The notes under the pieces are model-generated. The model ran no database searches, was not told the origin of the DNA, and saw only the letters and a program-made list of their open reading frames with translations. Shown here in pieces: positions 1-64,000 of a stretch of 64,000 nt of DNA. A program made the translations under genes and the position numbers. Source of the DNA: Spirochaetales bacterium (GTDB taxonomy: Bacteria; Spirochaetota; Spirochaetia; SZUA-6; DRHE01); the NCBI GenBank assembly GCA_030615505.1, contig JAUWZD010000009.1:1-64000 (forward strand), written 5' to 3'. Each line of letters begins with the position of its first letter. Position 1 is the stretch's first letter.

Positions 1-176
1 TTAGCGGTCGTAAGACCCTTGACAAAGCCTCTTTCAATACACTTTAGCAGCATCGTTGCAGTAGCAACGGTGCTGAGTGCTCTTTATACGAAGCCAGAAT
101 AATCTGAGGAATTCCTACAAAATAATGTGAGACTCTACAGCAGTTGAGTTCAATCGTTTTGCTAAGTGGTGTATAA

Positions 177-545
177 ATGAAAGCACTTACAAACATACCA
201 TTTGAATTGGATGTAGATGCTCTCCTGAAGAAAGAACATGTGAAAGCTAAGATCGGGGATGCGAAGGAGTTAGAAGCCCTATATTGCTACCTATGGTAAG
301 GAATTGGATCAGATCGTACTTCAAGGTCGGGGTGGGGATTATCTAAAACAATTTTGGCTGGATAGTATTAAAGCAGCACTCCTCGGCATTAGCTTGAGGC
401 ACCTGAAGACCTACCTGGGCCATAAGTATAACCTCGGTAGGACATCTACTATGAATCCAGGCTCTGGTGACTAAACTGTGTGGCCAATCGAACAGCAGAA
501 ACAGTTTAATGCGGGAAGCAAAACGGAGATTGAATTATCCTTAAA
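177..545 (+). pseudogene. Remnant of corrinoid-methyltransferase activation protein
   Basis: An ATG at 177 opens 40 codons (MKALTNIPFELDVDALLKKE...) ending at TAA 297-299. A shifted frame from 301 then continues with DQIVLQGRGGDYLKQFWLDS, followed by a MNPGSGD...WPIEQQKQ stretch interrupted by a TAA. That last motif resembles the MxPGS...W(P/S)xxxQ signature of proteins with a vitamin-B12-dependent methionine-synthase activation domain that accompany MtaB/MttB-type methyltransferases. Such proteins are thought to help corrinoid maintenance. At least one frameshift and one in-frame stop make it non-functional. Family assignment rests on short motifs only. The first 176 bases hold no gene I recognise. 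Confidence 0.45.
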
Positions 546-575
546 AGGATATAGAAGCCTAGATAAGACTAGGAT

Positions 576-998
576 TCATGCCTTATTCAATCCTAAAGGA
601 GCAATATTATCCACGATTCTTCTGTCGAATGAAAGAACGACGAGGTCAGGATAAATCTGAAGAAATTCAAGTGCAGTAGAGAGGTGTATGGCATCTAGAT
701 TTCTGATCGGCTCGATGGGAAATGCTTGGGCAGCCCTTTTTCTAATTGACGAATTGATTTCAAGATAAGCCCAACTAGTTAAATGCTCCGCAAAAAGACC
801 TTTGAGCCTTTGATGTTCTCCTATATCTATTATGCCTTCTGTTTCTGCTCTGATAAGCGCTCGCCCGGTTTCGATAATCGATAAAACAGAAGAGATTATT
901 GTTTCGTACTTGTTTATTTCATTAATGACCCCATGAGAATCAGGCTCACCAAAGAGCCAGGAAAGGATTGCTGAGGTTTCAATATAAAGTGCACTCAT
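576..998 (-). CDS. PIN-domain ribonuclease toxin (VapC family)
   Basis: A 140-residue protein with the PIN-domain layout: an early acidic region (IETSAILSWLFGEPD, residues 6-20), a middle Glu in SIIETGRAL, and a late acidic cluster (LDAIHLSTA near residue 100; LSFDRRI near residue 123). PIN toxins are Mg2+-dependent RNases that typically cleave tRNA or rRNA. The first acidic residue is Glu where Asp is usual, a small deviation. It overlaps the stop of the upstream Phd-type antitoxin by 4 bases, the usual coupling of a type II toxin-antitoxin pair. It looks intact, unlike other PIN genes in this window. Confidence 0.8.
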   Translation of the reverse strand: MSALYIETSAILSWLFGEPDSHGVINEINKYETIISSVLSIIETGRALIRAETEGIIDIGEHQRLKGLFAEHLTSWAYLEINSSIRKRAAQAFPIEPIRNLDAIHLSTALEFLQIYPDLVVLSFDRRIVDNIAPLGLNKA

Positions 999-1291
999 AC
1001 TCCCCTATCCTGACTGAGCAAACGACCAGCCGTGCCTTTCTTGAGCTTTATTCCCGATTGTGTGCATCGTGTTTTTCTCTTTTTTGGTGGAATAAGCCAG
1101 CCCTCACGTGTCCAATCTTTCATCAAAGAACTCTCTTCATATATCAAGTTTTTGATATCCGGCTCTTTGAGTTCAGCGACCACTGATCCTCTATCGGTCA
1201 CAAGGATCAAAGCCCCGGCTTTGACATCTCGCAAGTAGGAACTTAAATTGTCTTTCAACGCTTTGATACCAACAGTTTTTATCTCTCTCAT
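995..1291 (-). CDS. Phd/YefM-type antitoxin
   Basis: A 98-residue protein starting MREIKTVGIKALKDNLSSYL, with the Phd/YefM DNA-binding fold signature (Lys-x-x-Leu-Ser-x-Tyr-Leu, then ILVTDRGSVVAEL). The N-terminus should dimerise and bind the operator; the C-terminal tail should cover the toxin active site. The ATG lies 6 bases downstream of a predicted -10 box and has no visible Shine-Dalgarno sequence, so the message may be leaderless. The gene overlaps the PIN toxin by 4 bases. The pairing of Phd-fold antitoxin with PIN toxin is common. Confidence 0.8.
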   Translation of the reverse strand: MREIKTVGIKALKDNLSSYLRDVKAGALILVTDRGSVVAELKEPDIKNLIYEESSLMKDWTREGWLIPPKKRKTRCTQSGIKLKKGTAGRLLSQDRGV

Positions 1292-1297
1292 AGTTCA

Positions 1298-1326
1298 AAT
1301 ATAGCTACTTGTAGCCACTTAATCAA
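1298..1326 (-). promoter_or_regulatory. Promoter and operator of the VapBC-type module
   Basis: On the minus strand TTGATT (near 1321-1326) and TATATT (1298-1303) are separated by 17 bases. The inverted repeat GCTACTTGTAGC at 1304-1315 sits in the spacer next to the -10 box, as expected for an autoregulatory operator. The -10 box is only 6 bases from the antitoxin ATG. Predicted by eye. Confidence 0.45.
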
Positions 1327-1579
1327 TAGGATTTACTATTATGATTATGATTTGAGAGAAAGCGCCGTTTCTCGAATACAGTCCAGCAGCTAAAATATTT
1401 GTGTCTATAACCACTACTAATAATTCAGTCGTTCCATCCAGTTTTACTATGATTCGCACTCAAGTGGACGAAGCTTTCGTTTACAGGGATGGGGCAATTC
1501 TCACCAGTCTGTGGTTTAGTATCCGATATTGCAGAATCGTCTATTCCGTTATACTTTTTATAAGTGAAAGGAAAATAAT

Positions 1580-2146
1580 ATGAGGAAAATAAAAGTAGAT
1601 GCAGATATGTTGATCTGGGCACTGTAAGATCACAATTTTGAAACACACCACTATTTCGATTTAAAAACAGGAGAGATCTTACTCCTTACTGATTTTGATA
1701 TGCCGGAGGAAGATTATGCAGATGAACTTAAGGAAAGTATTAAGGCTGAATTACTCCCTCTTCCAGAGGAAAGGGTTTCAAAAAAGAAGAAATATATACT
1801 CAGTAAGAAACAGATTGAGTATTTATCATATGCCTTTGACCTTATGTACGATGAAATTATAAACGATATAAAAACGCTTTTTATTGTGGAAATGGAAGAT
1901 TATGGAGACTTTATCCAATATGCTTATGAAGGCCTCGACTTCCTTATAATGTATGAGCTAAAATTTGATGGATTTGATGAAAGTCCGCAGGGTGAAATGA
2001 TGGGAATTGGATCGTTCTCTACTAAAGAATGGTTTAAGCTGTATAATAAGCCAAGAAATCACCATCCATTTTTTTGGGATATGAATGAAAGATTGAGTTT
2101 CCCGGCAAATAGAGAAATAACAGTGTATTATGCTATCATACCTTAA
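1580..2146 (+). pseudogene. UPF0158-like gene with early in-frame TAA
   Basis: An ATG at 1580 preceded by an AAAGGAAA site opens MRKIKVDADMLIWAL, then TAA at 1625-1627. The same frame continues without interruption to the stop at 2146 (188 codons in all). The N-terminal part, DHNFETHHYFDLKTGEILLL, resembles the start of UPF0158-type proteins of unknown function. The middle is acidic and rich in Tyr/Phe. A protein could still be made from the ATG at 1700 (148 residues), but it would lack the conserved start. The single stop near codon 16 suggests a recent mutation. C-terminal similarity to UPF0158 is not evident. Confidence 0.5.
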
Positions 2147-2198
2147 AATCTTGTTATTTTAGCAAGAAATTTTTAAAGTCCAGCGCCCGAAAATGTTT

Positions 2199-2260
2199 TG
2201 TTGGATTTTAGCGTGTAAAAATCAGGTTGCGGATGTAATCTGCGATGGGATTTATAAGAT
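2199..2260 (-). pseudogene. Short relic shared with 51431-51646
   Basis: Minus-strand translation gives PSQITSAT, a stop, then FLHAKIQQNI, matching PAQITSATEVLKAKVQHRI encoded at about 51480-51530 on the same strand. The DNA is nearly identical over about 25 bases centred on GTTGCGGATGTAATCTGCG. It is a fragment of the C-terminus of one protein, probably with an SH3-like domain, left at two loci. Confidence 0.45.
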
Positions 2261-2276
2261 AATTAATTTAGAGGGC

Positions 2277-2486
2277 TCACGATGCTGCTCCAATTATTGA
2301 GAATTCCTCGGTTAAAAACTCAAGTCCATAGCAGCAGTTTTTTTCAATTATATTCTCGATCTTCTAGATTTTAGGAAGAAACATTTCCCACATCTTCGTG
2401 AACTCATTGTTATTATTATCACTAAAAACAAGCTGACTCAGAAAGACGTCTCTTTCTGAGGTAATTGATATTTTTTGCTTGCTCAT
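2277..2486 (-). pseudogene. Effector-binding (GyrI/Cass2-like) domain fragment
   Basis: The frame from ATG 2486 encodes FTKMWEMFLPKI, a TAG, then KIENIIEKNCCYGLEFLTEEF and a TGA at 2277-2279. The CYGLEF(Y)TEEF motif is reminiscent of the AraC-type effector-binding (GyrI-like) domain family, which includes integron-associated Cass2 proteins. The N-terminal half is missing, and an in-frame stop plus early termination make it a relic. Assignment is by remembered motif and is tentative. Confidence 0.35.
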
Positions 2487-2569
2487 GGATTTTATTTGCT
2501 GCTTGACATATTCAGAAATTTGACTTAATTTAATTTTAACGTAATAGGTTAATATTTGGCAGGAGTAAT

Positions 2570-3145
2570 ATGTCGAAGAGGAATAGCCATACGATTGTTA
2601 GGGATAAAATCACAATCCAAAATGAGCGGGTAAACAATCGCAGGAGCGATCAGCACGCTGCTCACAGAGGGGGCAGGGAGAAGGATGATAAATTCCTTCG
2701 TATCGGGGAGCTTGCTGAAATGGCAGGTGTTACCGGACGAACCATTCGTTATTACGAAGAACTGGGATTATTAAAAGCTCCGGAGCGCCGGGACACGGAA
2801 CACAGAAGATACGCTCAGAAAGATCTCCTCTATCTGCGAAGAATTCAGCAGCTCAAGAGCTACGGGCTCACCTTAAGTGAAATTAAGGAGATCATAGATC
2901 TCGCTCAAGTTGATCCTTCAGGAGAAAAGAGACGATTGAAGCTTCTCACGCGATACAGCGAAAAATGGCGGGAGGCCATGGAGCGCAAGAGGCGCCTTGA
3001 TGAATATATCAAAGAACTTGAATGGCATATCGATCAGCTTGAAAAAGTCGGTAATTTCCAGGCCTGTCCCGGTGAGGAATGCAAGAAGTGTAAATACACA
3101 GGTATCTGTAAGTTTGCCAATTTGAATAGTAAAACAGCCCTTTGA
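2570..3145 (+). CDS. MerR-family transcriptional regulator with Cys-rich tail
   Basis: A 191-residue protein. An unusual basic extension (residues 1-41) precedes a clear MerR winged-helix domain (RIGELAEMAGVTGRTIRYYE, from about residue 44), then a long coiled-coil dimerisation helix to about residue 160. The C-terminus carries C166-x4-C171-x2-C174-x5-C180, arranged like a metal- or Fe-S-binding site. MerR proteins sit between -35 and -10 boxes and untwist DNA on sensing a ligand, metal or redox state. An AGGAG site precedes the ATG by a few bases. It is followed 12 bases later by the dehydrogenase gene and is likely the local regulator of 3158-7548. Confidence 0.88.
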   Translation: MSKRNSHTIVRDKITIQNERVNNRRSDQHAAHRGGREKDDKFLRIGELAEMAGVTGRTIRYYEELGLLKAPERRDTEHRRYAQKDLLYLRRIQQLKSYGLTLSEIKEIIDLAQVDPSGEKRRLKLLTRYSEKWREAMERKRRLDEYIKELEWHIDQLEKVGNFQACPGEECKKCKYTGICKFANLNSKTAL

Positions 3146-3157
3146 TAAGGAAAAAAC

Positions 3158-4183
3158 ATGAAAGCAGCGGTTCTTACATCGCCTGAAAACATTGCAGTTA
3201 AGGAAGTGGAAACTCCAAGCATTCGGAGAAATGAGATACTTGTAAAAGTAAAATATTGCGGCATATGCACACTTGAGCAGCGCCTGTTTATAGGTGCTAT
3301 GAAGCTCTATTACCCAATTATCCCCGGTCATGAGGCATCGGGAGAAGTCGTTCAGGTTGGCGAAGATGTTCAGTATGGAATTAAGCCAGGTACGCGGGTG
3401 GCTTTAGATTTAATAACTCGCTGCGGGGAATGCTACTTTTGCAGAAAGGGTCAGTCAAATATGTGTCTCAACCGCTTTAAGAAAGGCCGGGGAGTGTTGG
3501 GAGGATTCGGAGAGTATCTGGCTGCAAAATCAACCCAGGTTTTCCCCATTTCCGATTCACTCTCTTATCAGGAGGCGGCTCTAGCCGAGCCTGTTGCCTG
3601 CTGTATACACTCATTAAAAAAGATTAAGCTTTCCTTAGCGGATGATCTTCTCATTATGGGAGCTGGACCCATGGGGCTTATTCATCTGCAAACAGCTCTC
3701 TGCATGGGTGTGAGGGTTTTCGTTTCTGATCCTGATAAAAATCGCCTTGATAAAGCCATGGAACTTGGAGCCTATATATCAATAGATCCTTCTAACGAAG
3801 ATCTCACCGGGATCGTTAAGGAGCATACGGAAGGCAGAGGCGTAGATGCCTGTGTGATCACTACTCCCGCTCATGAGGCGCTTAAGCCGGCTTTTGAGGC
3901 TATTTCTCATGCGGGCAGGGTAAATATTTATACCTCATATAATAATAAGCCTGGCCTGCCTGTTGACGCAAATAACCTGCACAAGACAGAAAAGCTCGTT
4001 ACAGGCAGTGAAGGTAGAACTGAAAATGATTTCCTGCAAGCAGTACGCCTGCTTTCCTTTGGCAAGTTGAATATTAAGACCCTGATCAGTTCTACCACCT
4101 CTTTTGACAGTATTGAAGAGGGAATGAGAGCAGCAATGAGCCGGTCTACCTACAGGGTCCTTCTCGATCACGAGGCTGGCTGA
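3158..4183 (+). CDS. Zinc-dependent medium-chain dehydrogenase
   Basis: 341 residues of the medium-chain dehydrogenase/reductase family (sorbitol/threonine dehydrogenase-like). Visible features: catalytic-zinc ligand Cys37 in CGIC, GHE at residues 57-59, structural-zinc lobe Cys89/92/95/103 (CGECYFCRKGQSNMC), and an NAD(P)-binding GAGPMG loop near residue 168. It should oxidise a secondary alcohol of a polyol or sugar acid to a ketone. The usual GTD after CGIC is replaced by TLE, so substrate handling may differ. Its TGA shares one base with the kinase ATG (TGATG), showing translational coupling. Confidence 0.9.
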   Translation: MKAAVLTSPENIAVKEVETPSIRRNEILVKVKYCGICTLEQRLFIGAMKLYYPIIPGHEASGEVVQVGEDVQYGIKPGTRVALDLITRCGECYFCRKGQSNMCLNRFKKGRGVLGGFGEYLAAKSTQVFPISDSLSYQEAALAEPVACCIHSLKKIKLSLADDLLIMGAGPMGLIHLQTALCMGVRVFVSDPDKNRLDKAMELGAYISIDPSNEDLTGIVKEHTEGRGVDACVITTPAHEALKPAFEAISHAGRVNIYTSYNNKPGLPVDANNLHKTEKLVTGSEGRTENDFLQAVRLLSFGKLNIKTLISSTTSFDSIEEGMRAAMSRSTYRVLLDHEAG

Positions 4184-5622
4184 TGATTTTGGTTTTTGAC
4201 ATAGGCACCTCAGTTGTCAAGGGAGGGGTCTTTGGCATGGATGGGGCTTTAAAAGCTAAAGCAGAGGCGCCGATAAAACTCCTCGAGAGTGAACATACTT
4301 TACATAATGAGTCTGACACCGGGTGCTGGATATCATCCCTTTCCCTGGTCACCGCACAGCTTGAGATCCGAAAGGAAAAAGATCTTGATGCAATTGTTTT
4401 GAGCGGAAACGGGCCAACCCTGGTTCCTGTGGGCAGTAACGGAAAGCCCTTGGATTATGCCATGACATGGATGGACAGGCGCGCTATTGAAGAAGCAGAG
4501 TTGATCGCAGAGGTAAGCGGCTTTCATATTGATCCCAGCTTCAACCTGCCCAAGGCTTACTGGATATTCAGAAATAAAACGCAAGTTTACGATAAAACTG
4601 AAGCCTTCCTTTCCTGTCCGGAGTATATTGGTTTTTTTCTAACTGGAAATGCCTGGACAATTCTACCCTCTCCTCCCTTTACCCGTATTATTTGGACACC
4701 TGAATTAGTCGAGAAACTTGGCATGAGCCGTGAGAAATTTCCCTCATTTATAAGACCCGGTGAGACAATGGGAAAAGTACGCAAGAGAGCTGAGGAGCTT
4801 ACAGGGATACCTGCCGGTGTTCCGGTTCTTGCAGGGGGTCCTGATTTTATTATGGCTCTCCTGGGAACGGCAACCGTGTATCCGGGCAGGGTCTGTGAAC
4901 GAGCCGGCACTTCTGAGGGCATAAACCTCTGCTCCGATAAACTCATAGAAGATAAGAGGCTCTTAACTCTGCCCCATATAATAGAAGGTTTTTATAATAT
5001 CTCAGGAATCATTTCTACCTCCGGCAAGGCGCTTGAGTGGTTTAAGAATATAACAGGCAGGGAAAAACTCGATTACGAGACCATGTTTGAGGATATCTGC
5101 CAGGTTCCTTCCGGATCCAAGGGACTCCTCTTTCTTCCGTATCTTGCCGGTGAAAGAGCCCCTATATGGGATCCGCTGGCAAGAGGAGCATTTGTGGGTT
5201 TAACCTTGAATCACGGCATGAAGGAAATGACTAAGGCAGTGGTCGAATCTGTAGGGTACGCTATTCGTGATGTTATTGAAGTGATGGAAGAAAATGGTTG
5301 TGCAATAGAAGAGCTCAGGGTGACAGGAAGCCAGGCAAAGAGTCCGCTCTGGAATCAGATTAAGGCGGATATTTCAGGTAAGCAGGTGCTTGTCCCTGAA
5401 TTAAGCGATTCTGAGATAGCGGGAGGCCTCTGTATAGGCTTATACTCCCTTGGCCGGTATAATTCCCTTGCAGAGGCATCTGACAGCTTGGTCAAAATAA
5501 AGAAAGTTTATTTTCCACAGCCTGAAGCCAGGACTGTCTATGATAATCTCTTTAAGCTGTACCGGGAATCTTACAGAGGCCTGAAGAATGTCTTTAAACG
5601 AATTCCTGAAATAGAGACTTAA
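4183..5622 (+). CDS. FGGY-family carbohydrate kinase
   Basis: 479 residues with the FGGY kinase plan: an N-terminal ATPase phosphate-binding DIGTSVVKGG (residues 6-15), a metal/substrate region with DYAMTWMDRRA, and a C-terminal lobe with LPYLAGERAPIWDP and TGSQAKSPLWNQIKADI. The C-terminal pattern is closest to xylulokinase/gluconokinase types. It would phosphorylate the keto-sugar made by the dehydrogenase. Starts by one-base overlap with the upstream stop and is followed 9 bases later by the aldolase. The exact sugar cannot be read from sequence. Confidence 0.9.
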   Translation: MILVFDIGTSVVKGGVFGMDGALKAKAEAPIKLLESEHTLHNESDTGCWISSLSLVTAQLEIRKEKDLDAIVLSGNGPTLVPVGSNGKPLDYAMTWMDRRAIEEAELIAEVSGFHIDPSFNLPKAYWIFRNKTQVYDKTEAFLSCPEYIGFFLTGNAWTILPSPPFTRIIWTPELVEKLGMSREKFPSFIRPGETMGKVRKRAEELTGIPAGVPVLAGGPDFIMALLGTATVYPGRVCERAGTSEGINLCSDKLIEDKRLLTLPHIIEGFYNISGIISTSGKALEWFKNITGREKLDYETMFEDICQVPSGSKGLLFLPYLAGERAPIWDPLARGAFVGLTLNHGMKEMTKAVVESVGYAIRDVIEVMEENGCAIEELRVTGSQAKSPLWNQIKADISGKQVLVPELSDSEIAGGLCIGLYSLGRYNSLAEASDSLVKIKKVYFPQPEARTVYDNLFKLYRESYRGLKNVFKRIPEIET

Positions 5623-5631
5623 GGAGGAAAT

Positions 5632-6426
5632 ATGAGCCCGGGAAAGAAAATGAGGATGAACTCGATTTTTCGTAAAGGAAATGGAAGATCTGTGATTGTC
5701 GCGCTGGATCACGGCGGAATTGCGGGACCCATAAAGGGAATTGAAAAACCGGGACATGTTATCAAATCATGCGTTGAAGGCGGGGCTGACGCCGTTCTTA
5801 CTACCCGCGGAGTTGTCAAAGCAGCGATTGAGCAGTGGGATCGAGAACTGGCTCTTATTTTAAGGCTTACCGGGGGCTTCACCGTTTTAGGAGGAAAATT
5901 TGAAGAGGAGATGATATCCAGCCCCGAAGCAGCGCTCTTCTTTAGCGCAGCCGGAGCTGCGGTGACTGTGAAGTTTGGACACGAACGTGAGGGCGAATTT
6001 ATAAAGCAGGCATCCCTAACCGCGGATTCATGTGAGCGCTGGTCCATGCCCCTGATGGTCGAAGCCATGGCCAGGGGTAAGGATCTTAAGCCCATAGACT
6101 TAAGAGGTGTTAAACTGGCTGTAAGGGCGGCCCAGGAGATAGGTGCGGATATAGTAAAAAGTTATTATACCGGAGATCCTGGCAGTTTTAGAGAGGTGGT
6201 TGAGGGGTGTCCGGTCCCGATTGTCATTCTCGGTGGAGAAAAAACTGAGAACCTGGAAGATGTTTTTAGTGATGTATATCATTCTCTTCAGGCGGGAGGC
6301 GCAGGCATTGCTATTGGACGGAATATCTGGCAGCATGAAAATGTTAAGGCCATGATAGAGGCTATGGTGGGCCTGGTTCATGAGGTGTGGAGCGTTAAAC
6401 AGGCGTTGAAGCACGTCCAGAGTTAA
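5632..6426 (+). CDS. Class I (DhnA/LsrF-type) aldolase
   Basis: 264 residues, single (beta/alpha)8 barrel. Key points: VIVALDHGG (residues 21-29), Schiff-base Lys176 in IVKSYYTGD, and a C-terminal phosphate-binding stretch GGAGIAIGRNIWQ. These match the archaeal-type class I fructose-bisphosphate aldolase/LsrF/ADH-synthase group. It would cleave the phosphorylated keto-sugar into DHAP or a related C3 unit plus an aldehyde. An AGGAGG site lies just upstream of the ATG. Last enzyme of the operon before the transporter. Confidence 0.88.
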   Translation: MSPGKKMRMNSIFRKGNGRSVIVALDHGGIAGPIKGIEKPGHVIKSCVEGGADAVLTTRGVVKAAIEQWDRELALILRLTGGFTVLGGKFEEEMISSPEAALFFSAAGAAVTVKFGHEREGEFIKQASLTADSCERWSMPLMVEAMARGKDLKPIDLRGVKLAVRAAQEIGADIVKSYYTGDPGSFREVVEGCPVPIVILGGEKTENLEDVFSDVYHSLQAGGAGIAIGRNIWQHENVKAMIEAMVGLVHEVWSVKQALKHVQS

Positions 6427-7548
6427 ATGCCTTACCTCTGCTTTGCTTCGAATTTCTTATGGGTAATGATACTCGGTCTCTTCGGCCCCTCCCTTCCGGC
6501 TATCATCAGGGATCTCGACATCAGCTATGCCAGGGCAGGGCTCTTTTTCACATTCTTCTCTTTAGGCTCTCTTTTCGGCACTACTTTAGGCGGTATAGCA
6601 ACAGATTATGTAAACAGGAAATTTCTCTACACCGGTGTAGCAGTCCTATTAGTTTGTGGCCTGGTCTGCATCGGTTTCGCCCCTTCATATCTGCTTATTC
6701 TTCTTATTATATTCCTATTAAGTCTCTTCGGGAGTCCCTTAGGCTCAATAGGTCAGAGCATAATGCTCGATATGTTCCCGGAAAAGAGGGAGAGCTATCT
6801 CACAATTATGACCTTTTTTGCAGCATCCGGAAGTTTTTTAGCCCCACTGCTCGTTTCTTTAAATTATACCGCCCATCTCTCCTGGAGGTGGCCCTTTATG
6901 GAAACAGCATGTTTGATAGCACTTCTAAGTATCTTTATTATATTGACTAAGATTCCCACCGCCAGGGCAAAGAGTGTAAGAAGGAAAAATTTCTTAGAGG
7001 TACTTAGAAACCCGAAAGTGCTTATAAGCTCTATTCTTATCTTCTTTTTGATGGCCACGGATGTAGGCTTTCCCTACTGGTTAGCGGAGTATTTTAAATC
7101 GGAACTTAATGTCAGTATAAAGCTTTCCAGTGCGGTGATCAGTATATTTCTAGCCGGAGTCATTTCGGTAAGACTTCTTATTACGCCATTGTTAAAGATA
7201 AGAAAACCGAAAGATATATTGAAGACCGGTTTGCTGCTTGCCATGGCCAGCCTGGCAGTCTTCCTTACTATCTCAACTGTATCGGTAAAAGTGGCGGCCG
7301 TGTTCTTCTTCGGTTTTGGCATAGGTCCGGTCTTTCCCCTATTAATGGCCAGGGGAACTGCGGCCTTCCCGGATCAGCCCGGTACAGTTACCGGGGTCCT
7401 CTTTGCATTCCTCTCCCTTGGCGGCATAATTTTTCCTCTTCTACTGGGCATTCTTGCTTCGAGATTTGGATTAGCGCAAATATATCTCTTTCACGGGGTG
7501 ATCGTGCTTGGATTATTTATTACCGAATCAACTCTGTCACGCAAATGA
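6427..7548 (+). CDS. MFS transporter
   Basis: 373 residues, almost wholly hydrophobic, with roughly 11-12 membrane helices. The loop after helix 2 reads GGIATDYVNRKFLY, the MFS signature between TM2 and TM3. Inner-membrane secondary carrier, probably importing the substrate of the upstream enzymes. The ATG follows the aldolase TAA directly, so translation is probably reinitiated rather than using its own ribosome site. Its last 58 bases overlap the convergent xdhC-like gene. Confidence 0.85.
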   Translation: MPYLCFASNFLWVMILGLFGPSLPAIIRDLDISYARAGLFFTFFSLGSLFGTTLGGIATDYVNRKFLYTGVAVLLVCGLVCIGFAPSYLLILLIIFLLSLFGSPLGSIGQSIMLDMFPEKRESYLTIMTFFAASGSFLAPLLVSLNYTAHLSWRWPFMETACLIALLSIFIILTKIPTARAKSVRRKNFLEVLRNPKVLISSILIFFLMATDVGFPYWLAEYFKSELNVSIKLSSAVISIFLAGVISVRLLITPLLKIRKPKDILKTGLLLAMASLAVFLTISTVSVKVAAVFFFGFGIGPVFPLLMARGTAAFPDQPGTVTGVLFAFLSLGGIIFPLLLGILASRFGLAQIYLFHGVIVLGLFITESTLSRK

Positions 7549-8312
7549 TTTGCAGGCACATCATGAATGCATGCAACGACCTCAGCGGCAATGGAGACTA
7601 CGATCTCTGCAGCCGTGTCGCCGCCTATATTGATGCCCACCGGGGCAAAGAGGTATTCCGGCACAGCTAAGCTGTCTTTCTCAAGGCGCTCGAGGGTTGT
7701 TTTTACTTTTTTACGTGAGCCGATAAGACCGATATATCTGAAATCACCTGGGATTTCCAGAATCTGTTTCAGAACCGTATAATCGTGCTCATGCCCGTGG
7801 GTAGCGATAAAGGCGAACTCTGAAGCTTTAATTCTCTCTTTAACAGGTGATAGATCGTTATAATCGCCTATTACAACGCTTTTTTGCGGGCCCTCTACAA
7901 TTTTTTCCCGGACTTCCTTCCGGGAATCGAAAACAGTTACGTGAAAACCCAGGGATACTAAGATAGGAGTGAGAGCCTGGCCGATATGCCCTCCCCCGAA
8001 GAGCATGAAAGATTTTACGCCTTTAAGATACTCTAAAACCAAAGTGGTCCGGCCCCCGCACTTCATTCCCAGTTCTTTAAGGTTGTACTCGAATATCTGA
8101 TTCTCCCCGCTTTTAAGAACCTTACCGGCTTCCTCAATGGCCCGATGTTCTAAAGCGCCGCCGCCGACTGTTCCATAGGTCTCGTTATTATCAGTCAGAA
8201 GCAGCTTAAAGCCCGGTTTGCCAGGAGTACCCCTGCTGGATTTTACCACTGTGATCTGAACCACGTTCATGCCGGATTCCAGCAGCTCGATGCACTTTCT
8301 GTAAATGTTCAT
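7491..8312 (-). CDS. XdhC/CoxI-family molybdoenzyme maturation protein
   Basis: 273 residues. The N-terminal XdhC domain has TVGGGALEHRAIEEA (about residues 48-62) and the conserved MKCGG near residue 84; the C-terminal Rossmann domain has FGGGHIGQAL (about residues 105-114) and IGLIGSRKK. XdhC proteins bind and sulfurate the molybdenum cofactor before insertion into xanthine-dehydrogenase-type enzymes. The only such enzyme here is at 60611-64000, far away. It lies 24 bases after the class III aminotransferase and converges with the MFS gene by 58 bases. Confidence 0.88.
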   Translation of the reverse strand: MNIYRKCIELLESGMNVVQITVVKSSRGTPGKPGFKLLLTDNNETYGTVGGGALEHRAIEEAGKVLKSGENQIFEYNLKELGMKCGGRTTLVLEYLKGVKSFMLFGGGHIGQALTPILVSLGFHVTVFDSRKEVREKIVEGPQKSVVIGDYNDLSPVKERIKASEFAFIATHGHEHDYTVLKQILEIPGDFRYIGLIGSRKKVKTTLERLEKDSLAVPEYLFAPVGINIGGDTAAEIVVSIAAEVVACIHDVPANHLRDRVDSVINNPSTITP

Positions 8313-8336
8313 GGCGTTATTATTAGGTCTTCATCC

Positions 8337-9686
8337 TTATGTCTTCTTGGGCAATTCCTTAAAGGCACTATCGATTCGCTCAAGCGCCTCATCAATATCC
8401 TTTTCTGTGTTCCCGGCAGATATGAAAGTCTCTTCGTATGCTGAGGGTGCAGTAAAGAAAAGGCCCTTATTAATCATGCTCATATACCATTTAAGCCATT
8501 GATCTTTGTCGTTTACTAAGGTCTCACGGTAATTCCGGGGTTTCTTCTCCATGAAAAAGACAGTCAACATGGGACCAATGCCGGCCGGCACGGCGCGAAT
8601 ACCGTGGCGACGGATGGAATCCTCGATTCCTTTTCTAAGCTTTTCGCCCATACGATCAGTATGCTTGTATGCTTCCCTGGTCATGACCTTGGTGAGACAG
8701 GCTAAGCTGGCGGCCATCGATATTGGGTTGGCATTATAGGTCCCGAAATGAATCACCTCGCCCAGTGGATAGAACATATCCCAAAAATCTTCCGTCGCTC
8801 CGAAAGCAGCCAGGGGCAGTCCCCCCCCAAAGGCCTTGGAGAGGCATATTATATCCGGCCTTACACCGGTTACTTCCGTACCGCCGCCCGGTGCCAGCCT
8901 GATTCCTACTTTTACCTCATCGAAAATAAGCACCACATTATAGTGCCTGGTAATCTCACGAACCTTTTCAAGGTAGCCTTTATCGGGCAGGCACATACCG
9001 AAATTTGCTACGATGGGTTCCACTATGAGGCAGGCCACTTCACCGAGGTTTCGGTCAAGACAGCTTTTAAGGGCATCGGTATCATTCCACGGAACCACAA
9101 GTGTATTTTTAGCCGTATCGGGGAGGATTCCGGCGGATTCGATTACCGGGGTCGGGGCCCAGGCCGGCCCCATGTGCGCCGGCCGGTGAGGCTTATCGCT
9201 TATTAAAACAGCATCATGACAGCCGTGGTAACAGCCCTCAATCTTGATTATCTTGTCTTTTCCTGTGTATGCCCTGGCCAGGCGCAGTGCATACATGGTG
9301 GCCTCCGCCCCGGAATTGGCAAAGCGGAAAAAGCGCATGGAGCTGTATCTGCGCAGTAGCTCACGCAGCAGCTTTTCAGTGATTCTACCCGGTATGCCGA
9401 ACATACTGCCCTTTTCTGCCTGTTCTTTAATGGCCCGGTTAATTTCAGGGTGTGCATGACCGGCGATAATGGCTCCGTAACAGTTGTTGAAATCAATATA
9501 CTCATTTCCGTCCACATCCCATATCCTGCCTCCCTTGCCTCTTTCTACAAAGAATGGATATGGTTCATAGTAACGGAAAGGGCTGGCAACCCCGCCCTGT
9601 ATAAGATCGGCCGCTGAGGCGTGCAGCCCGGCGGATTTAGGTGTTCTCTTACGGAATTCATCAAGAATTGCTGGTAAATCCGACAT
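8337..9686 (-). CDS. Class III aminotransferase, glutamate-1-semialdehyde aminomutase-like
   Basis: 449 residues of the PLP fold-type I class III group. Visible: NSGAEAT cofactor-phosphate loop (124-130), GCYHG (151-155), Asp256 in IFDEVKVG, and the Schiff-base Lys284 in CLSKAFGGGLP. Resembles HemL but is not next to other haem genes, and catabolic paralogues are common, so a role as aminotransferase or mutase on another substrate is as likely as tetrapyrrole synthesis. AAGGAGGT lies 7 bases before the ATG. First gene of a minus-strand pair with the XdhC-like gene. Confidence 0.85.
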   Translation of the reverse strand: MSDLPAILDEFRKRTPKSAGLHASAADLIQGGVASPFRYYEPYPFFVERGKGGRIWDVDGNEYIDFNNCYGAIIAGHAHPEINRAIKEQAEKGSMFGIPGRITEKLLRELLRRYSSMRFFRFANSGAEATMYALRLARAYTGKDKIIKIEGCYHGCHDAVLISDKPHRPAHMGPAWAPTPVIESAGILPDTAKNTLVVPWNDTDALKSCLDRNLGEVACLIVEPIVANFGMCLPDKGYLEKVREITRHYNVVLIFDEVKVGIRLAPGGGTEVTGVRPDIICLSKAFGGGLPLAAFGATEDFWDMFYPLGEVIHFGTYNANPISMAASLACLTKVMTREAYKHTDRMGEKLRKGIEDSIRRHGIRAVPAGIGPMLTVFFMEKKPRNYRETLVNDKDQWLKWYMSMINKGLFFTAPSAYEETFISAGNTEKDIDEALERIDSAFKELPKKT

Positions 9687-9896
9687 TGGGACCTCCTTTT
9701 CTGGCGTCTTCGTTTAATTGAAATTTTCTTAATATTCTAATATCTTCAATTAGTGTGTCAATCATATTTTAAGGTAATAATTCTCACTATTTGGAATCTG
9801 ATTGAATAATCTATTTAGAAATAATTTGATTTCCTGATCCAACTAATTTATAATAATTATCATATCTATTCTCAAGATTGTGGAGCAATGGATAAG

Positions 9897-9912
9897 TCCC
9901 TTTCATAAGGGA
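9897..9912. repeat. Small hairpin in the symporter leader
   Basis: TCCCTT-TCAT-AAGGGA lies 35 bases ahead of the symporter ATG and just upstream of its strong AAGGAGGG ribosome site. The rest of the divergent 9687-9946 spacer is AT-rich and should contain both promoters. Confidence 0.4.
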
Positions 9913-9946
9913 TGTTGTTGCTTCAAAAAAAGTTAAGGAGGGATGT

Positions 9947-11482
9947 ATGGGCACGAATATGATCGAAATTGTCGTGATCATCCTCTATTTAATCGGCATG
10001 ATCGTCATCGGTGCGGTGCTTGCCAGAAGAATCAAGAGCAGCGATGACTATCTCGCCGCAGGCAGGAGGATGCCTATGTGGCTTGTTACCGCCACCCTGT
10101 TCGCCACATGGTGGGGTGGTGGTACGGTCTTAGGTGGTTCCGGCGCAGCCTTCTATGACGGTTTCCATGGGGTTATGTATGATCCCTATGGAGCGGGCCT
10201 TACCCTGATTCTGGCCGGGCTCTTATTCATGAAGATCATCCACGATGCTAAGGTAAACACCGTGGCACAGTTTTTTTCCTGCCGCTTTGGCCCCTGGGCG
10301 TCTTCCTGGTCGGGTATTCTCATGGTGCCGACCTACTGCCTATGGGGTGCTGTCCAGCTCGTAGCAATCGGAAAGATCTTTGAGGTGGTGCTGGGATGGC
10401 CTTATGCATTGACTATCTTGATCGGAACGGCCATTATCCTCGCCTATACCTTACTGGGAGGTATGCTGGCCGTTGCCTGGACCGACTTTTTCCAGATTCT
10501 AATAGTACTGGCGGGGTTGATCATTATTCTGCCCCTGTCTATCAATCTGGCAGGTGGATGGAGCAAGGTAGTTGAAGCCACGCCAAAGCATTTCTTTGCA
10601 ATTTTCCCGGCCAAGGGCTCGGAGATGGCGCCCCCGGACCTGGGCGGCTGGCTGTGGTGGATCAGCGCAATACTGGGGGTCGGCCTCGGCTCACTGGCCT
10701 GTCCTGATCTCTACCAGAGAGCGATTGTGGCTAAAACCGGTAAGGCGGCCAGTAAAGCGGCGCTTACAAGCGGTGTAGGCTACTGGCTGCTGGGCGTAAT
10801 ACCCGTTTATCTTGCCTTTGTGGCCATAGCCCTGATCGGCCAGGGTGTCCTGGATGGGGCTGCGATAGAAGCGGACAGTGAAAAGATTGTCCTGCTCTTG
10901 ACACGGGCTGTTCTTCCCCCCGTGCTATCCGCGATTTTTATTGCTTCACTACTTGCGACAGTCATGTCATCCGGTGACTCTGCAATGTTTGCTCCTGCAG
11001 CCATTCTTTCCAATGACCTCTATAAGCCGCTTTACGAGAAATCGGCCAAAAAGGCACTATCCGATAGTGGTCTGATTCTCTCCACGAGGGTCTCAGTAGC
11101 TATCATTGCCGCTATTGCGCTTATCATCGGCTTCTTCTACGCAAATATGTATGACCTTTTAATCGTAGCTTTTGAGCTTCTCTTTCACATGCTTTTCTTC
11201 CCGCTCATCCTGGGCGTCTACTGGAAGAAGGCCAATGCTCCGGGAGCTATCTCGGCTATGATCACAGGTTTGGTACTCTCAGTCGGCTGGTTCATCATTG
11301 CAGGTTCCCTGTTCCCTGAGCCGGAGTGGTTATCCGTTTTAGGCCCCGGAACAACAGGCGGTGTTGTGATGATCATTGTCTCTTTAGCCACTCAGAAGAG
11401 CCATCCGCCCAAAGCCCTGGTATCTTCGGACGGCAAGTTCCTGAAATGGTCTGACCTGCCCAGCCCTTTAGCGGGCAAGTAA
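9947..11482 (+). CDS. Sodium:solute symporter (SSS family)
   Basis: 511 residues with about 13 membrane helices. It begins MIEIVVIILYLIGMIVIGAVLARR and contains SSDDYLAAGRRMP, typical of the SSS/PutP family, and a Na+-site helix region with VMSSGDSAMFAPA. Imports an organic solute with Na+. Strong AAGGAGGG site before the ATG. The AOR gene follows 23 bases later, suggesting the imported solute or its product is an aldehyde or acid handled by AOR. A truncated copy of residues about 171-305 survives at 55411-55735. Confidence 0.92.
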   Translation: MGTNMIEIVVIILYLIGMIVIGAVLARRIKSSDDYLAAGRRMPMWLVTATLFATWWGGGTVLGGSGAAFYDGFHGVMYDPYGAGLTLILAGLLFMKIIHDAKVNTVAQFFSCRFGPWASSWSGILMVPTYCLWGAVQLVAIGKIFEVVLGWPYALTILIGTAIILAYTLLGGMLAVAWTDFFQILIVLAGLIIILPLSINLAGGWSKVVEATPKHFFAIFPAKGSEMAPPDLGGWLWWISAILGVGLGSLACPDLYQRAIVAKTGKAASKAALTSGVGYWLLGVIPVYLAFVAIALIGQGVLDGAAIEADSEKIVLLLTRAVLPPVLSAIFIASLLATVMSSGDSAMFAPAAILSNDLYKPLYEKSAKKALSDSGLILSTRVSVAIIAAIALIIGFFYANMYDLLIVAFELLFHMLFFPLILGVYWKKANAPGAISAMITGLVLSVGWFIIAGSLFPEPEWLSVLGPGTTGGVVMIIVSLATQKSHPPKALVSSDGKFLKWSDLPSPLAGK

Positions 11483-11505
11483 GAGACTGCTGGGGGGGGC
11501 ATAAC

Positions 11506-13341
11506 ATGTATGCGGTTACAGGCAAAATACTCACTGTAAATCTGAAGACTAAAGGACTTCAGGCTGAAGATATCCCGGAGCGGATGTACTTAGAGTATCT
11601 GGGCGGATACGGCTTGGGCGCAGCCCTGCTTATGCTTAGAGCGAGGATGGACCCTGCCGCCGATCCACTGGGCCCGGGAAATATCTTAGGGTTTGCAGCC
11701 GGGTATCTTACCGGAACAGGCGCATACATTGCCTCCCGTTTCATGGTATTTGGAAAATCCCCATCCACTCAAGGATGGGGAGATTCCAACTGCGGAGGTT
11801 TCTTCGGTAAGAAGATGAAGCAGGCCGGCTTTGATGTAATCCTGTTTACAGGAACCTCTACGGAGCCGGTTTATCTGCTTGTGGATCAGGGATCCCCCCA
11901 AATCCAAAAAGCTGACTGGCTCTGGGGAAAAGACTGTTATGAAACCGAAGACCTCCTGAAAGAAAAGCACGGTAAGGACTGCGAGGTGGCCTGTATCGGC
12001 CCTGCGGGGGAGAAGCTTTCCGCCGTAGCCGGTATCTCCACAGATAAGGGCAGGTTTGCAGCCCGCTCCGCCCTTGGTGCGGTAATGGGATCCAAGCGGG
12101 TTAAGGCGGTGGTCTTGAAGGGCGATAATTCGATAGACTTAGCAGACCCGGAGCGAATGAAAGAATTGAGAAAGGAGCACCTGCAGGTCTTTAAAGTGGA
12201 CCTGGGGAAAGACCTTTCTACTTACGGTACCCCCGTATTTTATAAGGATTACCTGGATTCTGGAGACACCCCGGTAAAAAACTGGTCCTCCTCTATAGAG
12301 GAGCTGAGCGGCAAGCATATGGATGCCGAGCAGGTTTTAAAATACCAGCAAAAACGCTACGCGTGCAGTGGCTGTCCTATCGGATGCGGGGGTCACGTAA
12401 AGGTGGAGAAAGGCGCGTTTAAAACCGAAACCACGCTCCATAAGGTGGAATATGAGACTATGGGTATGTTCGGTTCCAATCTATTGAATGAGAATGTTGA
12501 AGCCCTGATAAAAATCAATGATCTCTGCAACCGCTACGGCATGGATACGATAGGCTGCGGGGCGCTCTGCGCCTTTGCAATCGAATGCTATGAAAAGGGC
12601 TTAATCGATAAGGAGCAAACCGGGGGTTTAGAGCTTGCCTGGGGTCATGCCGAAGTAATTGTCTCACTGGTGGAGAAGATCGGAAAGTCAGAGGGAATAG
12701 GCGCTGTGCTGTCCGGGGGCTTTGAAGAGGCTATCAGGCATTTTGGACCGGAGAGCATGCAGTACGCCATGGCTGTAAGAAATGAAGCCCTTCCGGCCCA
12801 TGATCCCCGCTGGTCCTCCGGTCTGGCTCTAACCTACTATGCAGATCCCACACCGGCCCGCCATACCCAGGGCTCCACCACCTTTCCTTTAGCCGGTTAT
12901 GAAATGCCGGAGATTCCCGCTGCCCGGGCATCCGGAAGGGCTAAATACCACAACGACAATGTTAACCTGACCCACGTTTTAAACTCTGCCGGTTTGTGTT
13001 TGTTCGGCTATTTTATCCTGGATTATAAAACCCTGCCCGAGTTTCTTAAGGCAGCGGACGGCAGAAGTTGGGATTTGAAGGAGCTTGAGAAAATAGGCCT
13101 GAGAATCACTGTTTTGCGATACCTCTTTAATTTCCGGGCCGGGATAAGGCTGAACCAGTACACCTTCCCTGAACGGGCGTTAGGAATGCCGCCTCTCACT
13201 TCCGGTGCTACCAAGGGAGTGCAGGTCGATTTAGATACCATGCTGAAAGAGTACCTTGAAGAGATGCACTGGGATCCGGATACAGGACTGCCTTCAGAGA
13301 GAGTGCTTGAGGAGATGAACCTTGCACAATATTTAACTTGA
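11506..13341 (+). CDS. Aldehyde:ferredoxin oxidoreductase (tungsten-type)
   Basis: 611 residues, full AOR length. The N-terminal domain holds the bis-pterin contacts (YGLGAALLM; SRFMVFGKSP; GWGDSNCGGFFG). 4Fe-4S ligands are Cys287, Cys290, Cys294 (CSGCPIGC) and Cys498 (SAGLCLFG). AORs reversibly oxidise aldehydes to acids with ferredoxin as acceptor and usually carry tungsten. GGGGGG precedes the ATG. It lies downstream of the symporter in an apparent two-gene operon. A 66-base fragment nearly identical to codons about 466-487 occurs at 59541-59606. Confidence 0.93.
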   Translation: MYAVTGKILTVNLKTKGLQAEDIPERMYLEYLGGYGLGAALLMLRARMDPAADPLGPGNILGFAAGYLTGTGAYIASRFMVFGKSPSTQGWGDSNCGGFFGKKMKQAGFDVILFTGTSTEPVYLLVDQGSPQIQKADWLWGKDCYETEDLLKEKHGKDCEVACIGPAGEKLSAVAGISTDKGRFAARSALGAVMGSKRVKAVVLKGDNSIDLADPERMKELRKEHLQVFKVDLGKDLSTYGTPVFYKDYLDSGDTPVKNWSSSIEELSGKHMDAEQVLKYQQKRYACSGCPIGCGGHVKVEKGAFKTETTLHKVEYETMGMFGSNLLNENVEALIKINDLCNRYGMDTIGCGALCAFAIECYEKGLIDKEQTGGLELAWGHAEVIVSLVEKIGKSEGIGAVLSGGFEEAIRHFGPESMQYAMAVRNEALPAHDPRWSSGLALTYYADPTPARHTQGSTTFPLAGYEMPEIPAARASGRAKYHNDNVNLTHVLNSAGLCLFGYFILDYKTLPEFLKAADGRSWDLKELEKIGLRITVLRYLFNFRAGIRLNQYTFPERALGMPPLTSGATKGVQVDLDTMLKEYLEEMHWDPDTGLPSERVLEEMNLAQYLT

Positions 13342-13624
13342 TGCAGAGTGAAGAAATCTGTTATTTAAGGTCCGACATCCATATTCTCCTTAATTTACAA
13401 GAGTTTGATAATAATTTATATCTTTTTCAGTAATATTTATTCTATAATAGTGCGAATTTAAAATTTGACATAGCGATATGCTAGTGATAGGCTGATATAG
13501 AAATTATTTTTAAATGTCGAGGTAAGTATTTATTATGGAGGAAGGAAAAGGAAATCACAAGAAAATTTTAATCTCACATTCCGCACCTTTTGAGTAAAAA
13601 TTCAAGTATCTTCTCATCCGCCAT

Positions 13625-13785
13625 TTAATGCTTTTTAGACGTTTCTCGATACTTTTTTATTCTATTTTGAACAATTTTATCAGCCAATTCCGATAAGATT
13701 TTCATTTTTTTTCTTAACAACCTGGAATTTTCTATATAGACATAAGCCTCATCTAACATTTCCTTAGGTACCAGAATAGCCTTAG
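13625..13785 (-). pseudogene. Unknown ORF cut by the ISAzo13-type element
   Basis: From the IS end the minus strand reads AILVPKEMLDEAYVYIENSR, then a Lys-rich helix ending ...RETSKKH and TAA at 13625-13627. No continuation is apparent on the far side of the element (14940 onward), so this is the 3' end of a gene whose 5' part is lost. Family not recognised. The stretch 13342-13624 is AT-rich and holds nothing else I recognise. Confidence 0.35.
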
Positions 13786-14939
13786 AGGCTGTAAAAAAAC
13801 AACTTCCCCTATTTAAAAATATTTGCTATCCTGTATAAAGTAGTTGTGTTATCGCTTGATGACACAACATGAATATTCACATTCACTGGGAGGGGAGAGT
13901 GGATAGTAAGCTGGAAGTGCATAAATGTCAGTGTCCGATTTGTCGGCAGGAAGCCTACCATCCTGACAAAGAATTGCATCATCGAATTAATCTGTTCCTC
14001 AGTCGTTTAGATGAGCAACAACGCAGATGGTATATTGCTCTTGAGAGCAAGCGAATTGGTCACGGTGGGGATCGCTTATTGTTGCAGATCACAGGTATGG
14101 ACGAAAAAACTATCAGACGCGGGCGACAGGAGCTGGAAAGAGAGCTTGAAGACCGGCCGGTTGACAAAATACGTCTACCAGGGGGTGGCAGACCACCCAT
14201 AGAAAAAAAAAGAAGAGGGAATCGAAGAAGCACTTGAACAAATAGTGTTGCCTGAGACGGCGGGTGATCCCATGAGCAGCCTGAAGTGAGTGAGAAGCAG
14301 CCTGCGGGAATTGGCTTATCGTTTAGAGCAGGTTGGTTATGGTATCAGTCCACCCACGGTAAGCAGACTCTTAAGGAAAAATGACTACTCGTTGAGGGGA
14401 AATGTTAAGAAAATCGAAGGCAGTAATCATCCTGAGCGAAACAAGCAATTTGAATACATTGAGGAGCAAAAAGCGCTCTTTTCTGCTTTAGGACTGCCCA
14501 TAATCAGCGTTGATGGCAAAAAGAAGGAGCTGATTGGTAATTTCAAGAACGTAGGCCTTAGTTGGTGCAAAGAGCCGGATTAGCAGTAACGGTTTGTCAC
14601 TATCCTACCGGTTGCTCAAAGTGGAATCCCATCGAACATCGTATGTTTAGCTTTATCAGTGGAAATTGGTCCGGTAAACCTTTGAGAAGTTTTGAAATAA
14701 TGTTGTCCTGTATTCGGGGCACCTCTACCAAAACCGGATTACAGATTGAAGCTTTTATGGTTGAGGATGATTATAAGAAAGGGAAAAAGGTTACAGACGA
14801 AGAAATGGAAAAGCTTAATATGCAGCGTCATTCAGTTTGTCCTCTCTGTAATTACTCTTTCAAGCCTCGAAGAAATGATAATCCATATCTGAAAGAAATA
14901 TGACATAACCGGGAAGTTGTTTTTTTACAGCCCCTAAGG
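13780..14939. mobile_element. Defective ISAzo13-family insertion sequence
   Basis: Terminal inverted repeats at 13780-13808 and 14911-14939 match at 28 of 29 positions; the core begins GGCTGTAAAAAAACAACTTC. They bound a degenerate transposase with ISAzo13 (Rhodopirellula-type DDE) motifs. The element is 1160 bp, shorter than an intact member needs, because the middle of the transposase is deleted. The intact ends mean it could still be moved in trans. The innermost repeat makes target-site duplication hard to call. Confidence 0.8.
13869..14903 (+). pseudogene. ISAzo13-type transposase, deleted and frameshifted
   Basis: Three pieces. 13869-14289: N-terminal helix-turn-helix region (DEQQRRWYIALESKRIGHGG; TGMDEKTIRRGRQEL), ending in TGA at 14287-14289 where the family usually has Trp (LK-W-x-R-x-S-L-R). 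14290-14583: LRELAYRLEQVGYGISPPTV through IISVDGKKKELIGNFKN, the first catalytic Asp region. 14562-14903: CHYPTGCSKWNPIEHRMFS, the family's last catalytic block, in another frame. The part between the first Asp and the CSKWNPIEHR block is missing, so no active enzyme can be made. Confidence 0.8.
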
Positions 14940-15043
14940 TGTCTCAAGCTGTGAGCAGAGCAACGGCAGCTATAGATTAAGATCATTATCTTAAAAAGCA
15001 GCTGACCTTGCGCAGGTTGAGAATTTCGCTTTAAGATATCACC

Positions 15044-15934
15044 ATGATTTCGGATGACAGACTGAATTATAAAATACTTCCCTTCACAGAAGATGATATC
15101 CCTGAGGCAATGGACCTTAAGAATGCCTTAGGATGGAACCAGACTGTTGCAGACTGGAAGAGGTTTCTCTATCTGGCAGGGGAAGGCAGCTTTAAAGTGC
15201 TAATAGAGTACAGGCTTGCAGCCACATGCTTCGTATTCATCCGAGATCATATTGCCTGGCTGGCTATGTTGATCGTAAAAGAGGAATATAAGAGAAGGGG
15301 AATAGGCAGGGCCTTAATGGAGAAAAGCCTTACATACTGTAAGGAGAGGGGAATCAAACTTATAAAGCTGGACGGGACCCAAGAGGGCTACCCCTTTTAT
15401 AAGAGGTTCGGATTCCTCGATGAGGGTGCAGTAGGGATGTTTAAAGGGAAAATCGGCAGCTTAGATTATGTCCGGTCTCTTGCCTCCGGCTTAAAGCCGA
15501 AGCGGGTTGAAATGACGAATCTTGAGGGAATTATTTCCATTGATACTGAAGCCTTCGGTGTCGGCAGGGCCGCCCTCATAGAGAGGCTCTTCGTAGATTA
15601 TCCGGAAAGCGGCTTTATCTCCGGCGTGAAAGCGATAAGCGGGTATATCCTGTTCAAGCCGGGCCATCACTCCTATCAGATAGGCCCTCTCATTGCATCA
15701 AGCCGGATGGAAGCTGAGGCCCTTCTTGATGCAGCGATTGAAAGGATCGGAATAGAGAATAGAAAGGCCGACATCTGCATCTATTCACTTCTGAATTACC
15801 CGGACGCAGCCCGGCTTTTTAAACGGAAAGGCTTTGCATGTGTGCGCAGGTTGATACGAATGTATAAAGGTGAAAATGTCTTGCAAGGAAGGGAGAATAT
15901 GTTATATATTCTAAGTGGGCCCGAAAAGGGCTGA
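15044..15934 (+). CDS. Tandem GNAT N-acetyltransferase
   Basis: 296 residues. The first GNAT domain is clear: acetyl-CoA loop VKEEYKRRGIGRALM (about residues 81-95) and FYKRFGF near residue 121. The second half (EGIISIDTEAFGVGRAALIE..., C-terminal AARLFKRKGF) looks like a second, degenerate GNAT domain (Acetyltransf_18-like). It acetylates a small-molecule amine; substrate unknown. It lies 28 bases ahead of the ABC importer genes and may be their first operon partner. No strong ribosome site before the ATG. Confidence 0.82.
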   Translation: MISDDRLNYKILPFTEDDIPEAMDLKNALGWNQTVADWKRFLYLAGEGSFKVLIEYRLAATCFVFIRDHIAWLAMLIVKEEYKRRGIGRALMEKSLTYCKERGIKLIKLDGTQEGYPFYKRFGFLDEGAVGMFKGKIGSLDYVRSLASGLKPKRVEMTNLEGIISIDTEAFGVGRAALIERLFVDYPESGFISGVKAISGYILFKPGHHSYQIGPLIASSRMEAEALLDAAIERIGIENRKADICIYSLLNYPDAARLFKRKGFACVRRLIRMYKGENVLQGRENMLYILSGPEKG

Positions 15935-15962
15935 TTTAATATTATTTCAAAGGAGGACTAAA

Positions 15963-17156
15963 ATGTACAAAAGAATCTTTTTGGTACTTCTTTCTCTGGC
16001 GCTGATCCTCGGATTTTCAAGCGCTCTCTTTGCCGCTGCTCAGCAGGAGGAAGCCGGTCCCATAAAAATCGGAATGTATGCGGATTTAAGCGCCGGAACT
16101 GCACAGTGGGGAACCGATTCAGAGAAGGGAGCTAAGCTCAGGGTCAAGGAGATTAATGAAAAAGGCGGAATTATGGGAAGAAAAGTGGAGTTGATTATTT
16201 ACGACTGTAAACTCAGCCCCACAGAAGCGGTCAAGGCCTATACACGGCTGGCCCAGCTGGACAAGGTTGCCGCTGTATATGGATCCTTAATCTCAAACAC
16301 AGGATTGGCTGTTTCTCCTGTAGCCGAACAGCTTAAAGTCCCGGTGGTGGCACGAGCCATGGACGAAAGAGTAACCACACCGAAATTCAATCCTGAGGAT
16401 CCTGAAAATCCAGGCCCTGCAAACCCATATTTCTTCCTTCTCCAGCCCTCAGCCTTTCAGCAGGCTGCCATGATTGGTGGATATGCGATTGATGAGTTGG
16501 GTCTCAACACCTTTGCCATGCTTTACTCACCAGCCAATGCCTATGCCCTCTACCTGGCAAAGGGCTTTGAGCACTATGTGAAAAAACGCGGTAAAACAAT
16601 GGTCGGCGGCTTCGAGTTTCAGGCCGGAGATATGGACTACAAAGCCCAGCTAACCAAGATTAAACAGCTTAAGCCCGATGGACTCTTTATCTGCAACTAT
16701 GTCACCCAGAACGCCAATGCCGTTAAACAAGCCAGGGAGCTAGGCCTTAAGACAACGTTCCTGGGTAATAATTCCTGGTATAAGCCCATGGATGATGTAG
16801 CCGGCTCGGCAGCAGATGGAGGCTATTTCCCTCATAATATTGCTGAAGATGATCCCTCATTACAGTGGTATTTCAAGAAGTATGAAGCTGAATACGGCCA
16901 GGAGCCAAGGCTCCACTCATTCTCCGGCTGGGATGATGTGGGATTCATTCTGCAGGCCATAGAAAAGGCAAAATCCACCGACCCGGAGAAAGTAAAGGAT
17001 GCCATGGAGGCTACCAGAAAGTTTGAAGGAACTATCGGGACCATCAATATCGATCCTAAAACCCATAGGCCTGTAGGCCTTAAGATGTCCATTCTCTATT
17101 TCGAAGGGGCGAATATTAAAACTGCGGAGCTAAAATATTATCCAAAAGAACCGTAA
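15963..17156 (+). CDS. ABC importer substrate-binding protein (Liv type)
   Basis: About 397 residues from ATG 15963, chosen because AAAGGAGGA lies 6 bases upstream and the signal peptide MYKRIFLVLLSLALILGFSS begins there; an earlier in-frame start adds an unlikely 16-residue leader. Mature protein shows GPIKIGMYADLSAGTAQWG and KGAKLRVKEINEKGGIMGRK, hallmarks of the branched-chain amino-acid/amide binding family. Periplasmic. First gene of a complete importer. The MttB neighbour hints that the ligand could be a methylated amine or betaine rather than Leu/Ile/Val. Confidence 0.92.
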   Translation: MYKRIFLVLLSLALILGFSSALFAAAQQEEAGPIKIGMYADLSAGTAQWGTDSEKGAKLRVKEINEKGGIMGRKVELIIYDCKLSPTEAVKAYTRLAQLDKVAAVYGSLISNTGLAVSPVAEQLKVPVVARAMDERVTTPKFNPEDPENPGPANPYFFLLQPSAFQQAAMIGGYAIDELGLNTFAMLYSPANAYALYLAKGFEHYVKKRGKTMVGGFEFQAGDMDYKAQLTKIKQLKPDGLFICNYVTQNANAVKQARELGLKTTFLGNNSWYKPMDDVAGSAADGGYFPHNIAEDDPSLQWYFKKYEAEYGQEPRLHSFSGWDDVGFILQAIEKAKSTDPEKVKDAMEATRKFEGTIGTINIDPKTHRPVGLKMSILYFEGANIKTAELKYYPKEP

Positions 17157-17161
17157 GGTGC

Positions 17162-18046
17162 ATGAAGATTAATCTCATCCTCCAACAGCTATTGAATGGA
17201 ATATCCCTGGGAGGAGTATATGCCCTTATGGCCGTGGGATTTGGACTTATATTCAATGTTCTTAAGTTTTCTAATTTTTCTCACGGCGGTGTTGTAGCCA
17301 TCTGCGCCTATTTTGGTTACTTCATCTCACAGCATGTGTACCCGAACTTTATCGTCACCCTTATTCTAACAGCAATTGTCGGCGGATTTATCGGCGTGAT
17401 TATTGAAAAGCTGATTTTCAGACCGATTCGATTGAAAGGCGCGCCTCTCACCCTGTTCCTGGTAAATTCCATAACCGCAGCCATGCTGGTCCAGCAGTTC
17501 TTTGCCGTAATGTGGGGTGATAATTACTACCCCTATCCGGAGTTCATCAAAGAGACAGCAATTCATATAGGTGAATTTACAGTATCAAAGATCTATCTTT
17601 TAATGCTTTCCATTTCAGCATTTGTGCTTCTCATTTTAAGCTATATCCTAAGGAAAACAAAGATCGGAATCGCCATTCGCGCTGCCTCTTCTGACATTCG
17701 CACTCCCAGCTTAATGGGTATCAATATTGACTTTGTTATATCAACGGCCTTTTTCTTTGCCGGCATTCTCGGAGGCGTTACAGGGTACCTTTTAGGTATG
17801 GCCTTTACGGTCGATCCCTTTATCGGCAGCATGATATTAAAGGGCATTATTGCCGCCATCATCGGCGGTATGGGCAGCCTCGGTGGGGGTGTTGTAGCCG
17901 GACTCCTGCTGGGCGTGGCGGAGAGCCTCCTCATTGCGGAAATAGGGGCCTCCCTCACACCGATTGTGATCTATGCAAGCATTATCCTGCTGCTTCTTAT
18001 TCGCCCGGAGGGAATTTCGGGAAAAGGCTATATTGTAAAAGCATAA
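17162..18046 (+). CDS. ABC importer permease (LivH type)
   Basis: 294 residues, about 8 membrane helices. GGVYALMAVGFGLIFNVLKFSNFSHG (about residues 16-41) is the LivH N-terminal signature, and IIAAIIGGMGSLGGGVVAG (about residues 226-244) is the coupling region before the last helices. Inner-membrane channel subunit. Starts 5 bases after the binding-protein stop. Confidence 0.92.
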   Translation: MKINLILQQLLNGISLGGVYALMAVGFGLIFNVLKFSNFSHGGVVAICAYFGYFISQHVYPNFIVTLILTAIVGGFIGVIIEKLIFRPIRLKGAPLTLFLVNSITAAMLVQQFFAVMWGDNYYPYPEFIKETAIHIGEFTVSKIYLLMLSISAFVLLILSYILRKTKIGIAIRAASSDIRTPSLMGINIDFVISTAFFFAGILGGVTGYLLGMAFTVDPFIGSMILKGIIAAIIGGMGSLGGGVVAGLLLGVAESLLIAEIGASLTPIVIYASIILLLLIRPEGISGKGYIVKA

Positions 18047-18073
18047 AACGGAAGAATCGATTCAGGGGTGTGA

Positions 18074-18919
18074 ATGTTCTACCTTAAGGTACTCGAGATA
18101 ACGAGTCTCTATACAATCCTGGTACTGGGCGTCTATTTGATGACCGGCCTGACCGGACTTTTCTCCCTGGGTCAGGGGGGATTTGTCTCCATAGGCGCCT
18201 ATACAGCAGCTATCGCTTTTATGAAGCTTAACCTTCCCTTTCCCGTGGCTTTGATGATGGCCGTTGTTATGGGAGCAGTTTTAGGCTTTCTTATAGGAAT
18301 CCCCACCCTGCGTCTGCGCCGGGATTACTTTCTGCTCGTTACATTCTGTCTCGGAGAGATGGTGAGAGCGGCCCTGCTCTACCTGGCCCAGTTGACCGGA
18401 GGCGCCCTGGGCATGGCGGGTATGCCTAGAAAGGTAGGACTTCCGTTAATTCTGATCTCCATTGTTTTCATCACCTTCATTCTCTACAGCCTGAAGCGCT
18501 CTCGATTCGGGAGAGACTGTATCGCTGTGCGGGATGATGAACTGGCGGCCTCTATGATGGGGATCAATGTGTTCGCTCATAAGATGAAGGTGTTTATTAT
18601 CAGTTCCGCCATTACTGCCTACGGCGGTGCGCTTTATGCCTTTAACATCCTGTTTATTGAGCCCAATCTGTTCAACTGGCTGGAATCCGGGAGGCTGATT
18701 ATTATCACATTTGTGGGAGGCCTGAACAGCATCGCCGGAGTGATTATTACTTCTGCCATCTATTACTCCTTCGGAGAGTTCTTCCGTTTTATAGATGTCT
18801 GGAGGGATGTCCTTCTTGCTCTTGTAGTGATTCTGGTTGTTATCTTTCGTCCCGGAGGGCTCTTCCAGGGCCTAGAGCTGCTTCCTCAAAAACTGCTGTC
18901 AAGAACTGAGCGGAAATAG
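18074..18919 (+). CDS. ABC importer permease (LivM type)
   Basis: 281 residues, about 8-9 membrane helices. LFSLGQGGFVSIGAYTAA near residue 30 and RFGRDCIAVRDDELAASMMGIN near residue 145 are typical of LivM, including the loop contacting the ATPases. Pairs with the LivH-type subunit. 27-base gap from the previous gene; 2-base gap to the GTG start of the first ATPase. Confidence 0.92.
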   Translation: MFYLKVLEITSLYTILVLGVYLMTGLTGLFSLGQGGFVSIGAYTAAIAFMKLNLPFPVALMMAVVMGAVLGFLIGIPTLRLRRDYFLLVTFCLGEMVRAALLYLAQLTGGALGMAGMPRKVGLPLILISIVFITFILYSLKRSRFGRDCIAVRDDELAASMMGINVFAHKMKVFIISSAITAYGGALYAFNILFIEPNLFNWLESGRLIIITFVGGLNSIAGVIITSAIYYSFGEFFRFIDVWRDVLLALVVILVVIFRPGGLFQGLELLPQKLLSRTERK

Positions 18920-18921
18920 CT

Positions 18922-19686
18922 GTGGATGTTCTAAGGATAGAAGGAGTCAGCAAGAATTTTGGCGGCGTGACGGCCCTGGTTGATTTTTTCATGGTACAGC
19001 ATGAAAATGAAATCACAGGAATTATCGGGCCAAACGGGGCGGGAAAAACCACGGTCTTCAACCTGATAAACGGTGTATATCCACTTGACAACGGCAGGAT
19101 CTTTTTTATTAATCAGGATATAACTGAAAGTCCTGCCCACAAAAGGGCCGAAATGGGAATCTCCCGTACATTTCAGAATATCCGGCTATTCAAGAACCTT
19201 AATGTTCTGGACAATATGAAGGTTGCCTGCGGCTGGAAGGTTCGATACTCCCTTTGGGAGGAGATGATACGCCTGCCCCGACCACAAAGGGAAGAGAAGG
19301 AGATCGATGAGAAGGCCAGGTACTTTCTGGAATATCTCAATCTTACTCAATATGCGAATCAAAGACCGGATAATCTGCCCTATGGCATCCAGCGCAGACT
19401 GGAGCTGGCCCGTACCTTGATGGCAGAACCAAAACTATTACTCCTAGATGAACCGGCTGCTGGTCTTAATCCCAAAGAAGTGGTTTCCCTCATGGAAATG
19501 ATCAAAAAGCTCCAGCAGGATTATAATCTCACCATTATCATCGTCGAGCACCATATGGAGTTGATCATGAAAATATGCTCCCTGATCCATGTGCTTGATT
19601 TCGGCAAGAAGATAGCCGTAGGCAAGCCGGAAGAGATAAAAAGGAATGAGTCGGTATTACAGGCCTATTTAGGGGATGGGGCGTAG
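18922..19686 (+). CDS. ABC importer ATPase (LivG type)
   Basis: 254 residues from a GTG start. Walker [10 protein letters not shown] (about residues 34-42), Walker B LLLLDEPAAGLNP, H-loop VEHHMELIM. The signature motif is YGIQRRLELAR instead of LSGGQ-like, as commonly seen in LivG. Cytoplasmic ATPase energising import. 2 bases after LivM-type gene. Confidence 0.93.
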   Translation: MDVLRIEGVSKNFGGVTALVDFFMVQHENEITGIIGPNGAGKTTVFNLINGVYPLDNGRIFFINQDITESPAHKRAEMGISRTFQNIRLFKNLNVLDNMKVACGWKVRYSLWEEMIRLPRPQREEKEIDEKARYFLEYLNLTQYANQRPDNLPYGIQRRLELARTLMAEPKLLLLDEPAAGLNPKEVVSLMEMIKKLQQDYNLTIIIVEHHMELIMKICSLIHVLDFGKKIAVGKPEEIKRNESVLQAYLGDGA

Positions 19687-19692
19687 GTAGAT

Positions 19693-20400
19693 ATGATTGA
19701 AGTTAAAGGCTTAAGTGTACACTATGGGGGAATCGTGGCCCTGGATAATATATCCCTGTCAATTCCTGATGGGAAGATCGTCAGCATAGTGGGCGCAAAT
19801 GGCGCAGGCAAATCAACCACCATAAACGCCATCAGCGGCATGGTAAAGATACATTCCGGCACCATCACTGAGAATGGTGAGAGTTTGCTCATTCCGCCTC
19901 AGGATATTGTAAAGAGGGGCATAGTCCAGGTGCCTGAAGGAAGGAAAATTTTTCCAACTATAACTGTTCAGGAGAATCTTATTCTGGGTGCATACGTCAT
20001 TAAGGATAGGGAAAAGATCAAAAAGAATATGGAGAAGGTTTTTGATCTCTTTCCCATCCTGAAGGAACGAAAGAATCAGCCCGGGGGGACCCTGTCCGGG
20101 GGAGAACAGCAGATGCTTTCCTTAAGCAGGGCCCTGATGTCGGATCCACGCGTGCTGGTGCTCGACGAACCTTCCTTGGGGCTGGCTCCTATGTTTGTGC
20201 TGGAGATATTCAAGATGATCGAAGATTTAAACAGCATAGGGCATACCATTCTTTTAGTGGAGCAGAATGCCCAGAAGGCGCTTTCTATTGCGGATTACGC
20301 CTATGTGCTTGAGACCGGCAGGATTGTTTCTGAGGGCAGGGGCAAAGAAGTTGCGGATGATCCGATTGTTAAGAAGGCCTATTTGGGGATTGAGGAGTAA
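19693..20400 (+). CDS. ABC importer ATPase (LivF type)
   Basis: 235 residues. Walker A GANGAGKST, Q-loop in VQVPEGRKIFPTITVQENL, signature LSGGEQQMLSLSRAL, Walker B VLVLDEPSLGLAP, and VEQNAQKAL. Partner of the LivG-type ATPase. Ends 2 bases before the methyltransferase ATG, so the two are almost certainly co-transcribed. Confidence 0.93.
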   Translation: MIEVKGLSVHYGGIVALDNISLSIPDGKIVSIVGANGAGKSTTINAISGMVKIHSGTITENGESLLIPPQDIVKRGIVQVPEGRKIFPTITVQENLILGAYVIKDREKIKKNMEKVFDLFPILKERKNQPGGTLSGGEQQMLSLSRALMSDPRVLVLDEPSLGLAPMFVLEIFKMIEDLNSIGHTILLVEQNAQKALSIADYAYVLETGRIVSEGRGKEVADDPIVKKAYLGIEE

Positions 20401-20402
20401 GC

Positions 20403-21785
20403 ATGCTCAGTAAAGCCAAAATCGAGGCTATCGATCAGGCGGCCAAGGCTATGCTTGAGGATCCCGGTATAATGGTCGAGGATGATGGGATAGTTGATCT
20501 CCTGCTTAAGAACGGTGCCCGGCCAGGAGCGCGGAATAGTGTCGTGCGGATCCCTGTGGAGATGCTCGATGAATATATGGCCCTGGCTCCGGAAAAAATT
20601 ACCTTTGCAGGCAGGGCCGGTAGAGAACAGCAGGTGACACCCGATTCAGAATCCCGTTTCTGGACCGGCGCCGCCCTCTTCTACCTGGACAGGCGGGGGC
20701 TTAGATTGGTTCATCAGAAGGATCTGGCTGACTTTACCCGGGTTATAGAAAAACTTAAAAATGTGGATACCGTGGTGGGGACCAGTACGGAGGATACCCT
20801 TTCCCAATACAGGGATTTTGTGGGATTCAGAATCATAGCCCAGAACACTCACAAACATATCAGAGCCCTCTCCTTTACGCCCAGAGGAGGTGAGGCCATG
20901 GTCGAAATGGCAAAGGTCCTGGCCGGCAGCCGCAGCCTTAAAGAATATCCGCTCTTCAGCGTGGGTTTCACAGCTCATGGACCGCTGCGCTGGACAAACT
21001 TGGCCCTGGGGGTCTACAAGGCCACGGCAGGCTATGGGATTCCCTGTACAGTAAACGGCGAACCCATGGCCGGCGCCTCTGCCCCGGTGACCCTCGCCGG
21101 GAATGCAGCGGTGGGCACTGCAGAGATCCTGGGAGGGATTGTGATAAATCAGCTTCTCGAACCGGGCAGGCCCTGCCTTTTCAATCTGGGCTTTGCTCAT
21201 GTGATGGATATGCGTACAGGATTCGCTGTGACTGGAGGACCGGAAAACTCGCTCATGGCAGTAACGGGCGCGCAGCTTGCCAGACGCTACCGCCTGCCCT
21301 CTGTGTCGTGGATGTGCACAGATTCACTTTATTACGATGCCCAGAATTCACTGGAGAAGATGCTGGGCGCTTTTACCCATGCTCAGGCCAGGGTGAGTAC
21401 CGTCTGGGGTGTGGGACAGGTGGAATCGGAAAAAACCATTTCCCCGGTGCAGGCCGTCATTGATGATGAAATCGTAGGACTGGTCAGGCGCTATCTTAAA
21501 GGCTTTCCGGTGGATGAGGAGAGCTTAGCCGTGGAGGAGGTGCGCAGGGTAGGCATCACAGGATCCTTCCTCGACACGGAGCACACCTTCGCTCACTTCA
21601 GGGATTCTATTTATGAGCCAGAGCTGCTGGTACGGGAACAGAGAGCCAGCGCCGGTGAGAAAAACAGCACTTTAGCACGGTCAGAGGCCATGGTGGAGGA
21701 TATCCTTTCCGCCCCCCCGGAACCGATGCTGGATGAGCAGGCTGAAAGGGAGTTGTTGCGAATAGAAGAGAGGTATTCAGCTTAG
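20403..21785 (+). CDS. Trimethylamine-methyltransferase (MttB) family protein, non-pyrrolysine
   Basis: 460 residues of the MttB superfamily: N-terminal DQAAKAMLEDPGIMVEDDGIVDLLLKNGA, then a TIM barrel with TSTEDTLSQYRD, NGEPMAGASAPVTLAGNAA and GGPENSLMAVTGAQLARRY. No in-frame TAG occurs, so pyrrolysine is not used; members lacking it (MtgB, MtpB, MtcB) demethylate quaternary amines such as glycine betaine, proline betaine or carnitine, passing the methyl to a corrinoid protein. GAGGAGT precedes the ATG. No corrinoid protein or reductive activator is intact here. Overlaps the convergent PreA-like gene by 4 bases. Confidence 0.85.
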   Translation: MLSKAKIEAIDQAAKAMLEDPGIMVEDDGIVDLLLKNGARPGARNSVVRIPVEMLDEYMALAPEKITFAGRAGREQQVTPDSESRFWTGAALFYLDRRGLRLVHQKDLADFTRVIEKLKNVDTVVGTSTEDTLSQYRDFVGFRIIAQNTHKHIRALSFTPRGGEAMVEMAKVLAGSRSLKEYPLFSVGFTAHGPLRWTNLALGVYKATAGYGIPCTVNGEPMAGASAPVTLAGNAAVGTAEILGGIVINQLLEPGRPCLFNLGFAHVMDMRTGFAVTGGPENSLMAVTGAQLARRYRLPSVSWMCTDSLYYDAQNSLEKMLGAFTHAQARVSTVWGVGQVESEKTISPVQAVIDDEIVGLVRRYLKGFPVDEESLAVEEVRRVGITGSFLDTEHTFAHFRDSIYEPELLVREQRASAGEKNSTLARSEAMVEDILSAPPEPMLDEQAERELLRIEERYSA

Positions 21786-22999
21786 GATTTCTGCTGCAAC
21801 AGCTCTTCCATGCTTATTGCTTTTTGAGGGCAGATATCCACGCAGGTTGAACAGGCCAGACATCTTTCGGGCGCAATATTAGTTATCCCGTCTGGATGAA
21901 TAATGGCCTGACAGTGTCCGATCTTCCAGCAGAGCCCGCAGGAATTGCATTTGTCCGGATCAATAACAGCATGGCCCTTATATACTATCAGTTCCTGAGA
22001 GGTCTTTATATTCTTCAACAGCATATCTCTGAAATCGGCTACTCTGCCATACCCCATTTCCTGCATATAGCTTTTAAGATTATCGAGCAGTTTGGGAAGC
22101 CAGTCGAAGCCCCTCAGCATGGTTTCCGTACAGACCCATACGGCATCGGCGCCGACCATTATCTGCTGAACCGCGCTCTGAAGGTCATTCACTCCGCCTG
22201 AGCCGATAATGAAGGCCTCTTTGTCCAGGTGAAAGCGCATTTCATAGGTGTCCCGGAGCGCCAGGGGTTTAAGCCATGGGCCTGAGATGCATCCTAAAGT
22301 AATATTATCCTGCAGGCGGTAGATAGTGCCCATGGGGTTTCTGATATCGATGTCAGGAATCCCAAGCCTGTTGGCCGCGCTGCCTACTGCAGCGGCTCCG
22401 GCCTTTAAAGAGACCTCTGCAGCCTGGGCGATTCTTCCTCCTTCAGGAGTCAGCTTGACGATCACAGGTATATTCACCTCATCGGTAATGTGCTTGATGA
22501 CCTTGGGCAGTGCTTGAAGATCTGAGCCCAAACTGGCGCCTGTGGCTTCTTCTATCTCTTTTCCCGTAGCCTGAACATTAAAGGACATGTTTGGACAGCA
22601 CATGTTAAGTTCAACGGCATGAGCCCCGGCCTCTTCAAACTGTTTGGCCATCCGAGCCCATCCCTCCCAGTCCGGTCCGTCGTAAGTGATGTTTGGAATA
22701 AGAAGGATCTCACTGGTTACCTTTTTAGCATCATCCAGGAGTTTTAACGAGGCATCCGGAGTTAAGCGGGTTTCTGCGGTGAAGATGTGAATTTTCTCTT
22801 TTTTAAGCCAGCGGTAGCGGGGAGGAAGATTAATATAAGGAAACGGATCGATAGCCAGCTTAAAAGATACTGCGGCCCAGCTATTGTCCTCGGCTTCTTT
22901 AATCTGATCCAGTGTTTTTACAGTGGGCCCGGAACCGACGATGAATGGATTGCGAAGTTTAATATCCCCCAATTTAACCGAGAGATCGGTATTATTCAC
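21782..22999 (-). CDS. PreA-like FMN oxidoreductase with C-terminal 2[4Fe-4S] domain
   Basis: 405 residues from a GTG start. An N-terminal dihydroorotate/dihydropyrimidine-dehydrogenase barrel (LRNPFIVGSGPTVKTLDQI; ELNMCCPN; PVIVKLTPEGG; IIGSGGVNDLQSAVQQIMVGADAVWVCT) is followed by a ferredoxin tail with CNSCGLCWKIGHC and CLACSTCVDICP. Such proteins reduce a C=C or C=N bond using electrons from a partner flavoprotein (PreT in pyrimidine reduction). No PreT-like partner is nearby. The first cluster motif is slightly non-standard (C-x2-C-x2-C-x4-C). Convergent with the MttB-family gene. Confidence 0.85.
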   Translation of the reverse strand: MNNTDLSVKLGDIKLRNPFIVGSGPTVKTLDQIKEAEDNSWAAVSFKLAIDPFPYINLPPRYRWLKKEKIHIFTAETRLTPDASLKLLDDAKKVTSEILLIPNITYDGPDWEGWARMAKQFEEAGAHAVELNMCCPNMSFNVQATGKEIEEATGASLGSDLQALPKVIKHITDEVNIPVIVKLTPEGGRIAQAAEVSLKAGAAAVGSAANRLGIPDIDIRNPMGTIYRLQDNITLGCISGPWLKPLALRDTYEMRFHLDKEAFIIGSGGVNDLQSAVQQIMVGADAVWVCTETMLRGFDWLPKLLDNLKSYMQEMGYGRVADFRDMLLKNIKTSQELIVYKGHAVIDPDKCNSCGLCWKIGHCQAIIHPDGITNIAPERCLACSTCVDICPQKAISMEELLQQKS

Positions 23000-23093
23000 T
23001 TGAATCCCCCTGATTTCTATATGGATTAAAGCATAGTTTTAAGCATCCCTGGTGTCAAGAAAGGACATAATCTTATCCGGGCTAGACGACTGA

Positions 23094-23122
23094 TTTACTT
23101 TACTGGCCTGTAACTTTACAAT
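23094..23122 (+). promoter_or_regulatory. Possible promoter of the Gfo/Idh/MocA gene
   Basis: TTTACT (23094-23099) and TACAAT (23117-23122) are spaced 17 bases apart, 26 bases before the ATG at 23148; GGGAGGA lies next to the start. Confidence 0.4.
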
Positions 23123-23147
23123 AAGAGGAAGCTTTAAGGGAGGAATT

Positions 23148-24206
23148 ATGGATAAAGTAAGAATCGGTATTGTTGGTTCAAAATTTGCTGCAGATTTTCA
23201 CTGTGATTCGTACAGTAGAAATGAACATACTGAGGTCGTTGCTGTTGCAGCCATAGATAATCTTGATGCTATCGCCGGGAAGTGGAATATCCCGGATACC
23301 TACGAAGATTATCATGAGATGTTTAAAAGAAAGGATATCGAATTAATCTCGGTCTGCGTTCCCAATTTTCTGCATCACGATATAGTGATAGCAGCCTCAG
23401 ATGCAGGTAAACATGTTGTCTGTGAAAAACCTCTGGCCACTACTATCGAGCATGGCAGGGAGATGATCGAGGTGTGTGAAAAGAACAACACCAAACTGAT
23501 GTATGCTGAAGACTGGTGCTTCTCGCCTGCTTTGAGAAGAGCGGAAAAGTTGATTGAGGAAGGGGGAATTGGAAGGCTCCTCTATGTAAAAGCAAAGGAG
23601 GTACATAACGGTACTCATTCCATGTATGCCAAGGATAAGAAGATGTGCGGCGGCGGCAGCTTCATGCATCTAGGCATACATCCGGTGGGATATCTTCTCT
23701 ACCTTCTGGGCAGAGGCAACAATCCCGTTGTTGAGGTTACAGGTAAAATGACAGGTGGATTAAAAAGGAACTTTGTGCATAAGGAAAACGGAGGAGAAGA
23801 CTTCGGCATGGGCATGATGAGATTCGAAAACGGCGAGTTTGCCTTTGTGGAGGGGAATTATATTACAGTGGGCGGAATGGATGATAAAGTAGAGATCTAC
23901 GGAACAGAGGGAGTGATTAAAGTTGATCTTACCTTTGGCTCGCCGATTGACTGTTACTCCGGTCCGGGAATATCCTACTCCATTGAGAAAACGAATCACA
24001 ACCTGGGGTGGACCAAACCGGCGGTTGATGAATTCTATAATCTGGGTTATGTGCCGGAACTCGAATATTTCGTTGATTGTGTGAGAAAGGATATGAAGCC
24101 CTTCTACGGTGTAAACGGGCAGGCCGGCCTTTCAGCCCTGGAATTAATTCAGGCTTTCTATGAGTCAAATAATATTGGAAAAACAGTACGCGGCAGGTGG
24201 GGCTAA
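23148..24206 (+). CDS. Gfo/Idh/MocA-family oxidoreductase
   Basis: 352 residues. Rossmann start RIGIVGSKFAADFHCDSYSR (about residues 4-23) and the family motif CEKPLA near residue 92; the C-terminal alpha/beta domain has HLGIHPVGYLL, supplying the catalytic His. NAD(P)-dependent oxidation or reduction of a sugar, inositol or related cyclic compound. GGGAGGA precedes the ATG. Resembles the protein at 43465-44640 in the stretch AE(D/N)W(C/V)F(S/A)P and the downstream GGGS-x6-HP. Stands alone, upstream of the sulfatase region. Confidence 0.9.
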   Translation: MDKVRIGIVGSKFAADFHCDSYSRNEHTEVVAVAAIDNLDAIAGKWNIPDTYEDYHEMFKRKDIELISVCVPNFLHHDIVIAASDAGKHVVCEKPLATTIEHGREMIEVCEKNNTKLMYAEDWCFSPALRRAEKLIEEGGIGRLLYVKAKEVHNGTHSMYAKDKKMCGGGSFMHLGIHPVGYLLYLLGRGNNPVVEVTGKMTGGLKRNFVHKENGGEDFGMGMMRFENGEFAFVEGNYITVGGMDDKVEIYGTEGVIKVDLTFGSPIDCYSGPGISYSIEKTNHNLGWTKPAVDEFYNLGYVPELEYFVDCVRKDMKPFYGVNGQAGLSALELIQAFYESNNIGKTVRGRWG

Positions 24207-24320
24207 TTTAGATCTCCTTCAACGGTTTCGATTTCAAGGTCAGCTAATGCACGGCGGTCCTTGCGGACCAGTGCGAGAACGGATGATGGTCGATCTTTGA
24301 TAATGGCGAGCATACGTTAA
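24205..24320 (-). pseudogene. NAD-dependent epimerase/SDR fragment
   Basis: The minus strand encodes SSVLALVRKDRRALADLEIE then TVEGDL, like the second strand of an extended SDR (V-x-A-L-V-R...VEGDL). It has stops on both sides and lacks the Gly-rich motif. A relic of about 35 codons between two intact genes; tentative. Confidence 0.3.
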
Positions 24321-24395
24321 GAGTTCTTTGGTGCTGGTAAACGCGAGATCTCTTTGACAACCCGGCAGTATTTTATTTATAGTTCTCTAGAGTCT

Positions 24396-25850
24396 ATGGA
24401 AAAGAATATTTTGTTCATTACCACCGACCAGCAGCGGAAGGACTCGCTTCCCTGCTATGGGCTGGATTTCATGCAGACCCCAGCTCTGGATCGCTTGGCG
24501 CAGGGTGGTGTCGTGTTCGATAACTGCAGCTCCGTATCGCCGGTCTGTCAACCGGCCAGGGCCTCTTTTATGATCGGACAGTATCCCCATGTAACCGGTG
24601 TACCGGACAATTTTCGCTGGCTCCGTCCAGATTCGCCTACATTGCCACGACTGTTTTCCCAGGCTGGATGGAAAACTACGGCCATTGGTAAGATGCATTT
24701 TCATCCCTGGGACAACCCTGAAGGGTTTCAGGAGCGAATTATCGCCGAAGACAAAAGGCACATTTTTAGGCCTGACCATTGGACTTTGTTCCTGGAGAAG
24801 CAGGGATACAGGAGGAATCATCCCGCTATGGTTCCAGGGTATGGAGAGAGTCTCGGTGCCATCGTCAGTCCGCTGCCCGAGAGGCTGCACATCGATTCTT
24901 TTATCGGTGACCAGGCGGTGGAGTGGATCGAGGGATTTGCTGCCCAGGATGAGAAGAAACCTTTCTTTACCTGGGTTTCATTTAACAGCCCCCACGATCC
25001 GTACGATCCCCCGGAAACTCTGGCGGATTTGTACCGGGATGTCCCAATCCCTGAGCCTGTGGGCTCTCTGGAAGAACTATCCGAGAAGCCGGAGTACCAG
25101 CAGAAAATAATCCCCTTTTTTAAGCAAAATCTCCTCTACTTGATAGACTATTCCCGGATGAACGCCCTCATCATCCGTAAAATCCGGGAGCACTACCTGG
25201 CTACAATTACTCTGATCGACAGGCAGATCGAGAAGATACTTCAGGCCTTGGAGTGGACCGGGCTGCTCGAATCGACGTTCATCGTCTTCTCCTCGGACCA
25301 TGGGGATCACTTGGGCGACCACGGGCTTCCCTTCAAATCCACTTATTATGAAAGCGCCCTGATGGTGCCGCTGATTGTCATGGGACCTGGTATTCCATCC
25401 GGAAGACGGAACCGTACCTCGGTGAACTGGCTGGATCTTCATGCGACCTTTCTTTCTCTAGCAGGAATCCCGGTTCCGGACCACGTCCAGGGCGAGGACC
25501 TCAGCGAGCTGTTAAAGTCTCCGGATCAGCACTGGGAGAGGGACGCTTTCAGTGAGCTTCTAGGCAGCGTGATGGTCAGGACCTCTGACATGAAGCTCGT
25601 TCTCTGTGACGATGGAACCGGTGAGTTATACGATCTGAAAGAGGCACCACTGGAGGTTCACAATTACTTTCACGACTTGGCCTACAGGGGAGTTAGAGAG
25701 GAGTTGACTGAAAAGATACTGAAACATCTGCTGGCCCACAGTCGGGTCCGTTCCTTCGGAGGTGGTCGGCATCCAACGGACATCCAGCGGGAGCGCTGTT
25801 TTGCTGAAATCAAGGCCCGGCTGGAGGCGGAAGGCTATCCCGGGTTGTAA
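24396..25850 (+). CDS. Type I sulfatase (formylglycine, Cys-type)
   Basis: About 484 residues from ATG 24396, preferred over an earlier in-frame start because MEKNILFITTDQQRKD is the usual sulfatase N-terminus. The maturation motif C51-Q-P-A-R (VCQPARASF) predicts conversion of Cys51 to formylglycine; in anaerobes this needs an anSME radical-SAM enzyme, not seen here. Metal ligands: D11/Q12 and the FSSDHGDHLGDHG block. No signal peptide, so probably cytoplasmic. Hydrolyses a sulfate (or phosphonate) ester. Lies in line with the PHP protein and enolase-family enzyme. Ribosome site weak. Confidence 0.9.
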   Translation: MEKNILFITTDQQRKDSLPCYGLDFMQTPALDRLAQGGVVFDNCSSVSPVCQPARASFMIGQYPHVTGVPDNFRWLRPDSPTLPRLFSQAGWKTTAIGKMHFHPWDNPEGFQERIIAEDKRHIFRPDHWTLFLEKQGYRRNHPAMVPGYGESLGAIVSPLPERLHIDSFIGDQAVEWIEGFAAQDEKKPFFTWVSFNSPHDPYDPPETLADLYRDVPIPEPVGSLEELSEKPEYQQKIIPFFKQNLLYLIDYSRMNALIIRKIREHYLATITLIDRQIEKILQALEWTGLLESTFIVFSSDHGDHLGDHGLPFKSTYYESALMVPLIVMGPGIPSGRRNRTSVNWLDLHATFLSLAGIPVPDHVQGEDLSELLKSPDQHWERDAFSELLGSVMVRTSDMKLVLCDDGTGELYDLKEAPLEVHNYFHDLAYRGVREELTEKILKHLLAHSRVRSFGGGRHPTDIQRERCFAEIKARLEAEGYPGL

Positions 25851-25931
25851 CCCTTTCCCGGGGATGGCCAAACTCATTACGTCAAACTGAGAGCTTTCTG
25901 CGCTTTTGTCAGGTCACGAGGGGGTATACCT

Positions 25932-27431
25932 GTGAAAATTTCCGAAAAAGAGCTCAAACTATTTTGGGGGGATCTCCACAACCATAATGCCGTAGGCTAT
26001 GCTAAAGGATCTTTGGAGCGCTCTATCGATATAGCCCAGGAGCACCTGGATTTCTTTGCTTTTACGGGACAAGCTTCCTGGCACGACATCCCGCTGATGC
26101 CGGGAGACCGCCATATGCTCTGGGTGAACGGGTTTAAAGCCCATGTGGAACACTGGCCCAAGACTAGGAGGTTGATTCGGGAAGCCAACAGTAATAGTTT
26201 TGTGGCATTTCTGGGTTATGAATGGCACTCCAGTGCCTTTGGCGATTACTGCCTTATCTTTCCTGAAGATCAACCGGACCTTTTCCTTCCTGACCATGTG
26301 ATAAAGCTGCTCGACTTCGCTTCCGAGAAGGGAGCGCTGTCCATTCCACACCATGTGGGCTATAAAACGAATTGGCGGGGAGCGAACTGGGATTATTTCA
26401 GACCCGAAGTGAGTCCAGTGGTAGAGATATTCTCCGAGCATGGCTGTACCGTTTCTGACCGCTCTCCTTATCCGATGATCCTGCACAGCAACGGCGGCCG
26501 GGCCACTGCCAACACGATTTACTATCAGCTGGAGCGAGGACTCCGTTTCGGTTTCGTGGCTTCTACGGACGACCATTTCGGATATCCCGGCGCCTATGGT
26601 GAGGGTCTGGTGGGGGTCTGGGCCGAGGAGTTGAGCGCAGAGGCCCTCTTTAAGGCCATCCGTCAACGGCACACCATCGCTGTAACGGGGGACCGTATCT
26701 CTTTGGGGTTCACCCTGAATGGACAGCCCATGGGCTCTGAGCTGCCCTTCGATACCCAGCGCAGTATTGGGGTGGAAGTGGAAGGGCAGGATTCGGTGGA
26801 GATGATCGAGCTTCTACGGAATGGGCGAATCATCCAGCGTTTTTTCCCGGAGGACCTGGTTACTGAGCCGCTCAATCTCCCCGGCAGGGCAAAGTGTCGT
26901 TTTCAGTACGGGTGGGGACCCTGGTCTGCCCTAGAACTGGAGCGGATTTGCTCCTGGGAGATGACCCTCCGATTAGAAAACGGACGCTTCCTCAAAACCG
27001 AGCGCTGCTTTCAATCCGGCCCTTTCAGAGAGGATCTGCGCGATCGGCTCAGGCAGGTTTCTGAGAATGAGGTGCATCTCGAGTCTTTCACTTCGCGCAA
27101 ACAGGCCTATTTGGAAGATCCCACCAAATCGATCGTCTGCGATCTGGAATCAGATTCAAGATCTAAACTCATCGTGGAGCTAAAGAAACCGTCTGAGCTT
27201 ACCGTGGAAGTGCCTCTTCAGAAATTACTCAAGGAAAATGAAATCACCTTTACCGGAGCGTTTACAACGGAGAGCTTCGTTGTTCACCGGTTGGTCGCAC
27301 CGGAAGAGTTTTCGGCCCAGATCCATTGGGAGGATAGTCGAACTGAGACCGACGGCAGCGACCAGTACCATGTTCGAGTACGTCAGCACAATCAGCAGTT
27401 GGCTTGGTCCAGCCCGATCTGGATAGGCTAG
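25932..27431 (+). CDS. PHP-like/DUF3604-type metal-dependent hydrolase
   Basis: 499 residues from a GTG with GAGGGGG upstream. The N-terminal domain has metal-ligand motifs of the PHP/DUF3604 group: GDLHNHNAVG (about residues 15-24), LSIPHHVGYKTNWRG, VEIFSEHG and VASTDDHFGYPG. The C-terminal 200 residues are beta-rich with no motif I recognise. PHP-type enzymes hydrolyse phospho- or other esters with a di- or trinuclear metal centre. Located between the sulfatase and the enolase-family gene, 22 bases before the latter. Substrate unknown. Confidence 0.75.
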   Translation: MKISEKELKLFWGDLHNHNAVGYAKGSLERSIDIAQEHLDFFAFTGQASWHDIPLMPGDRHMLWVNGFKAHVEHWPKTRRLIREANSNSFVAFLGYEWHSSAFGDYCLIFPEDQPDLFLPDHVIKLLDFASEKGALSIPHHVGYKTNWRGANWDYFRPEVSPVVEIFSEHGCTVSDRSPYPMILHSNGGRATANTIYYQLERGLRFGFVASTDDHFGYPGAYGEGLVGVWAEELSAEALFKAIRQRHTIAVTGDRISLGFTLNGQPMGSELPFDTQRSIGVEVEGQDSVEMIELLRNGRIIQRFFPEDLVTEPLNLPGRAKCRFQYGWGPWSALELERICSWEMTLRLENGRFLKTERCFQSGPFREDLRDRLRQVSENEVHLESFTSRKQAYLEDPTKSIVCDLESDSRSKLIVELKKPSELTVEVPLQKLLKENEITFTGAFTTESFVVHRLVAPEEFSAQIHWEDSRTETDGSDQYHVRVRQHNQQLAWSSPIWIG

Positions 27432-27453
27432 GCTCATCAATTAGGGGGGATGG

Positions 27454-28737
27454 GTGATCCGTTTCGATCGCTACCGTTTCACCGTGGAGCGGGAGCCTTT
27501 AATCAGGCCTTTCCACTTTAAAGGCGGATACTTTACTGAGAAGTGGATCAACGTCGTCACGCTCTACTCTTCCAGTGGAATCCGGGCCACCGGCATCGGC
27601 GGCAGCGCCGTATTGTGGTCCGACCCGGAGGTGTTTTTCTCTTTCTCAGAAACTGGAGGAAATATCCTGATGGCCTCACTGGCTGAGCGGGCGGCACAGC
27701 TGGCTCAAGGGTTTTCTTTTCAGAATCCTGTGGAGGCCATTCAGTACATCTTGCCCGAGCTGCACCGCTTCGGCTGTCAGATCACCGGCAGACGAGACCT
27801 AAAGCGGACCTTTACTCTAAACTCCCTGGTTGCCATTGATCTGGCCCTCTGGAAGCTTTACGCCCTTGAGCAGGGAAGCCTAGGTTTTAGTGAACTGATA
27901 CCTGAAGAGTATCGATTCGCCTTTCAACATCGCCAGTCCTGCCTGGCCCATGCCCCGCTGATTACCTACAACGTCCCCGTTTCTGAAGTAATCCAGCTGG
28001 TTGACCGCAGACATTTCTTCCTCAAGATCAAGATAGGCCAGCAGGGAAGTCAGGAAGAGATGCTGGAAAAGGACAAAACCAGGTTGTCCGAGCTGCACGT
28101 AGCTCTAAAGCACAAGCGAACATCTCACACAGCCGATGGGAAGCTGCTCTACTATCTTGATGCCAACGGGCGGTATCAAGACAAAGAGGGGCTTATAGAG
28201 TTGTTGAATCATGCCGAGGCGATCGGCATGCTGGAGCAAATCGCCCTGTTGGAAGAGCCCTTCCCCTACGAAAAGAAGATCAGCGTCACTGACCTTCCGG
28301 TACGGGTTGCTGCCGATGAATCCCTGCACGCTGTAAAGGACCTTCAGGAGCGTATAAATCTGGGGTACAGGGCCTTCGCTTTGAAGCCGGCCGGAAGAAC
28401 CTTGAGCATGTCCATCACCATGGCCGCCGCTGCAGCTAAGCATGATATCCCCTGTTTCGTAGCCGATTCTGCCTGTGTGCCGCTTCTCGTTGAATGGAAC
28501 AAGATCACCGCGGCCCATCTTTCCTCTTTTCCGGAACTTTCCATGGGGGTCCTTGAGTCCAACGGGGCCCAGAATTACCGCAACTGGCAGGGGTTATTGA
28601 AGGAGCATTCACGCTTCGGAGCCCCGTGGATTGAGCCGCGGGAAGGGCTCTTTGTGCTCGATCAGGATTTCTACGATGTGTCGGGAGGCATCTTCGATGC
28701 TGCAGGACATTACGAGAAATCGAGCGACGAATGTTGA
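27454..28737 (+). CDS. Enolase-superfamily (mandelate racemase-like) enzyme
   Basis: 427 residues from a GTG start (TTAGGGGGGATG upstream). Barrel landmarks are in order: FLKIKIGQ (KxK acid-base lysines), YYLDANGRY (metal Asp), LLEEPFPYE (metal Glu), RVAADESLH (third metal acid), and FALKPAGRT (Lys on the opposite face, as in muconate cycloisomerase/dipeptide epimerase subgroups). Catalytic set looks complete. It abstracts a proton alpha to a carboxylate for racemisation, dehydration or cycloisomerisation. Directly followed by a TTT transporter for carboxylates, which fits an acid substrate. Confidence 0.85.
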   Translation: MIRFDRYRFTVEREPLIRPFHFKGGYFTEKWINVVTLYSSSGIRATGIGGSAVLWSDPEVFFSFSETGGNILMASLAERAAQLAQGFSFQNPVEAIQYILPELHRFGCQITGRRDLKRTFTLNSLVAIDLALWKLYALEQGSLGFSELIPEEYRFAFQHRQSCLAHAPLITYNVPVSEVIQLVDRRHFFLKIKIGQQGSQEEMLEKDKTRLSELHVALKHKRTSHTADGKLLYYLDANGRYQDKEGLIELLNHAEAIGMLEQIALLEEPFPYEKKISVTDLPVRVAADESLHAVKDLQERINLGYRAFALKPAGRTLSMSITMAAAAAKHDIPCFVADSACVPLLVEWNKITAAHLSSFPELSMGVLESNGAQNYRNWQGLLKEHSRFGAPWIEPREGLFVLDQDFYDVSGGIFDAAGHYEKSSDEC

Positions 28738-28754
28738 GATTAGCAGTCGATTCG

Positions 28755-28783
28755 TTGACAACAGAGCATGCATCCCTTATAAT
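28755..28783 (+). promoter_or_regulatory. Consensus sigma-70 promoter of the first TTT operon
   Basis: TTGACA (28755-28760), 17 bases, TATAAT (28778-28783): both boxes match consensus exactly. The AAAGGAGG ribosome site and ATG 28817 follow. Strong constitutive expression, or tight repression by an unseen regulator, is expected. Confidence 0.8.
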
Positions 28784-28816
28784 TTTTTTATCACTAAGCT
28801 GTAAAGGAGGTCCTTT

Positions 28817-29794
28817 ATGAAAAAGCTTTTCTTAGTCTTTATTATTCTGCTGGCGTCTGCAGGATTAATCCTGGCTGAAGGGACCCAGGAAGGTGCTGCG
28901 GCCGGGGAGTACCCCACCAAGCCGATTCAGATCATCGTTCCCTGGGGAGCTGGTGGAAGAACCGACATAAACGCCCGGATGTTTGCCAGTGTAGCGCCGA
29001 AGTACCTGGGACAGCCCGTGGTAGTCGTGAACAAGGCCGGCGGCGGCAGCGTGATCGGCGGCGACTATGTTGCTAAAGCCAAACCTGACGGATACACCCT
29101 TCTGGCCATTACACCGGGGACCAATGTCTTTCCGGTGATCTTCAAGAAAGCGCCCTACGGAACTTACGATTTCGATCCCATAGGCCAGATCGGGTCCAGT
29201 ACTATGGCCATCGCCTCCAAGCCTGACAGACCATGGAAGAATGTGCAGGAACTCATCGCCTATACCAAGGCCAATCCGGGGAAGGTAACCTATGCCTGTG
29301 TTGCTCTGAAAGCCCCTCAACTGGGGTTCCTGCGCTGGGCCGACAAGGCGGGGTTGAAGTTCAAGCATGTACCTGTGGGCAACGATGCTGAAGCTGTGGA
29401 GGCCGCTTTGGGCGGGCATGTTGATATTGCCATGACCTCCAGCGTGGCTACGATTATCTCTCACGTGAACGCCAACAAGCTCAACGCCCTTATAGTTTTC
29501 TCCGAGAAACGTGATGCAAATCTGTCCGATACGCCAACCGCTGTTGAAACCGGCTATGCGGTGGTGGCCAGTCCCTTCACCGGCCTTGCCGGACCGAAGG
29601 GGATGCCTAAAGAGGTTTTAAATAAACTGCGTACTGTTTTCAGGCAGGTCATCGAGGATCCAGACTTTCTGAAAGTGATGAAGCGGATCGGTGAGAGTAT
29701 CAGCCCCAAGTTCGGAGATGAGTTCTACGCTGTCTGGAAGAACGATTTTGAAGGCTACTCTGACATCGTAAGGAAGATGGGTTTCGTTAAGTGA
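28817..29794 (+). CDS. TTT transporter substrate-binding protein (TctC/Bug family)
   Basis: 325 residues. Signal peptide MKKLFLVFIILLASAGLILA, then a Glu/Gly-rich spirochaete-style linker, then the TctC signature YPTKPIQIIVPWGAGGRTDI and VVNKAGGGSVIGGDYVAKAKPDGYTLL. Periplasmic, high-affinity binding of a carboxylated solute (the family binds citrate, tartrate, aromatic acids and nicotinate, among others). Preceded by a consensus promoter. Overlaps the TctB start by 4 bases (GTGA). Confidence 0.93.
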   Translation: MKKLFLVFIILLASAGLILAEGTQEGAAAGEYPTKPIQIIVPWGAGGRTDINARMFASVAPKYLGQPVVVVNKAGGGSVIGGDYVAKAKPDGYTLLAITPGTNVFPVIFKKAPYGTYDFDPIGQIGSSTMAIASKPDRPWKNVQELIAYTKANPGKVTYACVALKAPQLGFLRWADKAGLKFKHVPVGNDAEAVEAALGGHVDIAMTSSVATIISHVNANKLNALIVFSEKRDANLSDTPTAVETGYAVVASPFTGLAGPKGMPKEVLNKLRTVFRQVIEDPDFLKVMKRIGESISPKFGDEFYAVWKNDFEGYSDIVRKMGFVK

Positions 29795-30258
29795 GGAAAC
29801 CCCATATTCGTCGTTTGGGGGAAGGAATCACGCTGACCGTTCTGGCCGGCGTGATTCTTTTTCTTGTGCCCTCCCAGATAGATCGGATACCCGGAATGGA
29901 AACAGAGGTTTCTCCATTCTTTTTACCCACGGTACTGGCCGTAGCGATCATGGCTGTGGGCATTGCCCTCCTGGCCCAGGCCTTTCGAAAGAACATTGGC
30001 GAGGGCGAGAAAGAATTTCCCATGTCCGGGGGCCTGCGGGTGCTGGTGTCGGTACTCCTGCTTATTGCTTATACCCTGTTATTTCCGCGGCTGGGATTTC
30101 TTGTTACCAGTGGTATTTTTATGGGAATTTTCACTTATTATTTTGGCGCCCGGAGCATATTGAAAATTGGTTTGAGCATGCTGCTGGTTCCGGTATGCGT
30201 CTGGCTGTTCTTTGAAAAGCTGTTTCGCATACCCCTTCCCCACGGTCTGATCTTTTAG
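29791..30258 (+). CDS. TTT transporter small membrane subunit (TctB)
   Basis: 155 residues from a GTG that overlaps the TctC stop. Four predicted membrane helices and the TctB landmark FFLPTVLAVAIMAVGIALL near residue 40. Small, poorly conserved integral subunit that works with TctA. 8 bases before the TctA ATG. Confidence 0.85.
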   Translation: MRKPHIRRLGEGITLTVLAGVILFLVPSQIDRIPGMETEVSPFFLPTVLAVAIMAVGIALLAQAFRKNIGEGEKEFPMSGGLRVLVSVLLLIAYTLLFPRLGFLVTSGIFMGIFTYYFGARSILKIGLSMLLVPVCVWLFFEKLFRIPLPHGLIF

Positions 30259-30266
30259 GTTAATCC

Positions 30267-31775
30267 ATGTTCAGCCACTTTATTCCTGCGGTCCATCTTT
30301 TTTTTACCATACAGAATCTGCTGGTCGTGGCAATTGGGCTGTTTGTGGGGGTTACTATCGGCGCTATTCCCGGCCTCAACGTGCCTATGACGGTGGCCCT
30401 GCTGCTGCCGATTACCTTCTACATGTCTCCCGTGGCAGGCATCAGTCTGCTCATCGGAGTGTACAAGGGAGGGACTTACGGTGGTTCGATCTCGGCAATC
30501 CTGATCAATACACCCGGTGCTCCCGCGGCAGCTGCGACCTGTATGGACGGCTACCCCATGGCCAAACAGGGTAAAGCCGGTAAAGCCTTGAGGGCTTCCA
30601 TATACGGCTCGGTGATCGGTGAGTTTATCGCTGACCTGGTGTTGATCACTATTGCCAGTCAAATCGCGATGGTCGCGCTGAAGTTTGGCCCTACAGAAAA
30701 GTTATCTCTGGTTATTTTTGCCCTGGTTACCATTGGCGTGGTTTCTTCCGAACACAAGCTGAAGGGGATTGCCGCCGGGCTGCTGGGGATCTTTTTCCGT
30801 ACGGTGGGTTCAGATCCCATTTCCGGGTCCTCTCGTTTTACCTTAGGTGTTTTCAGCCTGATCGGGGGGATCCCCTTTCTTCCCCATCTGATCGGATTGT
30901 TTGCCGTATCCGAGTTTTTTGTACAGATTGAGAGCAAAGTTGTGGATGCCCAGCGGGATGTTGTGGCTCCGGTTTCTAAAAACCGAGAGGATAACTACGT
31001 CTCCTGGAAGGAGTTCAAGCAGAACATTGTCACCATTATCCGATCTACCCTGATCGGCATTGGTATCGGGGCGCTGCCGGGAAGCGGATCGGCGATCTCA
31101 GCCTTTGTTTCCTACGGCGCGGCCAAGAACGCATCCAAGCATCCCGAAAAGTTCGGGAAAGGTTCTCTGGAAGGGGTGTTTGCTGCCGAAACGGGAAACA
31201 ATGCTGTTTGCGGCGGTGCCTTGATTCCGCTGCTCACCCTGGGTATTCCCGGAGATGCTATCACCGCCATTATGTTGGGGGTCTTTCTGGTGCACGGGTT
31301 GATTCCCGGCCCCGATCTATTCGTAAAGTCGGGAGACATCATTTACGCCGTATTCATCGGACTGATAGTAGCCAACATCCTGCACTTCTTTATTGCCTCG
31401 CTGGGTTTAAGGCTCTTCATCAAATTGCTGTCCATCAGCCGAGCGATCCTGTTCCCCATCGTTATCATCATCTGCGTTGCTGGAGCCTTTACAGCGAACA
31501 GCAGTATCTTCGATGTGTACGTGATGATCTTTTTCGGGGTGCTGGGCTATGTGATGAAGAAGTTCAACTTTCCTGTGGCACCCTTGATGATGGGCTATAT
31601 CCTCGGCTCCCTGCTCGAGACCTCTTTAGTGCAAACTCTCGTTTTGAGCAACGGTTCTGTGCTGCCGATATTTACCCGGCCGATTTCCCTGCTGTTTGTC
31701 GTTCTGACTGTATTCTTTGTTGTCTGGTCTTTGATCATACAGAAACGGGGAAGAGCGAGAAAAGCAAAGCTTTAA
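30267..31775 (+). CDS. TTT transporter large membrane subunit (TctA)
   Basis: 502 residues, about 11-12 membrane helices. Family motifs: GATIGAIPGL-like VGVTIGAIPGLNVPM (about residues 27-41), GGTYGGSISAILINTPGAPAAAATCMDGYPMA near residue 70, and the repeat-like GIGIGALPGSGSAISAFVSYGAAK near residue 272. Inner-membrane translocator driven by an ion gradient. Completes TctCBA. Followed by the degraded 31.8-33.9 kb region. Confidence 0.93.
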   Translation: MFSHFIPAVHLFFTIQNLLVVAIGLFVGVTIGAIPGLNVPMTVALLLPITFYMSPVAGISLLIGVYKGGTYGGSISAILINTPGAPAAAATCMDGYPMAKQGKAGKALRASIYGSVIGEFIADLVLITIASQIAMVALKFGPTEKLSLVIFALVTIGVVSSEHKLKGIAAGLLGIFFRTVGSDPISGSSRFTLGVFSLIGGIPFLPHLIGLFAVSEFFVQIESKVVDAQRDVVAPVSKNREDNYVSWKEFKQNIVTIIRSTLIGIGIGALPGSGSAISAFVSYGAAKNASKHPEKFGKGSLEGVFAAETGNNAVCGGALIPLLTLGIPGDAITAIMLGVFLVHGLIPGPDLFVKSGDIIYAVFIGLIVANILHFFIASLGLRLFIKLLSISRAILFPIVIIICVAGAFTANSSIFDVYVMIFFGVLGYVMKKFNFPVAPLMMGYILGSLLETSLVQTLVLSNGSVLPIFTRPISLLFVVLTVFFVVWSLIIQKRGRARKAKL

Positions 31776-31831
31776 AAAGGGGGAAACTGGATAAGATGGC
31801 AGCTTCCTCTGTATGCACTAATTGGTGCACG

Positions 31832-32152
31832 CTACAGGATCACGATACACGCCCGCCTTAAAGAGAGTTGAATTTGAGCGCCGGTGCTCAGATCGAGGGT
31901 CACGTAAGCCTGAGTGGAGAAGCTAATCTCTGTCATCTGCCGGGCTTCGGTATCCAGTCGAAGGTGAAGTCGATGCCAAGAAGCAGTATTGGTTCGGCTC
32001 ACAATATGTGCAGTGACCCGATTGTGCTTCACTGCCCCTGCCAGAGCTCGATTGAGGTAGAGGATTTTCATTTCTTCCGGCCGGATGTACGGAGTTGCCG
32101 CATCACCTGCTTCAGCCAAACGGGGGGCACCTTCAAGGTTAAGCTGTTCCAA
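31832..32152 (-). pseudogene. C-terminal TOBE domain of an ABC ATPase
   Basis: The frame encodes IRPEEMKILYLNRALAGAVK then a TOBE-like end (VTLDLSTGAQIQLSLRRACIVIL), the typical C-terminus of MalK/molybdate/tungstate-type importer ATPases. No ATPase core (Walker A, signature, Walker B) is found upstream on the minus strand, only frameshifted sequence to about 32400. A fragment. The ending is most like tungstate/molybdate types, which would suit a genome with AOR and XDH, but this is a weak call. Confidence 0.5.
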
Positions 32153-32437
32153 TCTAAAAAGAGACCTTCCGGTGTGGATTTGATCACCCGATCCTGGGAG
32201 AGATTAGTGATAGGAATGGCCATAGATGAGGAAGGTAGGGAATCCGATTTGATGAGGCGGGCATTTTTCGAGAAGATGAGGATCTAAGGATTTAGCGAAC
32301 GAGGATGGATTCGCAGCTAGGGTGGAAATAATGTGTAATTTCGCGAGCATAGGGGTGAAGGAAAGATTTTTGAGATGTCTTGCCAAAGGCTGAGGATATA
32401 GCTAACCTCCGGAACAATCGGATGGTAGAGAAGGAAG

Positions 32438-33323
32438 TCAATTCAAAGAAGCGGCATCGAGTCCAGGAGGCGGCCGACCGATTTTAGCCAAAGGCTTAAG
32501 GATTCTCCTTACCCGATCGGACTCGGTGATGACAGCAAAAATCCGCATTTCAGAGTCACAGTAAGGACATTCCAAAGGGTCCGCCTCGTAGACCTGAGAG
32601 ATGAGCTTGGCCTACCCTGGCGGGCATCTTCGACAAGTAGACCGGCTGTCATTGTCAGAAACAGTTGATTCTTCATAGTAAGGTTGTTCCGACTCAGGAG
32701 CCTGCAGATGCTCCGTCTTCCACCCAGTCAGAGCGAGCCGCATCACATGCGGCATTTCAGGCCCGCCCTGCGGGCCGCCCTGCGGGCACCTTCGGCCTTC
32801 GGTTTCCCCTTGGTTCGGGAAGACCATCGCGGTCTTTGACCGCAATGGACTTTAGAATTTCTTGTTAAAATAACAAGATTTTACGGTATCATAGCATATA
32901 GCCCATATCGCCGGATATACTGAGATCCGTGGGGTGGGATATGTCGTGTAAGTTCCAGGAGGAAACGCGTCACGGAAAAGGTTTCGGTTTTTTCCTTTAA
33001 GAAGTCATTGACGGAGGTGTAGGAGATTACCGTGGCCTCGCCGTTCTCTTCGATGCTCATCTTCTTCAAGGAGATCGGAGGGCGAGCGATGTACTAAGAG
33101 AGGGCTTCACGGGCTTTCTCTGAATGTGCCGCAACCCGTACGGAGGAATCGATTGAAAATCCGGAGTGTCGCCAGTTGATCGGGCTGGTGCTAAGGTGGC
33201 ACTGATCAGATTCTTCTTGAGGAAAGACTTTATGATCACCCGGCAGAAATACTCCAACATTCTTTCGATATTCCCGAAGGGGATATAGACAAACCTGCCG
33301 GTCTCGTCGGAGCTGACGTGCAT
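32438..33323 (-). pseudogene. IS91-family transposase, decayed
   Basis: Reading the minus strand in shifting frames gives, in order, the IS91/IS801-type C-terminal half. It starts VYIPFGNIERMLEYFCR, then WRHSGFSIDSSVRVAA, SLKKMSIEENGEATVISYTS, LTRHIPPHGSQYIRRYGLYA, CRRCPPG, a TAG at 32612-32614 where Trp is usual, AKLISQVYEADPLECPYCDS, EMRIFAVITESDRVRRILK, and GRPPPGLDAASLN before TGA 32438-32440. Several frameshifts. The N-terminal rolling-circle catalytic Tyr region is absent. Inactive relic. Confidence 0.75.
32762..32848. repeat. GC-rich tandem repeat and hairpin inside the IS91 relic
   Basis: CGCCCTGCGGGC occurs twice in tandem at about 32765-32788, each copy partly self-complementary. 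At 32824-32848 CCATCGCGGTC and GACCGCAATGG form an 11-base stem with one mismatch around TTT. Neither is explained by the transposase reading frame. Confidence 0.4.
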
Positions 33324-33455
33324 GCTTCTTAGTCCGGCTTCCGAGCCGGAGATGCACTAATGCCGGTGAGCGCATGCTTCTCAGTCCAGTGTCCTCATCC
33401 AGCGAGCGCAGTGAGTCGGACGAGGCGTAGCCGAGTCGGAGATGCGCGAAAGCCG
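33321..33455. repeat. Imperfect repeat with hairpin next to the IS91 relic
   Basis: CATGCTTCT(T/C)AGTCC occurs at about 33321 and 33373, and CCGAG(C/T)CGGAGATGC follows each. The first copy contains a perfect hairpin CCGGCT-TCCG-AGCCGG (33334-33349). It borders the IS91 fragment and the ABC-permease relic and may be the element's end. Confidence 0.4.
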
Positions 33456-33461
33456 GCCGCC

Positions 33462-33824
33462 TTCCAACACGAGGCAATGAAAAAGAATATTCCTAAAGAA
33501 CTCTACAGCGCTTCGAAGATCGATGGAGCAGGATCCTTAACCCAATTTTCGCGTATAACCTTACCAATGCTCTCTCCGACGACCTTTTTCGTTATCATAG
33601 TAACATTAATAAACTGTTTTTTGGTTTTTGAGCAAACCTATACCATTACAAAAGGCGGGCCAGCAAATTCCACATTAACGTTTGCACTTCACATCTATAA
33701 CAACGCTTTCCTATATTTTAAGATGGGCTATGCTTCCGCACTTTCATTCATCTTTTTTCTCTTACTACTTTCCATAAATCTTTTTCAAACAACTTTTCAG
33801 AAGAAATGGGTATTTTATCAATGA
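33462..33824 (+). pseudogene. C-terminal part of an ABC sugar permease (MalF/UgpA type)
   Basis: IPKELYSASKIDGAGSLTQF matches the cytoplasmic EAA loop of carbohydrate ABC permeases (E-A-A-x-x-D-G-A), followed by ITLPMLSPTTFFVIIVTLIN and two more membrane helices to the natural C-terminus. Everything before the EAA loop is missing; the junction with repeat/IS91 debris is at about 33460. An apparent ATG at 33478 is not a real start. The partner permease begins 13 bases later and is also broken. Confidence 0.7.
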
Positions 33825-33836
33825 GCAGAGGTATCT

Positions 33837-33908
33837 ATGATCAAAAGAAAATATTGTAAAAAAGGGATAATTTTAATGTCTGCGATCTTGATGTGTCTTC
33901 TCGACTAA
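33837..33908 (+). pseudogene. N-terminal stub of a second ABC sugar permease
   Basis: ATG 33837 opens 23 codons, a basic start (MIKRKYCKKG) then the first half of a membrane helix (IILMSAILMCLL), and stops at TAA 33906-33908. Position right after the MalF-type relic is where the MalG-type gene is expected. No further permease sequence follows. Confidence 0.4.
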
Positions 33909-33993
33909 AGCCGAGATCATTATTAGGCCCCTATCGACCCCTGTTAAAGTAGTAGAGAAAGGCGATTTTCAGGGAATAGAGCAAGATGCGAGG

Positions 33994-34629
33994 CTAGACC
34001 ACCTTGAGCTTGGTTAGCCCCTCGTACACGAACTGAATGGCCAGACCCGCGAGTATGATTCCCATGATGCGCTGGATTACGGATACCCCAGTCTGCCTGA
34101 GCAGCTTCAGAAAAAATCCGCTTAAAAACATGAAGCCCAGGGCGATCAGCAGAGCGGCAGTAACAGCGCCGAAGAGAACCAGGGTGATGAACAGGTTGCT
34201 CTATGTTTCGCTGACTTCGCTAGCGAAGAGGAGTATGGTGGTAATGGTTCCCGGACCGGCTAGGATGGGTATGCCCAGGGGGAAAATAAAGATATCCTCT
34301 GCGTCCCGCTCCCGCTCAGATGTCTTGGTCCTCTGCCGGTGCCCCAGTAAGAGATCCAGAGAGACAATAAAAAGGAGGACACCTCCGGCCACATAAAATG
34401 ATCCCGGCTTAATACCCAGGAAGGTGAGAATATCCCTGCCTGCCAGAATAAAAAGGGCAAGCACAGTGAAAGCGGTCAAGACTGCTTTCAGGATGGTATT
34501 GCGCTTCTTATGTGCGTCCATATGACCGGTTAGAGAGAGAAATACCGGGATGAGGCCCAGAGGGTCGGCCACGATAAAAATGGTGAGAAAGATAGTAAGA
34601 ATTTCTCGGGTTGCAGTAATTGTTGCCAT
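33994..34629 (-). pseudogene. MarC-family membrane protein with in-frame TAG
   Basis: From ATG 34629 the frame reads TIFLTIFIVADPLGLIPVFL (MarC N-terminal signature) through FPLGIPILAGPGTITTILLF to SET, then TAG at 34201-34203 (codon 143). The same frame continues SNLFITLVLFGAVTAALL to VIQRIMGIILAGLAIQFVYE and TAG at 33994. The whole 212-codon frame equals a normal MarC protein with six helices. Function of MarC proteins is unknown. The stop removes the last two helices; with one lesion the decay looks recent. Confidence 0.75.
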
Positions 34630-35424
34630 TTACAGTCTACGCAGATTAAGTCCGCCATCGATATGGATGATTGAGCCTGTGGCAAAGGGCAGGTCACCCC
34701 GTACGGCCGCTGTCACTGCTCTGCCCACATCGTCCGGAGTTCCCCATCTTTTCTCAGGTATTAGACCTTCTGAGATAAATTTTTCATATTTGTCCCTGAC
34801 AGAATGAGTCATATCCGTCTTCATTATGCCCGGACGGAATTCAAATACCTGGATGCCGCTCTCCGCCAGCCGTACAGACCAGAGCTGAGAAGCCATGGAC
34901 AAGCCCGCCTTGGATATACAGTAGTCTCCCCGATTGATGGAAGCGGTATTGGCCGATACAGAGGTCACAAAAATTATCTTGAAACCATTCTGGAGAACAG
35001 GTTTAACGGCGGTATTCAGCCAGTAGTTGGCAACCGACTGGGTTAGAAAATAGGGTCCCTGAAGATTGGTGCGTATAAGTTCCTCAAAGGATTCCTCCGT
35101 AGCCTCGGTAATATCGGCTCTCACCCTGGGGGCTATTCCCGCGTTATTTATCAATACATCGATGCGCCCAAGCTGCTTGAGGGTCGATTCTACCAGATTC
35201 ACCCTTTCTTCCCTATTGCTGATATCGGCTTTGATTGTAATAAATTGCTGACCGTCATCCACTTGCGCCGCTTTACAACTCTTCAGAGTTTCTTCAGCTG
35301 CCTGAGCATTGGAGGCGTAGTTAATAACAACAGAATATCCATGCCCGGCAAGATGGAGGGCAATTCCCCTGCCCAGTCCCCGGCTGGCCCCTGTAACAAG
35401 GGTTACTGCATTTGCTTCTGACAT
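34630..35424 (-). CDS. SDR-family oxidoreductase (FabG-like)
   Basis: About 264 residues from ATG 35424; longer TTG/ATG starts at 35460 and 35448 are possible, and none has a clear ribosome site. Classical SDR: TGASRGLG cofactor loop, NNAG motif (INNAGIAPR), catalytic Ser (VTSVSANTAS) and the Y-x-x-x-K motif in YCISKAGLS. C-terminus ends GSIIHIDGGLNLRRL. Reduces or oxidises a carbonyl/alcohol with NAD(P). It lies against the MarC relic (stop and start nearly touch), an old operon mate. Substrate unknown. Confidence 0.85.
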   Translation of the reverse strand: MSEANAVTLVTGASRGLGRGIALHLAGHGYSVVINYASNAQAAEETLKSCKAAQVDDGQQFITIKADISNREERVNLVESTLKQLGRIDVLINNAGIAPRVRADITEATEESFEELIRTNLQGPYFLTQSVANYWLNTAVKPVLQNGFKIIFVTSVSANTASINRGDYCISKAGLSMASQLWSVRLAESGIQVFEFRPGIMKTDMTHSVRDKYEKFISEGLIPEKRWGTPDDVGRAVTAAVRGDLPFATGSIIHIDGGLNLRRL

Positions 35425-35498
35425 ATACAGGAGGGTAAACTCTTTCATAGAATAAGACAAGGCATCTTATCGCCGGAAGTATTTGCCAATCGATGCAG

Positions 35499-35876
35499 CT
35501 ATCCTGGATATAGAAGGAAATGATCAGCTGTGGTAAACTTCTGAGCAATTACCTTGCTCGCTTTTATGGTTTGTGCGTCATCAACAGCCAGTTGGAGTTT
35601 AAGATTTTTAGCCCGTCATACAGCTTCAGCCTCACCCCTACCGATTTTAAAATCATCCTTAAGCTTCTTAACGGCCTTATCATACTCAATTTCCCGAACT
35701 TCAATTCTTTTCTCCTCAATAAGGCGTGCAATCAGGAGGGCATCAACACTATCTTTAATCAGGCATTCCTTTTTCACGCTCTCTGGAATAATAACCGTTG
35801 TGGTGTTTGTGATCTCTCTCAATAAATTCACTTTAGCCAGCAGAATCAGTGTTGAAACATCAAATACCGCCTTCAC
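35499..35876 (-). pseudogene. PIN-domain (DUF3368-type) toxin with in-frame TGA
   Basis: MKAVFDVSTLILLAKVNLL, PESVKKECL and IGRGEAEAV match the DUF3368 PIN family. TGA at 35616-35618 interrupts GEAEAV, and the same frame resumes RAKNLKLQLAVDDAQTIKAS ending at TAG 35499-35501. The lost part contains the final acidic residues (VDD), so the truncated product would be inactive. No intact antitoxin is seen next to it. Confidence 0.65.
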
Positions 35877-36039
35877 GTTTACAAAATAATAAAAGAGACT
35901 TCCAGCTTCGCCAACCTGATAAAGGCTTCGATGGAGAAAAAGAGCAGAGAGTTCTGCTCAGTTTTTCAAAAAGCTTTACATGGAGTCTTAATAGCTATTA
36001 CAGATCTAGGTCCTTTAGGCTAACATGCTACTTTTTTTA

Positions 36040-36067
36040 TTGACTTTTTGAACATATGGAATAGTAT
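36040..36067 (+). promoter_or_regulatory. Putative promoter of the GH88-like operon
   Basis: TTGACT (36040-36045), 16 bases, TAGTAT (36062-36067), with the ATG only 6 bases further at 36074. If correct, the transcript is leaderless, consistent with no Shine-Dalgarno sequence there. An alternative start at ATG 36086 would allow a short leader. Confidence 0.35.
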
Positions 36068-36073
36068 TCGCAT

Positions 36074-37462
36074 ATGATCAAAACTATGAGTTTAAAACCC
36101 AGTGATCTGCTGGTTAAAATCAAGCGGCTCTTTGAATACTCCGGCAAAAAGATACTGGAAATTCAGGAATCATGTCCTCCTGGATCCGCCGCCCCCGTCT
36201 ACACGGTACGGGGGAAATACACCTCCAGGGGCTGGACCGAGTGGACCCAGGGCTTTCAATACGGATCGGCCATTCTGCAGTATGAGGCCTCCGGGGATGA
36301 GACTTTTTTGGAGATTGGACGAAGCAGCACGGTTACCCATATGGCAAATCATCTCAGCCATATGGGCGTACATGATCATGGCTTTAACAATATCAGTACC
36401 TATGGCAATCTGCTGCGGCTGATGAGGGAGGGAACGATCCCCGCCGACGAATGGGAAGCCAGATTCTATGAGCTGGCCCTTAAAGTTTCAGGCGCGGTGC
36501 AGGCAGCCCGCTGGACCGGGCTTCCGGGCAATCTGGGTTATATATACTCCTTCAACGGCCCACACTCCCTGTTTGTGGATACTATAAGGACCCTTCGAGT
36601 GCTGGCTGTGGCCCACCAGTTAGGACATACTCTCATGGGTGAGCAGGATCGGCGCATTTCACTGCTTGAGAGACTGCTCCAGCATGCCGAAACCACCGCC
36701 CGCTATAATATTTACTTCGGTGAGGGCCGGGACGCCTATGATATCCGGGGTAGAACCGTTCATGAGGTTGTATTTAATATTACCAATGGCTCCTACCGCT
36801 GCCCCAGCACCCAGCAAGGATTTTCTCCCTTTTCAACCTGGACCCGGGGCCTGGCCTGGGCATTATGCGGCTTTGCTGAACAGATAGAGTTCATAGACAA
36901 CCTGTCTGAGGATGCCTTTGCCGGTCTGAAGGCCGGGAATCTCGAAGGTAAAGAGGCTCTGGTTGCGCGGATGGCCGAGACCTGTGAGGCGGTAGGGGAT
37001 TTCTATATTGAGCACTCCCCCACAGACGGGATTCCCTACTGGGATACAGGAGCGCCGGGATTGGCTAACCTGGGTGATTATCTGGAAAAAGATGCAGATC
37101 CCTTTAATGATTTTGAACCGGTTGACAGCTCCGCCTCAGCTATTGCTGCCCAGGGACTGCTCAGGCTGGGCCACTTCCTGGGACAAGTGGGAAAAGAGGA
37201 GCACGGAGAGCGCTATTTTCAATCAGGGCTCAGGATAGCGGATACTCTCTTTGAGGAACCCTATCTGGCCACGGCTCCGAATCATCAGGGTTTGATCCTG
37301 CACTCAGTCTATCACCGTCCCAAGGGCTGGGATTATATACCGGAGGGGAGGAAGATCCCTGCTGGTGAAGCCACCATGTGGGGCGATTATCATGCCCGGG
37401 AGATGGCCCTGTACCTCAAGCGCCTGGCTGAGGATAAACCCTACTATACATTTTGGAGGTAA
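36074..37462 (+). CDS. GH88/GH105-like unsaturated uronyl hydrolase
   Basis: 462 residues, alpha/alpha-barrel type. Motifs resembling GH88: GFSPFSTWTRGLAWALCGFA (about residues 250-269) and FEPVDSSASAIAAQGLLRLG (about residues 350-369), plus HMGVHDHGF, where a His-Asp-His group lies. GH88/GH105 enzymes hydrate the enol of 4,5-unsaturated uronosyl residues and release the sugar. No signal peptide, so intracellular. Family placement (GH88 versus GH105 versus an unclassified relative) is uncertain. First gene of the 36-40.2 kb run. Confidence 0.7.
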   Translation: MIKTMSLKPSDLLVKIKRLFEYSGKKILEIQESCPPGSAAPVYTVRGKYTSRGWTEWTQGFQYGSAILQYEASGDETFLEIGRSSTVTHMANHLSHMGVHDHGFNNISTYGNLLRLMREGTIPADEWEARFYELALKVSGAVQAARWTGLPGNLGYIYSFNGPHSLFVDTIRTLRVLAVAHQLGHTLMGEQDRRISLLERLLQHAETTARYNIYFGEGRDAYDIRGRTVHEVVFNITNGSYRCPSTQQGFSPFSTWTRGLAWALCGFAEQIEFIDNLSEDAFAGLKAGNLEGKEALVARMAETCEAVGDFYIEHSPTDGIPYWDTGAPGLANLGDYLEKDADPFNDFEPVDSSASAIAAQGLLRLGHFLGQVGKEEHGERYFQSGLRIADTLFEEPYLATAPNHQGLILHSVYHRPKGWDYIPEGRKIPAGEATMWGDYHAREMALYLKRLAEDKPYYTFWR

Positions 37463-37466
37463 AAAT

Positions 37467-38300
37467 ATGGGCGCCGGGCCAATATGGGACTATTCAAAGC
37501 TATGCATCCATACCATAACTACCAAGCCCTGGTCCCTGGATGAAGCGATTTCACACTATACCCGGGCCGGAGTTTCAGGGATTACGGTCTGGCGAAATGC
37601 CTTAGAAGGCATGGATCCGCAAAGCGCAGGACGGCGCATTCGGGAGGCTGGCCTTGAGATCGTTTCCCTCTGCCGGGGCGGATTCTTTCCGGCTGCCGAT
37701 TCTGAAGGAAGGCAAAAAGCGATTGAAGAGAACTTAAGGATTATTGATGAGGCGGCCTCCCTTGGGGCTCCCCTCATTGTTTTAGTCTGTGGAGCGGTAC
37801 CGGGTCAGCCTCTAAATGAGTCACGGAAAAAGATCCGGGATGGAATTGCAGCCATTCAGCCCTATGCTGAAGAGAGGGATATCAGGCTGGCTATAGAACC
37901 TTTGCATCCCATGTATGCGGATGATCGTTCTGCCATCAATACCCTGAAACAGGCCAATGATATGGCCGAGGATCTCAATACAGAAACGGTCGGAGTTGCG
38001 GTGGATGTATACCATCTCTGGTGGGATCAGGAACTGGAGGCAGAGATCAGGCGCAGCGGCAGAGCGGGTAATCTCTTTGCCTTCCATATCTGTGACTGGA
38101 GAACCCCTACAGAGGATCTGCTTAATGACCGGGGACTGATGGGGGAGGGCTGCATCCCCATTCGCAATATCCGCGGCTGGATGGAAGAGGGCGGTTTTGA
38201 TGGTTTTAATGAAGTAGAGATTTTTTCAAACCGGCGATGGGCCCAGGACCAGGAAAAATACTTAGAAGAAATCTGCCGGGCCTATCTTCAGGCTTCATGA
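37467..38300 (+). CDS. Xylose-isomerase-like TIM-barrel epimerase/isomerase
   Basis: About 277 residues from ATG 37467, chosen because TGGAGGT is 6 bases upstream; an earlier start would run through the GH gene. AP-endonuclease-2 fold landmarks: GVSGITVWRNAL, IRLAIEPLHP (metal Glu), VGVAVDVYHLWWD (metal Asp/His), FAFHICDW and GFNEVEIFS (last metal Glu). Isomerises or epimerises a keto-sugar or sugar acid with a divalent metal. Sits 4 bases after the hydrolase stop. Confidence 0.85.
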   Translation: MGAGPIWDYSKLCIHTITTKPWSLDEAISHYTRAGVSGITVWRNALEGMDPQSAGRRIREAGLEIVSLCRGGFFPAADSEGRQKAIEENLRIIDEAASLGAPLIVLVCGAVPGQPLNESRKKIRDGIAAIQPYAEERDIRLAIEPLHPMYADDRSAINTLKQANDMAEDLNTETVGVAVDVYHLWWDQELEAEIRRSGRAGNLFAFHICDWRTPTEDLLNDRGLMGEGCIPIRNIRGWMEEGGFDGFNEVEIFSNRRWAQDQEKYLEEICRAYLQAS

Positions 38301-38325
38301 ATACACATTATAGAAAGGATCTATC

Positions 38326-39474
38326 ATGAAAGAGCATAAAATCGGTGTCATTATGAACGGAGTTACAGGACGGATGGGCACCAATCAGCATCTCGTCCGC
38401 TCCATTCTGGCCATTCGCCGGCAGGGAGGTGTTCAGTTGGGACCCGGTGAGGTGATCATGCCGGATCCTGTTTTAGTCGGGCGGAATGAGGAGAAACTAA
38501 AGAACCTGGCCGCTGCCCATGGTTTAAAACGGTTTTCTACTGATCTGGACGCCTGTCTGTCCGATTCTTACAATCGGATCTACTTCGACGCCCAGAGAAC
38601 GGACATACGCCCGGCCAGTGTGCTCAAAGCCATTCAGGCGGGCAAGGCCATTTACTGCGAGAAACCTCCTGCAACAAACACGGAGGAGGCGCTGAAACTA
38701 TATCGAGCCGCTAAAAAAGCAGGGCTTAAGAATGGGGTTGTGCAGGATAAACTCTGGCTTCCCGGGCTTTTAAAATTAAAATACCTGATCGACACCGGAT
38801 TTTTCGGTGAGCTGCTTTCAGTACACTGTGAGTTTGGCTACTGGGTCTTTGACGGCTTTGATCAGCCCTGCCAGCGGCCCTCCTGGAACTACCGGAAGGA
38901 GGACGGGGGAGGAATACTTCTGGATATGCTGTGTCACTGGCGCTATGTGATTGATAATCTCTTTGGCCGGGTAAAATCAGTTTCCTGTTTCGCCGCCACA
39001 CATATTAAAAAGAGGGCCGATGAACAGGGTAAGGAATACTCCTGTACAGCGGAAGATGCGGCCTACACCACCTTTCTCTGTGATAACGGTGTGGTCTGTC
39101 ACTTTAATTCCTCATGGGTGGTAAGGGTACGGCGGGATGATCTGGTCGTATTCCAGGTGGACGGTACCAGGGGCAGTGCTGTAGCGGGGTTACGAGAATG
39201 CCGGGTTCAGTCTGATGCCGCTACTCCCCGTCCGGTATGGAATCCTGATATTGAGAATCCCATCGATCTATACGCCGGCTGGCAGGCGGTCCCTGACAAC
39301 CGGGAATACGATAATGCCTTTAAAGTACAGTGGGAGCTCTTTTTAAAGCATGTGGTTAACGATGAGCCCTTCCCCTGGTCTCTTCTGGAGGGAGCCAAAG
39401 GGGTGCAGTTGGCGGAGAAGGGCTATGAATCCTGGAAGACCCGGCGCTGGGTGGATCTGGAACCAATTTCCTGA
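38326..39474 (+). CDS. Gfo/Idh/MocA-family oxidoreductase
   Basis: 382 residues. VIMNGVTGRMGTNQHLVRS is an unusual version of the Gly-rich loop (N-G-x-T-G-R-M-G), and YCEKPPA is the family EKP motif. GGGILLDMLCHWRYVID carries the likely catalytic His. NAD(P)-dependent sugar or sugar-acid dehydrogenase. Located between the isomerase and creatininase-family genes, spacing 25 and 11 bases. Longer and more divergent than the other three family members here. Confidence 0.88.
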   Translation: MKEHKIGVIMNGVTGRMGTNQHLVRSILAIRRQGGVQLGPGEVIMPDPVLVGRNEEKLKNLAAAHGLKRFSTDLDACLSDSYNRIYFDAQRTDIRPASVLKAIQAGKAIYCEKPPATNTEEALKLYRAAKKAGLKNGVVQDKLWLPGLLKLKYLIDTGFFGELLSVHCEFGYWVFDGFDQPCQRPSWNYRKEDGGGILLDMLCHWRYVIDNLFGRVKSVSCFAATHIKKRADEQGKEYSCTAEDAAYTTFLCDNGVVCHFNSSWVVRVRRDDLVVFQVDGTRGSAVAGLRECRVQSDAATPRPVWNPDIENPIDLYAGWQAVPDNREYDNAFKVQWELFLKHVVNDEPFPWSLLEGAKGVQLAEKGYESWKTRRWVDLEPIS

Positions 39475-39485
39475 AGGAGGACAGC

Positions 39486-40187
39486 ATGAAAGGACCTGAG
39501 AGCACGAGTTTTGAGATTGAGGAAGAAGGGTGTGACCTGGCTGTTTTAGGGGTGGGGTCGTTTGAACAGCATTCATATCATCTTCCCCTGGAAACCGACT
39601 TCTTTTTTGCCGGCAAGGTGAGCAGTGAAGTGGCTGGAAGTCTCGATGCCCTCTTTCTCAACCCCCTCCCATATTCCAGCTCTTTGGAGCATAAGGGTTT
39701 CGCCGGTACGATCACCCTGAAACCAGATACATTAAAGCGCATAATATGGGATATAGCAGAGTCCGTTTCCGCCTGGGGCATTAAATATCTGGCTTTGATA
39801 AATGCTCACGGTGGAAATTTCATCCTTAACCCCACAGCCAGGGAGTGGAATATGGGAAACAGACTGCCCCGGATTATGCTCATCGATTTTTATAATGGTA
39901 TTTCAGGCATGCGCCCAAACCTCCATGCAGGGGAAGTGGAAACCTCTTTGATGCTTTACCTGGCTCCGGAGAAGGTGAGGGCCAATAAGCCGCGTGATTT
40001 TGTTCCGGACTGGGGCAGGGAGGATCTGACTCATTTCGGTATGAAAAAGATAAGCCCTGAGGGGGTCTGGGGATTTCCGAGCAGGGCTACAAGAGAAAAG
40101 GGAGAGAAGTGGTTTAAAGAGGCCGCACATTACTGCATTGATCGGATCAGGGCCCTGAAGAGCTTTTTTGATGAAGGGGATGCATGA
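39486..40187 (+). CDS. Creatininase-family amidohydrolase
   Basis: 233 residues. Metal and catalytic motifs of the creatininase/MftE fold are visible: GSFEQHSYHLPLETD (E, H, D ligands, about residues 22-36), NAHGGN near residue 105, and HAGEVETSLMLYL (catalytic Glu region) near residue 142. Members hydrolyse amides, lactams or formamides, or act on lactone-like rings. AAGGAGG precedes the ATG. In this sugar-acid setting it may open a lactam or lactone produced by the dehydrogenase; that is inference. Confidence 0.88.
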   Translation: MKGPESTSFEIEEEGCDLAVLGVGSFEQHSYHLPLETDFFFAGKVSSEVAGSLDALFLNPLPYSSSLEHKGFAGTITLKPDTLKRIIWDIAESVSAWGIKYLALINAHGGNFILNPTAREWNMGNRLPRIMLIDFYNGISGMRPNLHAGEVETSLMLYLAPEKVRANKPRDFVPDWGREDLTHFGMKKISPEGVWGFPSRATREKGEKWFKEAAHYCIDRIRALKSFFDEGDA

Positions 40188-40211
40188 GGGGGGCGATATA
40201 AATTTTTAAAT

Positions 40212-40240
40212 TTGACATTGCATTTATTGAGGTATATACT
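40212..40240 (+). promoter_or_regulatory. Promoter of the second TTT operon
   Basis: TTGACA (40212-40217), 17 bases, TATACT (40235-40240), followed by AAAGGAGG and ATG 40273. Gives the binding-protein gene its own strong promoter within the larger cluster. Confidence 0.7.
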
Positions 40241-40272
40241 TTTTTTGTATTAGAAACTAAAGGAGGATGAAC

Positions 40273-41289
40273 ATGGAAAAAAAGTTTACAGTACTGTTAA
40301 TACTTCTCTTCGCTGCCTCTTTACTATTTGCAGGAGGCGCAAAAGAAGAGAAGGGAATGTGGCAGCCCACAAAACACATTACAGTGATTGTGCCCTGGGG
40401 TGCAGGCGGATCAACCGACCAGGTTACCAGGGTTGTGGCTGGAGAGCTTGAGGACGGTCTGGGCCAGAAGATTGTGATTGTCAATCAGGGAGGGGCCTCG
40501 GGTTCTGTCGGAACAAAGGGCTGCCTGGATGCCCCGCACGACGGCTATACCTGGACTGCGGGCGCTGCTGCAGACCTGGGCGCCTACAAGGTGCGCGGCC
40601 TGCTGGAAACAACCCTGGATGATTGGGTCTTATACCTGAACGTGGCTAATGTTTCTGTAATATCCGTTCACCCGGATACGCCCTATCAGGACTTCGGCGA
40701 TCTTTTAGATGCATTCAAGGCCAAGCCCGGTCAGATACCTGTAGCCACTGCAGGGCAGCTCTCTGCAGGGCATAACGCTATGGTGGCTATTCAAAAGTAC
40801 ACCGGGATAAAATTCAAGCACATGACCTATGACGGTGGAAACCCGGCCGTTGTTGCTACTGTAGCCGGTGAGTGTGAAGTGGTTCCCCAACTGGCCGTCG
40901 AAGAGGCGGATATGCTTGCAGGTGGAAAGCTGAGAGCCCTTGCTGTTCTGGACGATAAGCCCCTTGAGCTTAAAGGCTACGGCACCATCCCTCCAGTTAC
41001 CAAGTGGATTCCTGATTTTAAGCCCGCACCGAACTATTTCGGGATCTGGGTTCCCAAGGATGTCCCAAAAGAAGTTATAGACACCTTCGGAAAGCTGTGG
41101 GATGACGTGATTAAGACCTCCCAGAAACTCAAAGATTACGCTGCTGAGCGGGGAGCTGTCATGGATCCTGCCTGGGGGGAAGAAGCTAAGAAAAAGGCTA
41201 TGCCTTATCTTCAGATTATCGCCTGGAATCTTCACGAAGCCGGAAAGACAGTCATATCGCCTGAAGAAATAGGCATTCCCAAGCCGTAA
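40273..41289 (+). CDS. TTT transporter substrate-binding protein (TctC/Bug family)
   Basis: About 338 residues from ATG 40273; an ATG at 40267 is directly against the AGGAGG and so too close. Signal peptide MEKKFTVLLILLFAASLLFA, then GGAKEEK, a spirochaete-style junction. Body motifs ITVIVPWGAGGSTDQVTR and VVNQGGASGSVGTKG are TctC-like. Paralogue of the protein at 28817-29794, clearly divergent. Periplasmic binding of a carboxylate. Followed by a hairpin terminator before tctB. Confidence 0.92.
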   Translation: MEKKFTVLLILLFAASLLFAGGAKEEKGMWQPTKHITVIVPWGAGGSTDQVTRVVAGELEDGLGQKIVIVNQGGASGSVGTKGCLDAPHDGYTWTAGAAADLGAYKVRGLLETTLDDWVLYLNVANVSVISVHPDTPYQDFGDLLDAFKAKPGQIPVATAGQLSAGHNAMVAIQKYTGIKFKHMTYDGGNPAVVATVAGECEVVPQLAVEEADMLAGGKLRALAVLDDKPLELKGYGTIPPVTKWIPDFKPAPNYFGIWVPKDVPKEVIDTFGKLWDDVIKTSQKLKDYAAERGAVMDPAWGEEAKKKAMPYLQIIAWNLHEAGKTVISPEEIGIPKP

Positions 41290-41311
41290 CGATTTCGTTT
41301 TATAAACCAAT

Positions 41312-41350
41312 GCAGGGCATTTTTTTATTTGAAAATGTCCTGCTCTTTTT
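41312..41350 (+). terminator. Hairpin terminator/attenuator between tctC and tctB
   Basis: GCAGGGCATTTT and AAAATGTCCTGC (one G-T pair) form a 12-base stem with a short AT loop at 41312-41343, followed by TCTTTTT. It lies 22 bases after the tctC-like stop. Partial termination here would give more binding protein than membrane subunits. Confidence 0.7.
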
Positions 41351-41389
41351 AATCTATAATTTATTAGGGCAGATCAGGGAGTATTATCG

Positions 41390-41908
41390 ATGAAAGAGAG
41401 TAATATGCCCAGGGCGGATTTTGTAACCTCCATGATTCTTATTGCTTTTGGGATTTCGGTGCTGGTTCTTTCTCTTCAGATGCCAAGATTCGAGGAACAT
41501 GACGTAAATCCTTATTCCGTGCCGGGAATTGTCCCCGGTTTTTTGGGAGCTGTTATTGCCTTTCTGGGAGTAGTTCTGTTGATCCGATCAATACTGCAGA
41601 AGGGGTATCGATTAGGCATTAGCGGCGGGACAGTTAAGGATTTCTTTAGCTCCGAGGTGACTAAGCGATTTGCTCTTACCATAGCCATCAGTGTCATCTA
41701 TGCCCTGGTCCTTCTGGGCCGGATTTCCTATCCGATCGCCACGGGAGTGTATATCTTTGCCTTTATTTTCATTTTTGAGTACGAATGGAAGAAGAGTTTT
41801 TCAGACCAGTTGAAGAAAGTTCTGATGGCCCTGGTAATATCAGTTATCTTCTCTGCGGCCGTTACCGGCGTTTTTCGCTATCTTTTTTTAGTTAACCTTC
41901 CGGGTTAA
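41390..41908 (+). CDS. TTT transporter small membrane subunit (TctB)
   Basis: 172 residues, four predicted helices, with PGIVPGFLGAVIAFLGVVLL near residue 45 as in TctB. GGGAG lies 9 bases before the ATG; ATG 41405 is a weaker alternative. Partner of the TctA-type protein that follows 28 bases later. Confidence 0.82.
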   Translation: MKESNMPRADFVTSMILIAFGISVLVLSLQMPRFEEHDVNPYSVPGIVPGFLGAVIAFLGVVLLIRSILQKGYRLGISGGTVKDFFSSEVTKRFALTIAISVIYALVLLGRISYPIATGVYIFAFIFIFEYEWKKSFSDQLKKVLMALVISVIFSAAVTGVFRYLFLVNLPG

Positions 41909-41936
41909 CTAATCAGGGTTATGTGGAGGATGGAAC

Positions 41937-43460
41937 ATGCTTGAGGGTTTACAGATGTTCGTCGAAGGTTTTATTGGCTTCATGCGGCCAAAGATAATCT
42001 TTGATGTGCTGTGGGCCACCCAGTTGGGGATTATAGTGGGCATGCTGCCGGGGCTTACCGCCACCATGGGTGTGGCTTTAATGACCACACTGACCTTTAA
42101 AATGGAAGCCTCCAATGCGGTGCTGATTTTAGTGTGCATGTATGTAGGGGCAATCTACGGGGGGAGCAGGAGCGCCATACTATTGAATATTCCCGGCACC
42201 CCGGCCAATGCGGCCACAGCCGTGGACGGCTATCCCCTGGCCAAGCAGGGCCGGGCGGGAAGGGCGATCGGGATTGCCACCACCGGATCATTTATTGGCT
42301 CAGTCATCGGCATGCTCATGCTGGCCTTTTTTACGCCCATCATCGGGAACTTTGCCTTGAAAATTCATTCGCCTGAATTTACCTGGCTGGCAATCTTTGG
42401 AATTGTGATCTGCGGAAACCTTACAGCTCCAAAGGATCCCTTAAAGGGGTGGATTGCCGGATTTGCCGGGCTCTTTGTGGCCATGATCGGAATGGAGGGT
42501 ATGCATGCGCATATTCGCTTTGCCTTTGGCACCGTAGCCCTCTCAGGGGGGATTGCGCTTTTACCGGCCATGGTCGGCGCATTTGGCTTTGCCGAGATAA
42601 TCACGATAATGAAGCATCCCAAGTATGAGGTGGTTAAGACCAAGATCGAGCGGGTCATACCAAAGTTCAGCGATATCAAGCGGTATTTTAAGACGATTGT
42701 CCGTTCGGGAGTTGTGGGCACCTTCATCGGCGCCATCCCCGGAGTGGGTGAGGATATAGCCGCCTGGGTGTCCTACGATATGGCCAAGCGCTCGAGCAAA
42801 GAGGGAGATAAGTTTGGCACCGGCGTCGTTGAGGGGCTCATTGCTGCGGAGACAGGAAATAACGCCTGTGTAGCGGGCGCCATGATACCTGTGCTTTCCC
42901 TGGCTATTCCGGGCTCGGCGCCCGCGGCCGTGCTCTTAGCGGCCATGTTCATCCACGGGATACGTCCCGGTCCGCTGATCATGCTCGAGTTTCCTGAGTT
43001 TGTTTTTCAGGTTGTGGCCATGGTGCTTCTGGCCTCTACGGCAATGTTGATTCTTGGATTATCCATGGTTCGTACCCTGGTCAAGGTGCTACTGGTGCCC
43101 CGGGAGAAGCTGATGCCCATTGTGTTCATTCTATGTGTGGTTGGAGCTTTTGCCATACAGCAGCGAATCTTCGATGTGGGCGTCATGGTGGTGTTCGGAG
43201 TTATAGGGTATTACATGCGGGAGATGGATTACCCGGTCGCTCCTCTGGTACTGGGGATAATTCTGGGAAAAATCCTGGATGACAACCTGAGAAGGGCCCT
43301 TACACTATCTGACGGCAGTATCATTCCCTTTTTCACCAGGCCTATCTGCACGGTTCTTGCTATAATTACCCTGCTGACCATTTTCAGCCGGATGAAGTGG
43401 TTCCAGAAACTTACGGGCTCAGTCCGTTCGGGAATAAAGGCTGTGTTTAAGGGGAAATAA
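41937..43460 (+). CDS. TTT transporter large membrane subunit (TctA)
   Basis: 507 residues, about 11-12 helices. GIIVGMLPGLTATMGVALM (about residues 31-49), YGGSRSAILLNIPGTPANAA near residue 75, and FIGAIPGVGEDIAAWVSYD near residue 260 are TctA motifs. Parologous to 30267-31775 with the same architecture. GTGGAGGAT before the ATG. Four bases before the next Gfo/Idh/MocA gene, hence one operon. Confidence 0.93.
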   Translation: MLEGLQMFVEGFIGFMRPKIIFDVLWATQLGIIVGMLPGLTATMGVALMTTLTFKMEASNAVLILVCMYVGAIYGGSRSAILLNIPGTPANAATAVDGYPLAKQGRAGRAIGIATTGSFIGSVIGMLMLAFFTPIIGNFALKIHSPEFTWLAIFGIVICGNLTAPKDPLKGWIAGFAGLFVAMIGMEGMHAHIRFAFGTVALSGGIALLPAMVGAFGFAEIITIMKHPKYEVVKTKIERVIPKFSDIKRYFKTIVRSGVVGTFIGAIPGVGEDIAAWVSYDMAKRSSKEGDKFGTGVVEGLIAAETGNNACVAGAMIPVLSLAIPGSAPAAVLLAAMFIHGIRPGPLIMLEFPEFVFQVVAMVLLASTAMLILGLSMVRTLVKVLLVPREKLMPIVFILCVVGAFAIQQRIFDVGVMVVFGVIGYYMREMDYPVAPLVLGIILGKILDDNLRRALTLSDGSIIPFFTRPICTVLAIITLLTIFSRMKWFQKLTGSVRSGIKAVFKGK

Positions 43461-43464
43461 AGCC

Positions 43465-44640
43465 ATGGAAGAAAAGATTCGCTGTGGATTTGCCGGGGCC
43501 GGTTTCGCGGCCCGCTTTCACTACGAGTCCCTGAAAGCTTTGGCTGCCTTGGGGATCGAGCCGGTGGGGGTCTTCTCCAAGCGGGAGGAGAGCAGGCAGA
43601 AGTTTGCCGCTGAAAGGGGTATGAAAGCTTACAGCTCTTTAGAAGAGCTGCTCGAGGCGGTGGATGTGATCCACGTCTGTGTTCCGCCCGCCCTGCACCA
43701 ATGGGTTGCGGTGGAGGCTTTAAAGAGGGATGTTCACGTGATCGTGGAAAAGCCCTTTACCGGCTTTTTCGGTCCTCCGGAGGCAATTGATTTCAGGGGA
43801 AACGAATTTCCCAAGCAGAGGATGCGCGAGGAAGCACTCAGGAATGCCTCGGGAATGCTGGAGGCCGAAAAGAAGAGCCCTGCCAGGATCTTCTACGCGG
43901 AGAATTGGGTCTTTGCCCCTGTCATCCAGAAAGAGGTGGAGATAATCGAAAAGACCAAAGCGCAGATCCTCTGGATCATTGCCGAAGAATCACACTCCGG
44001 TTCCCACTCACCCACCTACGGCATCTGGAAGCACTCCGGGGGTGGGTCCATTATGGGCAAGGGGACCCACCCTCTAACCACCGTACTCTATTTAAAACGG
44101 ATTGAGGGTATGGCCAGGCAAGGTAAGCCGCTTCGACCCAAAACCGTAACGGCCAGAACCCACGAGTTAACTCGCCTGCCGGCTTTTCAGGATAAGGGAT
44201 ACTTGCGCACCGGCTACACGGATGTGGAGGATTACGGCCTGATGCACGTGGTTTTCGAGAATGGAACAGTGGCCGATATCTTCTCAACCGAGATCGTGAT
44301 GGGAGGCGTGCACAACTGGCTGGAAGTGCTGGCCAACAATCACAGGACGCGCTGCAACATCAATCCCATGGACGGTCTGGAGACCTATAACCCGGAGGAA
44401 GAACAGTTCAAGGATATTTATGTGGTGGAGAAGATCGGGACCAGGCAGGGCTGGAGCAAGCCCGCCCCGGATGAGAACTGGATGAACGGCTATGTGCAGG
44501 AACTGTCTTATTTCTACCGCTGCATTCGGGAAGGAAAGGAGCCCTTTTCTTCCTCCCAGCTGGGCTATGATACGGTTTCAGTGATCTACTCGGCCTATCT
44601 CTCGGCTGAGAAGGGAGGAGCTGAGGTGGATGTTCCCTAG
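43465..44640 (+). CDS. Gfo/Idh/MocA-family oxidoreductase
   Basis: 391 residues. GFAGAGFAARFHYESLKAL (about residues 8-26) and VIVEKPFTG near residue 95, followed by an insertion of about 30 residues (FFGPPEAIDFRGNEFPKQRM...) not present in the 23148 homologue. GGGSIMGKGTHPLTTVL carries the catalytic-site His. NAD(P)-dependent dehydrogenase. Directly behind the TTT permease, so its substrate is probably what that transporter imports. Confidence 0.88.
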   Translation: MEEKIRCGFAGAGFAARFHYESLKALAALGIEPVGVFSKREESRQKFAAERGMKAYSSLEELLEAVDVIHVCVPPALHQWVAVEALKRDVHVIVEKPFTGFFGPPEAIDFRGNEFPKQRMREEALRNASGMLEAEKKSPARIFYAENWVFAPVIQKEVEIIEKTKAQILWIIAEESHSGSHSPTYGIWKHSGGGSIMGKGTHPLTTVLYLKRIEGMARQGKPLRPKTVTARTHELTRLPAFQDKGYLRTGYTDVEDYGLMHVVFENGTVADIFSTEIVMGGVHNWLEVLANNHRTRCNINPMDGLETYNPEEEQFKDIYVVEKIGTRQGWSKPAPDENWMNGYVQELSYFYRCIREGKEPFSSSQLGYDTVSVIYSAYLSAEKGGAEVDVP

Positions 44641-44653
44641 CTGATTCTCATTT

Positions 44654-45745
44654 TTATGGCTCAAGCCAGCCGCCCAGATGAGACCGGACATAATCGCAGT
44701 CGGTCAGGTGCGGGTAATTACGTATTATCGAATCGATTTTCTTGCACTGCCCCAGTGAAAGCCGCTCATCGGCCAGGGTTTTAACACCGGAGACCAGTCC
44801 GCTTTTACTCAATACATAGAGTATACCTGGGATGCAGCCGGAGAAATTATGGGCTGGATCAAAAACTGCGGCATTAGATTCGGTAACCTGGGCGGCAAGG
44901 GTTAACATCTCAGCCGGTATGCTTCCGGTACCGGAAAGGGCCTTGATTCTCTCCAGCTGCTCTACGGCCCGCTTCGTCCAGTAGGCCCAGTGGCCCAGCA
45001 ATCCTCCGACGATCCGGAGCTTAATCAGTCCGGCACCAATATTTATCTCATATGGGGTCAACAGGTCAACTACAATAGAATCGTCGTTCCCGGTATAGAG
45101 GACGATCTCCTCGCTCCGTCCCGAGGCGGCAACGGCCCGGACTACTTCCAGGGTATGATAACGGTTAAAGGGGGCTATCTTTATAGCGGCCAGGTTGGGA
45201 ATTTCTGAAAGCTTTCGCCAGAAACCTTCTGAGAGCAGGCGTCCGCCCACGGCCGGCTGGAGGTAAAAGCCCATGATCGGGATCACGGCCGCGATTTCCT
45301 GTGCATGTTGGACCAGTTGTTTTTCGTTTGTCTCTCTTAATGCACCAAGGCTAAGCAGGCCGATATGATAGCCCAACTCCCGGGCAGTGGCCGCCTCCTT
45401 GACCGCCTGTTTTGTGGGTCCGGTAATACCGGCAATCATAACCGGTTGACGGTCCCCGGCAGCACTGTTTGGCATCCAATCCCGGGCAGTAGCAATGGCC
45501 AGCTCAAGAACAGGCCTGTAAAGACCCACGGCCGGGTCATGGATTTTGAACTCGGTAGTATGGACCCCGACGGCCAACCCGCCGGCTCCGGCAGCAAGGT
45601 AGTACCGGGTCAGGGCTCGCTGATGCGGTTCGTCAAGCTGCTTCTGCTCGGTTAAGGCCAGGGGATGTGCGGGGATCACCGTACCCAGGCGCAGGGTTTC
45701 CAGAATCTTTGTGGAAGGTAATGGAAAAGAATTTTCGGTTCCCAC
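44654..45745 (-). CDS. Dihydrodipicolinate-synthase-family (DapA-like) aldolase/lyase
   Basis: 363 residues from a GTG start, longer than the roughly 300 of DapA. Fold cues: GTVIPAHPLALTEQKQLDEP near the N-terminus, YYLAAGAGGLAVGVHTTEF, MIAGITGPTKQAVKEA, GFYLQPAVGG and the likely Schiff-base Lys in LAAIKIAPFNRY. The usual G-(T/S)-T-G-E motif is replaced by AVGVHTTEF. Such relatives are pyruvate-releasing aldolases or dehydratases of sugar acids. Convergent with the Gfo/Idh/MocA gene (13-base gap), fitting a retro-aldol last step. Confidence 0.8.
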   Translation of the reverse strand: MGTENSFPLPSTKILETLRLGTVIPAHPLALTEQKQLDEPHQRALTRYYLAAGAGGLAVGVHTTEFKIHDPAVGLYRPVLELAIATARDWMPNSAAGDRQPVMIAGITGPTKQAVKEAATARELGYHIGLLSLGALRETNEKQLVQHAQEIAAVIPIMGFYLQPAVGGRLLSEGFWRKLSEIPNLAAIKIAPFNRYHTLEVVRAVAASGRSEEIVLYTGNDDSIVVDLLTPYEINIGAGLIKLRIVGGLLGHWAYWTKRAVEQLERIKALSGTGSIPAEMLTLAAQVTESNAAVFDPAHNFSGCIPGILYVLSKSGLVSGVKTLADERLSLGQCKKIDSIIRNYPHLTDCDYVRSHLGGWLEP

Positions 45746-45796
45746 GGCCGGCTCTTTAGATCATAAAAGGTAACAGTTAGTGAGTGATAGGAGCGA

Positions 45797-45964
45797 TTAT
45801 TGGAGCTTGAATAGGACAGAAAAGACTTCGAAAGCAAATAATTCAGGAACTGCAAAAAGCTTGGGTGTATCAATTACTTTTCGCAGGACTTCTTCAGCAT
45901 TTGGATGGTTCTCATCTTCTATAAACCATCTTAAGACCACAGATGCGTAAATGACCCAGATCAC
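45797..45964 (-). pseudogene. Truncated PIN-domain toxin
   Basis: A GTG overlapping the antitoxin stop (GTGA) opens VIWVIYASVVLRWFIEDENH then VLRKVIDTPKLFAVPELFAF, the first 55 residues of a VapC-type PIN domain, ending in TAA at 45797. The remaining catalytic acids are missing and the DapA-like gene begins 50 bases on. Even the first Asp (usually VDAS) reads IYAS. Inactive. Confidence 0.65.
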
Positions 45965-46233
45965 AGGTTATATCCTCTAAGGTCACGCAGTACCTGTATG
46001 CTGTTCTCTTCCAGTACATTTTTTGCACTCAAACTCTTGATCTTTCTGAGAAGTTTCTGCTTCTCTTCTTCTGCCTGTTTGTCGATAAATCTTCGTCTGA
46101 ATTCCTCAGGAGTGATCAGAACTGCCCGAATAACTCTTCCCTTACTTATGAGTACTGGTTCATTTGTCTTCTCAAGAGTATCCAGTACACTTCCCAGATT
46201 GTTTCTTATTGTCAGGGCATTGACTGTTTTCAT
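45961..46233 (-). CDS. Phd/YefM-type antitoxin, orphaned
   Basis: 90 residues: KTVNALTIRNNLGSVLDTLE, then TNEPVLISKGRVIRAVLITP, then a charged helix. Phd-family DNA-binding antitoxin. AGGAG precedes the ATG by 6 bases. Its toxin partner (45797-45964) is truncated, so the antitoxin stands alone, possibly kept as a repressor or in decay. Confidence 0.75.
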   Translation of the reverse strand: MKTVNALTIRNNLGSVLDTLEKTNEPVLISKGRVIRAVLITPEEFRRRFIDKQAEEEKQKLLRKIKSLSAKNVLEENSIQVLRDLRGYNL

Positions 46234-46259
46234 AGGATCTCCTGTTTACCTTTTTCTAA

Positions 46260-46308
46260 AAAATAGCAGGAGAAAACATATACGTCAAGTGTATACGTGT
46301 ATATACAC
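46260..46308 (-). promoter_or_regulatory. Promoter and operator of the orphan antitoxin
   Basis: Minus-strand TTGACG (46283-46288) and TATTTT (46260-46265) have a 17-base spacer. Just upstream lies the perfect palindrome GTGTATATACAC (46297-46308), with a half-copy GTGTATAC at 46289-46296: a likely antitoxin operator. Confidence 0.5.
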
Positions 46309-46501
46309 ATATAACTTATTATAATAAGGTGATTCGCGTTTGTTCGGCAAGGAGAGAACAGCAAAAAGCTTCTTTGCTAAACAGTTTACTGAAAAGTAAA
46401 TACATAGTAGCCTTGCCATATTTCATAGATCTATCCTTGGAAACAAAGCCCAGCGTTCCGGGCAGGGGCCGGTTTAAGGAAAAACACGAGAATAGGGGTT
46501 T

Positions 46502-46909
46502 TTGAAGGCAATAAGGGCGGAGGGATTAAGCAAGATCTTTGACCCTCAGATCAGGGCGGTCAGCGAGCTGACCCTGGAAGTGGAAAGGGGAGAGACATTC
46601 TGCTTTTTTGGACCCAATGGCGCGGGAAAGACTACGACCTTAAGGCTTCTGAACGGAATCCAGTGGTGTGAGCTGGTGGCCTGCGGCAAGAAGGAGTAGC
46701 TGATCAACTCCGGCATCGAGGAGAAGCGCAGCGAGATAAAAACCGTGAATCAGAGCTTCACCTTTCCCTATATCCACGGAGAGGAATCAACGGCTTCATA
46801 CAACAGGTCCTAAAACAGGGAGAAATTTTACTAGAGGTGCGGCCGATTCGTCCCAGCCCGGAGGATGTCTATTTTCATTATATAGGGAGAACGAACAATG
46901 AACTGGTCT
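46502..46909 (+). pseudogene. ABC-2-type exporter ATPase, internally deleted
   Basis: A 5' piece (TTG start, 46502-46699) encodes [20 protein letters not shown] and Walker [17 protein letters not shown], then leaves the family and stops. After about 100 unaligned bases, VLKQGEILLEVRPIRPSPED then VYFHYIG is the usual C-terminus of NatA/CcmA-type exporter ATPases. Signature and Walker B are deleted. Followed by its decayed permease. Confidence 0.65.
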
Positions 46910-47521
46910 AGAGTGCGCGCCATCATTAAAAAGGATATTCAGGCTGTTGTCTACGCCAAGCTGGTGATGATCCCGATGATTGTTATGCCCCTTGTGCTGT
47001 GTATCGCTGTACCTGCCTTTGTTACGATCCAGTCCCTATTTATGATCCTGCCCCTCATGGCATCCTCCATCGTAACGGCCAATTCGATTGTGGGGGAAAA
47101 GGAGCGTAAAACCCTGGAGACCCTGCTCTATACTCCGGTCACAAACAGGGAATTTCTGGTGGCCAAGTTATTGAACTCCTTTATCCCGGCTGTGCTGATT
47201 GGCTGTGCCGGGTTTGCCGGTTTCTTTTTGGTCCTCAACCTGATCTATTTTTTGCACAGGAATATGCTGATTATCCACTCCTGGATCTGGATGCCGGCGA
47301 TTCTGCTCCTCTCTCCTTCGGTCTCCCTTATCGGCCTGTCCCTAACTCTGATGGTATCCCTCAAGGCCAAATCTTACGCCTAAGCGCAGTAGGTGGCGGG
47401 GGTGATCGTGCTGCCCTTCATTGTCCTGATCGTCGTGCAGATTACCGGAGTGATTATCTTTAAGGCTCTCTACCTTTTAAAATGCTCGGGTAAAGTATCC
47501 GCAGCTGCCGATCTGGAGTAA
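46898..47521 (+). pseudogene. ABC-2-type permease, decayed
   Basis: MNWSRVRAIIKKDIQAVVYA and IVTANSIVGEKERKTLETLL then TPVTNREFLVAKLL are diagnostic of the NatB/ABC-2 permease family. The region before LMASSIV is shorter than normal (internal loss). After SLKAKSYA come TAA and TAG, then the frame resumes VAGVIVLPFIVLIVVQITGV to a TAA at 47519-47521. Partner of the broken ATPase; the exporter is dead. Confidence 0.7.
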
Positions 47522-47541
47522 CAGCAAATTCCTAAACGATA

Positions 47542-48615
47542 TTACTCGATGCGTTTGGCCTGCATTTGTGCTTTGATGGCCAGCTCGGCTGCCTTAAAGG
47601 TATGCTCCTGAGTCATGGCCTTCTCCGTGCCGCCCAGGCAGTCCAGTATGAGCTTCCCAAAATAGGGAAATCCGACTTTTCCGCATACGGAGAAACGCTT
47701 TTCCCCCTCGTGATCTACCAGATACACCTGGTCTCCTTCGTTGTCTCGACTCACATCAAGATATTTCCTCAATTCGATGTACCCTTGCGTACCGAGGATA
47801 AAGGTTCTTCCGTCTCCCCAGGCGCCGAGTCCGTCGGGGGTAAACCAATCGACCCTGAAGTAGGCGGTGGCTCCGTTATCCGCTACTAAAGAGGCATCGC
47901 CAAAATCTTCAAGCTCAGGATACTGGGGGTGGTTGTAGTTAGCGACTTTACTGTGGAGAATTTTTGCATCCTTCGCACCGGCAAAGGAGAGAAACTGCTC
48001 GATCTGGTGGCTCCCGATATCGCAGATAATGCCGCCGTACTTTTTCTTCTTGAAAAACCAGGGCGGTCTCGTGTCCGGATTCATCCTGTGAGGCCCCAGT
48101 CCGATGACCTGAACCACCCGGCCTATGGTGCCCTCTTCGATGAGCTGGCCGGCATAGACTGCGCACTCTGAATGAAGGCGCTCCGCATAGTAAACGGCGT
48201 ACTTCATTCCCGAATCTTCGGCCTTCCGGCGAGCTTCGGCGAGCTGATTTAAGGTTGTCAGGGGGGGTTTGTCGGCAAAGTAATGTTTGCCGTGGTCCAT
48301 CACTTTTAGTCCCAGGGAACAGCGCTCAGAGGGTATTCTAGCGCTTGCGATTAAGCGTACGGATAGGTCGTTCAAAATCTCATCCTCAGAGGATGCTGCC
48401 TGAACCTTGGGAAAGGCCTGACAGAATTGTTTCACCTTGGCAGGGTCCGGATCATATACCCATTTGAGCTCCGCGCCCCCTTCCACCATGCCGTTGCACA
48501 TGCCGTAAATGTGGCCGTGGTCAAGACCGATGGCTGCAATCTGGAATTCCCCCTCTTTGCAAACGGGGTTGGGTTTGCCCTTGGGGGCGTAGAACATGCC
48601 GTCCGCTTTTTGCAT
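47542..48615 (-). CDS. Gfo/Idh/MocA-family oxidoreductase
   Basis: About 357 residues from ATG 48615, selected because AAAAGGAG lies 7 bases before it and the preceding 36 in-frame residues look non-coding. QIAAIGLDHGHIYGMCNGMV replaces the usual G-x-G-x-x-G loop by G-L-D-H-G-H, seen in a subset of the family. YFADKPPLTT is the (E/D)KP motif; CDIGSHQIEQFLSFAG carries the His. No obvious operon partner; neighbours are pseudogenes. Confidence 0.85.
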   Translation of the reverse strand: MQKADGMFYAPKGKPNPVCKEGEFQIAAIGLDHGHIYGMCNGMVEGGAELKWVYDPDPAKVKQFCQAFPKVQAASSEDEILNDLSVRLIASARIPSERCSLGLKVMDHGKHYFADKPPLTTLNQLAEARRKAEDSGMKYAVYYAERLHSECAVYAGQLIEEGTIGRVVQVIGLGPHRMNPDTRPPWFFKKKKYGGIICDIGSHQIEQFLSFAGAKDAKILHSKVANYNHPQYPELEDFGDASLVADNGATAYFRVDWFTPDGLGAWGDGRTFILGTQGYIELRKYLDVSRDNEGDQVYLVDHEGEKRFSVCGKVGFPYFGKLILDCLGGTEKAMTQEHTFKAAELAIKAQMQAKRIE

Positions 48616-48742
48616 AGGAAGCTCCTTTTTAAAAGGTGCTATAGCAGTTGTACTAAAAGGTGTCAATAGCTGGAAAGAAATTTGGGGACTGCATACAATC
48701 TTTAAAAATCCTCCATAGAGCATTTACCTTTCCGGAGTATCA

Positions 48743-48756
48743 TTTTCTTAAGAAAA
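48743..48756. repeat. Perfect palindrome before the DUF2202 gene
   Basis: TTTTCTTAAGAAAA, 22 bases before the ATG at 48778. An outer inverted repeat ATCCTCCA/TGGAGGAT (about 48709 and 48765) flanks it and would sequester the TTGGAGGA ribosome site if folded. Confidence 0.35.
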
Positions 48757-48777
48757 GATTATTTTGGAGGATAGGAA

Positions 48778-49476
48778 ATGAAAAGGAAAGCTTTACTATT
48801 GATTCTGGTTATGTTCTTTGCGATAACGGTTGACCTAGTAGCTGCAGAGTACAGCTCCAACTTTGCCCTCGGTATCAGCAGCGCCATCGTTTCCATCGAG
48901 CCGGGAACTCTCACCCAAGCGGAGAAGGAGGGTCTGCTGCTCATGCGGGAGGAGGAGAAACCGGCCAGGGATGTATATATAAAATTCTTCGAGCGGTGAG
49001 GTATTCCGAGCTTCGGGAATATCGGCCGCGCTGAGGCTGAGCATATGGAGGGTGTTAAGGTGCTCCTGGACGGCTATGGCCTGGAGGACCCAGTCGGGAT
49101 GGATGCGGTTGGTGAGTTTAAGAATCAGGAACTGCAGAAGCTCTACGATGAACTGACATCAGAGGGGACCCGCTCCTTTGAGAGGGCCCTGCAGGCGGGT
49201 GCGCTAATCGAGGATGTTGATATCTTCGACCTGCGCAATCTGATCGAGAGGACCGATAAGGATGATATCAAGATTCTTTACCAGAATCTTCTAAAAGGCT
49301 CGAGAAACCACCTGCGCTCATTTGCGCGACAGCTCGACCGAAACGATTATGACTATGAGGAACAGTACCTCAGCCAGGAGGAGTTTGACCGGATTGCCGG
49401 AAGCAGCCAGGAGTGGGGTGGAACGAGCACTGATCCCGATTTCAGGTTAAAGCCATTCCGGATGGCTCAACAGTAA
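48778..49476 (+). pseudogene. DUF2202 (ferritin-like) gene with TGA at a Trp site
   Basis: Signal peptide MKRKALLLILVMFFAITVDL, then LTQAEKEGLLLMREEEKPAR and DVYIKFFER, then TGA at 48997-48999. The same frame resumes GIPSFGNIGRAEAEHMEGVK and continues through KDDIKILYQNLLKGSRNHLR. DUF2202 proteins have W-G at this place, so one TGG-to-TGA change explains the break. The rest fits a four-helix ferritin-like export protein with E-x2-H metal sites. After 49440 a shifted frame runs VKAIPDGSTVSYVGKKYYLN to ATEFYEMCNEAVFMLF (stop 49619), an unrelated lipoprotein-like tail fragment. Confidence 0.7.
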
Positions 49477-49690
49477 GCTATGTCGGGAAGAAATACTATC
49501 TAAACATCAAGATTATCATGGTAGAAACTGCAGAGATTATAGGCTCCAGCATTGCCGACGCCACGGATGCCACCGAGTTCTACGAAATGTGCAACGAAGC
49601 GGTATTTATGCTGTTCTAAAAAACGCATGCGGACTTGATCCCTTTAAGTTAGCTGAGCACCTAGTGCTTGTGGAGAAAGTTCTGCTCTCC

Positions 49691-51349
49691 TTATTTTTCA
49701 TAGACAACCTTGCCGCCGGCTATTGTCATCTTAACTTCAATATCTTTGATCCGTTCTTCAACGCAATTGAGGAAATCATCTTCAAGAATAACCATATCTG
49801 CAAATTTCCCCGGCTCAATGGATCCTTTAATACTTTCCTCAAAAGATGAATAGGCATTATTGATCGTATAGCAGCGAAGGGCCTCCTCCCGGCTGATAGC
49901 TTCTTCCGGTACGATAACAGTGCCACGTTCAGTCTTTCTGGTAACCATGGCATACATGGCAAGCCACGGGTTGTAGGGATTGATCGAATCTTTATTGTCG
50001 AGTTTAACCATATGATCGCTTCCGGCGCTGACTTTTATCCCGCAATTGATGAGAGAGCGATATGGATGGAAATTTCGCATTCTTTCCCTGCCCAGAATAT
50101 AGAGCATGGCATCACCATCCTTATAAAACCAGGCGGGTTGACAGTCAGCGATTATTCCGAGCTCCTTGAATCTAGAGAGGGCTTCGGGAGTAAAAAAATT
50201 ACCGTGTATAATGGAAAAGCGTAAAGGCTGCACATCGATCGTACGATTTACCTTCTCATAGGCATCGAGCAGGAGGTCCACTGCCCCACCGCCGGTGCAA
50301 TGGGCGGTCATCTTCCAGCCCTCTTCCGCACCTGCATGACAGAGCCTGGCAAGCTCACCGGCGCTGAACTGGGCTATGCCTCGATAGTCCGGATCTGCAA
50401 CCCCGAATAGTTTATTGGCCTTATGGCCCCAGGGTTCGCGGAGATAAGCTGTTCCGGTTAGTATACCGCCGTCTATTAAAACTTTCAGAGCGCCGATTCT
50501 GATCCATTCATCCCCATAACCGGTGGAGAAGGCCAGTGCTTTAACAGATTCCCTGATTTCTTTTAAAGGCGTTTCTTTAAAGGGGAAATCCACAGCTATA
50601 TTAATAAATACCCTCAAGGTAAGCATTCGCTTCTCTTTCATATAACGGTAGAGTGCTATGTCTTTCTCGGAAAGTAGGCCCGAAGTAACTCCCGTAAAAC
50701 CGACCCGGTTGTAAAGATCAAACATCTTCTTCAGTGCCAGGGCGCGCCTTGAGATTGAAAACGTTTTTTCAGGGGGCTGTTTGAGCAGTTTGAAAGCCGT
50801 AAAACGGAGCTTTCCATTCAGTTTTCCCGTTGTTTTGTCCTTAAGAATTCCCGGGTGTCCGGTTTTTTCGCTAATGTTGCTAACACACATGGCGGATGAA
50901 TTAATTACCCCTCCGAATGTACCGTTTAAAAAAACCGGATTGTCTGGAGCAGCCGAGTCGAGCTCCTCAAGCGTAGGGGCGCGCAGTTCAAGCAGCCGTG
51001 TAGAGAACATTTTCGGGTGTATTATCCATTCCCCATCCGCTTTAGATTTTGCCTGCTCTTTGATCCAGGTTAAAAGGTCTTTGAGGTTACGGGGGTTTGG
51101 AAGTGATTGTTCAAGCTCACTCAATGATGCCATTTCCGGATGAGCGTGTGCCTCGATAAGTCCGGGTACAACTGTATGCCCCTGAAGATCAATTTTCTTA
51201 AGTTTAGCTCCACCTAAAGATAGAATATCCCTGTTCGACCCTACCTCCAGGAAACGGTCTCCTTTTATGGCCACAGCTTGAGCAATAGAGAAAGCACTGT
51301 CTACCGTGAGAATTTTACCATTGAAGTATATGGTATCAGGCGCTGCCAT
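49691..51349 (-). CDS. YtcJ-like amidohydrolase (Amidohydro_3)
   Basis: About 552 residues from ATG 51349 (an in-frame ATG at 51376 would add nine polar residues; GAGGAAG lies between). DTIYFNGKILTVD start, metal H-x-H in LIEAHAHPEM (about residue 70), LKVLIDGGILTGTAYLREPW, MTAHCTGGGAVDLLLDAYE, IIHGNFFTPEAL and SAGSDHMVKLDNKDSINPY (last metal Asp). Matches YtcJ/N-substituted formamide deformylase-type metal hydrolases. No signal peptide. Stands alone; substrate an amide of unknown kind. Confidence 0.88.
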   Translation of the reverse strand: MAAPDTIYFNGKILTVDSAFSIAQAVAIKGDRFLEVGSNRDILSLGGAKLKKIDLQGHTVVPGLIEAHAHPEMASLSELEQSLPNPRNLKDLLTWIKEQAKSKADGEWIIHPKMFSTRLLELRAPTLEELDSAAPDNPVFLNGTFGGVINSSAMCVSNISEKTGHPGILKDKTTGKLNGKLRFTAFKLLKQPPEKTFSISRRALALKKMFDLYNRVGFTGVTSGLLSEKDIALYRYMKEKRMLTLRVFINIAVDFPFKETPLKEIRESVKALAFSTGYGDEWIRIGALKVLIDGGILTGTAYLREPWGHKANKLFGVADPDYRGIAQFSAGELARLCHAGAEEGWKMTAHCTGGGAVDLLLDAYEKVNRTIDVQPLRFSIIHGNFFTPEALSRFKELGIIADCQPAWFYKDGDAMLYILGRERMRNFHPYRSLINCGIKVSAGSDHMVKLDNKDSINPYNPWLAMYAMVTRKTERGTVIVPEEAISREEALRCYTINNAYSSFEESIKGSIEPGKFADMVILEDDFLNCVEERIKDIEVKMTIAGGKVVYEK

Positions 51350-51430
51350 ATCTCTTGAATTACTTCCTCTATTCAATATCTATGCTATTACCTTTAAAAT
51401 ATTGTGTGTTCAGCGCAAAAAAAAATCAAG

Positions 51431-51646
51431 TCAGCGACCGGAGGAAGTCCTGTGGACGTCCGAATCTATCCTGTGTTGGACTTTTGCTTTAAGAACTTCG
51501 GTTGCGGATGTAATCTGCGCTGGGAAATAGCCGTAAGCCCAACCTTCTACACCAGATTCAAGTTGGACCTGATATAAGAAATATGAGCATTCTCGATCCA
51601 CCATTCTTAGCTCGAACCTTCCATTTCTGAATAAATTTTCAACCAT
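51431..51646 (-). pseudogene. SH3-like domain protein fragment
   Basis: One frame gives ECSYFLYQVQLESGVEGWAY then GYFPAQITSATEVLKAKVQH; the frame just upstream gives PLDIIAVTEENGEWLKIYS. Together they resemble a bacterial SH3-type domain (E-N-G-x-W-L-K...G-W-x-Y-G) broken by a frameshift. A shorter piece of the same sequence is at 2199-2260. The rest of 51647-52289 holds no gene I can support. Confidence 0.4.
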
Positions 51647-52289
51647 TCCCCATTTTCTTCAGTTACAGCTATGATGTCCAATGGCATTAGCGGCTGCTTT
51701 CTTTATTATTGGCAATACCCTCTAAAGAACGTACCCCTCAAGGGGAAATTAAGTAATTTTTTTCTGGGGTTTGCCGGGGAAAAAATCCTTGAGTACAGAG
51801 GAAGTTATAGCAAAACAGAAAACAGTATTTGGAGGCTGTTAGTGACAATTATACTGAATGCATACGAAGCGATGATCGAAAACAGGCAGCTTACAATCGA
51901 TATGCCCAGTAAGATGTTCAGAAGCAGATGACTGAATATATTTACCCCGGGCAGGAGCCCAATGCATAACAGCCCCTACAGGATGTGTTGAGTCGTGTTG
52001 AGTATTCTATTTGACAAAGGTAATACAAAGTATTAAATTGATAGGCTATTATGATTAAAGTCAAGGATCAATAGGATCCTTGAAAGATTATGCTTTGTAA
52101 AAAACAATAGGTGACTGTATACTGTCTTTAACCCCAAACCAGGGAAGGAAAGGGGAAAGGGCAGTAGATGAACGTTAAATTTTCTGTGGCGCTTTGCGAC
52201 CACGGGGAAAAGGTTTGTTAAGTCACCTACTGTATTTGTACCAATAAACTGTGTGCTCATTTGGGACCGCGAATATTTCCTAAGTAAAG

Positions 52290-52883
52290 TCAAGCTCTTT
52301 TTTCAGATTTATTTTCACCTCCTTTGCACAGCTTATTAACAGGCACTAAATATTGAATTTGATCTTCCTTTTTGTCCCGATTCTTTTTCAAGTGCTCAAA
52401 GTCAGCATCAAATTGGGATTGCACAAGCAATTCGGAGAATGTATTCTTTAGGATAATTCCAGCGGGGAGAGTTTTACCACTTCTCTTTGAGGAGTTATCC
52501 CGCAAACAAATGGGAAGCTGCCTCGGCTGGCCCGAAAGGGGCTTATACGAAGTGGAGCTCTCCCCATTTTTGATATGAGTTTGCTGACTCTTTTTTAGCT
52601 TATCCATATTTTTTGAATTTGCGGAGTTCTTTTTTCGTTGAGATTTGCTGGGGAACTTTTCCAGTTCAACAATTTTACTCTCTTCGTGATCCAAAAGATC
52701 CAGCTCAATTCGGATCTCCTCTTCAACCTCCTGGAAATCAAAAGGTAACGCTGCTGCTTGCTCCATCGGTCCATAAATCTTTGTAGTAGATACAGATACC
52801 TGGTATATATTCTCTAAAATCCCTTCGGAGACGCGCGTAAGACAGAGTTCTTGAAATCGTCTGAGAAACTCCTCTCTTTCCAT
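52290..52883 (-). CDS. Hypothetical charged protein
   Basis: 197 residues, unrecognised. N-terminus MEREEFLRRFQELCLTRVSE is helical and amphipathic; residues 50-75 are strongly acidic (FQEVEEEIRIELDLLDHEES); residues 76-105 and the C-terminus (HLKKNRDKKED; GGENKSEKRA) are Lys-rich, suggesting flexible linkers. No signal peptide or membrane segment. No clear ribosome site. It sits among relics and could itself be decaying. Confidence 0.4.
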   Translation of the reverse strand: MEREEFLRRFQELCLTRVSEGILENIYQVSVSTTKIYGPMEQAAALPFDFQEVEEEIRIELDLLDHEESKIVELEKFPSKSQRKKNSANSKNMDKLKKSQQTHIKNGESSTSYKPLSGQPRQLPICLRDNSSKRSGKTLPAGIILKNTFSELLVQSQFDADFEHLKKNRDKKEDQIQYLVPVNKLCKGGENKSEKRA

Positions 52884-52940
52884 CTTAACAATCGCTGCTA
52901 AACAAATACGATTTTCTTAATAAATAGCTGAGAGTCTCTT

Positions 52941-53110
52941 TCAAGGCTTGGGGTAAAATCTGTCAAACTCTGGTGAAATGATAACGGTTTCTCTTAACGA
53001 ATATTCCTTTAGAAAAGTAAGAACTTCATATGCCATTGAGGTCTCGGGAAGTTCTGCCTTTCCAAGGAGGACAACTCAACAGCTTCAATAAACGACTTGG
53101 AGCGAACCTG
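52941..53110 (-). pseudogene. Unidentified frameshifted relic
   Basis: Minus-strand frames give VRSKSFIEAVELSS then, after a shift, GKAELPETSMAYEVLTFLKE then YSLRETVIISPEFDRFYPKP and TGA at 52941. Composition is protein-like, but I do not recognise a family. Confidence 0.3.
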
Positions 53111-53189
53111 GATTATCCGGCGTAAGATGATCTTGCTGAAAGGTATCAACGGGGTTTAAAGGTACTATGCGGAATAATCCGGGAGGCGG

Positions 53190-53417
53190 CATACCACCGC
53201 GGTCCACCTCCTCAGGTCGGGGGTCGACATCAATACCATCCGAGCTTGACTGTGACACGTCTCTTTGGAGACTACAAACCGCTATGCCGAAGTAGACCTC
53301 GAAATGAAGGCAAAAGCCTTGGCGACATGTGCAGTGACTCCTCGAAAGAAGAAAGCCGATCGTGAACCTCTGTGGCGTAAGGATCGCGATCTGATGGATT
53401 TCCTGGCTTCGCTGTAG
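53190..53417 (+). pseudogene. C-terminal fragment of a tyrosine recombinase
   Basis: Encodes HTTAVHLLRSGVDINTIRA, TGA, L, TGA, HVSLDTTNRYAEVDLEMKAK to a TAG at 53415. This is the R-H-T-x-A-x-H-L-L...A-W-L-G-H...T-x-x-Y end of a phage-type integrase, including the HxxR-box neighbourhood and the nucleophile Tyr. Two in-frame TGAs (53247-53249 and 53253-53255) replace the expected Trp and Gly. The N-terminal part is lost. An inverted repeat TTATGTGGTG-GG / CC-CACCACATAA (about 53433 and 53509) follows. Confidence 0.7.
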
Positions 53418-53540
53418 CTGCTGGTAATCCGATTATGTGGTGAGGATTCGACCTAACATTCTATGCCTGAAGGATTTACCGGGCTTACGCCACATAAATC
53501 GCCACACCACATAACAGCAAGGATCACAGACCTGATTTAA

Positions 53541-54115
53541 AGCAATTCATATGAAAACTTAAAAATCTTAGGTGCATTGAATCAAGAAGAAAATATTCAG
53601 TTTATCTTTCGAATGCCTGAAACATATAAGGAATGTTTGCGAGTAATAAAGGATGCAACCCAAGCGGATTCATGGATTACTATAGGCAAATTATCTTAAG
53701 AAGCATCTCATCATAATCGGCCCACAGCTGAGTACAAGAGTTACGAATCAAAAGTAACGATAGAGGGCAAGGAATATAGAGCAATAGTAATTCATTCCGA
53801 TGTTTTGGATAAGCGAAGGCAAAAGAAAATTGCTCGTAGATTAAAACAATATAAAACTGAGATAGAAAAAACATATAAAAAGGTAAAAAAACTTGAGTTT
53901 CAGAGTGAACAAACTGCTAAAGCTTTTATCGAGATACTACCAGAGGGTAAGTATCATAGACTTGAATGGGGAATAGAAAAACAAGAAATCTATAAACGTG
54001 GTCGACCTAAAAAGGATAAAAAAAAGAAGTTGCCAAGATTTACTACAAACTGAAAGTTAAGGTTATTCCAGATGGAAAATTGTGTGAGATGCATTCAAAA
54101 AAAGAATCTTAATTC
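53541..54115 (+). pseudogene. IS1634-type transposase fragment
   Basis: NLKILGALNQEENIQFIFRM then PETYKECLRVIKDA, a TAA at 53697-53699, then the same frame: YRAIVIHSDVLDKRRQKKIA, LKQYKTEIEKTYKKVKKLEF and KRGRPKKDKKK. A frameshift near 54030 continues as KIYYKLKVKVIPDGKL. This is the middle of an IS4-group IS1634 transposase; both ends are gone. Lys-rich and AT-rich relative to neighbours, so probably foreign. Confidence 0.6.
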
Positions 54116-54166
54116 TTCCGGCGCCGGGTGAATTTCCTGAGAGATCTGTTTTTGCTTCAAACCGCC

Positions 54167-54345
54167 CTACCAAACAGACACAGTATCAGGATAGCCGTGG
54201 ATGAGCTGGTCGGGGGTCAGAATTTTCATACCCTGTATCTGCGATGTTGTAATGATTATCCGGTCGCACGGGTCTTTATGAATAGCAGGCAGCGCACTTG
54301 CTCGATCTGCTATAAGCCAGTCAATCGGAATATCCTGGATGCCGT
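54167..54345 (-). pseudogene. C-terminal fragment of a PIN toxin
   Basis: HGIQDIPIDWLIADRASALP, IHKDPCDRIIITTSQIQGMK, ILTPDQLIHGYPDTVSVW then TAG at 54167-54169 matches the end of VapC-type toxins (LP-x-IH-x-DP-F-DR...LTPD...YP...W). The N-terminal half is absent. Its last 40 bases are repeated at 55122-55160 (DYPDTESVW). Confidence 0.65.
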
Positions 54346-54414
54346 GGAAGAAGAGAGCCTTAAAATAGAAAACTGGCTTTAGTAATTTTTACATTCCTTA
54401 TATTTTTATAGATT

Positions 54415-54741
54415 CTAATCTATTAGTAGTCTTTCCTGCAGCAGAGTCTGCATATCCCTCCTTCCATCAAGAACACAGTGGATGAAAACATCATTCCCGA
54501 GCAATTGATAGATAATTCGATAGGGCTTGAAGTGGATCTCAAGGAAATCAGATACAGCTATTCTCTCAAGTTCTGGCGGGATATTTCCCATGGCCGGATA
54601 ACTTTCCAGTTTTAAAATAGCGTTTTTTATATTTTCAATAAGGCTGTGGGCTTTTGAAGAGGAATAGCGCTCGCTGGTATATCTATAGATATCAAAGAGA
54701 TCTTCTTCAGCATCAGATACGAGATGAATGTTATACTTCAT
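54415..54741 (-). CDS. RelE/ParE-family toxin
   Basis: 108 residues: YNIHLVSDAEEDLFDIYRYT, SYPAMGNIPPELE, FLEIHFKPYRIIYQLLGNDV and VLDGRRDMQTLL match the ParE/RelE fold (basic R-I-I-Y and D-G-R-R-D-M near the end). ParE members poison gyrase; RelE members cut mRNA on ribosomes. Which applies is unclear. Overlaps the antitoxin by 11 bases. Looks intact. Confidence 0.85.
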   Translation of the reverse strand: MKYNIHLVSDAEEDLFDIYRYTSERYSSSKAHSLIENIKNAILKLESYPAMGNIPPELERIAVSDFLEIHFKPYRIIYQLLGNDVFIHCVLDGRRDMQTLLQERLLID

Positions 54742-55021
54742 TTTCCCGGAAGACCGAGATTCTCTTTTCTAGATCATTAAACGAATCATGGAGAGGTTTT
54801 ATCCTGCCCTTTTTTAAGTTACCGCTGCTCTTAGCAAGAATTTTTAAAAGTGCAAGACTCTCCTGTGTCTGTTCATATACACGTATGTCCTGAACAATAA
54901 CCTTTGCTACTCCATTTTGTGTAATAACTAAAGTTTTACGATTATCAGTAACATCTCGAATAATTTCCGATGCGTGCACTTTCAAATAGCTTATAGGTTT
55001 AATTGAATCTGCCAGTTTCAT
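54731..55021 (-). CDS. Phd/YefM-type antitoxin
   Basis: 96 residues: IKPISYLKVHASEIIRDVTD then LVITQNGVAKVIVQDI, the Phd/YefM DNA-binding fold, followed by an acidic/basic tail that should wrap the toxin. GGGGGAAT precedes the ATG. Controlled by the promoter/operator at 55042-55076. Pairs with the ParE-type toxin. Confidence 0.85.
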   Translation of the reverse strand: MKLADSIKPISYLKVHASEIIRDVTDNRKTLVITQNGVAKVIVQDIRVYEQTQESLALLKILAKSSGNLKKGRIKPLHDSFNDLEKRISVFRENEV

Positions 55022-55041
55022 TATTCCCCCTATCTATTCTT

Positions 55042-55076
55042 GACTATAATATAGTCCGTATTTTGGTATAGTACAA
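55042..55076 (-). promoter_or_regulatory. Promoter and operator of the ParE/Phd module
   Basis: Minus-strand TTGTAC (55071-55076) and TATATT (55048-55053) with a 17-base spacer. The perfect palindrome GACTATAATATAGTC (55042-55056) covers the -10 box, a classic autorepression operator. Confidence 0.6.
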
Positions 55077-55121
55077 GTGTTAGAAACTTTAAACAGGGCA
55101 AACTCATTTAAAATGGAAGAC

Positions 55122-55160
55122 GCCTACCAAACAGACTCAGTATCAGGATAGTCGTGGAAT
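55122..55160 (-). repeat. Second copy of the PIN-toxin 3' end
   Basis: CTACCAAACAGAC(A/T)CAGTATC and its continuation match 54167-54200 with few changes and encode DYPDTESVW-stop. A residual copy of a toxin gene end, upstream of the ParE/Phd promoter. Confidence 0.5.
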
Positions 55161-55170
55161 GAAGGTACAA

Positions 55171-55409
55171 TCTATAAAAGGTTAAGCAAGTTAGCCCTAC
55201 TGCTCCCTTTGTAAATTCGTATAGATCAAGTTCAATAACCTCAATCCCTCGTTTTCTTGATTCTTTAGTTATTTTCAAATTAAATGCAGAGACAATAACT
55301 TTTTTTAAGGGTAATAGGAAGGAGATTCAGTGCGCAGGTAAGTAATACTTCATCTGTGGCTTCTATAAGATCAAAACCTTTGTTTTCCAACAATAAGATG
55401 GTGTTATAA
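55171..55409 (-). pseudogene. Amidinotransferase/DDAH-like fragment
   Basis: Minus-strand frames give LLLENKGFDLIEATDEVLLT then CALNLLPI, a shift, then KKVIVSAFNLKITKESRKRG, IEVIELDLYEFTKGAVGLTC and L. This resembles the C-terminal part of dimethylarginine dimethylaminohydrolase/arginine-deiminase-type enzymes, whose catalytic Cys lies in a G-G-G-V-T-C-L-like motif (here A-V-G-L-T-C-L). It ends abruptly at the symporter fragment at 55410. Confidence 0.5.
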
Positions 55410-55410
55410 C

Positions 55411-55735
55411 CGAATTGGGAGGCATGCTGGCCGTTGCCTGGACTAACTTTTTTCAGATTTTAATAGTACTGGTGGGGTTGATCATAATTCTGCCCCTGTA
55501 TATCAGTCTGGCAGGAGGATGGAGTAAAGTAGTTATGGCTACATCAAAGAATTTCTTTGCCATTTTACCGGCCAAGAGTTCGGAACTAGCGTCTCCGGAC
55601 TTAGGCGGCTGGCTGTGGTGGATCAGAGCCATACTGGGTGTCATACCCGTTTACCTTGCCTTTGTGGCTATGGCCCTGATCAGCAAGGGTGTCCTGGATG
55701 GGGCCGTGATAGCAGTTGTCTTCCTTTATTTCTGT
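55411..55735 (+). pseudogene. Truncated duplicate of the SSS symporter
   Basis: GGMLAVAWTNFFQILIVLVG through DLGGWLWWIRAILG, then directly GVIPVYLAFVAMALISKGVL and DGAVIA. This matches residues about 171-305 of the symporter at 9947-11482 at roughly 85-90% DNA identity by eye, but residues about 240-281 are deleted. No start or C-terminus. Later codons to 55822 are unrelated. Confidence 0.8.
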
Positions 55736-55859
55736 GGCGGCTATTCATTCTTGGGCCCGTTCATTAACTACAACGTTTCTCGGTTAAGCAAAGTTGCCTA
55801 TATTCATCTTTTGAATACCTAAAACCGTCTACTCTCGAATGCAATCATAGTTTTAATCC

Positions 55860-55970
55860 ATTTAACGAGTAAGCTAACCGGCGCCGCCGAAAAAAAGGCC
55901 CTTTCGTTCAACAAAAACAGGTTCCCGATCTTAAACACCCGTCGGCGTCAGGTTAAGCGATTTGTTAGAC
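55860..55970 (-). other. attC-like integron recombination site
   Basis: ATTTAAC (55860-55866, fits RYYYAAC) and GTTAGAC (55964-55970, fits GTTRRRY) bound a 111-base segment whose arms are imperfectly complementary: GCTAACCGGCGCCGCCG on the left against GTCGGCGTCAGGTTAAGC on the right. Size, core motifs and folded-arm layout fit an attC (59-base element). It lies 87 bases beyond the MazF stop, where the attC of a minus-strand cassette is expected. Confidence 0.6.
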
Positions 55971-56057
55971 CCACTCTTGCATCTATACCAGAACGATTAT
56001 CTGATTTTCAAAACCGACTATACCTCCAATAGGCAGATGAATCATATGTGCAGTGCA

Positions 56058-56399
56058 TCACGGTGAAAACATCTCTTGTAAGATTGTCAGGACATTATTA
56101 AGAACTACTGACGGTAATCGACCGAGAGACCGTATAATACGATCGTGATCGACAGTACGGATTTGATCAAGAACTATATAACCAACCTTCCTCTGAAACC
56201 GACAGGTGACACGAAAAGGATATGGATGATCGCCGGTTGTCATTGGAGCAACGATGAATGTCCTTAAGTGGGTGTTCAGTTCATCTGGTGAAACCACGAC
56301 ACAAGGACGAGTCTTCCGTATCTCGCTACCAAGAGTCGGATCTAGATTGACGAGGAAAATATCTCCTCGATGTACCTCCTCGACCGTCACCATTGCCAC
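56058..56399 (-). CDS. MazF/PemK-type mRNA interferase toxin
   Basis: 113 residues: VHRGDIFLVNLDPTLGSEIR, KTRPCVVVSPDELN, FIVAPMTTGDHPYPFRV and YIVLDQIRTVDHDRII are the conserved MazF blocks, with the catalytic Arg and Thr (R in KTRP; T in APMTTG). Ribosome-independent, sequence-specific RNase. Overlaps the MazE-type gene by 13 bases. Intact. Confidence 0.9.
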   Translation of the reverse strand: MAMVTVEEVHRGDIFLVNLDPTLGSEIRKTRPCVVVSPDELNTHLRTFIVAPMTTGDHPYPFRVTCRFQRKVGYIVLDQIRTVDHDRIIRSLGRLPSVVLNNVLTILQEMFSP

Positions 56400-56635
56400 T
56401 CATTCTCATCGAAGTGAGTAGGAGAAGGAGGATCCAGAAGCTGATCTCCCTTTCGATCGTGGAGAAGTTTCGCAGCTTCCGCCCATCCTGAACGGCGCTT
56501 CATTCTAGAGGTGATAATGATAGCCCCTTCGCGAACGTGAATGTCAACTTCATCATTGAGTTTAGCCTCTTCGATAAATGGTTTAGGCAGACGCACTCCT
56601 CGAGAGTTTCCTATTTGAACAAGTCGTGCTTTCAT
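56387..56635 (-). CDS. MazE-type (AbrB-fold) antitoxin
   Basis: 82 residues: LVQIGNSRGVRLPKPFIEEA then VDIHVREGAIIITS is the swapped-hairpin AbrB DNA-binding domain, followed by an acidic C-terminal tail (FDENEWQW) that should block MazF. CGGAGG lies 9 bases before the ATG. Forms a self-contained TA cassette with its own promoter. Confidence 0.88.
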   Translation of the reverse strand: MKARLVQIGNSRGVRLPKPFIEEAKLNDEVDIHVREGAIIITSRMKRRSGWAEAAKLLHDRKGDQLLDPPSPTHFDENEWQW

Positions 56636-56662
56636 GTTTCAGAACCTCCGCACGGTAATTAC

Positions 56663-56691
56663 AATATAATCACGACTGGTTTGTCTGTCAA
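56663..56691 (-). promoter_or_regulatory. Promoter of the MazEF module
   Basis: Minus-strand TTGACA (56686-56691), 17 bases, TATATT (56663-56668). Near consensus. The AT-rich remainder of 56692-56965 between this and the integrase start is where an attI site would be expected; I cannot identify one. Confidence 0.65.
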
Positions 56692-56965
56692 TACCTCAGT
56701 AGAGTGATATCCAGTAGTATTCTTGGGATGGTTAAAATGCGACTTCTATTTGTTTCTTTTGGGTTTTCACACGATTTTTTCATAAAGTTGATGACACTAT
56801 TTTCATCATTTTATCGTAAAGCTAAATCCTTTTAAAAAAAGTTCAGATCTTTAGGAGATTAACATTTTCCATTTAAATATTGTACAGTTTTGAAGCAGTA
56901 TAACAAATTTATATGTATTATTGTATTGTAGCCGCATAAGTAGAAAAAGGCAACGATAGGTGGAT

Positions 56966-57675
56966 ATGAATTTTAGAAGTTATCTGGACCATGTAGTGAA
57001 TATACCACGAGGTAAAATCTCTTACTATATTAGATGAGTTAATCGCTATTTATCTTTTGTAAAAAGAGAGTAATACATTATAGAAAACCCCGAGAGTGTT
57101 AAATCATTTATTACCTATATACCCTAATTCCGGTTGGCCTGACTGGCTTGTAAGGCAGGCAGAAGATGCCGTTAGGTACTATTTCTATTTTAATGAAAAA
57201 AAGAAACGAAACAGTACTTAAGGAACAACAAATGCAAAAAACAAATATACGGACACTGAAGATTCCTTAGCCCAGGCCATTCGTGATACAAGAAAAGTTC
57301 TCAGACTGAAACAAAGATCCTTACGAACGGAAAAAAGTTATCTTTGCTGGCTTCGTCGCTTTACAGAATATCTGAAATATCCTCCCATATCGGAATTTAC
57401 GGCTGATGATCTTAAACACTACCTTTCTCATTTAGCTGTAGATAAGCATGTCTCAGCTGCAACCCAGAATCAAGCATTCAACGCACTTCTCTTTTTCTAC
57501 CGACATATTATTAAGGTGGAAATATCAGATTTAAGTGGATCCATTCGTTCAAGAGTCCCTCAACGCCTGCCTGTTGTTCTGACAAAAAAAGAGATTCAGA
57601 TTATTTTAATTCATCTTTCAGGGGTCAGCTAACTTATGGCTTCTATCACTCGGTTTTTCCGCCAGAACGATTGAC
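56966..57675 (+). pseudogene. Integron-type tyrosine recombinase (IntI-like), decayed
   Basis: ATG 56966 with AGGTGG upstream opens MNFRSYLDHVVNIPRGKISY, YIR, then TGA (57035-57037) where Trp is typical. Further pieces in shifting frames: RYLSFVKRE; PDWLVRQAEDAVRYYFYFNE; DTRKVLRLKQRSLRTEKSYL; RRFTEYLKYPPISEFTADDL; SAATQNQAFNALLFFYRHII and LPVVLTKKEIQIIL. The SAM-like core-binding domain and a hint of the catalytic-domain start match integron integrases, including their P-x-W-(L/Q)-V-(R/K)-Q-A linker. The catalytic Arg/His/Tyr region is missing. Confidence 0.65.
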
Positions 57676-57754
57676 TTCATCTTAAGACACTACCCTCCTG
57701 GGGAGTATACCGTGAAGCAAAAGAAATGGTAAATGAATAAACCCATAAAACGTA

Positions 57755-59359
57755 TCAAACTGTGGGGACCACGAATTGCTCGACGAAGTATCGAGCGGAC
57801 AGAGGATCACCGGTCGCCTTTTCGATCATTTCATTCCAGTGGTAAAGTTTCCCCGGCTTGAATATCTTGTACCTGAAGAACTGTCCCACCCTTTTCTGGT
57901 TTACAAACTTCACCTTCTCATGGTTATCTGCCAGATGGATGTTCTGCACAATATAGTGATGCATCTGGGAGGCGAGCAATTCACCCAGCAGGTAGTTGTG
58001 ATAGTAACAAGGTGCCGAGGCAAAATGGATCTTGGAGGCCCAGTCCGGTTCACTCCGGCCTTCGGGCGTATTCACTAACTGATACTTTTTAACCGTCTGC
58101 CACCAGAGCGCATTGAGGTCCTGATCGGGATTATCGTAGAGATGCTTTTCAAAAGCGTACATCACCATGGCCCAGCGAGCAAAGATGAGTTGTTTGAGCC
58201 GGGCGTACCGGGAACTCACCTGCTCGATTTCCGTCCGCTGCTTATCGGAAAGCCCTATCATGGCCTGCATCCAGCCGGCATCTCGGCTCAATCGGCCAAA
58301 GAACATGGCCACTGCTTCGGTTGTAAAGATATGAGCCGGCTCTCGAAGCAGGTACGGTATCTGTGGATCGTGATACAGATCGTACACCCCGTGACCCAAT
58401 TCGTGCAGGATCGTCTCCATCCAGCGCTCAACATTCTTGATATTGCACAAAATCCTTACGTCCCCCTCGCGATCCATGTCCTCGCAGAAGGCGTGGGGAT
58501 TCTTTCCGTCTCGCTCGTAAAGATCGCTGCGATCGAGTATAGATTCTACCGGCAGATCCAAACTTGCATAGAAACGCTTTGCTATTTCTTTCACATCCCG
58601 GTCTCTGTAATAGGCGTCCAGGTCAAGATCGTAGACCAGGGGTGTTTCCTGGAAGAACGGATCGTGATAATGCCAGGGCATGAGATCAGGCGGATCAACA
58701 CCGTATGTTTTTGCCAGCATCCCATCCAGCTCTGCCTTTAACTCGGAAAAGGGTCCACGGGTCAGCTTATCGAGTTGATTGAAAATGGAATCTAACTCAT
58801 CCACCTCTTGCTCCGCTGTGGTAAGGGAAAGGCTGTGGTAATTATCAAATCCTAATCCCCGGGCCCCTTCGTTTCGCAGTCTGATCAGTTGTAAGAGATC
58901 CTCTGCAACCCACTGGCCCACCTGTTTGCTGGCAAGCCAGGCCTCCTTTCTGTTGTCTGAATCTGTTTCGGATTTCAGTATCTCTTTGATCTCGTTATCG
59001 GTGACCTTCTTCCCCCTTAAGATGCCCCGAAAGGTGCTGAACTTCCTGTCAACCATAGTCTCCAACTCCACGATCTTCGTGAGCAGGTTCGGCTCTATCT
59101 GATTCGCAAGGTAGGCATTGTACAGAACATCGAGTTGGCGGGTCATTACCCTGTCCTCTACCGATCCGGTATTTTTAAGCTTTTCCAGCCGAGCGAACTC
59201 TTCCGTGTTGCTGTAGATCCTCCGTATTTCAAGCTCCAGCTTGCCGTATCTATCGTATGCCGTAGACCTACCGGAGATCGCTGCCTCCCAATAAGCAAGC
59301 TTTACCTGTTTCATCAAAGGCTTGATTCGTTTGAGGTGTTTTTCAATAAACTCGATCAA
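57755..59359 (-). CDS. M2/M3-type zinc metallopeptidase
   Basis: 534 residues from a TTG start with AAGGAG 6 bases upstream. Almost entirely helical. Zinc motif HELGH (ILHELGHGVYDLYHD, about residues 329-343) with the third ligand Glu in IFTTEAVAMFFGRL about 25 residues on, the spacing of gluzincins. The long N-terminal helical lid and overall layout resemble bacterial peptidase M2 (ACE-like)/M3 oligopeptidases. Cytoplasmic, cleaves short peptides. Monocistronic between the integrase relic and the AOR fragment. Confidence 0.85.
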   Translation of the reverse strand: MIEFIEKHLKRIKPLMKQVKLAYWEAAISGRSTAYDRYGKLELEIRRIYSNTEEFARLEKLKNTGSVEDRVMTRQLDVLYNAYLANQIEPNLLTKIVELETMVDRKFSTFRGILRGKKVTDNEIKEILKSETDSDNRKEAWLASKQVGQWVAEDLLQLIRLRNEGARGLGFDNYHSLSLTTAEQEVDELDSIFNQLDKLTRGPFSELKAELDGMLAKTYGVDPPDLMPWHYHDPFFQETPLVYDLDLDAYYRDRDVKEIAKRFYASLDLPVESILDRSDLYERDGKNPHAFCEDMDREGDVRILCNIKNVERWMETILHELGHGVYDLYHDPQIPYLLREPAHIFTTEAVAMFFGRLSRDAGWMQAMIGLSDKQRTEIEQVSSRYARLKQLIFARWAMVMYAFEKHLYDNPDQDLNALWWQTVKKYQLVNTPEGRSEPDWASKIHFASAPCYYHNYLLGELLASQMHHYIVQNIHLADNHEKVKFVNQKRVGQFFRYKIFKPGKLYHWNEMIEKATGDPLSARYFVEQFVVPTV

Positions 59360-59540
59360 TTGTCACTCCTTCTCTTTATTCCTTTTTTACGGTATGGTCG
59401 TGAAAATTTCCTTGAGCATGCATTTGATTATGGAGCTTCCTGTGAGCAGATTATTGATAGTAAAATTTAATTGACAGTAAAATTCATATCACAGGATGGT
59501 CGAGATATCAAGGAGATGAGAGAAATTTTCACTAATATAA

Positions 59541-59606
59541 AATGCCGGAGATTCCCGCTGCCCAGGCATCCGGGCGGGCTAAATACCACAACAACAATGT
59601 CAACCT
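59541..59606 (+). pseudogene. Fragment of a second aldehyde ferredoxin oxidoreductase gene
   Basis: 66 bases match 12903-12968 inside the AOR gene with about five or six differences (encoding MPEIPAAQASGRAKYHNNNV). No other AOR sequence adjoins. With the symporter fragment at 55411 it is the debris of a second symporter/AOR pair in the same order and orientation. The rest of 59360-59690 has no feature I recognise. Confidence 0.75.
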
Positions 59607-59690
59607 TTCTAAAAGCACGAGAGAAATCTATATGACTGGGGCTTAAATGCGAAGATCTTTTCTTATAAATGTTTATTAATACTTATTGGC

Positions 59691-60614
59691 CTATGCCCTG
59701 CCCATAACCAGAGCAAGCAGTGCCATTCTCAAATATACACCGTTATGGGCCTGGCGGAAGTATGCGGCATTGGGAAGCACATCCACATCGGTGGAGATTT
59801 CATCGACCCGCGGCAGGGGATGCATAATGGCAATGCCTTTCTTCCCTTTCTCAACAAGTTCCCGGTTCAGCACATAGCTCCCTTTAAGGCGCTCATACTC
59901 AGCCGGATCTTTAAAACGCTCCTGTTGAATGCGGGTCATATAGATTATGTCTGCCTGAAGGGCGTCTTCGATCCGGGCTGTACTATCTACCGTTATTCCT
60001 CTATCCTCCATATCCGAAGTGATGCGGTCCGGCATTCTAAGCTCATCCGGGGCGCAGTATATATACTGAGGATTAAAAGGAGCCAGCGCATAGGAGAGTG
60101 AGTGCACGGTGCGCCCGTATTTAAGATCACCCACCATGGCGACTTTAAGCCCCTCCAGGCCTCCCTCCTCCTTCTGAATAGTGTATAGGTCAAGCAGAGC
60201 CTGGGTGGGATGCTGTCCGGATCCGTCTCCGCCGTTGATGACAGGAATCTCCACAGCGTCCGCTATAATCTTTGCTCCGCCTGTCTGGGGCTGGCGTATC
60301 ACGATACAGTCCACATACCCGGCCACGGTTTTACCCATATCCGCTAAGGACTCTCCCTTTTTGGCTGATGAACTCCCTGCATCGGCCACTGTAATCGGCC
60401 GGGCTCCCAGCCTGTTTATGGCTGTTTCAAAGGAAAGCCGTGTGCGGGTGGATGGCTCTAGAAAGATAACAGCTACCAGTTTGTCTTTGAGCAGGTCAGA
60501 GATTCGCTGTTTTTTCACAAGCTCTTCCATCTGTGCAGTAACCTTCATTATATGCAGAAGATCCTCTTTAGATAGATCTTCTGTAGTCAGTATGTCCCTG
60601 CCCTCAAAACTCAT
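59691..60614 (-). CDS. pyrB: Aspartate carbamoyltransferase catalytic chain
   Basis: 307 residues. Carbamoyl-phosphate loop STRTR (EPSTRTRLSFE, about residues 54-64), the swinging-loop Lys in SSSAKKGES, HPTQALLDLYTI, and HPLPRVDEIS near residue 265: the standard ATCase set. First committed step of pyrimidine synthesis, carbamoyl phosphate plus L-aspartate. Its ATG overlaps the stop of the Fe-S subunit gene by 4 bases (ATGA), so it is co-transcribed with a xanthine-dehydrogenase-type enzyme rather than with pyr genes. It is not the longer YgeW type found in purine clusters. Confidence 0.9.
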   Translation of the reverse strand: MSFEGRDILTTEDLSKEDLLHIMKVTAQMEELVKKQRISDLLKDKLVAVIFLEPSTRTRLSFETAINRLGARPITVADAGSSSAKKGESLADMGKTVAGYVDCIVIRQPQTGGAKIIADAVEIPVINGGDGSGQHPTQALLDLYTIQKEEGGLEGLKVAMVGDLKYGRTVHSLSYALAPFNPQYIYCAPDELRMPDRITSDMEDRGITVDSTARIEDALQADIIYMTRIQQERFKDPAEYERLKGSYVLNRELVEKGKKGIAIMHPLPRVDEISTDVDVLPNAAYFRQAHNGVYLRMALLALVMGRA

Positions 60615-61099
60615 CTCTTACTCCTTTCACGGATCTTCTCAGCGCCGGTTTTTATAGCTTTAATAATGTTAATGTATCCTGTACAGCGGCAGAGGTTGCC
60701 CCTAATAGCCTCTTTTATCGCAGAATTGGAGGGATCCGGATTTTTATCCACCAGGGCCTTTGCCGATAGAATCATTCCCGGGGTACAGAACCCGCACTGT
60801 ACTGCACCCTCTTCAATAAAAGCCTCCTGCAGGGGATGGAGCTCTTTATTCCCTTCCGGGACAAGCCCCTCGATTGTAGTGATCTCCCGGCCGGCTGCAG
60901 AAACCGCCAGGGTCTGGCAGGAAAGAATAGCCCTGCCGTTAAGAATTACTGTACAGGCGCCGCACTCTCCGATACCGCAGCCGTATTTGACTCCTATTAG
61001 ATGAAGCTTGTCCCGCAGTACATTCAGCAGAATTTCATTAGGCTTAACCTCAATGGAATGCTCTTTTCCATTGACTTTCAAAACAATGGGTATTCTCAT
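60611..61099 (-). CDS. Xanthine-dehydrogenase-type 2[2Fe-2S] subunit
   Basis: 162 residues. N-terminal plant-type cluster KYGCGIGECGACTVILNG (about residues 39-56) and C-terminal alpha-helical cluster QCGFCTPGMIL plus GNLCRCTGYINI. Passes electrons from the molybdenum subunit to the FAD subunit. Overlaps the FAD-subunit gene and pyrB by 4 bases each. The matured complex could act on xanthine or another N-heterocycle. Confidence 0.95.
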   Translation of the reverse strand: MRIPIVLKVNGKEHSIEVKPNEILLNVLRDKLHLIGVKYGCGIGECGACTVILNGRAILSCQTLAVSAAGREITTIEGLVPEGNKELHPLQEAFIEEGAVQCGFCTPGMILSAKALVDKNPDPSNSAIKEAIRGNLCRCTGYINIIKAIKTGAEKIRERSKR

Positions 61100-61998
61100 T
61101 CTTTTACCTCCCTCCCGGCTCCGGATCTATTCCAGGCCGTTGTAAGGGTATCCTGGATCAACACCGAGGCTGCCTGTGTTTTATACACGGCTGTGGAGCG
61201 TGCATTCCGCGGAGAAATATCCTGGCTCACCATTTCCGCTGCCTCAGCGAGTAAGCTTGCAGTAAGCTTTTTTCCGGCAAGTGCTTTTTCCACATTAAAA
61301 GCCCGAACCGGCTTAGGCGCCACGGCGCCCAAGGAAATCCGCACATTCTTGCATATGTCTCCTTCACCTTTCACATACACGGCACAGTTTATCTTGGCTA
61401 TATCAAGCTTAACACGTCCGATCTTTATAAAGGCTGAACCTGAGGATGCATCAGGTTCAGGAATCAGTATTGATGTTAATAATTCTCCCTGTTCCAGTAC
61501 CGTCTTTTTAGGCCCGGTAAAGAATTCTTCAATGGGTAGAGTTCTCCGTTCGATTTCTCCTCGTCCGTTTTTTCTACTTACTTCCACTTTGGCATTCAGC
61601 ACTATAAGAGGAGGCGCGGCGTCTGCCCCGGGAGAGGCGGTACAGAGATTGCCCCCTAAAGTAGCCATATTCCTTATCTGCATGCCTCCCATACTGTTCA
61701 CTGCCTCACAGAGGGCAGGATATTTCTTCTTTATTCGATCATCTTCTTCAATTTTGCACAGCAATGTCGCAGGCCCAATTCTAAATCCATGCTCAAACTC
61801 TACGAAATCAAGCTCGTTTATACCAAGAATGGAAACCAATGCCTTCGGTACTATCTCCCCGGTTTTAATATCATTCAGGAGATCGGTTCCTCCTGCAAGA
61901 ACCTTCACTCCCTCCGACTTCAGGTATTCCAGTGCTTCTTCTACAGTTTTAGGGCTGTAATAGTCAAAATCGCAGTCGATCACCTGTGAATTAGACAT
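61096..61998 (-). CDS. Xanthine-dehydrogenase-type FAD subunit
   Basis: 300 residues of the CoxM/XdhB family. FAD-binding motifs VKVLAGGTDLLNDIKTGEI (about residues 32-50) and NMATLGGNLCTASPGADAAP (about residues 107-126); C-terminal CO-dehydrogenase-flavoprotein domain. No 4Fe-4S insertion of the 4-hydroxybenzoyl-CoA reductase type is evident. Overlaps the next gene by 4 bases and the large subunit by 8. Confidence 0.93.
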   Translation of the reverse strand: MSNSQVIDCDFDYYSPKTVEEALEYLKSEGVKVLAGGTDLLNDIKTGEIVPKALVSILGINELDFVEFEHGFRIGPATLLCKIEEDDRIKKKYPALCEAVNSMGGMQIRNMATLGGNLCTASPGADAAPPLIVLNAKVEVSRKNGRGEIERRTLPIEEFFTGPKKTVLEQGELLTSILIPEPDASSGSAFIKIGRVKLDIAKINCAVYVKGEGDICKNVRISLGAVAPKPVRAFNVEKALAGKKLTASLLAEAAEMVSQDISPRNARSTAVYKTQAASVLIQDTLTTAWNRSGAGREVKE

Positions 61999-64000
61999 GG
62001 TCCCTTCCTTCCTTTACCGCTTTTAAAATTGTCTCCGGCAGGATCGGCAGCCTGGTGAAATAGATACCTGTCGCATTCTGAATCGCTAAGGCAATGGCTG
62101 CCGGCACGGGGTTTAAAGCGGCCTCGCCGATTCCCTTAGCGCCCATTGGACCTGTGGGCTCGTATGTGTCGGCAAAAAACACCTGGAAATCTTCCGGATC
62201 CGGGAGATCTTCGGGTCCAAGCATTTTATAATTGGTCAGCAGGCCCTTACACCGAAGATTCCCGGTTTTTTCATCGTACTGCGTATCTTCCACTAAAGCA
62301 TATCCGGCGCCGCGGTAGAAACCGCCGTGAAGCTGTCCCCGTGCAAGAGTGGGATTGATAACCACACCGGCATCGCTTCCGGCCGCAACCCTTTTTATCT
62401 CTACCCGGCCGGTCTGCATATCCACTTCAACCTCGACAAAATAGGTGGTATATGCCGGAGGGCAGTTGACCTTGCGTATGCTCCCGGCTGCAATTGCGGT
62501 GCCCCAATCCTTGTTCATGGCAGTCTGGGCCGCTTTGGCTAAGGTAATATGTTTTTCAGGCATTCCCTCAACATAGATTATCCCCTGGCCCAGCTTAAAA
62601 TCAGGCTTTGTCTTGAGCGAGCCCACCGGGGCGTCCAGAATCCTGGATGCATACTCTAAAAGCACTTTTTTTGCCTCCCGGGCTACCTCTAAAACAGCCC
62701 CGCCTCCGCAGTATACGCCTCTTGTAGCATGGGTGCAGACATCATAACCGGTTGAGCGTGTATCCGCCGGAGATATACCTACTTTTTCAAAGGGCACTCC
62801 GAACTCCTCAGCAACAAGCTTGGCAGCCGCATCCAAGGTTCCTCCGCCGTGGTCCATCAGGGCGGTTAAAATATCGATTGAGCCGTCCTCATTGACTTTT
62901 ACCTGGGCGGTGGTGAAGTCTTTGACTTCTCCCGGAACAGGAGCTCCGGTTCCAGAGGTATGGAATCCCCTGGCCATGCCTATACCCTTTCTGAACCGGC
63001 CCGTCTGGGTTTTTGGATCCGGGCGGTCTTTCCAGCCGATGAGTTCTGCGCCTCTATGGAGGAGTTCTTTCACGCCGTCTGAATGGATGAGGGAGCGTAC
63101 CGTGGGTCCCTGGCCCCAGAATATTTCGCCCAACCCCACATAGTTCTTAATACGTATCTCAATCGGATCTATACCTAGTCTTTCCGCCAGCATGTTCATA
63201 GTTGTTTCAACGCCGAAGGTTACCTGGGGCGCTCCGTACCCCTGCATGGCGCAGGTCGGCACTTTATTGGTATATACTGCCACGCCCTCATATTTAAGAT
63301 TGGGCATCCGGTAGAGGGAATGCCACCAGCCGGCCAGTACGCCTAAATAGGATAAGGCCTGAATATGATGGGAACCGATATCCACAGAGGCCTTCATCTC
63401 TCCGGCAACCAAAGTTCCATCCTTTTTTGCCCCGATCTTGAGTGTGTAGCGTGAGGGATAGCGGCAGTGATCATACATGTCTTCCTCGCGGGATTGAACA
63501 ATCCTGACAGGTTTACCTGATTTTAAGGCCAGGGCCACCGTAATCAGGACTACGGGGTTTGTATGTATCCCGGAGCCGAAATGGCCGCCCCCGGTAATCC
63601 TGACCACATTGAGCTTGTTCAGGGGAATATCAAAGATATCTCCGATCAAGATCCGGGTATTATGCAGGGCCTGGGTTGTAGGCCAGAGGGTGATTCCCCC
63701 GTCTGGCTCGGGCCTGCACACGCAGGATCTGGGCTCGAGCTGGCAGTGATATACTCTGGGAGTGGAAAACTCATTCTCCACAATCACATCAGCCTCTTTG
63801 AATCCCTTATCCACGTCCCCTTCAGCAACCTCTCTCGTACAGGCTATGTTGCTCTTGATTGTGATTTCCCTGTCTTCCAGATATACCTTCTCATGGATCA
63901 GGTCTTTCCTGGCAGCAAGGGCTTGCTCAATTGTCATATAGGAAGGCAGCATCTCCCATTCGACCTTTACCGCCCCGGCTGCTCTTGCTGCAAGTTCCTC
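61991..64000 (-). CDS. Xanthine-dehydrogenase-type molybdopterin subunit (5' end outside window)
   Basis: At least 669 residues; the frame runs open to the window edge (EELAARAAGAVKVEWEMLPS), so the N-terminal part of about 100 residues is missing from view. Molybdenum-pterin motifs: GGGHFGSGIHTNP, AMQGYGAPQVTFGVE, ATRGVYCGGGAV, and PMGAKGIGEAALNPVPAAI with the catalytic Glu near the C-terminus. Hydroxylates a C-H next to N or C=O using water. Active-site residues that would separate xanthine from other substrates cannot be judged by eye. Confidence 0.93.
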   Translation of the reverse strand, partial: EELAARAAGAVKVEWEMLPSYMTIEQALAARKDLIHEKVYLEDREITIKSNIACTREVAEGDVDKGFKEADVIVENEFSTPRVYHCQLEPRSCVCRPEPDGGITLWPTTQALHNTRILIGDIFDIPLNKLNVVRITGGGHFGSGIHTNPVVLITVALALKSGKPVRIVQSREEDMYDHCRYPSRYTLKIGAKKDGTLVAGEMKASVDIGSHHIQALSYLGVLAGWWHSLYRMPNLKYEGVAVYTNKVPTCAMQGYGAPQVTFGVETTMNMLAERLGIDPIEIRIKNYVGLGEIFWGQGPTVRSLIHSDGVKELLHRGAELIGWKDRPDPKTQTGRFRKGIGMARGFHTSGTGAPVPGEVKDFTTAQVKVNEDGSIDILTALMDHGGGTLDAAAKLVAEEFGVPFEKVGISPADTRSTGYDVCTHATRGVYCGGGAVLEVAREAKKVLLEYASRILDAPVGSLKTKPDFKLGQGIIYVEGMPEKHITLAKAAQTAMNKDWGTAIAAGSIRKVNCPPAYTTYFVEVEVDMQTGRVEIKRVAAGSDAGVVINPTLARGQLHGGFYRGAGYALVEDTQYDEKTGNLRCKGLLTNYKMLGPEDLPDPEDFQVFFADTYEPTGPMGAKGIGEAALNPVPAAIALAIQNATGIYFTRLPILPETILKAVKEGRDHV

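Follow-up and report, generated by a model that had tools for sequence, protein, structure and literature searches.

We propose that six adjacent genes in the stretch of spirochaete DNA analysed here (64,000 nucleotides, hereafter the window) form one conserved catabolic module of spirochaetes, which imports and processes a sulfated organic anion; we place the probability of this reading at about 0.6. The window belongs to a draft genome (G000, 171 contigs, 93% complete). As the original prediction described, three intact enzyme genes run in the same direction ahead of the genes TctCBA of a tripartite tricarboxylate transporter (TTT); indeed, all six reading frames are open and lie on the forward strand. 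The unit and its candidate promoters are composed as follows:

24354..24383, + strand: promoter-like site TTGACA-N18-TATAGT (11/12 matches), 12 bases before the sulfatase ATG
24396..25850, + strand: type I sulfatase (Cys type, CQPAR), Pfam PF00884 at 8e-47
25932..27431, + strand: PHP-fold metallohydrolase, CehA/McbA-like, NF038032 at 6e-19
27454..28737, + strand: enolase-superfamily enzyme of a divergent kind, its MLE-type catalytic residues unchanged across 42 homologues
28755..28783, + strand: consensus promoter TTGACA-N17-TATAAT, in the gap separating the enolase gene from TctC
28817..29794, + strand: TctC periplasmic binding protein, Pfam TctC at 2e-54
29791..30258, + strand: TctB small membrane subunit, Pfam TctB at 2e-18
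30267..31775, + strand: TctA large membrane subunit, Pfam TctA at 1e-152

The order sulfatase-PHP-enolase-TctC-TctB-TctA was found in G298 and G299, and the same six genes occur in identical order in G261, which belongs to another family of the same class as family f1, that of the window. In G300 the order is kept from PHP to TctA, the contig starting inside the PHP gene, and in G297 (locus L060) the sulfatase-PHP-enolase genes are divergent to TctCBA, with a ROK regulator between them. BLAST left the TctA frame of G298 and the TctB frame of G300 unrecognised, either because overlapping frames were chosen or because the frame is broken. The sulfatase orthologues share 67-71% identity in f1 and 57% in G261. 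Such recurrence of the gene order in other genomes indicates that the adjacency is not due to chance. Enolase and PHP are present in the same six of the seven f1 genomes, the seventh being devoid of enolase, PHP and TctC. Across the phylum, 4 of 296 genomes carry the enolase, 6 the PHP protein and 3 both (hypergeometric probability of ~2e-5, calculated by hand and uncorrected for kinship). The idea of a single pathway, as originally predicted, is therefore supported: sulfatase, PHP, enolase and TctCBA do co-occur in other genomes, and the enolase does not group with a known unrelated function. Literature searches returned no paper on the combination of sulfatase, PHP, enolase and TTT, and a search on DUF3604 gave one paper only, which was irrelevant.

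The flanks vary between genera while the six genes keep together, and we therefore consider these six as the unit. Upstream, positions 15915-24206 of the window encode a branched-chain-type ABC importer (Liv), an MttB-like methyltransferase whose gene has no in-frame TAG, a PreA-like flavoprotein (- strand) and a Gfo gene (at 23148). This Liv-MttB-PreA-Gfo block adjoins the operon in the window and in G261 (L074); its genes were rejected as operon members, being non-adjacent in G297, G298 and G299. A short ABC permease frame (33360-33824, 154 aa), standing alone in the space that separates the operon from the following cluster, resembles a gene remnant.

The perfect TTGACA-N17-TATAAT promoter of the original prediction is present, once in the window against 0.02 expected by chance. 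Since it is located between the enolase gene and TctC, it would drive TctCBA only, and serves the importer, not the enzymes or the whole run. We consider it real because its TTGACA (-35 box) recurs, 62-68 bases upstream of the TctC ATG, in every one of the five f1-family genomes where TctC was detected, including G297, in which TctCBA lies on the other strand. In G261, TTGACA is absent before TctC, the gap there being only ~40 bases. The site at 24354-24383, being so close to the sulfatase ATG, would leave the message with next to no leader, and the region immediately upstream of the sulfatase showed no equivalent in G297, G298 and G299. With a promoter of its own and an inverted position in G297, the importer need not be co-transcribed with the enzymes or serve them only, and may serve more than these.

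The sulfatase motif C51-Q-P-A-R55 matches C/S-x-P-x-R and is of the formylglycine type, and the genome encodes an anaerobic sulfatase maturase (TIGR03942, 388.9 bits, above the curated cut-off). No signal peptide precedes the protein, which is probably cytosolic. Its best PDB relatives are annotated as choline-sulfatase (3e-56). A choline-sulfate pathway label was rejected, the TIGR03417 equivalog scoring 241.8 bits for a cut-off of 433.45, and the substrate specificity cannot be read from the sequence.

The second enzyme has a PHP fold: its AF2 model (pLDDT 92) finds PHP phosphoesterases as fold matches. It scores 68.6 bits with the CehA/McbA model NF038032, below the curated cut-off of 80, and is therefore named CehA/McbA-like only; the match to DUF3604 is weak (4e-07). 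Having no signal peptide, it too is probably cytosolic. The metal-ligand set (HxH, TxH, E, HH, E, DxH) is present in 20 of the 22 aligned sequences, L079 being without part of the motif and the window protein having Q at the TxH position. This residue, codon 47 (26070-26072, CAA), is a presumed metal ligand and is His in 20/21 aligned relatives, so that the window enzyme may be impaired; Gln47 could reflect a genuine substitution, a drift in the direction of loss or an error in base calling.

Of 25 PHP relatives encoded elsewhere than in this operon, 9 have a sulfatase no more than 2.5 kb away, against 2 of 90 control frames of similar size drawn from 19 stretches of six genomes, a small and non-independent set for which the p value of 1e-5 is indicative only. 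G299 has a second, paralogous locus (L107, 2609-10557) with the order TctC-TctB-TctA-unknown-sulfatase-PHP, and G072 a PHP-permease-sulfatase arrangement. Together with the 9/25 count, these loci make transporter, sulfatase and PHP a recurrent combination in which the transporters differ. Beyond the spirochaetes, PHP lies next to the enolase in G319 (Gfo-PHP-enolase-TIM barrel, where the PHP protein has a likely lipoprotein signal, read by eye and missed by the automatic call) and four genes from it in G1078. Another PHP relative (L080, 1-6734) is accompanied by Gfo, a TauE-type exporter, a PAPS-reductase-domain protein and a sulfatase, possibly a sulfur-handling locus.

In the third enzyme, K191, K193, D236, E267, D288 and K311 are invariant in an alignment of 42 homologues. 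The KxK motif lies at the end of strand 2 and K311 at that of strand 6, as aligned to 2zad and 3u9i, and the metal ligands D236, E267 and D288 stand at the ends of strands 3, 4 and 5 of the AF2 model (pLDDT 94.6), an arrangement that corresponds to the MLE subgroup. A profile search aligned the catalytic residues with those of dipeptide epimerases and other MLE-subgroup members, and the fold matches are mainly to that subgroup (1wue, 1wuf and 3ik4; TM 0.60-0.63, 15-18% identity). Among them, the 3,6-anhydrogalactonate cycloisomerase 5xd9 was considered as a candidate and rejected, being no closer than the dipeptide epimerases. The Pfam domain MR_MLE_C reaches 9e-07 and 29.2 bits in the window protein, just below the cut-off of 29.4, and matches 39 of the 42 homologues at E<=0.01 (best 3e-15); a Pfam search gave no match for MR_MLE_N in the window protein. 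The enzyme is a divergent branch with the MLE-type catalytic set and has no close characterised relative. Characterised relatives of the two-lysine MLE type are epimerases, racemases, o-succinylbenzoate synthases and cycloisomerases, and such a site permits racemisation or epimerisation, syn-elimination or cycloisomerisation. Dehydration, suggested originally as the last step, is thus one option of three, and a two-lysine active site gives it no support over epimerisation.

A scan of genome contigs with the enolase gave 61 loci in many phyla (41-65% identity), the branch spanning Bacteroidota, Planctomycetota, Verrucomicrobiota, KSB1, Neomarinimicrobiota, Bacillota and Spirochaetota. Its common neighbourhood in Bacteroidota and others consists of Gfo/Idh and a xylose-isomerase-like TIM barrel. 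Most of the Bacteroidota homologues have no PHP neighbour and a distant sulfatase or none next door, so neither is needed for the enolase step. A general sulfatase-enolase link was also rejected, the nearby sulfatases outside spirochaetes being scattered and only 22-31% identical. In most other phyla a twin-arginine signal is predicted on the enolase homologues and also on the Gfo/Idh and xylose-isomerase-like proteins beside them; where the enolase is exported, so are 59 of its 64 partners, and where it is not, 7 of 14 partners likewise are not (p 6e-4, based on a simple rule for calling signals and on rows that share descent). The signal is missing in spirochaetes, G1078 and Oscillospiraceae, the automatic Tat call on the G261 enolase being judged wrong by eye. 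In the tree, the enolases of the spirochaete operons and G1078 form one clade without Tat signals (support 100/99), and all its members with examined flanks (f1 genomes, G261, L002 and G1078) have PHP nearby, which supports PHP and this enolase clade acting together. A different, canonical enolase-superfamily protein with MR_MLE_N and MR_MLE_C (L104, 2807-4036) bears a Tat-like signal as well, and export is therefore not restricted to the branch studied here; the papers searched held no description of Tat export for the superfamily.

TctA, TctB and TctC all score above their Pfam cut-offs, as expected of a complete tripartite tricarboxylate transporter, and TctC matches structures of Bug proteins (3e-42). 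The Arg of its GGRTD loop is kept in all six orthologues, the paralogue having GGSND, and is possibly an extra anion contact. Taken together with the signal-less sulfatase, the importer fits the uptake of a sulfated or esterified acid, as first predicted. A second TTT cluster of the window (36074-45745) contains a glycosidase resembling unsaturated glucuronyl hydrolase (1e-11), a xylose-isomerase-like protein, two Gfo/Idh genes, a creatininase-family gene, TctC and TctA, with a DHDPS-like gene on the other strand; with such a gene content, TTT systems could plausibly take up uronate in the organism.

We therefore propose the following pathway, well supported as a pathway, with its chemistry supported only in class. 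The three enzymes of the window are without signal peptides, so the substrate has to reach the cytosol before they can act, and the adjacent TTT importer offers the obvious way in. Judged by family, TctC would bind a small organic anion on the outer side of the membrane, for import by TctAB. The formylglycine sulfatase would then remove the sulfate ester in the cytosol, a family-level assignment with which the CxPxR motif and the maturase agree. The PHP enzyme may hydrolyse a second bond of ester, lactone or phosphate type. Finally, with Mg2+ held by D236, E267 and D288, the K193/K311 pair of the enolase would abstract the proton alpha to the carboxylate, giving an epimerised or beta-eliminated (dehydrated) acid. 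This order (import, desulfation, PHP hydrolysis, enolase step) and the substrate are what we infer. The recurrent partners of the enolase elsewhere, Gfo/Idh and the xylose-isomerase-like TIM barrel, point to sugar-acid chemistry, and by this analogy the substrate class is most likely a sulfated sugar acid, e.g. a uronate or aldonate.

The same partners could be read otherwise, namely as the core of a pathway for a uronate-containing glycoside, in which Gfo/Idh and TIM-barrel enzymes would cleave by a 3-keto route, the enolase would act at C5 (epimerisation or 4,5-elimination), and sulfatase and PHP would trim decorations only. In favour of this reading, Gfo, TIM barrel and enolase are often neighbours in Bacteroidota and others, one PHP relative has a 3-keto-disaccharide hydrolase-domain protein nearby, and the second TTT cluster of the window has its unsaturated-glucuronyl-hydrolase-like protein. 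Also in its favour, operons with Gfo/Idh and 'sugar phosphate isomerase' genes carry out 3-keto-glycoside beta-elimination (PMC10628242). The pairing of Gfo with a TIM-barrel eliminase in one operon was, however, not found here: no TIM-barrel gene belongs to the six-gene unit, and neither Gfo nor TIM-barrel genes directly adjoin it in G298 and G299. In addition, to our knowledge no enolase-superfamily member acts at C5 of a uronide. We regard this reading as unlikely. A bolder proposal, that the enolase founds a new subgroup acting on (sulfated) uronic acids or uronides as C5 epimerase or 4,5-eliminase, Tat-exported and periplasmic mostly in Bacteroidota and cytosolic in spirochaetes, is speculative and quite improbable; if true, uronyl epimerases and polysaccharide lyases would have a counterpart with the enolase fold.

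The adjoining Liv-MttB-PreA-Gfo block, found again beside the operon in G261, suggests that the module might instead join it in handling a sulfated or esterified methylated amine acid, the enolase being a betaine epimerase and MttB a demethylase. Within the enolase superfamily, a characterised betaine 2-epimerase does have a two-lysine active site. We consider this reading improbable, as the block is not beside the operon in G297, G298 and G299 and the enolase homologues elsewhere sit with sugar-type oxidoreductases. Lastly, that the enzyme operon serves one substrate and the TTT importer another, as independent neighbours, could be argued from the separate TctC promoter and the inverted arrangement in G297, but is very improbable given an adjacency kept in two families and both orientations and the paralogous TTT-sulfatase-PHP locus of G299.

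The proposed catabolic module for a sulfated organic anion is thus a conserved, testable and so far unnamed one, built around a CehA/McbA-like PHP branch and an enolase branch that lacks close relatives of characterised function. Once the substrate of one such module is named, the whole enolase branch would gain a function.

Compared with known systems, the window sulfatase shares the CxPxR motif, the sulfatase family and the best PDB matches with the choline-sulfatase/arylsulfatase-like type I sulfatases, but lies far under the equivalog cut-offs of choline-sulfatase (241.8/433) and arylsulfatase (269/481). The PHP protein has the fold, the metal-ligand set apart from position 47 and the NCBIfam CehA_McbA match in common with CehA/McbA carbamate hydrolases and PHP phosphoesterases; it is unlike CehA/McbA in its sub-cut-off score, its extra C-terminal beta-rich part and its sulfatase-linked neighbourhood. 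The 3-keto-glycoside operons contain Gfo and TIM-barrel genes, the partners of the enolase family in other phyla, whereas the accessible part of their description mentions no enolase, PHP or TTT importer (PMC10628242) and the spirochaete operon has no TIM-barrel gene. Finally, the enolase shares the barrel, the KxK motif, the D/E/D metal ligands and the strand-6 K with the MLE subgroup (dipeptide epimerases, o-succinylbenzoate synthase/N-succinylamino acid racemase and muconate cycloisomerase), from which it departs by its 15-18% identity, a TM of ~0.6, the missing MR_MLE_N, a longer chain (427 aa) and, in most of its homologues, a predicted Tat export.
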